From contig JAFTGN010000050.1 in the NCBI GenBank assembly GCA_017457865.1, forward strand, positions 1-34,062: a stretch of 34,062 nt of DNA. The letters are read 5' to 3'. Below, piece after piece: positions 1 to 34,062 of the stretch. The position numbers and the translations under genes were made by a program. Position 1 is the first letter of the stretch. Every line of letters starts with the position of its first letter. This DNA comes from Lachnospiraceae bacterium. GTDB taxonomy: Bacteria > Bacillota > Clostridia > Lachnospirales > Lachnospiraceae. Below the pieces are notes generated by a model. That model was not told the DNA's origin, searched no databases, and was given only the letters and a program-made list of their open reading frames with translations.

Positions 1-330
1 GGATCATTCCGACAGAGTGCTGATGTTACCAATTGATGACAGTCAACAGTAATGAGGCAGAGGAGTAGGATCGATAGATGTGTACAGAGAAGGGGTCATG
101 TGCTGAGAGGCTCCACACGGACAGGATTTGAAGGTAGCTGCTGAACTGAATTTCCGAACGGAACGCAGAGTTGTATGTTCTTATTAAGAGATTCCGGTTA
201 GTCCCCGTTATCGGTCACAAGGGAATCGGAGCATAGAAGTATAGCAGAATATCAGGCTCCCGTTCTAAAATGAAGGTGGTACCGTGCATTGATGCGCCCT
301 TTATGGATTTGTTCCATAAAGGGCTTTTTT
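1..330 (+). promoter_or_regulatory. T-box leader of valS (5' end cut by window)
   Basis: This is an untranslated leader that senses uncharged tRNA-Val and controls valS. The conserved T-box sequence AAGGTGGTACCGTG lies at 273-286 and is followed directly by an intrinsic terminator. The stem I region (about 50-145) has the AGTA bulge motif near 80 and a 3' strand reading GAAgGTAgc. GTA at 134-136 is a valine codon in the position expected for the specifier, and the thrS leader in this window has the same GAAg-codon layout with a Thr codon. The CCGTTATC block between stems II and III is at 207-214. Any promoter lies outside the window. Confidence 0.9.
296..330 (+). terminator. T-box attenuator terminator upstream of valS
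   Basis: A perfect 12-bp stem (296-307 with 313-324) with a 5-nt loop is followed by six T. It overlaps the 3' side of the T-box antiterminator sequence, so the two structures should be mutually exclusive: uncharged tRNA-Val favours the antiterminator and read-through into valS. Confidence 0.92.
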
Positions 331-436
331 GTGTAATAGGAATTTCCGATCATACAAAAAGTGTTCTGAACGAGATGAAAATCTAAGGAGTGTAATTGAT
401 GCCGTCACCTTGTCAAACAAAATCAGGAGGGTAAAG

Positions 437-3079
437 ATGAAAGAACTGGAAAAAACCTATAGTCCGGCGGACATTGAAGACAGATTGTATGAGAAGTGGC
501 TGGAAAAGAAATATTTTCATGCAGAAGTAGACAGAAGCAAGAAGCCATTTACCATTGTGATGCCTCCGCCAAATGTAACAGGTCAGCTGCATATGGGTCA
601 TGCACTGGACAATACCATGCAGGATATTCTGTGTCGTTATAAGAGAATGCAGGGATACAATGTGCTTTGGCAGCCCGGTACAGACCATGCGGCCATTGCA
701 ACGGAAGTCAAGGTCATTGATAAGCTGAAAAAAGAAGGCATTGACAAAAATGACATTGGCAGAGAGAAATTTTTAGAGCATGCATGGGAGTGGAAGAGAG
801 AGTACGGCGGACGGATCATCAACCAGTTAAAGAAGCTGGGTTCTTCCGCAGACTGGGACAGAGAGCGGTTTACCATGGATGAAGGCTGTTCCAAGGCAGT
901 AGAGGAAGTGTTCATTCGTCTGTATGAAAAAGGCTGGATTTACAAAGGTTCCCGTATCGTCAACTGGTGTCCGGTTTGTAAGACCTCCATTTCTGATGCA
1001 GAGGTAGAGCATACCGAGCAGGCAGGCCATTTCTGGCACATCAAGTACCCCATTGTAGGAGAGGAAGGCAGATTTGTAGAGATCGCCACCACCAGACCGG
1101 AAACCATGTTAGGGGATACTGCGGTAGCTGTGAATCCGGAAGATGAACGGTATCAGGACATCATTGGCAAGATGCTGCTTCTTCCCCTTGTGAACAAAGA
1201 GATTCCGGTGATTGCAGACCCATATGTAGACAAGGAGTTTGGAACCGGTTGTGTGAAGATCACACCGGCACACGACCCCAACGACTTTGAAGTAGGCAAG
1301 CGTCATGATCTGCCGGAAATCAACATCATGAACGATGATGCCACCATCAACAACTTGGGTGGCAAGTATGCAGGCATGGATCGTTATGAAGCCAGAAAGC
1401 AGATCGTGGCAGATCTGGATGCACTGGGATTGCTGGTGAAGATTGAAGATCATGTACACAATGTAGGAACCCATGACCGTTGTAAGACCACCATCGAGCC
1501 ACTGATCAAGCAGCAGTGGTTTGTGAAGATGGATGAGATGATCAAACCGGCGGTAGAGGCAGTGAAGACCGGCGAGATCAGGCTGCTGCCGGAGCGTATG
1601 GACCGTACCTATTTTAACTGGACAGACAACATTCGTGACTGGTGTATTTCCAGACAGCTGTGGTGGGGACATCGGATTCCGGCATACTACTGTCAGGATT
1701 GCGGGGAAATGGTGGTATCCAGAGAAGCAGTATGCACTTGTCCAAAGTGTGGTTCTGCCCATATGGAACAGGATCCGGACACATTAGATACCTGGTTTTC
1801 TTCTGCTTTGTGGCCATTCTCCACATTGGGCTGGCCGGATCAGACAGAAGATCTGGATTATTTCTATCCTACAGATGTATTGGTAACCGGTTATGATATC
1901 ATCTTCTTCTGGGTGATTCGTATGATCTTCTCCGGTTATGAGCAGACCGGCAAGGCACCGTTCCATACGGTATTGTTCCACGGTTTGGTGAGAGATTCTC
2001 TTGGCCGGAAGATGAGTAAGTCACTGGGCAACGGCATCGATCCTTTGGAAGTCATTGACAAGTATGGTGCAGATGCCCTGCGTCTCACCCTGATCACCGG
2101 TAATGCACCGGGCAATGACATGCGTTTCTACTGGGAGAGAGTAGAAGCATCCCGTAATTTTGCAAACAAGCTGTGGAATGCATCCCGTTTCATTATGATG
2201 AATATAGAAAAGGCATCTACAGACGGGGTTTCTCTGTCAGATCTGACTGATGCGGATAAGTGGATTCTGTCTAAGGCAAACAAGCTGGCAAAAGAAGTGA
2301 CAGAGAACATGGGTAAGTATGAGATGGGCATTGCCGTACAAAAGGTATATGATTTTGTATGGGAAGAGTTCTGTGACTGGTATATTGAGATGGTGAAGCC
2401 CCGTCTGTGGAATGCAGAGGACAAGACACAGGCTGCCGCCATCTGGACATTGAAGACGGTTCTGATTCAGTCTTTGGAGTTACTGCATCCATTCATTCCA
2501 TTTGTCACAGAAGAAATCTTCTGTAACTTACAGGAGGAAGAAGAATCCATTATGATTGCTTCCTGGCCAGAGTATCAGGAGGCATGGAATTTTGCAGAGG
2601 AAGAAACTGCAGTAGAATTGATCAAAGAGGCTGTCCGCAGCATTCGTGCGGTTCGTCTGTCTATGAATGTACCGCCAAGCAGAAAGGCAACCATCTATGT
2701 AGTCAGCGAAAAAGAAGCAGTGCGCAGCATCTTTGAGAATTCCAAAGTATTCTTCGCCCAGCTTGGTTCTGCCAGTGAAGTATTGGTACAGGCAGACAAG
2801 AGCGGCATCAGCGAAGATGCAGTATCTGCTGTGACTGCAGATGCAGTGTTGTATATGCCTTTGGCAGAGCTGGTGGACATTGCCAAGGAGATTGAGCGGC
2901 TGGAGAAAGAAGAAGCAAAATTGCAGAAAGAGCTGGCTCGTTCTAAGGGCATGCTGAGCAATGAAAAGTTTATCAGCAAGGCACCGGAAGCAAAGATCGC
3001 AGAGGAGAAAGAAAAGCTGGCAAAATATGAAGCAACCATGGCTCAGGTACAGGAGCGTCTGGCAGCATTGAGAAAATAA
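437..3079 (+). CDS. valS: Valyl-tRNA synthetase
   Basis: Charges tRNA-Val with valine in the cytoplasm. It is a class I synthetase of 880 aa, the usual ValRS length. The HIGH motif is HMGH at residues 52-55 in the context [13 protein letters not shown], and KMSKS is at 525-529. The CP1 editing domain lies between them, with [13 protein letters not shown] characteristic of Val/Ile/Leu enzymes. An anticodon-binding helical domain follows, and the last 65 or so residues are a Lys/Glu-rich coiled coil, which distinguishes ValRS from IleRS. The start is ATG 437 because AGGAGG at 425-430 lies 6 nt upstream; the frame is open further back to 329, but that part is T-box leader. Expression is controlled by the T-box leader just upstream. 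Confidence 0.97.
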
Positions 3080-3092
3080 GTCGAGGAAATGT

Positions 3093-3125
3093 CTGTTCAT
3101 CAAAGAAAAGATCCTTGGTGAACAG
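3093..3125 (+). other. Hairpin between valS and the ATP-grasp gene
   Basis: An 11-bp imperfect stem (3093-3103 with 3115-3125) follows the valS stop. There is no T tract after it, so it is a weak terminator at best or an mRNA stability or processing structure. Confidence 0.35.
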
Positions 3126-3217
3126 GCATTCTTCATATCGATGAATGGTGATGGATTGGAACCGGGGCAGAATACATGGGTTGTCTGTTGTGGCAGATGG
3201 CAGAAAGGGAGTATGAA

Positions 3218-4156
3218 GTGGAAAATAAAAAGACCAATTTTTACAGTTTGATTCATGAGATTTGCAGGGAGCGGGGCATTGCATGTCTGGATTATGCAGA
3301 TGGATGGGCCTTTGAATTGTCAAGAGGGGAGAAAAGCAATTTCATTTTCGGCTATCAGTTTGGCTTAAATCTGTCCTCTGTACAGCAACTGTGCAATGAC
3401 AAAGGCGCCGCAAGTGAAGCATTGGAGATCCACGGCATTCCCCATGTCCATCACATTGCCTACATGTGTCCCCCCATGCAGAAGTTTGTAGGAGGAGACG
3501 GCTGTTTTCAGGAACTTCTGGATGTGTTTGCACAGGAGGGGCGGAATCTGGTGGTGAAGGACAACGAAGGCACCGGCGGAAATCTGGTCTTTCATGTCAC
3601 TTCCCGAAAGGCGCTGGAGCAGGCAGCGTTTGCCATCTTTTCCTCTTGCCGTTCCATTGCTTTGTGTCCATATTATGACATCTTGCAGGAATACAGAGTG
3701 GTGATCTTAGACGGTGTGGTAAAAGTGATTTTCTCTAAGATCCGCCAGAGCCTGAAAGGAGATGGAGTGTCTACTCTTCGGCAGTTGTATGCCGGGTATC
3801 TGTTATCCGGTGGAAAGGCAGAGGATGCTATACCGGAAAGCCGTATGAATCAGGTATTGGCAAAAGGAGAATACTATTATCTGAACTGGAAGCATAATCT
3901 GGGACAGGGGGCAGGAGCGGTTCTGTTTACACAGGAGGAAGTACCGGAAGTGACAGAACTGGCACTACGGACAGCAAAAGCACTGTATGTGCGGTTTGGC
4001 TCATTTGATGTAATTCGAACTGCTGATGGCATTCGGATACTGGAAGTCAATACCGGTGTGATGATGGAAAATCTGGCAGGCATGAGTCAGGAAAACTATG
4101 CACTGGTCAAGTCGGTATATGGGGAAGCCATTGAGAAGATGTTGGCATCTGTTTAG
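3218..4156 (+). CDS. ATP-grasp family ligase, substrate unknown
   Basis: Protein of 312 aa with an ATP-grasp fold of the RimK / cyanophycin synthetase / glutathione synthetase type. Visible elements are the nucleotide-binding glycine loop KDNEGTGG (114-121), EYR (158-160) in the central strand, and the Mg-binding set D264, E276 and N278 (ILEVNTG). Such enzymes ligate a carboxylate to an amine or thiol via an acyl phosphate; the partner cannot be read from the sequence. GTG 3218 is chosen as start because AAAGGGAG lies at 3204-3211; ATG 3176 and ATG 3197 in the same frame have no comparable ribosome binding site. The gene follows valS by 138 nt and precedes the thrS leader, so read-through from valS is plausible. 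No peptide substrate gene is seen next to it. Confidence 0.75.
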   Translation: MENKKTNFYSLIHEICRERGIACLDYADGWAFELSRGEKSNFIFGYQFGLNLSSVQQLCNDKGAASEALEIHGIPHVHHIAYMCPPMQKFVGGDGCFQELLDVFAQEGRNLVVKDNEGTGGNLVFHVTSRKALEQAAFAIFSSCRSIALCPYYDILQEYRVVILDGVVKVIFSKIRQSLKGDGVSTLRQLYAGYLLSGGKAEDAIPESRMNQVLAKGEYYYLNWKHNLGQGAGAVLFTQEEVPEVTELALRTAKALYVRFGSFDVIRTADGIRILEVNTGVMMENLAGMSQENYALVKSVYGEAIEKMLASV

Positions 4157-4221
4157 GTGTCACCCTGACTGGGAAGTTGCGGAACGGATACAGATGGTGA
4201 AGTGTGGGTGAAATTTCCCGG

Positions 4222-4249
4222 TTGACTTTTGAAAAAGCTGTGTTATACT
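4222..4249 (+). promoter_or_regulatory. Sigma-A promoter of the thrS leader
   Basis: TTGACT (4222-4227), 16-nt spacer, TATACT (4244-4249). It lies immediately upstream of the T-box leader, with a start site expected near 4256. Confidence 0.75.
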
Positions 4250-4255
4250 AAAGAC

Positions 4256-4562
4256 AGTTGATTTTGACAAAGCGTTGAAGAGAAGAGTAGCTGTTTGGGA
4301 ATGGACAGAGAAAGGTACGGGATGCTGAGAGTACCTGACAGGAACAGACAGGGAAGACCACCTCTGAGCTGCCCCAATCCGGCACGGCCGACACCGTTAT
4401 CGTCATAAGAGTGGTTTTGTGGCTTTTTGATTCAGACAGACAGGCAGTGGCTTGTTTGGTTCTGATGAGAAGGTGGCAGAACAATCAGGGTGGAACCGCG
4501 AGTTGCAATGATTCGTCCCTCTTTCTGTTGTACATGAGATACGACAGAAAGAGGGATTTTTT
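4256..4562 (+). promoter_or_regulatory. T-box leader of thrS
   Basis: This leader RNA senses uncharged tRNA-Thr. The T-box sequence AGGGTGGAACCGCG is at 4487-4500 and the terminator follows. Stem I spans about 4270-4375 and contains the AGTA motif (4286-4289) and GATGCTGAGAG. The likely specifier is ACC (Thr) at 4357-4359 in GAAgACCa, mirroring GAAgGTA in the valS leader. The ACCGTTATCGTC block that precedes stem III is at 4393-4404. Start codon and leader end are separated by 125 nt. Confidence 0.92.
4516..4562 (+). terminator. T-box attenuator terminator upstream of thrS
   Basis: Stem of about 12 bp (TCCCTCTTTCTG at 4516-4527 with CAGAAAGAGGGA at 4545-4556) followed by six T (4557-4562). 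Confidence 0.92.
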
Positions 4563-4687
4563 GTGTAATAGAACTTTCCTGTCACACAAAAGAGTGCTGC
4601 GCAGTTTGGACAATGTGCGTCAAAAATTCAGCCGTCAAAGGCAGAATCCGAATGAAACAGTGTTCGGAAGAAATGGAGGAATGAATC

Positions 4688-6640
4688 ATGAAGATTACAT
4701 TAAAAGATGGTTCAGTGAAAGAGTTTGCAGAAGCAATGTCTGCTTATGAGATTGCAAGATCCATCAGTGAAGGTCTGGCACGCAATGCATGTGCGGCAGA
4801 GGTGAATGGAAAGGTAGTGGATTTGAGAACAGTCATCGAAGAGGACAGTGAGTTGAACATTTTGACCACTGCTGATCCGGCTGGTCTGGCTGCATACCGC
4901 CACACGACATCTCATGTACTGGCAGAGGCAGTGAAAAATCTGTTCCCGGAAGCAAAACTGGCCATCGGTCCTTCTATTGATACCGGGTATTACTATGATT
5001 TTGAAGCGGCACCATTTTCCAGAGAAGACCTGGATAAGATTGAAGCAGAGATGAAGAAGATCATCAAAAAGGGTGCGAAGCTGGAGAAATTTACTCTGCC
5101 AAGAGAAGAAGCCATCAAATTTATGGAAGAAAAAGGGGAACCATATAAGGTAGAATTGATTCAGGATCTGCCGGAAGATGCGGTCATTTCCTTCTATAGC
5201 CAGGGAGATTTTGTGGATCTCTGTGCAGGTCCCCACCTGATGAGTACCAAGCAGATCAAGGCATTTAAGCTGATTTCTTCTTCCGGTGCATATTGGAGAG
5301 GCAGTGAGAAAAATGCCATGTTGCAGAGAATTTATGGAACTGCTTTTGCAAAGAAAGATGAGTTAGAGGAATATCTGGAGTATTTGGCAAATATCAAAAA
5401 TCGTGACCATAATAAGTTAGGTCGCGAGATGGAGTTGTTCACTACAGTCGATGTAATTGGACAGGGACTTCCATTGTTTATGCCAAAGGGCACCAAGATC
5501 ATCCAGACATTGCAGAGATGGATTGAGGATGAAGAAGAGCGCAGAGGATACATGCGTACCAAGACACCGTTGATGGCAAAAAGTGATTTGTATGTGATTT
5601 CTGACCACTGGAATCATTACAAAGAAGGTATGTTTGTTTTGGGAGATGAAGAGAAGGATGATGAAGTATTTGCACTGCGTCCCATGACATGTCCGTTCCA
5701 GTATTATGTATTTAAGGCGGGACAGCATTCTTATCGTGATATGCCATGTCGTTACGGTGAGACATCCACACTGTTCCGGAATGAGGATTCCGGTGAGATG
5801 CATGGTCTGACCAGAGTTCGCCAGTTTACTATTTCTGAGGGACATCTGATTTTGATGCCGGAGCAGGTGAAGGAAGAATTTAAGGGTTGTGTAGACCTGA
5901 TGAAATACTGCCTGACTACACTGGGATTGGAAGAGGATGTGACCTACCGTTTGTCTAAGTGGGATCCCAACAATGCAGATCACTACCTGGGAGATGCAGA
6001 AAGCTGGGAATATGTGCAGAACGTGATGAGAGAGATTCTGGACGAGATCGGCATCCAGTATACAGAGGCAGAAGGCGAAGCTGCGTTCTATGGTCCGAAG
6101 TTAGATGTACAGGCAAAGAATGTATACGGAAAAGAAGATACCATGATCACCATTCAGCTGGATATGTTCCTGGCCGAGCGGTTTGATATGTATTATATCG
6201 ACAAGAATGGCGAAAAGAAGCGTCCGTATATCATCCACAGAACTTCCATCGGCTGTTATGAGCGTACACTGGCATGGATGATCGAGAAGCATGCGGGCAA
6301 GTTCCCTACATGGCTGTGTCCGGAGCAGGTTCGTGTACTGCCAATCTCTGATAAGTATATCGACTACGCCCAGAAGGTAGCAGCAGAATTGACTGCCAAT
6401 GGCATCTTAAATACAGTAGATGGACGTTCCGAGAAGATTGGTTACAAGATTCGTGAGGCGCGTTTGCAGAAGATTCCATATATGCTGGTAGTGGGACAGA
6501 AAGAGGAAGAAGAAAACACCGTATCTGTTCGTAGTCGTTTTGCAGGAGATGAAGGCCAGAAGTCTCTTGGTGAGTTTGTAGATGCCATCTGTAAGGAAAT
6601 TCGCACCAAAGAGTTCCGTAAGGAAGTAGAAGCAGAATGA
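4688..6640 (+). CDS. thrS: Threonyl-tRNA synthetase
   Basis: Charges tRNA-Thr; class II synthetase of 650 aa. Domains in order: TGS (about 1-62), N2 editing domain with HTTSH and CAGPH (metal-type deacylase motifs), the class II catalytic core, and an anticodon-binding domain from about 545. The catalytic zinc ligands are recognisable as C335 (RPMTCPFQ), H386 (ISEGH) and H517 (IIHRTS), matching C334/H385/H511 of the E. coli enzyme. The local sequences differ from the common MNCPGH and FTQDDAH forms, so this is a divergent clostridial type of ThrRS. ATG 4688 is preceded by GGAGGA at 4676-4681. Expression is controlled by the T-box leader. Confidence 0.96.
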   Translation: MKITLKDGSVKEFAEAMSAYEIARSISEGLARNACAAEVNGKVVDLRTVIEEDSELNILTTADPAGLAAYRHTTSHVLAEAVKNLFPEAKLAIGPSIDTGYYYDFEAAPFSREDLDKIEAEMKKIIKKGAKLEKFTLPREEAIKFMEEKGEPYKVELIQDLPEDAVISFYSQGDFVDLCAGPHLMSTKQIKAFKLISSSGAYWRGSEKNAMLQRIYGTAFAKKDELEEYLEYLANIKNRDHNKLGREMELFTTVDVIGQGLPLFMPKGTKIIQTLQRWIEDEEERRGYMRTKTPLMAKSDLYVISDHWNHYKEGMFVLGDEEKDDEVFALRPMTCPFQYYVFKAGQHSYRDMPCRYGETSTLFRNEDSGEMHGLTRVRQFTISEGHLILMPEQVKEEFKGCVDLMKYCLTTLGLEEDVTYRLSKWDPNNADHYLGDAESWEYVQNVMREILDEIGIQYTEAEGEAAFYGPKLDVQAKNVYGKEDTMITIQLDMFLAERFDMYYIDKNGEKKRPYIIHRTSIGCYERTLAWMIEKHAGKFPTWLCPEQVRVLPISDKYIDYAQKVAAELTANGILNTVDGRSEKIGYKIREARLQKIPYMLVVGQKEEEENTVSVRSRFAGDEGQKSLGEFVDAICKEIRTKEFRKEVEAE

Positions 6641-6678
6641 TTGAAATCATTGTGAAATAGAAAAAGTAATTTGGATGA

Positions 6679-6725
6679 TACAAGCCGCCCAGTCTGTGAA
6701 ATAAACAGTGCTGTGGCGGCTTGTA
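6679..6725. terminator. Hairpin between convergent thrS and DUF1540 genes
   Basis: Perfect 11-bp inverted repeat, TACAAGCCGCC (6679-6689) with GGCGGCTTGTA (6715-6725). It sits between two converging genes, so a bidirectional terminator is the natural reading, but neither side has a strong T tract. Confidence 0.5.
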
Positions 6726-6765
6726 GACTGTACGAGAGAATTAGGATTAAAATGAATGGCTTCTG

Positions 6766-7080
6766 TTATCTTTTCTGGAAAGTAGCACACTCAGTTTTTT
6801 CAGTGGTGTGTGCGGATGGACCGTGGATGTCAATGCGATTGGCATGACAGACTAAGTCCTGGTTGTAAACACAGTTGGTGGCATCGCAGCGAACCTCAAG
6901 GTTACTGGAAGGGGTATCCTCCATGTTACAGAATGCACCATTGCGGCGTTCGTCAAAGCTGCCACAGCAGGTATCGTCCCGTTCCTCGGCATTGCGGCCT
7001 TCTACCTGGATTTCGCCCTTACAGCAGTAGTTGTCGGCATTGTGAATACAATGTTTTGCAGTACATTTTAATTCAGTCAT
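6766..7080 (-). CDS. DUF1540 domain protein, Cys-rich
   Basis: Protein of 104 aa with two copies of the DUF1540 motif: C-x4-C-x2-N-x4-C near the N-terminus (LKCTAKHCIHNADNYCCKG) and again in the second half (RCDATNCVYNQDLVCHANR), separated by a linker with further Cys (DDTCCGSF). The spacing suggests metal binding. The family is widespread in sporulating and gut Clostridia and its function is not established. The start is ATG at 7080 on the minus strand, with GGAGG (complement of 7085-7089) just upstream. The frame opens 17 codons earlier without a ribosome binding site. It is transcribed towards thrS and appears monocistronic. Confidence 0.85.
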   Translation of the reverse strand: MTELKCTAKHCIHNADNYCCKGEIQVEGRNAEERDDTCCGSFDERRNGAFCNMEDTPSSNLEVRCDATNCVYNQDLVCHANRIDIHGPSAHTTEKTECATFQKR

Positions 7081-7235
7081 AATAACCTCCATATCTGAAG
7101 CGTTTTTGGTGTCAATGTAGTATAAATGCATTGAAACGCTTCGGCAAAACTCGTCCGTATTTCAGGACTCTGGATTACAAAATCAGTATGAGCCAATAAG
7201 GAACGTTTTATACACATTTCTTTGAAAAATAATAC

Positions 7236-7264
7236 TTGCAATCGGTGTAGAAATATGGTATAAA
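7236..7264 (+). promoter_or_regulatory. Sigma-A promoter of rplS
   Basis: TTGCAA (7236-7241), 17-nt spacer, TATAAA (7259-7264). This gives a leader of about 100 nt before rplS, a place where L19 autoregulatory leader RNAs are known in Firmicutes; I could not confirm that fold by eye. Confidence 0.8.
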
Positions 7265-7370
7265 TGTAATGTTGTGAAAAAAGAGATGGTCCGCTGGTAC
7301 GTAAGAGTTATCACCACAGGAGTGATAGAATCAGTATTAAGAACATCCAGATATGAAGGAGGCAATCACA

Positions 7371-7718
7371 ATGAACGAGATTATCAAGAGTATTGAAGCT
7401 GCTCAGCTGAAGGAAAATGTAGACCAGTTTAACGTAGGTGATACTGTAAAGGTTTACGCAAAGATCAAAGAGGGTAACCGTGAGAGAATTCAGGTTTTCG
7501 AGGGTACTGTATTAAAGAGACAGAACGGCGGCGTTCGTGAGACTTTCACAGTAAGAAAGACTTCTAACGGTGTTGGCGTAGAAAAGACCTGGCCGGTACA
7601 TTCTCCACATGTAGAGAAGATTGAAGTGGTACGCAGAGGTAAGGTAAGACGTGCGAAGCTGAACTACTTAAGACAGAGAGTAGGTAAGGCTGCTAAGGTT
7701 AAGGAAGTAATCAAATAA
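7371..7718 (+). CDS. rplS: 50S ribosomal protein L19
   Basis: L19 of 115 aa, the standard length, located at the 30S-50S interface of the ribosome. Signature sequences include [56 protein letters not shown] and [17 protein letters not shown] 7371 is preceded by AAGGAGG (7355-7361). It has its own promoter and its own terminator, so it is probably transcribed alone. In many Firmicutes rplS is followed by lepB, rbgA (ylqF) and rnhB; here lepB is missing and a flavodiiron gene stands in that place. Confidence 0.98.
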
Positions 7719-7755
7719 GAATCATATTCCAAAAGAATTCCTTATAAAAGAGAAG

Positions 7756-7790
7756 TGCAGGTATGGCAAGATGCTGTACCTGCATTTTTT
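7756..7790 (+). terminator. rplS terminator
   Basis: Perfect 8-bp stem TGCAGGTA (7756-7763) with TACCTGCA (7777-7784), 13-nt loop, then six T. Confidence 0.9.
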
Positions 7791-7900
7791 ATGTCCCAGG
7801 AAAAGCCTATGACGCAAAAACTCTTTGTATATGAAGCGTATACGATTCAAAAATAAATTTAAATATAACATGGAGCAAAAAAAGAATTTACATAATATGA

Positions 7901-7929
7901 TTGACATAAAATTGAAAATGTGGTAAAAT
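7901..7929 (+). promoter_or_regulatory. Sigma-A promoter of the flavodiiron-rbgA-rnhB operon
   Basis: TTGACA (7901-7906), 17-nt spacer, TAAAAT (7924-7929). A perfect -35 box with correct spacing, 180 nt upstream of the flavodiiron start. The leader contains a small near-palindrome (CCTTGCAA 7944-7951 with TTGCAGGG 7966-7973). Confidence 0.8.
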
Positions 7930-8024
7930 AGAATCATTCAAGCAACCTTGCAATAGTTGGCCGGATTGCAGGGGGAGCAAATCTGATATGACCTGTGTTT
8001 GTTCTCTGATTGAGAGATTGTTGT

Positions 8025-8052
8025 TTGAAAATTCGTGGAAGTATGGTAGAAT
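8025..8052 (+). promoter_or_regulatory. Possible second promoter before the flavodiiron gene
   Basis: TTGAAA (8025-8030), 16-nt spacer, TAGAAT (8047-8052). A weaker match than the upstream promoter; it could give a short-leader transcript. Confidence 0.4.
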
Positions 8053-8108
8053 ATCCCTATGCAGTAAGAGACTGTCATATAGAAAATAAAGAAACAGGAG
8101 AGAACGCA

Positions 8109-9266
8109 ATGGGTGTAACCGTAACAGAAACAATTCAATATATAGGTGTCAATGACCATCAGATCGACTTATTTGAGGGGCAGTATGACGTGCCAAATGG
8201 CATGGCATATAATTCGTACGTGATTCTGGATGAAAAGATTGCTGTGATGGATACTGTTGACGGCGCATTTACAAAAGAATGGCTGGCAAACTTACAGGGT
8301 GTACTATCAGGCAGAACACCGGATTATCTGGTGGTACAGCATATGGAGCCGGATCATTCTGCCGGAATCACACTGGCCATGGAGACTTATCCGGATATGC
8401 AGATCGTAGCCACTGCAAAGGCATTTACGATGATGAAGCAGTTCTTTGGCACAGATTTTGCAGGACGGCAGATCGTGGCAAAAGAGGGCACTACATTGGA
8501 ACTGGGCAGCCATGTACTGACATTTTTGATGGCACCGATGGTACACTGGCCGGAAGTGATGATGACTTATGATGCAAAGGACAAGGTGTTGTTTTCCGCA
8601 GACGGATTTGGAAAATTTGGCGCATTGGATGTAGAGGAAGACTGGGCGTGTGAAGCACGTCGGTATTATTTTGGTATTGTAGGAAAATACGGCGCACAGG
8701 TACAGGCAGTGCTGAAAAAGGCAGCAGGACTGGAGATCGACATCATCTGTGCCCTCCATGGTCCGATTCTGAAGGAAAATCTGGACTATTATCTGGGACT
8801 GTACCAGACATGGTCTTCCTATACACCGGAAAATGAAGGTGTGTTGGTGGCATACACTTCTGTATATGGTCATACAAAGGCAGCAGCAGAATTGCTGGCA
8901 GAGAAGCTGCGTGAAAAAGGCAGCCCGAAGGTAGTGGCATGCGATCTGGCACGTGAGGATATGGCAGAAGCAGTAGAGGATGCATTCCGTTACAGCAAGC
9001 TGGTACTGGCGACTACCACCTATAATGCAGATATATTCCCGGCTATGAAGGAGTTTATCAATCATCTGACGGAGCGTAATTACCAGAACCGGACAGTGGG
9101 CTTTATAGAAAATGGCTCCTGGGCGCCCACTGCTGCGAAGGGAATGCAGAAGATGTTTGAAAGCAGCAAGAATATCACATTTGCAGAACATACCGTGAAG
9201 ATTCTGTCTGCGTTAAATGAGAGCAGTGAGGCACAGATTGAAGCACTGGCAGCAGAGCTTGCCTGA
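8109..9266 (+). CDS. Class A flavodiiron protein (FprA-type)
   Basis: Protein of 385 aa that reduces O2 (and/or NO) to water (N2O) in the cytoplasm of anaerobes, fed by rubredoxin or a flavoprotein reductase. The N-terminal metallo-beta-lactamase-like domain carries the diiron ligands H78-x-E80-x-D82-H83 (HMEPDH), H146 (MVHWPE), D165 (FSADGF) and H217 (ALHGPI). The C-terminal flavodoxin domain begins near 245 with the FMN phosphate loop TSVYGHTKAAAE (from T250). No rubredoxin domain is fused, so it is class A. ATG 8109 is chosen because the conserved protein begins there and CAGGAG lies just upstream. It is the first gene of the operon and stands where lepB is often found. Confidence 0.92.
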   Translation: MGVTVTETIQYIGVNDHQIDLFEGQYDVPNGMAYNSYVILDEKIAVMDTVDGAFTKEWLANLQGVLSGRTPDYLVVQHMEPDHSAGITLAMETYPDMQIVATAKAFTMMKQFFGTDFAGRQIVAKEGTTLELGSHVLTFLMAPMVHWPEVMMTYDAKDKVLFSADGFGKFGALDVEEDWACEARRYYFGIVGKYGAQVQAVLKKAAGLEIDIICALHGPILKENLDYYLGLYQTWSSYTPENEGVLVAYTSVYGHTKAAAELLAEKLREKGSPKVVACDLAREDMAEAVEDAFRYSKLVLATTTYNADIFPAMKEFINHLTERNYQNRTVGFIENGSWAPTAAKGMQKMFESSKNITFAEHTVKILSALNESSEAQIEALAAELA

Positions 9267-9284
9267 GAAAAACTGGAGGAACAT

Positions 9285-10142
9285 ATGGATTTTCAATGGT
9301 ATCCCGGTCATATGACAAAAGCACGTCGGGCCATGCAGGAAGATATCAAGCTGGTGGATATGGTCATCGAGGTTATCGATGCCCGTATCCCCATCAGCAG
9401 CCGCAACCCGGATATTGATGAACTGGGAAAGAATAAATTCCGTCTGGTTTTATTAAATAAGGCAGATCTGGCAGATGACCAGAAAAACAGAGCATGGCAG
9501 AACTGGTTTCAGCAAAAAGGAATTGCAGTGGTCATGACCGATGCCCGCACCAAAAACGGGATGAAGCAGATTCAAAACACCATATTAGAAGTGTGCAAGG
9601 AAAAAATTGAGCGGGACAGAAGACGTGGCATCAAAAACCGTCCGATTCGTGCCATGGTAGTGGGAATTCCAAATGTGGGCAAGTCTACTTTCATCAACTC
9701 CTTTGCGGGACGTTCCTGTGCCAAAACGGGAAACAAACCCGGTGTGACCAGAGGCAATCAATGGATTCGTCTGAATAAAAATGTAGAGCTATTGGACACA
9801 CCTGGTATTCTGTGGCCAAAGTTTGAAGACCAGATTGTGGGACTGCATCTGGCATTTATCGGTTCCATGAAGGACGATATTTTGAATCAGGAAGAAGTAG
9901 CAGTAGAATTGCTTCACTTTTTACAGGAGGCATATCCGGAAGCACTGGCAGAGCGGTATCAGATGGAAAAAGCACAGTTGACAGAGGCAGCGCCACTGGA
10001 CATTTTACAACATATCGCACAGCTTCGTGGCTGTCTGTTAAAGGCAGGAGAGCTGGATACGAAGAAGGCGGCGGCTTTGTGTCTGGATGATTTCCGGGCA
10101 GGACGTATAGGGCGCATTAGTGTGGAGATGCCAGAGGAATAG
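9285..10142 (+). CDS. rbgA: Ribosome biogenesis GTPase RbgA (YlqF)
   Basis: A circularly permuted GTPase of 285 aa needed for late assembly of the 50S subunit. The order of G motifs is G4 (NKAD, about residues 59-62), then G1 GIPNVGKST (127-135), G2 (GVTRG) and G3 DTPG, followed by a helical C-terminal domain. This permutation with an N-terminal WYPGHMTKARR signature defines the YlqF family. ATG 9285 follows GGAGG at 9275-9279 and lies 18 nt after the flavodiiron stop. The next gene, rnhB, is its usual neighbour. Confidence 0.95.
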   Translation: MDFQWYPGHMTKARRAMQEDIKLVDMVIEVIDARIPISSRNPDIDELGKNKFRLVLLNKADLADDQKNRAWQNWFQQKGIAVVMTDARTKNGMKQIQNTILEVCKEKIERDRRRGIKNRPIRAMVVGIPNVGKSTFINSFAGRSCAKTGNKPGVTRGNQWIRLNKNVELLDTPGILWPKFEDQIVGLHLAFIGSMKDDILNQEEVAVELLHFLQEAYPEALAERYQMEKAQLTEAAPLDILQHIAQLRGCLLKAGELDTKKAAALCLDDFRAGRIGRISVEMPEE

Positions 10143-10161
10143 GCGATGAAAGGATAAGGAA

Positions 10162-10926
10162 ATGAAGACTGCGGAGATTCAGGCTCGATTGGAAGCATGT
10201 TCTATGGAAGCACTTCCGGCGGAACTTGCCGCATGGGAAGGGGATTCCAGAAGTACGGTACAGAAGTTGTTGGAGCGGTATCGGAAGAAGCTGGCGGCAT
10301 ATGAAAAGGAACTGGCTCGTACAGAAGAGATGAAGAAGTATGAAAAGGTGTATGGAGAATATTCCTTGATCTGTGGCATAGATGAAGCGGGCAGAGGTCC
10401 ACTGGCAGGACCGGTGGTGGCAGGTGCTGTGATTTTGCCAAAGGACTGCAATATTTTATATCTCAATGATTCCAAGCAGCTTTCTGCCAAAAAGAGAGAG
10501 GAATTGTATGATGTGATTATGGAGCAGGCGGTCAGTGCTGCTGTGGGAGTGGTCAGTCCGGCTGTCATTGATGAAATCAATATTTTGCAGGCTACCTATG
10601 AAGCCATGCGGATTGCCATCGGGAAGCTTTCTCCTGCCCCGGATCTGCTTTTGAATGATGCTGTGAAGATTCCGGAAGTATCCATTCGTCAGATTCCCAT
10701 CGTGAAGGGAGATGCCAAGAGCATTTCCATTGCGGCAGCCAGCATCATTGCCAAAGTGACCAGGGATCGGATGATGGAAGCGTATGACGAGCTTTATCCA
10801 GAGTATGGGTTTGCAGGACATAAAGGCTATGGCAGTGCCGCCCACATTGCGGCTTTGAAAGAATATGGACCATGTCCCATCCACCGGCGGACTTTCATCG
10901 GAAATTTTGTAGCGGTGGAAGAATAG
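10162..10926 (+). CDS. rnhB: Ribonuclease HII
   Basis: Removes ribonucleotides from DNA and the RNA strand of RNA-DNA hybrids; 254 aa. The catalytic acidic residues are D74 and E75 (GIDEAGRGPLAGP), D166 (LLNDAVK) and D184 (VKGDAKSISIAAAS). The first 65 or so residues are a Leu/Lys/Glu-rich helical extension typical of clostridial RNase HII. ATG 10162 is 19 nt after rbgA, preceded by AAGGATAAGGA. The protein ends in the usual HRRTF motif. Confidence 0.95.
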   Translation: MKTAEIQARLEACSMEALPAELAAWEGDSRSTVQKLLERYRKKLAAYEKELARTEEMKKYEKVYGEYSLICGIDEAGRGPLAGPVVAGAVILPKDCNILYLNDSKQLSAKKREELYDVIMEQAVSAAVGVVSPAVIDEINILQATYEAMRIAIGKLSPAPDLLLNDAVKIPEVSIRQIPIVKGDAKSISIAAASIIAKVTRDRMMEAYDELYPEYGFAGHKGYGSAAHIAALKEYGPCPIHRRTFIGNFVAVEE

Positions 10927-11007
10927 AAAATATAAACAGCACTGATTTCGAGTCTGACGTTCATCGGAATGTGACAATGATGACAGGAGAGCAGGAGGGT
11001 ACGAAGA

Positions 11008-11358
11008 ATGAATCGTCGCCAGAAGGGGAAGTTCTATGAGAGAATAGTAGCTGCGTATTTGCAGGAGCAGGGATTGCAAATCATAGAACAGAATTTCTTT
11101 TGTCCCATTGGTGAGATTGACCTGATTGCCAGAGAGGATACCTGTCTGGTATTTGTAGAAGTGAAATATCGCAGCAGCCTTCAAAAGGGATATCCGGTGG
11201 AGGCTGTTTCTTTTTCCAAGCAAAAACGGATTTACCGGGTGGCACAGTGGTATTTGCAGAAACATCCTTTGCAAAAGGGAGAGCGGTGCCGCTTTGATGT
11301 GGTCAGTATTTATGGAACAGAGATTACATGGATTCCCAATGCATTTGGGGGATTCTAA
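11008..11358 (+). CDS. yraN: UPF0102 / YraN family endonuclease-like protein
   Basis: Protein of 116 aa, full length for the family, with a restriction-endonuclease-like fold. The motif GEIDLIARE...LVFVEVKYR contains the D-(x)n-ExK active-site pattern of the PD-(D/E)XK superfamily, and N-terminal GKFYERIVAAYLQEQG is the usual first helix. The biological role is unresolved; the gene commonly follows rnhB, as here. ATG 11008 follows AGGAGGG at 10993-10999. Confidence 0.92.
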   Translation: MNRRQKGKFYERIVAAYLQEQGLQIIEQNFFCPIGEIDLIAREDTCLVFVEVKYRSSLQKGYPVEAVSFSKQKRIYRVAQWYLQKHPLQKGERCRFDVVSIYGTEITWIPNAFGGF

Positions 11359-11360
11359 AA

Positions 11361-11654
11361 TGCAAAACGCAGGAAGTTTTTTGAAGTGCTGTCTTCGTAT
11401 GCAATATGTCTTTCGAAGGCACGCTCCCGCTTCGTGTAGAATGCAGCGGCACTAATGTTTTTTATCGTAAATGCAATGCATTCACTCAAAAAACAAAGTG
11501 CCGGCTTCTACAAGAGCCTTCTTAAGACATATTTGCCTTACTTGCCAGCACTGATGAAAGTTTTTGAGCGTTTTGCAATTCAGGAAATTTTCCTGCTGTA
11601 CTTGTGAAATTTTGAGGAAGAAGGTGTCCGGGTAAACACATTTTGCAAGTACAG
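11361..11654 (+). repeat. Hairpin element, copy A (between yraN and pgeF)
   Basis: This fills the 343-nt gap between yraN and pgeF. It begins 3 nt after the yraN stop. Nested arms are TGCAAAACGC (11361-11370) with GCGTTTTGCA (11568-11577); AGTGCTG (11385-11391) with CAGCACT (11546-11552); the conserved GCAATATGTCTT / AAGACATATTTGC core; and an apical AATGC/GCATT stem. A further stem of about 15 bp (11596-11610 with 11640-11654) follows. It shares the core with copies B, C and E but lacks their 18-bp mobile ends. Confidence 0.85.
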
Positions 11655-11701
11655 ATAAAAATTTGCTAGATTGTTATAAAGAATCGAGGAGAAGGAGAGG
11701 A

Positions 11702-12568
11702 ATGAAACTGGACTGGAATCGGAAGACGAAGGCACTGCCTATTGCATGTAAGGAAGGGGATGTGCCCTATCTGTATTTTCCGCTGTTGGAAGAAACCGGG
11801 TTGGTGGTGCATGGGTTTTCTACAAAACTGGGCGGTGTCAGCGAAGGATGTTATGCTACCATGAATCTGAGAGTGAATTCGGAGGATGAGAGAGCCAATG
11901 TGGTGGAAAACTACAGGAGAATTGGTGCTGCCATTGGTTTTGATGTGGAGAATGTGGTGTTAAGTGACCAGACCCATACCACCAATATCCGGGTGGTCAC
12001 AGAAGCAGATGCAGGAAAAGGGTTGTTTGTGCCAAAGGATTACGAAGACATAGACGGACTGATCACCAATGTGCCGGGGCTGACACTGGCTACCTTTTAT
12101 GCAGACTGTGTGCCGCTGTATTTTGTAGATCCGGTACATGGAGCCATTGGATTGTCTCACTCTGGCTGGAGAGGGACGGTCAATCAGATGGGAGCCTGTA
12201 CTGTTGCAAAGATGCAGGAGACCTTTGGCTCTGATCCGGCGGATCTGCTTGTGTGCATCGGCCCTTCTATTTGTCAGGATTGCTATGAGGTCAGTGAGGA
12301 TGTGGCAGAGGCATTTCAATCGGCTTTTCCACAGTGGCAGTCTGAGATTGTAAAGCCGGGCGCGAGAGAAGGGAAGTATCAGCTGGATTTGTGGAAGACC
12401 AATGAACGGATTTTACTAGAAGCAGGTATCAGACCAGAGCATCTGGCTGTTACCAATATCTGTACGAAGTGTAATTCGGACTTACTCTATTCTCATCGTG
12501 TGATGGGCAGTCAGAGAGGCAATCTGGCCGCATTTTTGGGATTGAAATCATCGAAGCAGTATATGTAA
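11702..12568 (+). CDS. pgeF: PgeF/YfiH family (laccase-domain) protein
   Basis: Protein of 288 aa of the DUF152 multicopper-oxidase-like family. Members act as purine nucleoside phosphorylases or adenosine deaminases in biochemical work, and E. coli YfiH/PgeF is linked to peptidoglycan precursor fidelity; the exact role here is open. The zinc ligands fit H92 (SDQTHTTN), C136 (YADCVPLYF) and H153 (LSHSGWRGT). IGPSICQDCYEV and NICTKCNSDLLYSHR are further family signatures. ATG 11702 follows GGAGAAGGAGAGG. It is the last gene of its operon, separated from yraN by hairpin copy A and followed by a strong terminator. Confidence 0.9.
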   Translation: MKLDWNRKTKALPIACKEGDVPYLYFPLLEETGLVVHGFSTKLGGVSEGCYATMNLRVNSEDERANVVENYRRIGAAIGFDVENVVLSDQTHTTNIRVVTEADAGKGLFVPKDYEDIDGLITNVPGLTLATFYADCVPLYFVDPVHGAIGLSHSGWRGTVNQMGACTVAKMQETFGSDPADLLVCIGPSICQDCYEVSEDVAEAFQSAFPQWQSEIVKPGAREGKYQLDLWKTNERILLEAGIRPEHLAVTNICTKCNSDLLYSHRVMGSQRGNLAAFLGLKSSKQYM

Positions 12569-12640
12569 TCTGCAAGTATGGGTCAGGATTGGGAATCAGC
12601 GGTAGTTCGGGAACCAATCTTGAGTGGATTTTGTAAAAAG

Positions 12641-12701
12641 AAAACCGTCTTTTTTAGAAGAGAAGCAGTTTGTGCGTTTCTTCTGAAAAGGCGGTTTTTT
12701 T
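12641..12701. terminator. Bidirectional terminator between pgeF and prs
   Basis: A long stem (12641-12663 with 12679-12698, small mismatches) is followed by a T run on the plus strand (12695-12701). On the minus strand the same stem ends in a T-rich stretch. It serves both converging genes. Confidence 0.9.
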
Positions 12702-12772
12702 ACAATGACGTGCAAGCAGTGTTTTGTTTACAGACAGTTGCCTGCAGTACAGTTTGATGTCATGTATATGAA

Positions 12773-13954
12773 TTATTTTCCCTGATACTGGCGGATCAGA
12801 TTTTGAATTCGTTCGGTGGAATCCATGAATCCGTTGATGGATACATCATGATTCAGGGTGTTGATGATGGCAGCTACATACTTGCTCACATCTGCCTCTA
12901 AGTACCATGGCTTGGTGAACAGTTCCGGATTGCGGTAGTTCAGGTTGGTGGTGATCACATAATCTAAGTATCCCTTGTTGTAGAACTCATCAAATTTCTC
13001 GAATCCATCAGTGAACATACCAAAGGTACAGCATACGATGACCTTGGATGCCTTGCGCTCTTTCAGTGCCTTGGCAGTGTCTAACATACTTTCACCGGAT
13101 GAAATCATATCATCTACGATCAGTACGGTCTTTCCTTCTACGCTGGAGCCTAAGAACTCATGGGCCACGATTGGGTTTCTGCCGTTGACCACAGTAGAGT
13201 AGTCACGTCTCTTGTAGAACATACCCATGTCTACTCCTAAGTTATTTGCCAAATATACAGAACGGTTCATGGCACCCTCATCCGGGCTGATGACCATCAG
13301 ATGCTCCTTGTCAATCTTCAGATCCGGTACATTGCGGAACAATGTCTTGATGAAGTGGTAAGGAAGCAGGAAGTTGTCAAAGTCATGTAACGGGATGGCA
13401 TTCTGTACACGAGGGTCATGGGCATCGAAGGTAATGATGTTGCTGACTCCCATATCGATCAGTTCCTGTAATGCCATGGCACAGTCTAAAGATTCTCTCT
13501 TGGTTCTCTTGTGCTGGCGGCCTTCATAAAGGAATGGCATGACCACATTGACACGGTGCGCAGTGGCAACGCTGGCACCAATCACACGCTTCAAATCCTG
13601 ATAATGGTCATCCGGGGACATATGGTTGGTAAATCCACAGATACGATATGTCAGGCTATAGTTCATCACATCTACCATGGCGTACAGGTCAGTACCACGT
13701 ACAGATTCATTCAGTACGCATTTTGCCTCGCCGGAACCAAAACGGGAGCATTTCAGATCCAACAGATAGGAGTCTGCATCATATCCACGGAATTCCAGGC
13801 TGGACTGCTTTAATTTCAATGCCTCTGTGTCATTGCGACGGAAGTTGACAATGTGTTCATTGACTTTGGTGGCAAGGTCAGTGCAGCTCTCTAAAGCGGC
13901 AATCTTCAGAGGCGCAATCGGAATGGTGTTCTCAAAAGTGTAATCGTTAGACAT
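12773..13954 (-). CDS. prs: Ribose-phosphate pyrophosphokinase (long form)
   Basis: Makes PRPP from ribose 5-phosphate and ATP for purine, pyrimidine, His and Trp synthesis. At 393 aa it is clearly longer than the usual 310-320 aa enzyme, with an N-terminal extension and insertions. Still present are the ATP-site region GRQHKRTKRES, FDAHDPRVQNA, and the PRPP-binding loop VLIVDDMISSGESM. The allosteric KRR-type region is modified (YKRRDYSTVVNG). The start is the second ATG (13954) because GGAGG overlaps the first, four codons upstream. It is transcribed alone from the promoter at 14000-14028. Confidence 0.92.
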   Translation of the reverse strand: MSNDYTFENTIPIAPLKIAALESCTDLATKVNEHIVNFRRNDTEALKLKQSSLEFRGYDADSYLLDLKCSRFGSGEAKCVLNESVRGTDLYAMVDVMNYSLTYRICGFTNHMSPDDHYQDLKRVIGASVATAHRVNVVMPFLYEGRQHKRTKRESLDCAMALQELIDMGVSNIITFDAHDPRVQNAIPLHDFDNFLLPYHFIKTLFRNVPDLKIDKEHLMVISPDEGAMNRSVYLANNLGVDMGMFYKRRDYSTVVNGRNPIVAHEFLGSSVEGKTVLIVDDMISSGESMLDTAKALKERKASKVIVCCTFGMFTDGFEKFDEFYNKGYLDYVITTNLNYRNPELFTKPWYLEADVSKYVAAIINTLNHDVSINGFMDSTERIQNLIRQYQGK

Positions 13955-13999
13955 ATTTTCCTCCATTGCTAGACGGGCTAGACAGTATTTTCCTTAATA

Positions 14000-14028
14000 T
14001 TTATAACACTTGTCAAGGGATTGCGCAA
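14000..14028 (-). promoter_or_regulatory. Sigma-A promoter of prs
   Basis: Read on the minus strand: TTGCGC (complement of 14023-14028), 17-nt spacer, TATAAA (complement of 14000-14005). It gives a leader of about 40 nt. Confidence 0.7.
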
Positions 14029-14105
14029 GTCGTGAAAAGAAAAAAGTCGAAAAACCCACGAAAGTAACAGGAATAAAAAAGCTTTCCCCGAAATTTTTGT
14101 CGCAC

Positions 14106-14134
14106 TTGTCCTTTTAGGGTTCCTATGTTATACT
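14106..14134 (+). promoter_or_regulatory. Sigma-A promoter of the DUF512-der-plsY-gpsA operon
   Basis: TTGTCC (14106-14111), 17-nt spacer, TATACT (14129-14134). It diverges from the prs promoter. Confidence 0.7.
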
Positions 14135-14281
14135 TTAAGATGATTTCGTAATGCAGACAGAAATTCTGTGGGTGGGATTCCATGAGGATGTTGGCAGAAA
14201 AGGATGTTTGCCTGCGGCTGGATCGAAACAGCGCAGTTACGATGGTTGAGAGTATAGAGATTGCGAAGAACAGGGAGCAAT

Positions 14282-15649
14282 ATGAAAAAAGAACAAGGAC
14301 ATCGGATTGCCCAGGTCAAGGAAGGTTCCATTGCAGAAGAACTGGAAGTGGAAGTGGGAGATGTGCTGTTGCAGATCAATGACCAGGTGGTGGAGGATGT
14401 ATTCGATTATGAATTTTTATGCAGAGATACCTATCTGGAAGTGGTGATTCGAAAGGCAGATGGAGAAGAATGGCTGCTAGAGGTAGAAAAGGGGGAAGAA
14501 GAGGAACTGGGACTGGAATTTGAAAGCAGTCTCATGTCTGATTATCGTTCCTGCACCAACAACTGTATCTTTTGTTTCATTGACCAGATGCCGCCGGGGA
14601 TGCGGGAGACATTGTATTTCAAGGACGATGACACCAGACTATCCTTTTTGCAGGGCAATTATGTGACATTGACCAATCTAAAGGACAAGGACATTGACCG
14701 GATCATCCGATACCGGTTAGGCCCCATCAATATATCGGTGCATGCCACCAATCTGGAACTGCGTAAGAAGATGCTGCACAACCGGTTTGCCGGGGAGCTG
14801 TTACAGAAAATTGACCGGCTGTATGAGGCAGGCATTGAGATGAATGGGCAGATCGTATTGTGCAAGGGAATCAATGACGGTGCGGAACTGGAACGGTCAC
14901 TGTCGGATCTGAGTAAATATGTGCCGGTGATGGAAAGCTTGTCGGTGGTGCCGGTAGGATTGACCCGGTACCGGGAAGGACTGTATCCGCTGGAACCTTT
15001 TGAAAAGGAAGATGCCCGTGCCGCACTGGAAATCATTGAGAAGTGGCAGCAGAAATTTCTGGCAGAGTATGGCATACGGTTTGTCCATGCCAGTGATGAG
15101 TTTTATATTGTGGCAGAGCGTCCCATTCCCCCAGAGGAAGAGTACGAAGGTTATATCCAGCTGGAAAATGGAGTGGGGATGGTACGGCTGCTGTTAGATG
15201 AAGTGACAGAGGCACTTTTCAGGTTAGAGCCGGATGACAGGCAGGTGCATGTGTCTTCTGTGTCGGGACTGTTGGTGGCACCATTTTTGCAGCAGATTTC
15301 AGAGCAGATTCAGGGACGGTTTCCAAATGTGCGGCTGGATGTGCATCCCATTACCAACCACTTTTTTGGAGAACGGATCACGGTTACCGGTCTGATTACC
15401 GGGCAGGATCTGATTGCCCAGTTAAAGGGAAAGGATTTAGGGGAAAAACTGTTGATTCCCATCAATATGCTCCGCAGTGGAGAGACGGTATTTTTGGATG
15501 ATATTACAGTGGCAGAGGTAGAAACTGCTTTACAAGTTCCGGTGGATATTGTAAAATCAAGCGGGCAGGCTCTCGTCTCAGCAGTGACAGGAACTGTCAT
15601 ACAGGAGGACACAGAATCGTATCCGCCTTATGAGCTGGAAAGCTTATAA
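14282..15649 (+). CDS. DUF512 radical SAM protein with PDZ domain
   Basis: Protein of 455 aa of the COG1625 family. The N-terminal PDZ-like domain (about 5-75, SIAEELEVEVGDVLLQIND) is followed by a radical SAM Cys cluster C91-x3-C95-x2-C98 (CTNNCIFCF), a partial TIM barrel, and the DUF512 C-terminal region (about 285-445). Such proteins are expected to bind a 4Fe-4S cluster and S-adenosylmethionine; the reaction is unknown. ATG 14282 is preceded by GGGAG; the frame opens 7 codons earlier without a good ribosome binding site. The stop is 27 nt before der, and this linkage to der is frequent in Clostridia, which hints at a role in ribosome or RNA modification. Confidence 0.88.
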   Translation: MKKEQGHRIAQVKEGSIAEELEVEVGDVLLQINDQVVEDVFDYEFLCRDTYLEVVIRKADGEEWLLEVEKGEEEELGLEFESSLMSDYRSCTNNCIFCFIDQMPPGMRETLYFKDDDTRLSFLQGNYVTLTNLKDKDIDRIIRYRLGPINISVHATNLELRKKMLHNRFAGELLQKIDRLYEAGIEMNGQIVLCKGINDGAELERSLSDLSKYVPVMESLSVVPVGLTRYREGLYPLEPFEKEDARAALEIIEKWQQKFLAEYGIRFVHASDEFYIVAERPIPPEEEYEGYIQLENGVGMVRLLLDEVTEALFRLEPDDRQVHVSSVSGLLVAPFLQQISEQIQGRFPNVRLDVHPITNHFFGERITVTGLITGQDLIAQLKGKDLGEKLLIPINMLRSGETVFLDDITVAEVETALQVPVDIVKSSGQALVSAVTGTVIQEDTESYPPYELESL

Positions 15650-15676
15650 GACATTGCAGATAGAACAGGAGGAACC

Positions 15677-17005
15677 ATGAGTAAACCAATCGTTGCCGTG
15701 GTAGGACGACCAAATGTAGGCAAGTCTACATTGTTTAACGTGCTGGCAGGCAGTAAAATTTCAATTGTAAAGGACACACCGGGTGTAACCAGAGACCGTA
15801 TTTATGCGGAGTGTAACTGGCTGGATAAGAATTTTACCTTAATTGATACAGGCGGTATCGAGCCGGAAAGCGGAGACATCATCCTGTCCCAGATGCGGGA
15901 GCAGGCACAGATCGCCATTGATACGGCAGATGTGATCATCTTTCTGGTGGATGTACAGCAGGGCTTGCAGGATGCAGATGCCAAGGTGGCGGATATGCTG
16001 CGCCGTTCCCGGAAACCGGTGATCCTCACTGTCAATAAAGTAGACAGTCTGGAAAAATACATGGCAGATGTGTATGAGTTTTACAATCTGGGAATCGGCG
16101 ATCCCATGCCCATCTCCTCTGTCAATCGTCTGGGGCTGGGTGATCTGCTGGATGCAGTCATTGAGAAGTTTCCGGAAGGTGCCGAGACGGATTTAGAGGA
16201 TGACAGACCGAAGATCGCAGTGGTAGGAAAGCCAAATGTGGGCAAATCTTCCATTATCAACAGATTGACAGGGGAAAACCGTGTGATCGTATCTGACATC
16301 GCCGGTACCACCAGAGATGCCATTGATACAGACATTGAGTGGAATGGCAGAGAATATGTGTTTATCGATACAGCCGGACTGCGCAGAAAGAGTAAGGTCA
16401 AGGAAGATTTAGAGCGATACAGCATCATCCGTACCGTCAGCGCAGTGGAACGTGCAGATGTGGTGGTCATCGTCATTGATGCAGTAGAAGGGGTTACAGA
16501 GCAGGATGCCAAGATTGCCGGTATCGCCCATGACAAAGGCAAGGGCATCGTCATTGCTGTGAATAAATGGGATGCCAAGGAAAAGGATGACAAGACCATT
16601 TACCGTTTCACAGAGGAAGTGCGCAAGATTCTGTCCTTTATGACCTATGCGGAAATCGTCTTTATTTCGGCTAAGACCGGACAGCGTCTGAACCGTCTGT
16701 TTGAAGTGATCGATATGGTCATTGAAAATCAGAACCTGCGTGTCCAGACCGGTGTGCTCAATGAGATTCTCACAGAAGCAGTGGCCATGCAGCAGCCGCC
16801 TACAGACAAGGGCAAGCGTCTGCGCATTTACTACATGACACAGGTGTCTGTGAAGCCCCCTACCTTCGTCATGTTTGTCAATGACAAGAATCTCATGCAT
16901 TTTTCCTATACCCGGTACATTGAAAATAAGATTCGGGATACTTTTGGGTTCAGGGGAACGGCAATTCATTTTATTGCAAGAGAACGAAAAGAAAAGGATC
17001 AGTAA
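15677..17005 (+). CDS. der: Ribosome-associated GTPase Der (EngA)
   Basis: A double-GTPase of 442 aa required for 50S subunit maturation. The first G domain has GRPNVGKST (10-18), DTGG and NKVD. The second begins at GKPNVGKSS (184-192) with DTAGL and NKWD. The C-terminal KH-like domain (about 355-440) ends in [16 protein letters not shown], as usual for the family. ATG 15677 follows AGGAGG (15668-15673). It lies between DUF512 and plsY in a tight operon. Confidence 0.97.
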
Positions 17006-17020
17006 GACGGAGGCGTGACA

Positions 17021-17671
17021 ATGCACACAATAGGAATTCGTATCCTGCTGTTGGTAGTAGGGTATTGTTTTGGATTGTTTCAGACAGGATATTTATATGG
17101 TAAGGCACATGGCATTGACATTCGGACACAGGGAAGCGGCAATTCCGGTGCCACCAACAGTCTTCGGGTGCTGGGAAAGAAAGCCGGTATCATCGTGCTG
17201 TTGGGAGATTGTTTCAAATGTATGATTCCCTGTCTGATTGTCAAACTGCTGACGGCACGCTATATGCCGGAATACACCTATCTGTTTATGATGTATATGG
17301 CACTGGGTGTGACATTGGGGCACAATTTCCCATTTTATATGAACTTTCATGGGGGCAAGGGAATTGCCTGCATGGCAGGTATGATTCTGGCATATGACTG
17401 GAGAATGACACTGGTATGTGCTGTGGTTTATTTCAGTCTGGCATTCCTCACAAGGTATGTGTCTCTGTGTTCCATCGTGCTGGCAGTGCTCATGTTTGGA
17501 TTGACGGTACTGGCAGGACAGATGGGCTGGTTAGGACGTATGTCCGGGGCAGTAAAGATGGAACTGTATGGGATCACATTCGTCATAGCGGCACTGTCCA
17601 TCTGGCGGCATAGAGCCAATATCAGGCGGCTGTTAAACGGAACGGAGAACCGTCTGGGTCAAAAAAAATAG
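17021..17671 (+). CDS. plsY: Acyl-phosphate:glycerol-3-phosphate acyltransferase PlsY
   Basis: Integral membrane enzyme of 216 aa that acylates sn-glycerol 3-phosphate from acyl phosphate, the first step of phospholipid synthesis. Motif 1 is GSGNSGATN (38-46), motif 2 is GHNFPFYMNFHGGKGIA, and motif 3 is RYVSL; several hydrophobic segments flank them. ATG 17021 is preferred over the in-frame GTG 17015 because GGAGG (17009-17013) has correct spacing to it. It starts 15 nt after der. Its substrate is made by GpsA, encoded next. Confidence 0.94.
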   Translation: MHTIGIRILLLVVGYCFGLFQTGYLYGKAHGIDIRTQGSGNSGATNSLRVLGKKAGIIVLLGDCFKCMIPCLIVKLLTARYMPEYTYLFMMYMALGVTLGHNFPFYMNFHGGKGIACMAGMILAYDWRMTLVCAVVYFSLAFLTRYVSLCSIVLAVLMFGLTVLAGQMGWLGRMSGAVKMELYGITFVIAALSIWRHRANIRRLLNGTENRLGQKK

Positions 17672-17673
17672 GG

Positions 17674-18072
17674 TAGACAATTGTGAAACTATGACACCGA
17701 ACGCCTTTCATCAAAATTTATATTTGTGTATGCAAAACGCAGGAAGTTTTTTGGAGTGCTGTCTTCGTACGCAATATGACTTTTTCAGGCACGCTCTCGT
17801 CTTCGAATCATTCGTAAGAATGATTAAAACAGTAGCGGATACTAAGTCATTCTGAGACATACAGTCTCCGAATGACAAGTACCGACGTTTTCAAGAGCCT
17901 TCAAAAAACATAGTTGCCTTCCTTGTCGGCACTAATGAAAGCTTTTGAGCGTTCTTTTGAAAGCCATAGTTGCTTTCTTTGTCAGTACGTAAATAGATTT
18001 TTGACCTTATAAATATAAATTCTAATGTACAGGTTGTTTTGGGGTCTGATCAAAGAGTTTCACAATTGTCTG
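17674..18072 (+). mobile_element. Hairpin element, copy B (between plsY and gpsA)
   Basis: This occupies the 428-nt gap inside the plsY-gpsA operon. Ends are TAGACAATTGTGAAACT (17674-17690) and its complement AGTTTCACAATTGTC (18056-18070), 15 bp identical. Inside are AGTGCTG (17755-17761) with CGGCACT (17927-17933), the shared core, and an apical double stem GTCATTC/GAATGAC (17846-17852, 17870-17876) enclosing GAGAC/GTCTC (17854-17858, 17864-17868). No clear target duplication is left. The right end reads in frame into gpsA. Confidence 0.88.
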
Positions 18073-18099
18073 TCAATTATGATAAAAAGAGGAGAAGAT

Positions 18100-19101
18100 A
18101 TGGCAAGTATTAGTATTATAGGCACTGGAACATGGGGGATTGCTCTGGCGATTCTCTTACATCGCAATGGACATCAGGTGACTGCATGGTCTAAGTTTCC
18201 GGAGGAGATTCAGGCACTGGATACAACCAGAGTCCATCCCAATTTAAAGGGAGCAGAGATTCCGGCACAGATTGTATTTACATCTGATTTACAGCAGGCA
18301 TGCACCGATCAGGATATGCTGGTGTTAGCAGTGCCTTCTGTGTACACCAGAGAGACGGCAGCTGCGATGCGCCCATATGTGGCAGAAGGACAGATTGTAG
18401 TCAATGTGTCGAAAGGAATTGAGGAGTCTACTTTGAAGATTCTGACAGAGCAGATTGAAGAAGAGATTCCACAGGCACAGGCTGCCGTATTGTCCGGTCC
18501 CAGTCATGCAGAGGAAGTGAGCGTAGGCATTCCTACCATCTGTGTGGCAGGTGCCCATAAGAAGGAAGTGGCAGAACTGGTACAGGAGTACTTTATGTCT
18601 CCTGTATTCCGGGTTTATACCAGCCCGGATATGCTGGGCATTGAGATTGGCGGTGCACTGAAAAATGTGATTGCGTTGGCTGCTGGTGTGGCAGACGGTC
18701 TGGGTTGTGGGGACAATACCAAGGCGGCACTGATCACCCGTGGGATTGCGGAGCTGTCCAGATTGGGTGTGAAGATGGGGGGAAAGGCAGAGACATTTTC
18801 CGGTCTGACCTGTACCGGTGATCTGATCGTTACCTGTGCCAGTGTACACAGCCGTAACCGCAACGCTGGTGTATTGATTGGAAAAGGATATACCATGGAA
18901 GAAGCCATGAAGGAAGTAAACATGGTGGTAGAAGGGGTGTATTCTGCCAAGGCTGCACTGGCGTTGAGTAAAAAATATGAGGTATCTATGCCAATCGTAG
19001 AGGCAGTAAATAAAGTACTGTTTGCAGGACAGCCTGCCAGAGAAGCATTGACCGAATTGATGAACCGAGTGAAGACAACTGAAGTTCCCTGGGAAGAATA
19101 A
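18100..19101 (+). CDS. gpsA: Glycerol-3-phosphate dehydrogenase [NAD(P)+]
   Basis: Reduces dihydroxyacetone phosphate to sn-glycerol 3-phosphate, the substrate of PlsY; 333 aa, cytoplasmic. N-terminal Rossmann fold with GTGTWG (8-13), catalytic K188 in GALKNVIALAAG, and the substrate-site motif LTCTGDLIVTC with the HSRN loop. ATG 18100 follows GAGGAGAAG. The open frame extends upstream to 18025, but those 25 codons are the right end of hairpin element B and are not part of the enzyme. Confidence 0.96.
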   Translation: MASISIIGTGTWGIALAILLHRNGHQVTAWSKFPEEIQALDTTRVHPNLKGAEIPAQIVFTSDLQQACTDQDMLVLAVPSVYTRETAAAMRPYVAEGQIVVNVSKGIEESTLKILTEQIEEEIPQAQAAVLSGPSHAEEVSVGIPTICVAGAHKKEVAELVQEYFMSPVFRVYTSPDMLGIEIGGALKNVIALAAGVADGLGCGDNTKAALITRGIAELSRLGVKMGGKAETFSGLTCTGDLIVTCASVHSRNRNAGVLIGKGYTMEEAMKEVNMVVEGVYSAKAALALSKKYEVSMPIVEAVNKVLFAGQPAREALTELMNRVKTTEVPWEE

Positions 19102-19120
19102 TCCGGGGTAAAGACAAAAG

Positions 19121-19215
19121 AGGCAATCGCAAACAGGGACATGAGAAAACCGATGCCAGTTTCCAAAAAGGAGAGGGGCAGGTGTACATCATGAAAACTG
19201 TTTCGGTTGCCTGCC
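19121..19215 (+). other. Inverted repeat / possible terminator after gpsA
   Basis: AGGCAATCGCAAACAG (19121-19136) is nearly complementary to CTGTTTCGGTTGCCT (19198-19212). GGCAGG (19177-19182) can alternatively pair with CCTGCC (19210-19215), which is followed by TTT. It may be a weak terminator or an attenuator before the MutS-like gene. Confidence 0.4.
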
Positions 19216-19258
19216 TTTGTATGAGGCGGGTAGAAAATAAGGAATAGAAAGGATTTGT

Positions 19259-20956
19259 ATGGAACAGTACATGATATATATTGGAGGAATTGTTGTGGTG
19301 TTTGGATGGTTGATTTACCAGACCATCCGCGCCGGGAAAGAGCGGAAACGCCGTCTGTTAGAAAGGATCCGCAGTGAGTTTGGGACATATGCCAACCGGG
19401 AATATGAATATGATGATTTTCACAGCATTTCCCATTACTTTGAGAAGAAGCACAAAAACAGAGGGGATCTGTTTACCATAGACGATATCACATGGAACGA
19501 TCTGGATATGGATCAGGTCTTTCTGACCATGAACACTACCAGATCCAGTATCGGACAGGATTATCTGTATGATCTGCTGCGCAGACCCAGCTTTGACCAG
19601 GCAGAATTGCAGGAGCGTGACCGTCTGGCCACCTTTTTTGACAGTCACACAGAGGAGCGGGAGCATTGCCAGATGCTGTTGTCAGAGGTAGGCTATACCA
19701 GAAAGATTTCCCTGATGGATTATATCGACAACATCCGGACACTGGAACAAAACAGCAACCTGCCCCATTACCTGTGTATCGGGTTACTGGTGGCATCTGT
19801 GGCGTTGCTGGCTGTGAATCCGGAAGTGGGCGTGCTGTTATTGATCGGTTCTCTCATTTACAACGTGTCTAGCTACCTGCGGGAAAAGGGAAGGGTAGAA
19901 AGTTATTTTATGTGTATCCAGGCAATCGTCCGTCTGGTACAATGCAGCGATAAACTGAAAAAAATGGAAAGTCCGGAACTGGCAGAGTATGTGGGACGGC
20001 TGCAGAATGCTTCTTCTGTGTTCCAGTCTTTGAAACGGGATGCAGACCTGATGGGTTCTCCCAGTCAGGTCAATGGCAGTATCATCGAGGCATTTTTAGA
20101 TTATGTGCGAATGATGCTCCATGTGGATTTGATCTGCTACAACAACGCTCTGCGGAAAATCCAGCCTCATATGGAGGACGTGATGACCATGTGGGAGACC
20201 ATCGGAGCATTAGAAGCGGGCATTGCCATTGCTTCTTTCAGAAAGGCACTGCCCATGAGCTGCAAACCGGAATTTACAGCAGAAAACCGGCTGCAAATGA
20301 AAAATGGCTACCATCCGCTGATCAGCAAGCCGGTGGCAAATACACTGGAAACCTATCGTCCGGTACTGCTGACCGGTTCCAATGCGTCTGGTAAGTCCAC
20401 CTTCTTAAAGACCGTTGCCATCAATGCCATCCTGGCACAGACCATTGACACGGTGCTGGCACAGGAATACGAAGCACCGATGTATCGCATCTATTCCTCT
20501 ATGGCACTGCGGGATGACCTGAGTACCAATGAAAGTTACTACATGGTGGAAATCCGTTCCCTGAAACGGATCATGGATGCAGGAAAGAACAAAGAAAGCA
20601 AAGTCATGTGCTTTGTAGACGAGGTACTCCGTGGCACCAATACGGTAGAACGGATCGCAGCTTCCGCCAAGGTACTGCAAAAGCTGTCACAGGATGGGGT
20701 CATGTGCTTTGCCGCCACCCATGACATCGAGCTGACACAGCTGTTGGAAAAATGCTATGAAAATTATCACTTTACGGAAGATATCGTAGATGGAGACGTA
20801 CAGTTCAGTTACCGCCTCCACAAAGGAAGAGCCACTTCCAGAAACGCCATCAAGCTGCTAGGCATGATGGGATATGAGGAACAGGTGATCAAAGAGGCAG
20901 AACAGACCGCAAACCACTTCTTAGAAAGCGGAGAGTGGAAGTTGATGGGATTGTAA
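19259..20956 (+). CDS. Membrane-anchored MutS-family ATPase (MutS domain V only)
   Basis: Protein of 565 aa with only the ATPase part of MutS and no mismatch-recognition domain. One hydrophobic segment lies at the N-terminus (about 4-22) and a hydrophobic hairpin at about 168-205 (YLCIGLLVASVALLAV...VGVLLLIGSLIYNV). Walker A is TGSNASGKST (372-381); the signature and Walker B region is STNESYYMVEI...MCFVDEVLRGTNT, and the switch is FAATHDIEL. It belongs to a group of MutS-related proteins common in Clostridia and Bacteroidetes whose function is not established. ATG 19259 has the modest site GAAAGGA. The last 60 bases are partly duplicated at 23533-23561. Confidence 0.88.
   Translation: MEQYMIYIGGIVVVFGWLIYQTIRAGKERKRRLLERIRSEFGTYANREYEYDDFHSISHYFEKKHKNRGDLFTIDDITWNDLDMDQVFLTMNTTRSSIGQDYLYDLLRRPSFDQAELQERDRLATFFDSHTEEREHCQMLLSEVGYTRKISLMDYIDNIRTLEQNSNLPHYLCIGLLVASVALLAVNPEVGVLLLIGSLIYNVSSYLREKGRVESYFMCIQAIVRLVQCSDKLKKMESPELAEYVGRLQNASSVFQSLKRDADLMGSPSQVNGSIIEAFLDYVRMMLHVDLICYNNALRKIQPHMEDVMTMWETIGALEAGIAIASFRKALPMSCKPEFTAENRLQMKNGYHPLISKPVANTLETYRPVLLTGSNASGKSTFLKTVAINAILAQTIDTVLAQEYEAPMYRIYSSMALRDDLSTNESYYMVEIRSLKRIMDAGKNKESKVMCFVDEVLRGTNTVERIAASAKVLQKLSQDGVMCFAATHDIELTQLLEKCYENYHFTEDIVDGDVQFSYRLHKGRATSRNAIKLLGMMGYEEQVIKEAEQTANHFLESGEWKLMGL
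20894..20922. repeat. 29-bp duplication source at the end of the MutS-like gene
   Basis: Matches 23533-23561 with one mismatch. In the second copy it is joined directly to sequence from 21166 onward, so it forms the left edge of a duplicated flank carrying an internal deletion of about 243 bp. Confidence 0.85.
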
Positions 20957-20960
20957 AACA

Positions 20961-21265
20961 ATCATTCCGGACGCCTTTTATCAAAATTTTCAATGGCTTG
21001 CAGTTGGAAACGCAATTTTTGTATTTGACGGATACCAGCGTACGCAATATGTCTTTCGAAGGCACGCTCCCGCTTCGGTGAAAACGTAACGGATACTAAC
21101 CTTTTTGTTCGCTATTTGCTCCAAAAAGCAAGTACCGACGTTTTCAAGAGCCTTCTTAAGACATATTTGCCTTCCTTGGTATCCGTTTTACATGAGATCA
21201 GGCGTTTCCAACTGCCTGATTTATTTTGATGAAAAGGCTGTGTTTTGGAAAAGAGTGTTACGATG
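20961..21265 (+). repeat. Hairpin element, copy C (after the MutS-like gene)
   Basis: This fills the gap after the MutS-like gene. Nested arms: ATCAAAAT (20980-20987) with ATTTTGAT (21223-21230); CAGTTGGAAACGC (21001-21013) with GCGTTTCCAACTG (21202-21214), 13 bp perfect; ACGGATACC (21028-21036) with GGTATCCGT (21178-21186), 9 bp perfect; then the shared core and an apical CTTTTTG/CAAAAAG stem. The outer stems have a different sequence from copies A, B and E but occupy the same places. The ends are diverged and no TIR or TSD is visible. Confidence 0.85.
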
Positions 21266-21335
21266 TCCATCAGAGTGGGTTTGGGCAAAAGTCTAAGAAT
21301 AGACTGTATAAGAGGAAATGATGCGTAAGGAACGA
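21166..21335. repeat. 170-bp direct repeat, left copy
   Basis: Pairs with 23560-23729 (6 mismatches by eye in 170). It runs from the right arm of hairpin copy C to the first seven codons of the MATE gene. The left copy leads into a truncated recombinase-like frame instead of MATE. The two copies bracket the XRE/AlbA_2 cassette. Confidence 0.93.
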
Positions 21336-21642
21336 TATGAAACCGAGCGCAAAAAGCTGACAGAGGAAGTTCATATCTGCGAACAGGGAATCAGAGAGTA
21401 TAACGAAAACACCCGCAGTGCGAACTGGTTTGTCAGGCTGGTTGATCAGTATGCGGATTTTGAAGAACCTGCGGAAGTGGAAAAAGAACATAAGTGTAAG
21501 GAAAAATTATGTTACTTATCTTCATCGCAAGGAATCCGGGTGGCAGAAAGCCTATAAAGCGAAGATCAAGGCAGAGAAGAAAGTAAAGATTGAAACACTG
21601 AAAGAAGAGATTCAGCAGGAAGATCAGAATAACGGGATCTAA
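21321..21642 (+). pseudogene. Broken C-terminal fragment, probably of a large serine recombinase
   Basis: The first codons (MRKER) are a duplicate of the MATE start. From about 21336 the sequence becomes a charged helical segment (ERKKLTEEVHICEQG, then ANWFVRLVDQYADFEE) that resembles the C-terminal coiled coil and DUF4368 region of large serine recombinases. The frame is then broken: the first frame stops at 21557, while a second frame (to 21642) carries a Lys-rich end (KAYKAKIKAEKKVKIETLKEE). No catalytic domain is present. The recombinase assignment is by resemblance only; the chimeric and frameshifted state is directly visible. Confidence 0.5.
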
Positions 21643-21782
21643 AAGCATGGATTCGGGGTTGAAAACTAGCCAAAATCGTCGATAATGGTGATTGATAAAT
21701 TCAATTAGCGATTGATTGTTGTTCTTGCTTGTGGTATGCTGTTCTCGTGCACTGTATGCCCGAAAGAAAGAGGATAATAACG

Positions 21783-22031
21783 ATGGCACGTTCATATAAT
21801 AAACTTTGGCACAGACTGATCGATCTGAATATGACGAAGGGAGAATTGCGCCGGAAGTCCGGCATCACGACTAATGCTCTGGCGCAACTTTGGAAAAACG
21901 AATCGGTTCCTATTCACACGCTTGAAAAGGTCTGTATGGCTTTAGATTGCGGTTTGGAGGATATTGTGGAAATCTTTCCGGATGAGGAACTGAAAGAAGT
22001 CGATCAGGGAAAGGATGACAGCCATGACTGA
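21783..22031 (+). CDS. Small XRE/Cro-type HTH regulator
   Basis: Protein of 82 aa that is essentially one helix-turn-helix domain: LWHRLIDLNMTKGELRRKSGITTNALAQLWKNESVPIHTLEKVCMALDCGLEDIVEI. ATG 21783 follows AGAGGA. Its stop overlaps the start of the next gene (ATGACTGA, 22024-22031), so the two are translationally coupled and the HTH probably controls the pair. It lies inside the repeat-flanked cassette. Confidence 0.88.
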   Translation: MARSYNKLWHRLIDLNMTKGELRRKSGITTNALAQLWKNESVPIHTLEKVCMALDCGLEDIVEIFPDEELKEVDQGKDDSHD

Positions 22032-23415
22032 AGAGCAAATCAGGAAAATGTTGAATGACGGCGAAGGCTTCACCGTCGAATATAAAGAGTGTGTGAACAG
22101 TCTGAATGACTCAGTCTTTGAGACGGTCGCATCCTTTTCCAACCGTTACGGCGGTCATATCTTACTCGGTGTGAAAGAGGTAAATCACAAAGGTGTGGTT
22201 ATCGGTGTGAACCGTAAGGCCGTACCGTCGATGAAAAAGAATTTCATCAATATGCTGAACAATCCGGATAAGATCGCTCCGTCGCTCTATCTGACATTGG
22301 AAGAGATCGAGATCGACGGAGAACTTGTGCTCTGGGTCTATGTTCCGGTCAGCTCACAGGTGGAGTTTTGCGATAAGAAGATCTTTGATCGCAACGGTGA
22401 CGCAGATCAGGACATCACAAAATCCGTGGATCTTGTAGCAAATCTATACAGCAGAAAATCGTCTTCCTATCATGAGAGGAAGATATTCCCTTATGCGACA
22501 ACAGAGCATCTGCGTATGGAGCTTTTGCCTCGTATCAGACAGATGGCCGTTACCAAGAGGCCGGATCATCCGTGGAAAGACATGGATGATATGAAGCTTT
22601 TGAGAAACGCTGGTCTTTATGAAGAAAATATCCTGACTGGTGAGAAAGGATTCAATCTGGCTGCTATCCTTCTCCTTGGAAAAGACGAAGTGATTCAGTC
22701 CGCCTGTCCGGGATATCGCACAGACGCAATCTACAGGGATGAGCATCCGGATCGATACGATGACCGCCTGATCGTTGAGAAGAACCTGATTGAAAGTTAT
22801 GACGAACTGATGGGCTTTATCGCCAAACATACAAACGATAAGTTCTTCCTGATCGATAATGTAAATACCAGTGTCAGGGATATCATCGCCAGAGAAGTCG
22901 TCAGCAATATCCTTGTTCACAGAGAGTATGCCAGCGCATTTCCAGCCAAGCTGATCATCGAACCTGACCGGATCATGACAGAAAACTGGAACCGCGCACA
23001 ATACCCGGGAAAGATCGACCCGGAGGCGTTTACTCCATATCCAAAGAATCCGATCCTGGCCAAGTTCTTTGTAAACATTGGAAGAGCCGACACGCTGGGT
23101 TCCGGTGTGAGAAACCTTTACAAGTATACCAAGATTTATTGCGGCGGCAAGCCGGATCTGGAGGAAGGCGATGTGTTCCGTATCTTCGTTCCGCTGAAGA
23201 CTGACGAAAACGGGAACGTGAATAAGTATAAGCTGACCGACAGACAGCAGTCGATACTGGAGCTGATCAGAAATAACCCCAAGATTCAGACAGAAGAGAT
23301 CGAAAAGGAACTTGAAATATCCAGAAGCACTGTGCAAAGGGAGATTCAGGAAATCAAGAAAAAGATGTCGCTGGTCTACAACAAGAAGACTTTATCATGG
23401 GATTTGAGCGAATAA
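22024..23415 (+). CDS. AlbA_2 (Schlafen-like) ATP-binding protein
   Basis: Protein of 463 aa. The N-terminal AlbA_2 domain (about 5-125) has the signature VEYKECVNS...VASFSNRYGGHILLGVKE. The central-to-C-terminal GHKL-type ATPase (HATPase_c_4) has REVVSNILVHREY and GSGVRNLYKYT. A winged HTH closes the protein (about 400-445, LTDRQQSILELIRNNPKIQTEEIEKELEISRSTVQREI). Proteins of this build act as DNA-binding regulators or in phage and plasmid conflict; the role here is not determined. ATG 22024 has GGGAAAGG 9 nt upstream and is preferred over ATG 22015, which sits on that site. Codon choice (CGx Arg, ATC Ile) differs from neighbouring genes, in keeping with transfer. Confidence 0.88.
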   Translation: MTEEQIRKMLNDGEGFTVEYKECVNSLNDSVFETVASFSNRYGGHILLGVKEVNHKGVVIGVNRKAVPSMKKNFINMLNNPDKIAPSLYLTLEEIEIDGELVLWVYVPVSSQVEFCDKKIFDRNGDADQDITKSVDLVANLYSRKSSSYHERKIFPYATTEHLRMELLPRIRQMAVTKRPDHPWKDMDDMKLLRNAGLYEENILTGEKGFNLAAILLLGKDEVIQSACPGYRTDAIYRDEHPDRYDDRLIVEKNLIESYDELMGFIAKHTNDKFFLIDNVNTSVRDIIAREVVSNILVHREYASAFPAKLIIEPDRIMTENWNRAQYPGKIDPEAFTPYPKNPILAKFFVNIGRADTLGSGVRNLYKYTKIYCGGKPDLEEGDVFRIFVPLKTDENGNVNKYKLTDRQQSILELIRNNPKIQTEEIEKELEISRSTVQREIQEIKKKMSLVYNKKTLSWDLSE

Positions 23416-23417
23416 AG

Positions 23418-23454
23418 GCAAGCTTCATAGCAAGCATCATAAAATGAAGCTTGC
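23418..23454 (+). terminator. Hairpin after the AlbA_2 gene
   Basis: Perfect 11-bp stem GCAAGCTTCAT (23418-23428) with ATGAAGCTTGC (23444-23454), directly after the stop. There is no T tract, so termination would be weak. AAGCTTC recurs at 23469-23475. Confidence 0.5.
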
Positions 23455-23532
23455 ATGAGGCCTCCCTGAAGCTTCCTGTGAGACTTGTTGATCCAGTCGG
23501 GTTTTTAGTACAGGTCAGCAGGTGATTCACAG

Positions 23533-23729
23533 GAGGCAGAGCAGACCGCAAACCACTTCTTTGCCTTCCTTGGTATCCATTTTACATGAGATCAGGCGTT
23601 TCCAACTGCCTGATTTATTTTGATGAAAAGGCTGTGTTTTGGAAATAAGTGTTACGATGCCCATCAGAGTGGGCTTGGGCAAATGTCTAAGAATAGACTG
23701 TATAAGAGGAAATGATGCGTAAGGAACGA
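23533..23729. repeat. Right copy of the duplicated flank (29 bp + 170 bp)
   Basis: 23533-23561 repeats the MutS-like gene tail (20894-20922). 23560-23729 repeats 21166-21335, that is the right arm of hairpin copy C plus the upstream region and start of MATE. The join at CTT/TTT deletes about 243 bp relative to the left side, including most of the hairpin. It supplies the ribosome binding site and start codon of the intact MATE gene. Confidence 0.93.
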
Positions 23730-25124
23730 ATTGATTATTTGTCTTTTATTCGGGATGGAAGGGAACTGGGGATTCGGCAGAAGGCAGAGCTGGTGGTGAA
23801 ACTGAGTCTGCCTACCATCATGGCACAGCTGACTTCGATCCTCATGCAGTATATTGATGCGTCTATGGTGGGGCATATGGGGGCGAATGCTTCTGCCTCC
23901 ATCGGACTGGTGTCTACCACTACATGGCTGTTTGCCAGCCTGTGTTCTGCTGCAACGGCAGGATTTTATATTCAGGTGGCGCACCACATCGGGGCGAAGA
24001 AATATGAGGAAGCCAGAGGGGTGATGCGCAAATCTTTTCCGGTGGTACTTGCAGTGACACTGGTGATGATGACCATCGGCATCTTGATCTCTGGCAGATT
24101 GCCGGGGTGGCTGGGTGGAACAGTAGAGATTCAGAGAGATGCCAGTTTGTATTTTCTGATTTATATCTGCTTTCTGCCTGTATTTGCCTGTAACCGGCTG
24201 GCAGGAGGCATGCTCCAGTGCAGTGGAAATATGAAAACACCGGGACTGCTCAATTCCCTGATGTGTATTCTGGATGTGATCTTTAATGGACTGTTCATCT
24301 TTCCTACCAGCACCCATCAGATCGGCAGTGTGTCCATCACCCTGCCAGGACTGGGGCTGGGTGTAAAAGGGGCGGCACTTGGCACCGGTGTAGCAGAGTT
24401 GGTCATCGCCTGCATGATGCTGTACAGTCTGTGTGTCCGTTCCGAACTGCTTCACCCGCGGAAGGAACAGGGAAACTGTGACACCAAAGGGGTGCTTCGA
24501 AGTGCAGCAACCCTTTCCCTGCCCATAGCGCTGGAAAATCTGATCACATGCAGTGCTTATGTGATGGTCACCAGAATCGTGGCACCACTTGGCGCCATCG
24601 CCATCGCTGCCAATTCCTTTGCGGTGACTGCGGAAAGTCTCTGCTATATGCCGGGATATGGCATCGGAGAAGCCGCCACCACACTGGTAGGACAGAGTGT
24701 GGGAGCAAAACGCAGAGAGATGATCAGAAGCTTCGCCCGTATGACCACAGCCTTCGGAGTAGTCATCATGACAGGGATGGGAGTGTTCATGTACTTTGCC
24801 GCTCCCTTTATGATGGGATTGCTGACACCGGAAGAATCGGTGCGTACCCTGGGAACAGGGGTACTGCGGATCGAAGCCTTTGCAGAGCCACTGTATGGCG
24901 CTTCCATCGTGGTATCCGGTGCTCTGCGGGGCGCAGGGGATACCCTGATGACCAGCGTACTGAACTTTGGCAGTATATGGCTGGTCAGACTGCCTCTGGG
25001 GTTCTTTTTGGCAAGGCAGTATGGACTGACTGGGGTGTGGATTGCCATGTGTATCGAACTTTGTGTGCGGGGGACACTGTTTTTGACCAGACTGTTTCGG
25101 GAAAGATGGATGAAGAAACTTTAG
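23715..25124 (+). CDS. MATE family multidrug/cation exporter
   Basis: Inner-membrane antiporter of 469 aa with about 12 hydrophobic segments in two homologous halves. The N-terminal half begins PTIMAQLTSILMQYIDASMVGHMG and the second half has the corresponding PIALENLITCSAYVMVTRIVAPLGAIAIAANS, both typical of MATE (DinF/NorM) proteins. It probably exports cationic drugs in exchange for Na+ or H+; the substrate is unknown. ATG 23715 is taken because AGAGGA at 23705-23710 fits better than for ATG 23712. Its stop codon lies within the target duplication of element E, and before that insertion HIT followed about 20 nt downstream. Confidence 0.93.
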   Translation: MRKERIDYLSFIRDGRELGIRQKAELVVKLSLPTIMAQLTSILMQYIDASMVGHMGANASASIGLVSTTTWLFASLCSAATAGFYIQVAHHIGAKKYEEARGVMRKSFPVVLAVTLVMMTIGILISGRLPGWLGGTVEIQRDASLYFLIYICFLPVFACNRLAGGMLQCSGNMKTPGLLNSLMCILDVIFNGLFIFPTSTHQIGSVSITLPGLGLGVKGAALGTGVAELVIACMMLYSLCVRSELLHPRKEQGNCDTKGVLRSAATLSLPIALENLITCSAYVMVTRIVAPLGAIAIAANSFAVTAESLCYMPGYGIGEAATTLVGQSVGAKRREMIRSFARMTTAFGVVIMTGMGVFMYFAAPFMMGLLTPEESVRTLGTGVLRIEAFAEPLYGASIVVSGALRGAGDTLMTSVLNFGSIWLVRLPLGFFLARQYGLTGVWIAMCIELCVRGTLFLTRLFRERWMKKL

Positions 25125-25470
25125 ATTAGACAATTGCGAAACTATGATACCGAACGCCTTTCATCAAAATTTTATGTTTGCATGGAAGGTTAACATCTAT
25201 ATGTGCTGTCTTCGTACGCAATATGTCTTTCGAAGGCACGCTCTCGCTTCGGTGTGGAGTGCAGCGGCACTAATGTTTTTTGTCGTAAATGCAACGCATT
25301 CACTCAAAAACAAAGTGCCGGCATCCACAAGAGCCTTCTTAAGACATATTTGCCTTCCTCGTCAGCACATATCTGGATTTCATTCATAGTCCTGCAAACA
25401 TAAAATTTCTGATGCGCAGGCTGTTTTGGAGTCAGATCAAAGAGTTTCGCAATTGTCTAAAAACTTTAGA
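25116..25470 (+). mobile_element. MITE-like hairpin element, copy E, with TSD (between MATE and HIT)
   Basis: The element proper is 25126-25460 (335 bp). Ends are perfect 18-bp inverted repeats: TTAGACAATTGCGAAACT (25126-25143) and its complement (25443-25460). It is flanked by a perfect 10-bp direct repeat AAACTTTAGA (25116-25125 and 25461-25470), a target-site duplication. Inner nested arms are AAATTTTATGTTTGCA (25167-25182) with TGCAAACATAAAATTT (25393-25408), 16 bp perfect, and ATGTGCTG (25201-25208) with CAGCACAT-type (25363-25370), then the shared core. No transposase is encoded, so it must be moved in trans. Confidence 0.93.
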
Positions 25471-25488
25471 TAGGACAAAGGAGTCTGT

Positions 25489-25959
25489 ATGAGCGCAGAA
25501 AATTTCGGAGAAAAGTGTGTGTTTTGTGAGATCATCAACCGTCAAGCACCGGCTTATATTGTGTATGAAAATGACCAATTGATGTCGTTTTTGGATATAG
25601 AACCAATCAATGAAGGGCATGTGCTGATTGTGCCCAAACAGCATGTAGATACCATCGCAGAATTATCGGATGGCACGCTGGCTGACATCATGAGGATTGC
25701 GAAACAGATGGTTGTTGCGTTACAGAAAATTTATGGCAATAAGGGATATAGCATCATGCAGAATGGCGGCGCATGTTGTGATTTTGGGCATGCCCATTTT
25801 CATGTATTTCCACGCTACGATGCGGATGGGTTTGGTTGGACCTATGGAAGTGAGGAAAAGGAGATCAGCGAGGAGATCGCAGAACGGATCAGAACGCAGT
25901 TGGAAAGTAGTGAATTCCATAAAAGAAACAATGGAGGAAATGAATGGAAAACAAAGTGA
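25489..25959 (+). CDS. HIT family hydrolase
   Basis: Histidine-triad nucleotide hydrolase or transferase of 156 aa. The active-site triad H101-x-H103-x-H105 (HAHFHVFPR) is intact, with the typical FLDIEPINEGHVLIVPKQH strand. C10 and C13 (CVFCEI) with downstream His form the optional zinc site of the Hint branch. Such enzymes act on AMP-conjugated compounds. ATG 25489 follows AAAGGAG. The 3' end overlaps the GNAT gene by 16 nt, so the two are coupled. Confidence 0.94.
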   Translation: MSAENFGEKCVFCEIINRQAPAYIVYENDQLMSFLDIEPINEGHVLIVPKQHVDTIAELSDGTLADIMRIAKQMVVALQKIYGNKGYSIMQNGGACCDFGHAHFHVFPRYDADGFGWTYGSEEKEISEEIAERIRTQLESSEFHKRNNGGNEWKTK

Positions 25960-26516
25960 TGTTAGAAACCGAACGACTGATTCTGCGGCCGTGGGAAGAA
26001 ACGGATGCAGAGGCATGTTACCAATATGCCAAAGATCCCCGGATCGGTCCGGCTGCGGGCTGGCCGGTACATACCAGTGTGGAAAACAGCAGGCAGGTGA
26101 TTCTGGGGGCATTGTCTGTACCGGAGACGTATGCCATCGTACTGCGGGAAACAGGACTGCCGGTTGGCAGTATCGGTCTGCATTTTCACAGTGACCTTGC
26201 CAAGACAGAGGATGAGGCGGAGCTGGGCTATTGGCTGGGTGCTCCGTACTGGGGACAGGGACTTGTGCCGGAGGCGGCAAAGCGGCTGATCTGTCATGGA
26301 TTTACAGACCTGCACCTGAACCGAATCTGGTGCGGTTACTATGATGGCAATGAAAAGTCAAAACGGGTGCAGGAGAAGCTGGGCTTTGCATATCAATGGA
26401 CATGCAAGGAAACACCTGTGCCGCTGTTAGGAGAGATCCGCATCGGACACGTCAATCTATTGACGAAAGAAGCGTGGCTGACGCTGCCATGGGCAGACTC
26501 TACGAAACATAGGTAG
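25944..26516 (+). CDS. GNAT acetyltransferase (RimJ/RimL-like)
   Basis: Protein of 190 aa with the RimL-type layout: LETERLILRPWEETDAEACYQYAKDP at the N-terminus, AELGYWLGAPYWGQGLVPEA forming the acetyl-CoA pyrophosphate loop, and LNRIWCGYYDGNEKSKRVQEKLGF in the C-terminal part. It should transfer an acetyl group to an amine; the substrate may be a protein N-terminus or a small molecule. ATG 25944 is preceded by GGAGG inside the end of the HIT gene. Confidence 0.92.
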   Translation: MENKVMLETERLILRPWEETDAEACYQYAKDPRIGPAAGWPVHTSVENSRQVILGALSVPETYAIVLRETGLPVGSIGLHFHSDLAKTEDEAELGYWLGAPYWGQGLVPEAAKRLICHGFTDLHLNRIWCGYYDGNEKSKRVQEKLGFAYQWTCKETPVPLLGEIRIGHVNLLTKEAWLTLPWADSTKHR

Positions 26517-26565
26517 CTTCTTTTTTACCCGTATGGTAGGCTTGTAACATAAGGAGGACAATACA

Positions 26566-27207
26566 ATGGATCGATATGTTACAGGTGCAGTGATACGAAA
26601 ACTGCGGGAACACAAAAAGATGACACAGGAAGAACTGGCAGAACAACTGTTTGTCAGCAGCAAAGCAGTCAGCAAATGGGAAACCGGTCAGGGATTTCCT
26701 GATATCAGTCTCTTAGAACCCTTGGCAAAAGCGCTGGATCTTTCTGTGATCGAGCTGCTGTCCGGGGCGGATATCCGCAATGAGAACCGCACTTCACATA
26801 TGGCAAAGGGGAAACTTTATGTTTGTCCGGTCTGCGGCAATGTGGTGTATGCAGTGGGGGAAACGGTGGTGAGCTGTTGCGGCATCACATTGCCAGCGTT
26901 AGAAGCAGAACCGGCAGATTCCGCCCATTTCATACATGTAGAGATGGTAGAAGATACCTATTTTATCACGATGGATCATCCCATGACCAAAGAACACTAC
27001 ATTTCATTTCTGATGGCAGTGTCCGATCAGGGGGTACAGTTGGTCAAACTGTATCCGGAAGGAAATGCAGAGGCAAGGGTGCAGGTCAACCGGGTGAAAC
27101 AGATTTATGCATACTGCAATCGGCATGGTCTGTTTCAGGTACCGGTTTCTCCACGGTGCAGAACTGAAGAGAATACCAAATATAAAGAAAGGATAGAAAA
27201 TATATGA
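26566..27207 (+). CDS. HTH-XRE regulator fused to a complete desulfoferrodoxin
   Basis: Protein of 213 aa. Residues 6-62 are an XRE helix-turn-helix (LREHKKMTQEELAEQLFVSSKAVSKWETG). Residues 85-195 are a desulfoferrodoxin: the desulforedoxin Cys4 site is C87, C90, C104, C105 (YVCPVCG...SCCG). The superoxide reductase iron site appears complete as H121, H138 (DHPM), H144 (KEHYISF), C184 and H187 (YAYCNRHGLF). The fusion suggests a DNA-binding protein that reads superoxide, iron or redox state; this is inference. ATG 26566 has AGGAGG 8 nt upstream. The 3' end overlaps the next gene by ATGA (27204-27207). Confidence 0.88.
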   Translation: MDRYVTGAVIRKLREHKKMTQEELAEQLFVSSKAVSKWETGQGFPDISLLEPLAKALDLSVIELLSGADIRNENRTSHMAKGKLYVCPVCGNVVYAVGETVVSCCGITLPALEAEPADSAHFIHVEMVEDTYFITMDHPMTKEHYISFLMAVSDQGVQLVKLYPEGNAEARVQVNRVKQIYAYCNRHGLFQVPVSPRCRTEENTKYKERIENI

Positions 27208-27794
27208 CAAATATATTTTTGACAACAGAAGATAAAATTCAATTACTTGGAATTTTGATTACAGTGGTTTTGACAGTCATAGGTGGGTTATATGCAGTGC
27301 TCACCAATACGAAGAAATATGAATTAACAGAAGAATATAAGCGTGAATTATTGGCATGGTATAGTGATGTGGTAGAAATAATGATGCTGGTAATACATTA
27401 TGCAGAAACAAAAAAGTGGCGAAATCATCCGAACAGGGTAGAAATTCTGGCGAAAATTTCTTTGTTGGCAGAATGTGGACGATTTTACTTTCCAAACATC
27501 AATGAAAAAGAAGGATACGGAAAAGAAAAACCAGCGGCATATCAAGGGGTTCGTCATATTGTATTAGAGTTTGTTTTGTTTTTTTATGAAGAAATAAAAA
27601 CTGCGGAAGAACCAGACTTGAATAGACTTTGGAAATTAGAGAGAGGATTTACGTCTTATGTATTTCAGGTAATCAATCCGCCCAAAAGAAATAAAACATA
27701 CTCTAATTATTTGCAGATCAATTTAAAAGAAAACGAAACGTTAGGAGAGTATTTGCAAAAAAATGAGAAAGAAAAAGAAACTTTTTTTGGATAG
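27204..27794 (+). CDS. Hypothetical single-pass membrane protein
   Basis: Protein of 196 aa, not assigned to a named family. One strong transmembrane segment lies near the N-terminus (about 11-33, KIQLLGILITVVLTVIGGLYAV shape), followed by a cytoplasmic helical domain with RVEILAKISLLAECGRFYFPN and a central AYQGVRH motif. The C-terminus is Lys/Glu-rich. It overlaps the HTH-desulfoferrodoxin gene by 4 nt, so it is probably co-expressed and may be its target or partner. It is clearly more AT-rich than its neighbours. No ribosome binding site of its own is obvious apart from GAAAGGATAG upstream. Confidence 0.75.
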   Translation: MTNIFLTTEDKIQLLGILITVVLTVIGGLYAVLTNTKKYELTEEYKRELLAWYSDVVEIMMLVIHYAETKKWRNHPNRVEILAKISLLAECGRFYFPNINEKEGYGKEKPAAYQGVRHIVLEFVLFFYEEIKTAEEPDLNRLWKLERGFTSYVFQVINPPKRNKTYSNYLQINLKENETLGEYLQKNEKEKETFFG

Positions 27795-27806
27795 AGAAAA
27801 GGAAAC

Positions 27807-27842
27807 AAAACAAGGAAGAATGAAATTACCCCACCTTGTTTT
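27807..27842. terminator. Terminator between convergent membrane-protein and SOD-like genes
   Basis: 9-bp stem AAAACAAGG (27807-27815) with CCTTGTTTT (27834-27842), whose arms supply T-rich ends in both directions. Confidence 0.6.
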
Positions 27843-27868
27843 GCATGCAAATATATGAGAAAGTGTTT

Positions 27869-28375
27869 TTAAGAGTGTATATTTGAAATGACACCACAGG
27901 CGATTTTCGCTCCGGCATTGCCTGCTGGCTGGGTGGTAAAGTCATCCGGTTGCCTGTGAATGATCACAGTTTTGCCGATGACATCTGAAACAGCAAAACG
28001 ATTTGTAAAGACTGCGCCCCATGCGTATCCGTCATTGCCAAACAGCGGCGGAAGATCACCTGCGTGTGATGGATGGGGGCAGTCTTTTGGATTATCATGG
28101 GTACCGGCATCTGCAAAAGGGTCAGTCTCATTGCCGGTACAGCTGTCTCCATCATGAATGTGCATGGCAAAGATGGCAGGATCACAGGAGTCCTGCTCTA
28201 TGGGCAGTCCGGTGATCTGTGCCACTACAAATACACCGTCTCTGCGCTGATAAAACAGGACTTGTCCCTCAATATCCGGGAATGCATCAGAACCATGGAT
28301 CAGTGCAGCTCCATTGGGGGTTCTGGCAGAAAGCCAGGCAAAACAGGCATCCGCAGTACAAATAGAATCAGACAT
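27869..28375 (-). CDS. Cu/Zn superoxide dismutase-like protein
   Basis: Protein of 168 aa of the SodC family. The metal ligands are all present: H72 and H74 (MHIHDG), H93 (AGTHDNP), H101 and H104 (PHPSHAGDLP), D115 and H140 (VIIHRQPDDF). C79 and C160 can form the conserved disulfide. The catalytic Arg before IACGVI is replaced by Lys (K157), which should alter superoxide attraction. No signal peptide or lipobox is seen, unlike most bacterial SodC, so a cytoplasmic place is implied. ATG at 28375 (minus) fits the domain start; an upstream TTG in frame would add 29 unrelated residues. The promoter overlaps a cre-like site, suggesting carbon control. Confidence 0.85.
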   Translation of the reverse strand: MSDSICTADACFAWLSARTPNGAALIHGSDAFPDIEGQVLFYQRRDGVFVVAQITGLPIEQDSCDPAIFAMHIHDGDSCTGNETDPFADAGTHDNPKDCPHPSHAGDLPPLFGNDGYAWGAVFTNRFAVSDVIGKTVIIHRQPDDFTTQPAGNAGAKIACGVISNIHS

Positions 28376-28391
28376 GGATGACTCGCTTTCT

Positions 28392-28423
28392 AAGCACTTG
28401 CCAAATATTTGGAAGCGCTTGCA
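28392..28423 (-). promoter_or_regulatory. Operator: cre-like site within a larger palindrome
   Basis: TGGAAGCGCTTGCA (28410-28423) fits the catabolite-responsive element pattern TGNAANCGNNNNCA. It overlaps a perfect 12-bp palindrome CCAAATATTTGG (28401-28412), flanked by AAGCACTT and AAGCGCTT arms (28392-28399, 28413-28420). The site lies just downstream of the -10 box of the SOD-like gene, a repression position. Confidence 0.65.
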
Positions 28424-28424
28424 T

Positions 28425-28453
28425 ATTATGCTTTCAGAATAGCATATGCACAA
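28425..28453 (-). promoter_or_regulatory. Sigma-A promoter of the SOD-like gene
   Basis: Read on the minus strand: TTGTGC (complement of 28448-28453), 17-nt spacer, CATAAT (complement of 28425-28430). The transcript would start within the palindromic operator. Confidence 0.65.
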
Positions 28454-28471
28454 AACAGGCAAACAGATTCA

Positions 28472-28500
28472 TTGCAATTCCCCTGTGGTCATGTTATACT
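28472..28500 (+). promoter_or_regulatory. Sigma-A promoter of rnhA
   Basis: TTGCAA (28472-28477), 17-nt spacer, TATACT (28495-28500). It diverges from the SOD-like promoter. Confidence 0.75.
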
Positions 28501-28584
28501 TTTCGTATGTGCAAGAGTGAGGCAGATTGCAGATGCACAGAGATGGGAATTGTAGAATGAGAATCAAAAAGTGAGGAGAAGCAG

Positions 28585-29058
28585 ATGCAGGTAAAGATTT
28601 TTTCAGATGGTTCTGCCAGAGGAAATCCGGATGGACCGGGCGGGTACGGAACCGTATTGCAGTATATAGATTCCAAGGGAAATCTCCATGAAAAGGAGCT
28701 TTCTGCCGGCTATGTGCGTACCACCAACAATCGTATGGAATTGCTGGGCGCCATCGCAGGGTTAGAAGCATTGGTGCGCCCCTGTCAGGTGGATCTGTAC
28801 TCGGATTCCCAGTATCTGGTGAAAGCATTCAATGACCATTGGATCGATGGGTGGATCAAGAAAGGCTGGAAACGGGGCAAAAATGAACCGGTCAAGAATG
28901 TAGACCTGTGGAAACGACTGCTCAGCGCAATGGAACCCCATCAGGTGACCTTCCACTGGGTGAAAGGACATGCAGGGCATCCAGAAAATGAACGGTGTGA
29001 TCAGTTGGCTACCAGTGCGGCAGATGGAGAAAATCTGCTGGTAGATGAAGGAGTGTAG
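28585..29058 (+). CDS. rnhA: Ribonuclease HI
   Basis: Cleaves RNA in RNA-DNA hybrids; 157 aa, the standard bacterial length. The catalytic set is D8 ([10 protein letters not shown]), Glu in [10 protein letters not shown], Asp in YSDSQYL and Asp in [11 protein letters not shown], with the basic protrusion [16 protein letters not shown] and the [13 protein letters not shown] loop. ATG 28585 is preceded by GAGGAGAAG. The window thus encodes both type HI and type HII enzymes. Confidence 0.95.
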
Positions 29059-29116
29059 ATGTCTTTTGTTCAACAGATTGAATTTTCGTGCAAACACAAG
29101 TGAAATTGGACGAAAA

Positions 29117-29226
29117 ATGAGAGGTGTTTAGGCAATTGTGAAACTCTTTGAGTAGACCAAAAACAGCCTGTACATGATGAAAGGCGTTCGGTATCATAGT
29201 TTCGCAATTACCTAAATCAGAGGTGT
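29117..29226 (-). mobile_element. Miniature element F (88 bp) with 11-bp TSD
   Basis: The element proper is 29128-29215. Ends TTAGGCAATTGTGAAACT (29128-29145) and AGTTTCGCAATTACCTAA (29198-29215) are inverted repeats with three mismatches, matching the ends of copies B and E in the opposite orientation. The interior contains only the two subterminal blocks (GAAAGGCGTTCGGTATCAT and CAGCCTGTACAT) and none of the hairpin core. Flanks ATGAGAGGTGT (29117-29127) and ATCAGAGGTGT (29216-29226) form an 11-bp target duplication with one mismatch. Confidence 0.9.
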
Positions 29227-29270
29227 TGGATGAAAGGAACTGGAATAAGAAACGGGCGGAGGTACAAAGG

Positions 29271-32000
29271 ATGACCAAAAATCAGAAAGTGGTAGCGGTC
29301 AAAAGTGCTTTTTTTCTATTAAAGTGTGCAGTCAATCCAGTAGAATCAGTGGAAGAATTTCTGCTCAATGCGCTGGGAGAGGGCTTGGATGTTACGGCAG
29401 ATTATGTGACCGATCAAATCCAAGATGGGTATCTGGCAAAAGGAGCCAAAGTGGTGCATGCCATTTTGACAGATCCTGTATTAGAACAATTATATGTTCC
29501 GCAAGCACAATATGATTTAGTGCGCCATTCCATCTGTGATATGATGCAGCAATCCAGAATCGATGTAGAATTGTTAGAGTCTTGTCAGTATGATGTGAAA
29601 AAAGCAGTAAAGACAGTGATTGATGTTTATCAGAAAGAACATCCAATGGATTTTGAATCACGACAAGTGCTCTATTTGGAAAATGGATTGCAAAAAATCA
29701 TGGATGTTTTGATAAAGGAAATTGCGGCTAAGCCAGATACTGTAATTGGACTTTTGCAAAAAATGGAACACATCAGTGATACTGTGCAGGTGCAAGGGAC
29801 AGAATTAGAGCGCATGCGTTATCAAGTACAGGAGCTTCAGCAGGAATTCAAGGCGATGAAAATCCAGCAGAAGCAGTCCAGTTCTGCTTATCAGTTGCGT
29901 CCGGATATGAAAAAGGCATATGCAGACAGGTGGACAGAGCGAATGTTTCTGCATCGGGATGATGACAATGACCGGAATCAGAATATCACCTTGAAAAATA
30001 TCTATCAGCTGCCTTCTTATAAAATGAGAGAAGACGATTGCTTTGATCTGCACCATCGCTTGGAACAATTTGTTTCCGAAACAGAATATGAAAAGCGGAT
30101 GTTACTGGTACTGGGGCAGCCGGGAAGCGGCAAAAGTACGCTGATTACATATTTGTTGAACAAGTGTATTGCAAATTGTGATAGAGAGATTCTGGTGTAT
30201 CAATTTGCAAAGTTAAAACAGGTGGATTGGGCAAGTGATCCAAAACAGGCCTTATTGAATGCACTGAGGGCAGATGATGTCACAGACTTTAGCGGAAAAG
30301 TGCTGATCCTGGACGGATTTGATGAAATATCCGTTGGTGGAAGCAGAGAACGTATTTTAGATCGGTTATATGATGATATTGCAATGGATTATAGTGTTGA
30401 GGATTTTTCGTTATTGATCACTTGCAGGGAACATTATATCACTGGTAAGACAAAATGTGATCAAATCTTTCTGAATCCGTTTACAGAACAACAAATCGGT
30501 AAATTTTGCAGTACATATTGGAATGCGTTTGGCGTGACAAAAGAAGATCCGGAGGCATTGCAGGAGCGGTTTTGTGAAAAGAAAGCGATCATGGGCATTC
30601 CCCTCCTCTTATATATGACATTGACACTGGATATTACCATAGAGAAAGATACGTCCTATGTGGATATTTACGATAAGATTTTTGCAATCGATGGTGGGAT
30701 TTATGATCGATGTATTACAATATTGATTAAAAATGAAGAAATAAGAAAATATTTCGAAGCCAGTCATCGTGTTGCAGGGGAGATGAAACAACAGTTGCAT
30801 CGGATTTCCAAAGAGATTGCATTGTATATGCTGGAATATGAACCGGAGACAGCGTCTATCCCCAAAGAGGCGTACGAACAAATCGTAGAATGTGTCCAAA
30901 GAGAAGAATTGAAAATAATTGAAAGAAACATTCCCATTAGCTTTTATTTAAAAAAAATTGCGAAACAAATAGATGGAGTAGATACAGAACAACTGAAGTT
31001 TATTCATCGCTCCATGTATGAATATTTTGTAGCGGTGGCAGTCTGTGATGAGATCGTAGATCAAACAGGACGATTGATTCAACAAGGCAATGAAAGAGAG
31101 ATGATTAACCGTTTAACACTAGTATTGTGCAGAAGGCAGTTTTCAGATGATAGCAAACAATATCTGGAATACCGGGTACAAAAGCATATTTTTGCCAACA
31201 ATCAAGCTAGCAGAGATCAGTGTGCAGACTGGTGGAGAAAGGTATCCGATACCATGCTGGCGGAAGGAATTGTGATGAAAGAAGTGCCGTTTTGGGATTG
31301 CGCAGAAAAACAAGCCATTGGATTTTTGAATTTCATTCCGTTGATGCGAGGGATTTTGGCAGGCTGTAAGCAAAAATGCCCGTATCAAATTGGCAGTGTA
31401 GAAAGAATCGGGAAGAATATTCGAAATGCAAACACAATGGAAAATAGATATGATGAAGAAATAATAGATTTGGCTTTTATAAATTTGATCAGAGCCGATT
31501 TGAGAGGAGTTGATTCGCGCAGAGCCGATTTGAGAGGAGCTGATTTGATCAACGCCGATTTGAGAGGAGTTGATTTGCGCAGAGCCGATTTGAGAGGAGC
31601 TGATTTGATCAACGCCGATTTGAGAGGAGCCGATTTGAACGGAACCGATTTGAACGGAACCTATTTGAACGGAGCCTATTTGATTAGAGCCAATTTGATC
31701 AGAGCCCATTTGATCGGAGCCCATTTGAGCGGAGCCGATTTGAGAGGAGCCGATTTGAGAGAAGCCAATTTGAGCGGAGCCGGTTTGAGCGGAGCCGATT
31801 TGAGAGGAGCCGATTTGAGAGAAGCCAATTTGAGCGGAGCCGGTTTGAGCGGAGCCGGTTTGAGCGGAGCCGATTTGAGAGGAGCCAATTTGAGCGGAGC
31901 CGGTTTGAGCGAAGCCGATTTCACAGATGCAAATGTAGAAGGCGCCAATTTTACCGATGCAATTGGCATAGAATCTTGTATTGGTCTGGACTTGACCTAA
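29271..32000 (+). CDS. NACHT-type NTPase with C-terminal pentapeptide repeats
   Basis: Protein of 909 aa. Residues 1-165 are a helical region without a domain I recognise; 170-205 is a probable coiled coil (QGTELERMRYQVQELQQEF). The STAND/NACHT ATPase starts near 275: Walker A GQPGSGKST (282-290), Walker B ILDGFDE (346-352), and LLITCREHY as the sensor strand. A helical region (about 420-700) follows. Residues 742-900 are pentapeptide repeats of A(D/N)LxG type forming a beta-helix. The architecture resembles bacterial NLR-like anti-phage proteins, in which the C-terminal repeat senses and the N-terminus acts; function here is inference. ATG 29271 follows GGAGGT (29258-29263); the frame is open back to GTG 29223, but that lies in the target duplication of element F. 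Confidence 0.85.
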   Translation: MTKNQKVVAVKSAFFLLKCAVNPVESVEEFLLNALGEGLDVTADYVTDQIQDGYLAKGAKVVHAILTDPVLEQLYVPQAQYDLVRHSICDMMQQSRIDVELLESCQYDVKKAVKTVIDVYQKEHPMDFESRQVLYLENGLQKIMDVLIKEIAAKPDTVIGLLQKMEHISDTVQVQGTELERMRYQVQELQQEFKAMKIQQKQSSSAYQLRPDMKKAYADRWTERMFLHRDDDNDRNQNITLKNIYQLPSYKMREDDCFDLHHRLEQFVSETEYEKRMLLVLGQPGSGKSTLITYLLNKCIANCDREILVYQFAKLKQVDWASDPKQALLNALRADDVTDFSGKVLILDGFDEISVGGSRERILDRLYDDIAMDYSVEDFSLLITCREHYITGKTKCDQIFLNPFTEQQIGKFCSTYWNAFGVTKEDPEALQERFCEKKAIMGIPLLLYMTLTLDITIEKDTSYVDIYDKIFAIDGGIYDRCITILIKNEEIRKYFEASHRVAGEMKQQLHRISKEIALYMLEYEPETASIPKEAYEQIVECVQREELKIIERNIPISFYLKKIAKQIDGVDTEQLKFIHRSMYEYFVAVAVCDEIVDQTGRLIQQGNEREMINRLTLVLCRRQFSDDSKQYLEYRVQKHIFANNQASRDQCADWWRKVSDTMLAEGIVMKEVPFWDCAEKQAIGFLNFIPLMRGILAGCKQKCPYQIGSVERIGKNIRNANTMENRYDEEIIDLAFINLIRADLRGVDSRRADLRGADLINADLRGVDLRRADLRGADLINADLRGADLNGTDLNGTYLNGAYLIRANLIRAHLIGAHLSGADLRGADLREANLSGAGLSGADLRGADLREANLSGAGLSGAGLSGADLRGANLSGAGLSEADFTDANVEGANFTDAIGIESCIGLDLT
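31501..31620 (+). repeat. 60-bp tandem duplication in the pentapeptide region (first)
   Basis: 31501-31560 and 31561-31620 are identical except for one base (31516 C, 31576 T, giving Ser versus Leu). Each unit encodes 20 aa, four pentapeptides and about one turn of the beta-helix. Confidence 0.95.
31741..31860 (+). repeat. 60-bp tandem duplication in the pentapeptide region (second)
   Basis: 31741-31800 and 31801-31860 differ at one base (31798 A, 31858 G, Asp versus Gly). It is a separate 20-aa duplication with a different unit from the one at 31501-31620. Confidence 0.95.
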
Positions 32001-32067
32001 AGTATGTTCCAGCTTCCCTATTTCATCTATCACATGCTTTTTAGAGCAAACAGAAAAGGAGTTACCT

Positions 32068-32922
32068 ATGACTTTTGATTTACACAACATACCAACTTTG
32101 GGCATTGCCGGCAATTTCACCGGTCATTTAGAGCAGGCTGGAGAAGCCAGAGACTTTACCAACGTACAGGTGGCGGAAGCAAATGCACCCAAGGCGGTGT
32201 TCCCTACCTATCTGCCGGGTGCAGAAGGGGCAGAGGGCGTGCCGGACTTTTTGGGCACTTTTCCGTTCCATGAAAGTCAGATTGTCTTTCCGGAGGGGGT
32301 AGAGAAGTTACAGATTGAGCCGGAATGCGCCATTGTATTGGATGTGGTCTGGGAAGATGGGCAGGTGGTGGAACTGAACCCCCTGGCATTTGGAGCATCC
32401 AATGACTGTTCCATCCGCAAGGAAGGAGTGCGCAAGATCAGCCAGAAGAAGAATTGGGGGGCTTGCAGCAAAGGCTTTGCCGAAAAACGACTGCCCATTG
32501 ACCGGTTTGCCAAAGGCGGTATCTTAGACGACTATCGGATTGCCAGCTTTCTGGTGCGGGATGGTCAGGTGCATGCCTATGGAGAAGACAGTGCAGTCAG
32601 CGATTACAGTTACATCTATGAAAAGCTCCTTGCCTGGACGGTGGACAAGCTGAATCACCAGCAGGATGCAGGACCGGCAGAGCCCATTCAGGCATATTTG
32701 CAGGCAATCGGTTGTCCGTCCCGGATCATGATTTCCATCGGCGCCACCCGGTACACGGAATACGGGGAGCACAATTTCCTGCAAAGCGGTGATGAGGCAG
32801 TGGTGGTGCTGTATCCGGGGGATCGGTATACAAAAGAACAGATTGCAGAACTGGTGGCACAGGGAGATGTGGAGAGAGAAGATGTGTCTGTGCTGAGCCA
32901 GGCGGTGGTGTTTAAAAAATAA
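32068..32922 (+). CDS. DUF5718-like protein
   Basis: Protein of 284 aa. The opening LGIAGNFTGHLEQAGEARDF and the following AVFPTYLPG recall DUF5718, a family without known function; I assign this from memory and with reservation. Other visible blocks are ASNDCSIRKEGVRKISQKKNWGACSKGF in the middle and SRIMISIGATRYTEYGEHNFLQ near the C-terminus. No signal peptide or membrane segment is seen, so it is probably cytoplasmic. ATG 32068 follows AAAGGAG. It is 67 nt downstream of the NACHT gene on the same strand, but its GC-rich composition is like the housekeeping genes, so it may be an older resident. Confidence 0.7.
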   Translation: MTFDLHNIPTLGIAGNFTGHLEQAGEARDFTNVQVAEANAPKAVFPTYLPGAEGAEGVPDFLGTFPFHESQIVFPEGVEKLQIEPECAIVLDVVWEDGQVVELNPLAFGASNDCSIRKEGVRKISQKKNWGACSKGFAEKRLPIDRFAKGGILDDYRIASFLVRDGQVHAYGEDSAVSDYSYIYEKLLAWTVDKLNHQQDAGPAEPIQAYLQAIGCPSRIMISIGATRYTEYGEHNFLQSGDEAVVVLYPGDRYTKEQIAELVAQGDVEREDVSVLSQAVVFKK

Positions 32923-32953
32923 CTATAGGAAAAACGTAAAAGGAGGAAATGAA

Positions 32954-33847
32954 GTGCCCGGTAATATTAAAGTATATGATTTGTTAATTTCATGCCCATC
33001 TGATATCTCAGAATATATTGAAGTATTGGAAAGCGAGGTGTATCATTTTAATAATCTTTTTGGAAGATCTAACAATATAATCTTAAGACCGAGACATTGG
33101 TCAAAAGATGCATATTCACAATTTGGTGCTAATCCTCAAGAGTTACTTAATAGACAAATCGTTGATTCTTCGGATTTGGCGTTAGTGGTATTTTGGACGA
33201 GATTTGGTACTCCTACGGAAAATTATGGATCAGGAACAGAAGAAGAGATCGAGAGAATGCTTTCTCAGAAAAAACAGATATTTTTATATTTTCTTGATAA
33301 ACCCATTTCACCTTCAAAAATCAATCAAGAGCAGTATCAAAAGATACAATTATTTATGGAAAAGTATAAAAATAAAGGCGTTTTTTTTATAGTATCAGAC
33401 GAAAAAGAGTTAGCAAATAAATTTAGAGAAAATTTAGAACTTTATTTTGATAGCATAATTAGAGGTCCCCAATTCAGAAAAAAAAATAATAAAAAAGAGA
33501 TTCTTTGGGTAAATGATCGACCTGAAAATAATGTTTATGAGCGACAAATTCTTGAACAATATGGTTTGAATTTTACACTGGCGCTGTCTACACAACAGGC
33601 ACTACATAGTATGGAATATGGTGAGTTCGCTCTTATAATTTCTGATATGAAAAGAAAAGAGGGGGAACAAGAGGGGTATGTTTTGTTGGAACAAATTCGT
33701 AAAAAGGATAAAGACATTCCGTTTATTATTTATGCAGGCTCAAGTAAGCAAGAATATATTATTGAGTCAAAGAAAAAGGGAGCGCAAGGTTGTACAGGTA
33801 AGCCGGATGAATTGGTTGAGCTGGTAATAAAGAATTTGTTGAATTAA
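32954..33847 (+). CDS. DUF4062-like domain fused to a receiver-like domain
   Basis: Protein of 297 aa. Residues 5-160 resemble the DUF4062 / TIR-like group: VYDLLISCPSDISEYIE, then NPQELLNRQIVDSSDLALVVFWTRFGTPT and GSGTEEEIERM. Residues 182-297 are a response-regulator receiver fold: ILWVNDRPENN at the first strand, phospho-acceptor candidate D231 (IISDMKR) and K283 (TGKPDE). One of the paired acidic residues is Asn (N187) and the usual Thr after strand 4 is absent (IIYAGSS), so phosphorylation may be atypical. GTG 32954 is used, with AGGAGG (32941-32946) 7 nt upstream. The gene is much more AT-rich than the preceding one, a sign of recent acquisition. Confidence 0.78.
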   Translation: MPGNIKVYDLLISCPSDISEYIEVLESEVYHFNNLFGRSNNIILRPRHWSKDAYSQFGANPQELLNRQIVDSSDLALVVFWTRFGTPTENYGSGTEEEIERMLSQKKQIFLYFLDKPISPSKINQEQYQKIQLFMEKYKNKGVFFIVSDEKELANKFRENLELYFDSIIRGPQFRKKNNKKEILWVNDRPENNVYERQILEQYGLNFTLALSTQQALHSMEYGEFALIISDMKRKEGEQEGYVLLEQIRKKDKDIPFIIYAGSSKQEYIIESKKKGAQGCTGKPDELVELVIKNLLN

Positions 33848-33939
33848 TATATCGTTTGTATCTTGTTTTAGAAAGGTGTTTACAGTGGTTCTGACCATCT
33901 ACTGAATCTGTACAATGGGGATGTTGTGATATAATATTG

Positions 33940-33969
33940 TTGTAACACCTTGACCTAATAAGATATAAT
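33940..33969 (+). promoter_or_regulatory. Possible promoter of the IS3-type orfA
   Basis: TTGTAA (33940-33945), 18-nt spacer, TATAAT (33964-33969), 28 nt upstream of the transposase start. The left inverted repeat of the element should lie between about 33850 and 33940 but cannot be fixed without the right end. Confidence 0.45.
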
Positions 33970-33996
33970 CTTAAGAGGAAGGAAGGTATATTACAA

Positions 33997-34062
33997 ATGA
34001 ACCGACACTATGAACCAGAATTCAAGAAAAAGATGGTTCGTCTTCATCTCGAAGATGGAAGA
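33997..34062 (+). CDS. IS3-family transposase OrfA, start only
   Basis: The 22 codons before the window ends read MNRHYEPEFKKKMVRLHLED, the typical beginning of the OrfA helix-turn-helix protein of IS3-group insertion sequences, which bind the element ends and with OrfB form the transposase. A ribosome binding site GGAAGG lies upstream (33979-33984). The rest is outside the window. Confidence 0.75.
   Translation, partial: MNRHYEPEFKKKMVRLHLEDGR

What the first reader, a model, noticed from the sequence alone, without database searches (positions are those of the whole stretch)
11361..25460. Four copies of a long hairpin whose stems differ in sequence but stay paired
Copies A (11361-11654), B (17674-18072), C (20961-21265) and E (25126-25460) share a core pairing GCAATATGTCTT with AAGACATATTTGC. 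Around it, equivalent stems differ: ATGTGCTG/CAGCACAT in E and ACGGATACC/GGTATCCGT in C. The apical stems also differ: AATGC/GCATT in A and E, GTCATTC/GAATGAC plus GAGAC/GTCTC in B, CTTTTTG/CAAAAAG in C. In B even the core changed on both strands (TTTTTCAGGC with GCCTTCAAAAAA). Such compensatory change means the fold itself is kept. All four lie between co-oriented genes and would be transcribed, so an RNA role (processing, attenuation, small RNA source) or a single-stranded DNA substrate for mobility should be considered.
Basis: partly seen in the sequence, partly recalled or inferred. Interest (0 to 1): 0.85.

Follow-up and report, generated by a model that had tools for sequence, protein, structure and literature searches.

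The report
Mobile DNA hairpins of gut bacteria
The four long hairpins belong to a family of small jumping DNA elements whose folded tip recurs in many bacteria of the same family and whose two arms change in step, in a way that looks more like folded DNA than like a functional RNA.

Summary
Copies A, B, C and E fold far better than shuffles, and the quoted stems are there. They are not an isolated set of four: the draft genome holds about 190 sites that match the family's terminal repeat, and exact target-site duplications of 8-12 bp flank 26 of 70 elements tested (chance 0.45), copy E among them. These are MITE-like, non-autonomous elements. An insertion sequence with like ends and a DUF772 transposase exists in a relative; its transposase was not found in this genome.

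The tip is a structured domain of about 80-125 nt. A covariance model finds it in 156 of 397 genomes of the family (Lachnospiraceae by named relatives), but in only 1 genome outside the family in a 398-genome phylum sample. Rfam gave no match in the loci tested. Covariation is very strong (431 two-sided, 22 one-sided cells), yet G-U and A-C mismatches are equal overall (38:38); 6S RNA from the family gives 202:7. Subsets lean either way. Orientation to genes is mixed, and one copy is inverted in place in a sister genome. So the fold is kept, but the signature points to DNA-level pairing rather than a strand-specific RNA. In three genomes each copy examined has private, still paired outer arms. 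The tip's job is unknown.

The parts
11361..11654 (+). Copy A: hairpin 11361 to about 11577 (conserved domain 11399-11541), then a second hairpin; no intact terminal repeat
17674..18072 (+). Copy B, terminal repeat to terminal repeat; conserved domain 17769-17922; site empty in sister genome G002 (flanks too diverged to define a duplication)
20961..21265 (+). Copy C: present at the same site in G002 with similar outer arms but a different apex; conserved domain 21042-21175; no intact terminal repeat
25116..25126 (+). Left target-site duplication of copy E (11 bp)
25127..25459 (+). Copy E, terminal repeat to terminal repeat; conserved domain 25216-25358
25461..25471 (+). Right target-site duplication of copy E (11 bp, one base away from the terminal repeat)
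23560..23704 (+). Half copy: right arm of C plus its downstream flank, 96% identical to 21166-21310
29129..29214 (.). Bare element: both terminal repeats and outer module only, no apical domain
4176..4180 (.). Empty site: sister genome G002 carries a 79-bp element with a direct repeat at this place

Best explanation
The hairpins are non-autonomous mobile elements (MITE-like), many of which carry a conserved folded-DNA domain at the tip. Shown: common ends TAGRCAATTGYGAAACT, 8-12 bp target-site duplications, empty sites, and in a relative an insertion sequence with like ends and duplications. Shown: the tip domain recurs across the family with the same predicted fold, conserved motifs and freely changing stems. 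Inferred: the elements were moved in trans by a DUF772-type transposase of that kind, now lost or not assembled here. Inferred: pairing is maintained at the DNA level, by copying from one arm to the other when a replicating strand folds back (template switching), together with selection that keeps the asymmetric bases of the tip because some protein reads the folded DNA.
For: Terminal repeats: 97+93 sites at up to 2 mismatches in the genome, control 1+2; 61+68 in G002, control 0+2. Exact direct repeats of 8 bp or more flank 26 of 70 elements, shuffled mean 0.45, maximum 4 in 500; element sizes 79 to 334 bp. Empty sites: G000:C15:9845-10166 against G002, and G002:C172 against the window. IS in G345: 6 copies of 1744-1745 bp, one end identical to the repeat, the other with 2 or 3 of 17 mismatches, direct repeats of 10-12 bp read by eye; transposase with DUF772 over cut-off. 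Domain: 156 of 397 family genomes against 5 of 398 in the phylum sample, 4 of these in the same family. Covariation 0.655 against 0.188+-0.010; 431 two-sided against 22 one-sided cells (one-sided summed by me from its table). Strand symmetry: GU 38, AC 38, against 6S RNA GU 202, AC 7. In-place inversion with the same flanks, 237 of 245 identical when reversed.
Against: No relative of the G345 transposase was found in G000, G001 or G002, so mobilisation by it is inference. Symmetry is not uniform. With one sequence per locus (34) the core pairs show GU 26 to AC 13 (p 0.053) and the outer pairs GU 4 to AC 17 (p 0.007). Folded as the reverse strand, the automatic structure gave 58 to 20. The 30 alpha elements of G000 and G002 gave GU 70 to AC 18 before pairs that are not mostly Watson-Crick were dropped, 24 of the 70 in one pair where G-T is the usual state; after that 18:15. 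Oriented by neighbouring genes the counts are GU 37 to AC 22, p 0.067. So some RNA-level selection is possible. Over short times arms are not kept perfect: in 10 orthologous pairs 48 one-sided against 12 two-sided Watson-Crick changes, 11 of the 12 in two strongly diverged loci. Mean conservation of unpaired columns (0.73) hardly exceeds that of paired ones (0.69). The tip is in only 24 of 48 same-ended elements taken from other genera, and the copies examined in three genomes have no common ends, which a plain MITE does not explain.
Confidence: 0.58

Rival explanations
1. A functional RNA carried by the element: the hairpin is transcribed with the operon and acts as a processing site, attenuator, stabiliser or small-RNA source.
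For: Conserved asymmetric motifs and a one-sided side hairpin; core GU 26 to AC 13; gene-oriented GU 37 to AC 22; 69 of the 79 copies with both neighbours called lie between co-directional genes.
Against: Overall GU equals AC, while 6S RNA gives 202:7 with the same pipeline that gives 27:31 for the domain; orientation 41 along, 28 against; one copy inverted in place; interiors swapped or lost at orthologous sites; no Rfam match in the loci tested.
Confidence: 0.22
2. Plain neutral MITE: paired arms are a by-product of template switching between inverted repeats, and the tip has no function of its own.
For: Two-sided changes almost without wobble intermediates and in-place inversion are what template switching predicts (PMC8794818, passages read; PMC8604942, start of abstract in a listing). 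Half of the same-ended elements from other genera lack the tip.
Against: Copying between arms alone should erase asymmetric parts, yet the side hairpin CGCT..CGCT, the bulge in CGTA.CGG and the internal loop CATAA/TAA are conserved between genera; the inner core stays 76-80% identical between copies whose arms look unrelated.
Confidence: 0.25
3. A recombination site read as folded single-stranded DNA, working like an integron attC site: a site-specific enzyme recognises the conserved tip and the private arms are free.
For: Conserved motifs with sequence-free stems; strand-symmetric pairing overall; copies with private arms in G233, G206 and G287.
Against: Integrases and cassette arrays were not looked for; the elements with terminal repeats have ordinary target-site duplications.
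Confidence: 0.12

Closest known systems
Hairpin MITEs of bacteria (non-autonomous derivatives of insertion sequences; recalled)
   Same: Terminal inverted repeats, target-site duplications, dozens of copies, an IS with like ends in a relative
   Different: Most of the length is a hairpin built of exchangeable modules, often with a conserved asymmetric tip shared by many genera; in some genomes the copies examined have no common ends
bcr1 repeat of the Bacillus cereus group (recalled; papers that mention it seen only in a search listing)
   Same: Dispersed mobile repeat with a predicted conserved secondary structure (recalled)
   Different: Sequences not compared here; the present family was found in Lachnospiraceae, with strand-symmetric pairing overall
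Stem-loop repeat families of bacteria (PMC2267715; abstract and outline seen)
   Same: Intergenic repeat families that share a predicted fold
   Different: Whether any of its 92 families is this one was not checked
Integron attC sites (starts of abstracts in a search listing; details recalled)
   Same: Fold conserved while stem sequence is free
   Different: No integrase or cassettes looked for; own terminal repeats and target-site duplications
Template-switch hairpins (PMC8794818, passages read)
   Same: Coupled two-sided changes and loop inversion explained by a DNA-level event
   Different: That paper concerns RNA genes; here a mobile repeat with no overall G-U excess

Membership tests
MITE | Terminal inverted repeats shared by copies | tested here: met
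   190 sites, control 3; 53 paired elements in G000 and 24 in G002 in the stretches fetched. Not met by copies A and C.
MITE | Target-site duplication and empty sites | tested here: met
   26 of 70 elements, chance 0.45; empty sites
MITE | Partner element with a transposase and the same ends | tested here: met
   G345, 6 copies, one end exact and one with 2-3 mismatches; no relative of its transposase in G000
MITE | Common ends in the copies of G233, G206 and G287 | tested here: not met
   Outer arms 0.42-0.52 identical between copies, random 0.40 (8, 7 and 6 copies)
IS1182 family (for the partner transposase) | NCBIfam NF033551 score over cut-off | tested here: not met
   82.8 bits, cut-off 270; so at most IS1182-like
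IS1182 family (for the partner transposase) | DUF772 plus DDE domain | tested here: inconclusive
   PF05598 54.1 (cut-off 23.1) met; PF01609 22.3 (cut-off 23) just missed
Structured regulatory RNA | Conserved fold with covariation | tested here: met
Structured regulatory RNA | Wobble excess on one strand | tested here: not met
   38:38 overall against 202:7 in 6S; core alone 26:13, outer 4:17, gene-oriented 37:22
Structured regulatory RNA | Fixed orientation to genes | tested here: not met
   41 along, 28 against
Known Rfam family | Match at gathering score | tested here: not met
   window and 10 loci; 5 loci at a lax threshold gave only sub-threshold matches
attC site | Integrase and gene cassettes | not tested
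   no search was made
REP/RAYT | Associated Y1 transposase | not tested

The most novel reading that the evidence does not exclude
A Lachnospiraceae-wide class of genetic element whose functional part is a folded DNA, not RNA: a conserved tip of about 80 nt read by an unknown protein, with stems that are sequence-free and, in some lineages, private to each copy. Some lineages packaged this tip into MITEs driven by a DUF772-type transposase; in others the tip spreads by another route that builds a new pair of complementary arms at each site.
Probability: 0.3. Interest if true: 0.9.

Novelty: new variant of a known kind. Interest (0 to 1): 0.75.

Why it matters
Covariation is the usual proof of a functional RNA. 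This family has very strong covariation with no overall wobble bias, so it is a natural test case for separating RNA selection from DNA-level pairing. It also points to a common folded element, for which I found no description, in many bacteria of this family; it moves, swaps modules and can invert in place.

Tried and rejected
Rejected: a four-copy curiosity; a known Rfam RNA in the loci tested. Phage or plasmid carriage: no match for one copy in 'plasmids' and one in 'phages' and none for two exact core patterns in viral contigs; the second pattern is strict and matches only 11 of 444 loci held. No match to the model in 79 gpsA loci, 1.4 Mb. An early mismatch count on self-aligned hairpins had a key clash in its totals, so its p-value is void; read from its zone rows it is GU 280 to AC 205 (apical 35:84, outer 245:121; p 0.0008 for the sum), dominated by mismatches that copies inherit together, which is why I turned to pairs that are mostly Watson-Crick. 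A first orientation count with a crude gene caller was replaced. An attempt to find element ends in other genera by extending complementarity overran and was discarded. From I left out two of 12 pairs: one compared in the wrong orientation (the in-place inversion) and the E/G002:C173 pair, whose duplications differ and which is not among the orthologous matches. Literature: searches (3 papers; 6; 12 of 86 listed; none) showed no description of this family in titles or starts of abstracts; that does not prove absence.
Full report
WHAT IS THERE. The four hairpins are real and far more stable than shuffles. Blast of A, B and C against the window's own genome (G000, 2.6 Mb, 114 contigs) gave 50, 63 and 45 matches. 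Many full elements end in TAGRCAATTGYGAAACT in inverted orientation. At up to 2 mismatches this end occurs 97+93 times in G000 (control 1+2), 61+68 times in the sister genome G002 (control 0+2) and not at all in G001, of the same genus. Locus L131, from the named MAG RUG702, shows the same match coordinates as contig G002:C206, so I treated them as one. In the stretches fetched I paired 53 elements in G000 and 24 in G002, 69 to 450 bp long; a few weak pairs may be chance. Twenty-one of them were folded: bare outer elements, elements of about 213 bp, longer ones with extra apical hairpins, and core modules sitting directly inside the ends.

THEY MOVE. 26 of 70 elements with flanks have an exact direct repeat of 8-12 bp (shuffled flanks: mean 0.45, maximum 4 in 500), in sizes from 79 to 334 bp. 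Copy E has an 11-bp duplication. Sites filled in one and empty in the other of G000 and G002 exist in both directions. Of 397 genomes of the family, 67 carry the end at one mismatch or fewer; the backwards control rings in 28 by my count, nearly always once, so single hits may be chance, but several genomes have ten or more. In G345, six copies of an insertion sequence of 1744-1745 bp have one identical end, one end with 2-3 mismatches, and duplications of 10-12 bp read by eye. Its 487-aa transposase has DUF772 over the Pfam cut-off and narrowly misses that of DDE_Tnp_1; it scores far below the NCBIfam IS1182 cut-off. Of 16 genomes tested, 5 have a relative of it, one of these only at 28% identity; G000, G001 and G002 have none.

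A CONSERVED TIP. Of 48 same-ended elements extracted from ten other genomes, 24 (in five genomes) have a common tip by motif; those from G197, G370, G125, G183 and G417 do not by this motif test, although one G197 element looks alike by eye. An 18-sequence alignment showed the shared fold: outer stem, internal loop, P1, a small side hairpin, P2 with a two-base bulge, P3, an internal loop, P4. The structure was taken from one sequence's predicted fold. The covariance model R1 matched 156 of 397 family genomes, 138 of 334 genera (at most 8 candidates scored per genome, stricter filters). In a phylum-wide sample it matched 5 of 398, four of them in the same family. On 43 matches, 90.4% of cells pair, against 32-43% when the partners are slid; covariation is 0.655 against 0.188; 431 cells change on both sides and 22 on one. 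That alignment was fitted to the model, which favours pairing; the MAFFT alignment gives the same picture (85.1%, 0.546 against 0.195, 152 two-sided against 13 one-sided).

RNA OR DNA. If an RNA strand is what selection sees, G-U should be tolerated and A-C not. With the fixed structure the counts are 18:19 and 38:38. The same MAFFT and RNAalifold pipeline gave 202:7 for 30 6S RNAs of the family and 27:31 for the hairpin domain, or 58:20 when the reverse strand of the domain was folded. Subsets lean in opposite directions: core 26:13 (p 0.053), outer stems 4:17 (p 0.007). Within G000 and G002, alpha elements gave 70:18 raw, with 24 of the 70 in one pair where G-T is the usual state, and beta elements 19:17. 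Pairs that are mostly Watson-Crick give 18:15 and 19:17, and together 37:22 when oriented by genes (p 0.067). So a weak RNA component cannot be excluded, but nothing like that of 6S. Orientation among co-directional genes is 41 along and 28 against (p 0.15; 94 copies in all).

HOW STEMS CHANGE. At 10 orthologous sites compared between G000 and G002, paired positions show 48 one-sided and 12 two-sided Watson-Crick changes, 11 of the latter in two strongly diverged loci, one of them copy C. At copy C the outer arms match and the apex is of another type. At other sites an apical insert of about 100 bp, loss of the apex, or a different element type is seen at the same site. One element lies inverted between the same flanks, 237 of 245 identical when reversed; the other orthologous elements compared kept their orientation. 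Coupled arm changes and loop inversion are expected from template switching (PMC8794818, passages read). That process alone should erase the conserved asymmetric parts, so I infer that something also selects the tip.

PRIVATE ARMS. In G233, G206 and G287 (8, 7 and 6 copies examined) the inner cores are 76-80% identical between copies, while the arms of different copies are 42-52% identical (random 40% with that lenient scoring); each copy's own arms still match each other at 74-81% (a few core borders in that script are imprecise). In G383 and G214 the arms are 80-88% identical between copies. TIR counts at one mismatch are zero in G233, G206 and G287. How such copies arise is open.

VERDICT. 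Mobile, modular hairpin elements, many with a widespread conserved tip; fold conserved; RNA role not supported by the strand test overall; DNA-level reading most likely but not proven. On checking against the calls I lowered the main confidence from 0.60 to 0.58 and raised the RNA rival from 0.20 to 0.22, because of the subset counts and the half of same-ended elements without the tip.

Noticed in passing
window 43-304: T-box leader (RF00230), just above the gathering score (93.9 against 93), upstream of the 916-aa ORF.
   Followed up: no
window 21166-21310 and 23560-23704: A 145-bp direct repeat (96%) that includes the right arm of hairpin C brackets about 2.25 kb with a Schlafen/AlbA_2 gene; the G002 contig lacks this stretch.
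   Followed up: partly
G000:C61:80709-80955 and G002:C163:15521-15765: The same element in opposite orientation between the same flanks in the two sister genomes.
   Followed up: yes
L266 (G345), 636-4134: Two copies of the insertion sequence in tandem, separated by 10 bp of the repeated target sequence.
   Followed up: no
G000:C4:1196-1850: G002 lacks an element together with about 340 bp of neighbouring DNA.
   Followed up: no
contig ends of G000 (e.g. C1, C9, C16, C84, C104): Several contigs begin or end inside or within about 200 bp of these repeats, so the draft assembly is probably broken by them and copies are undercounted.
   Followed up: no
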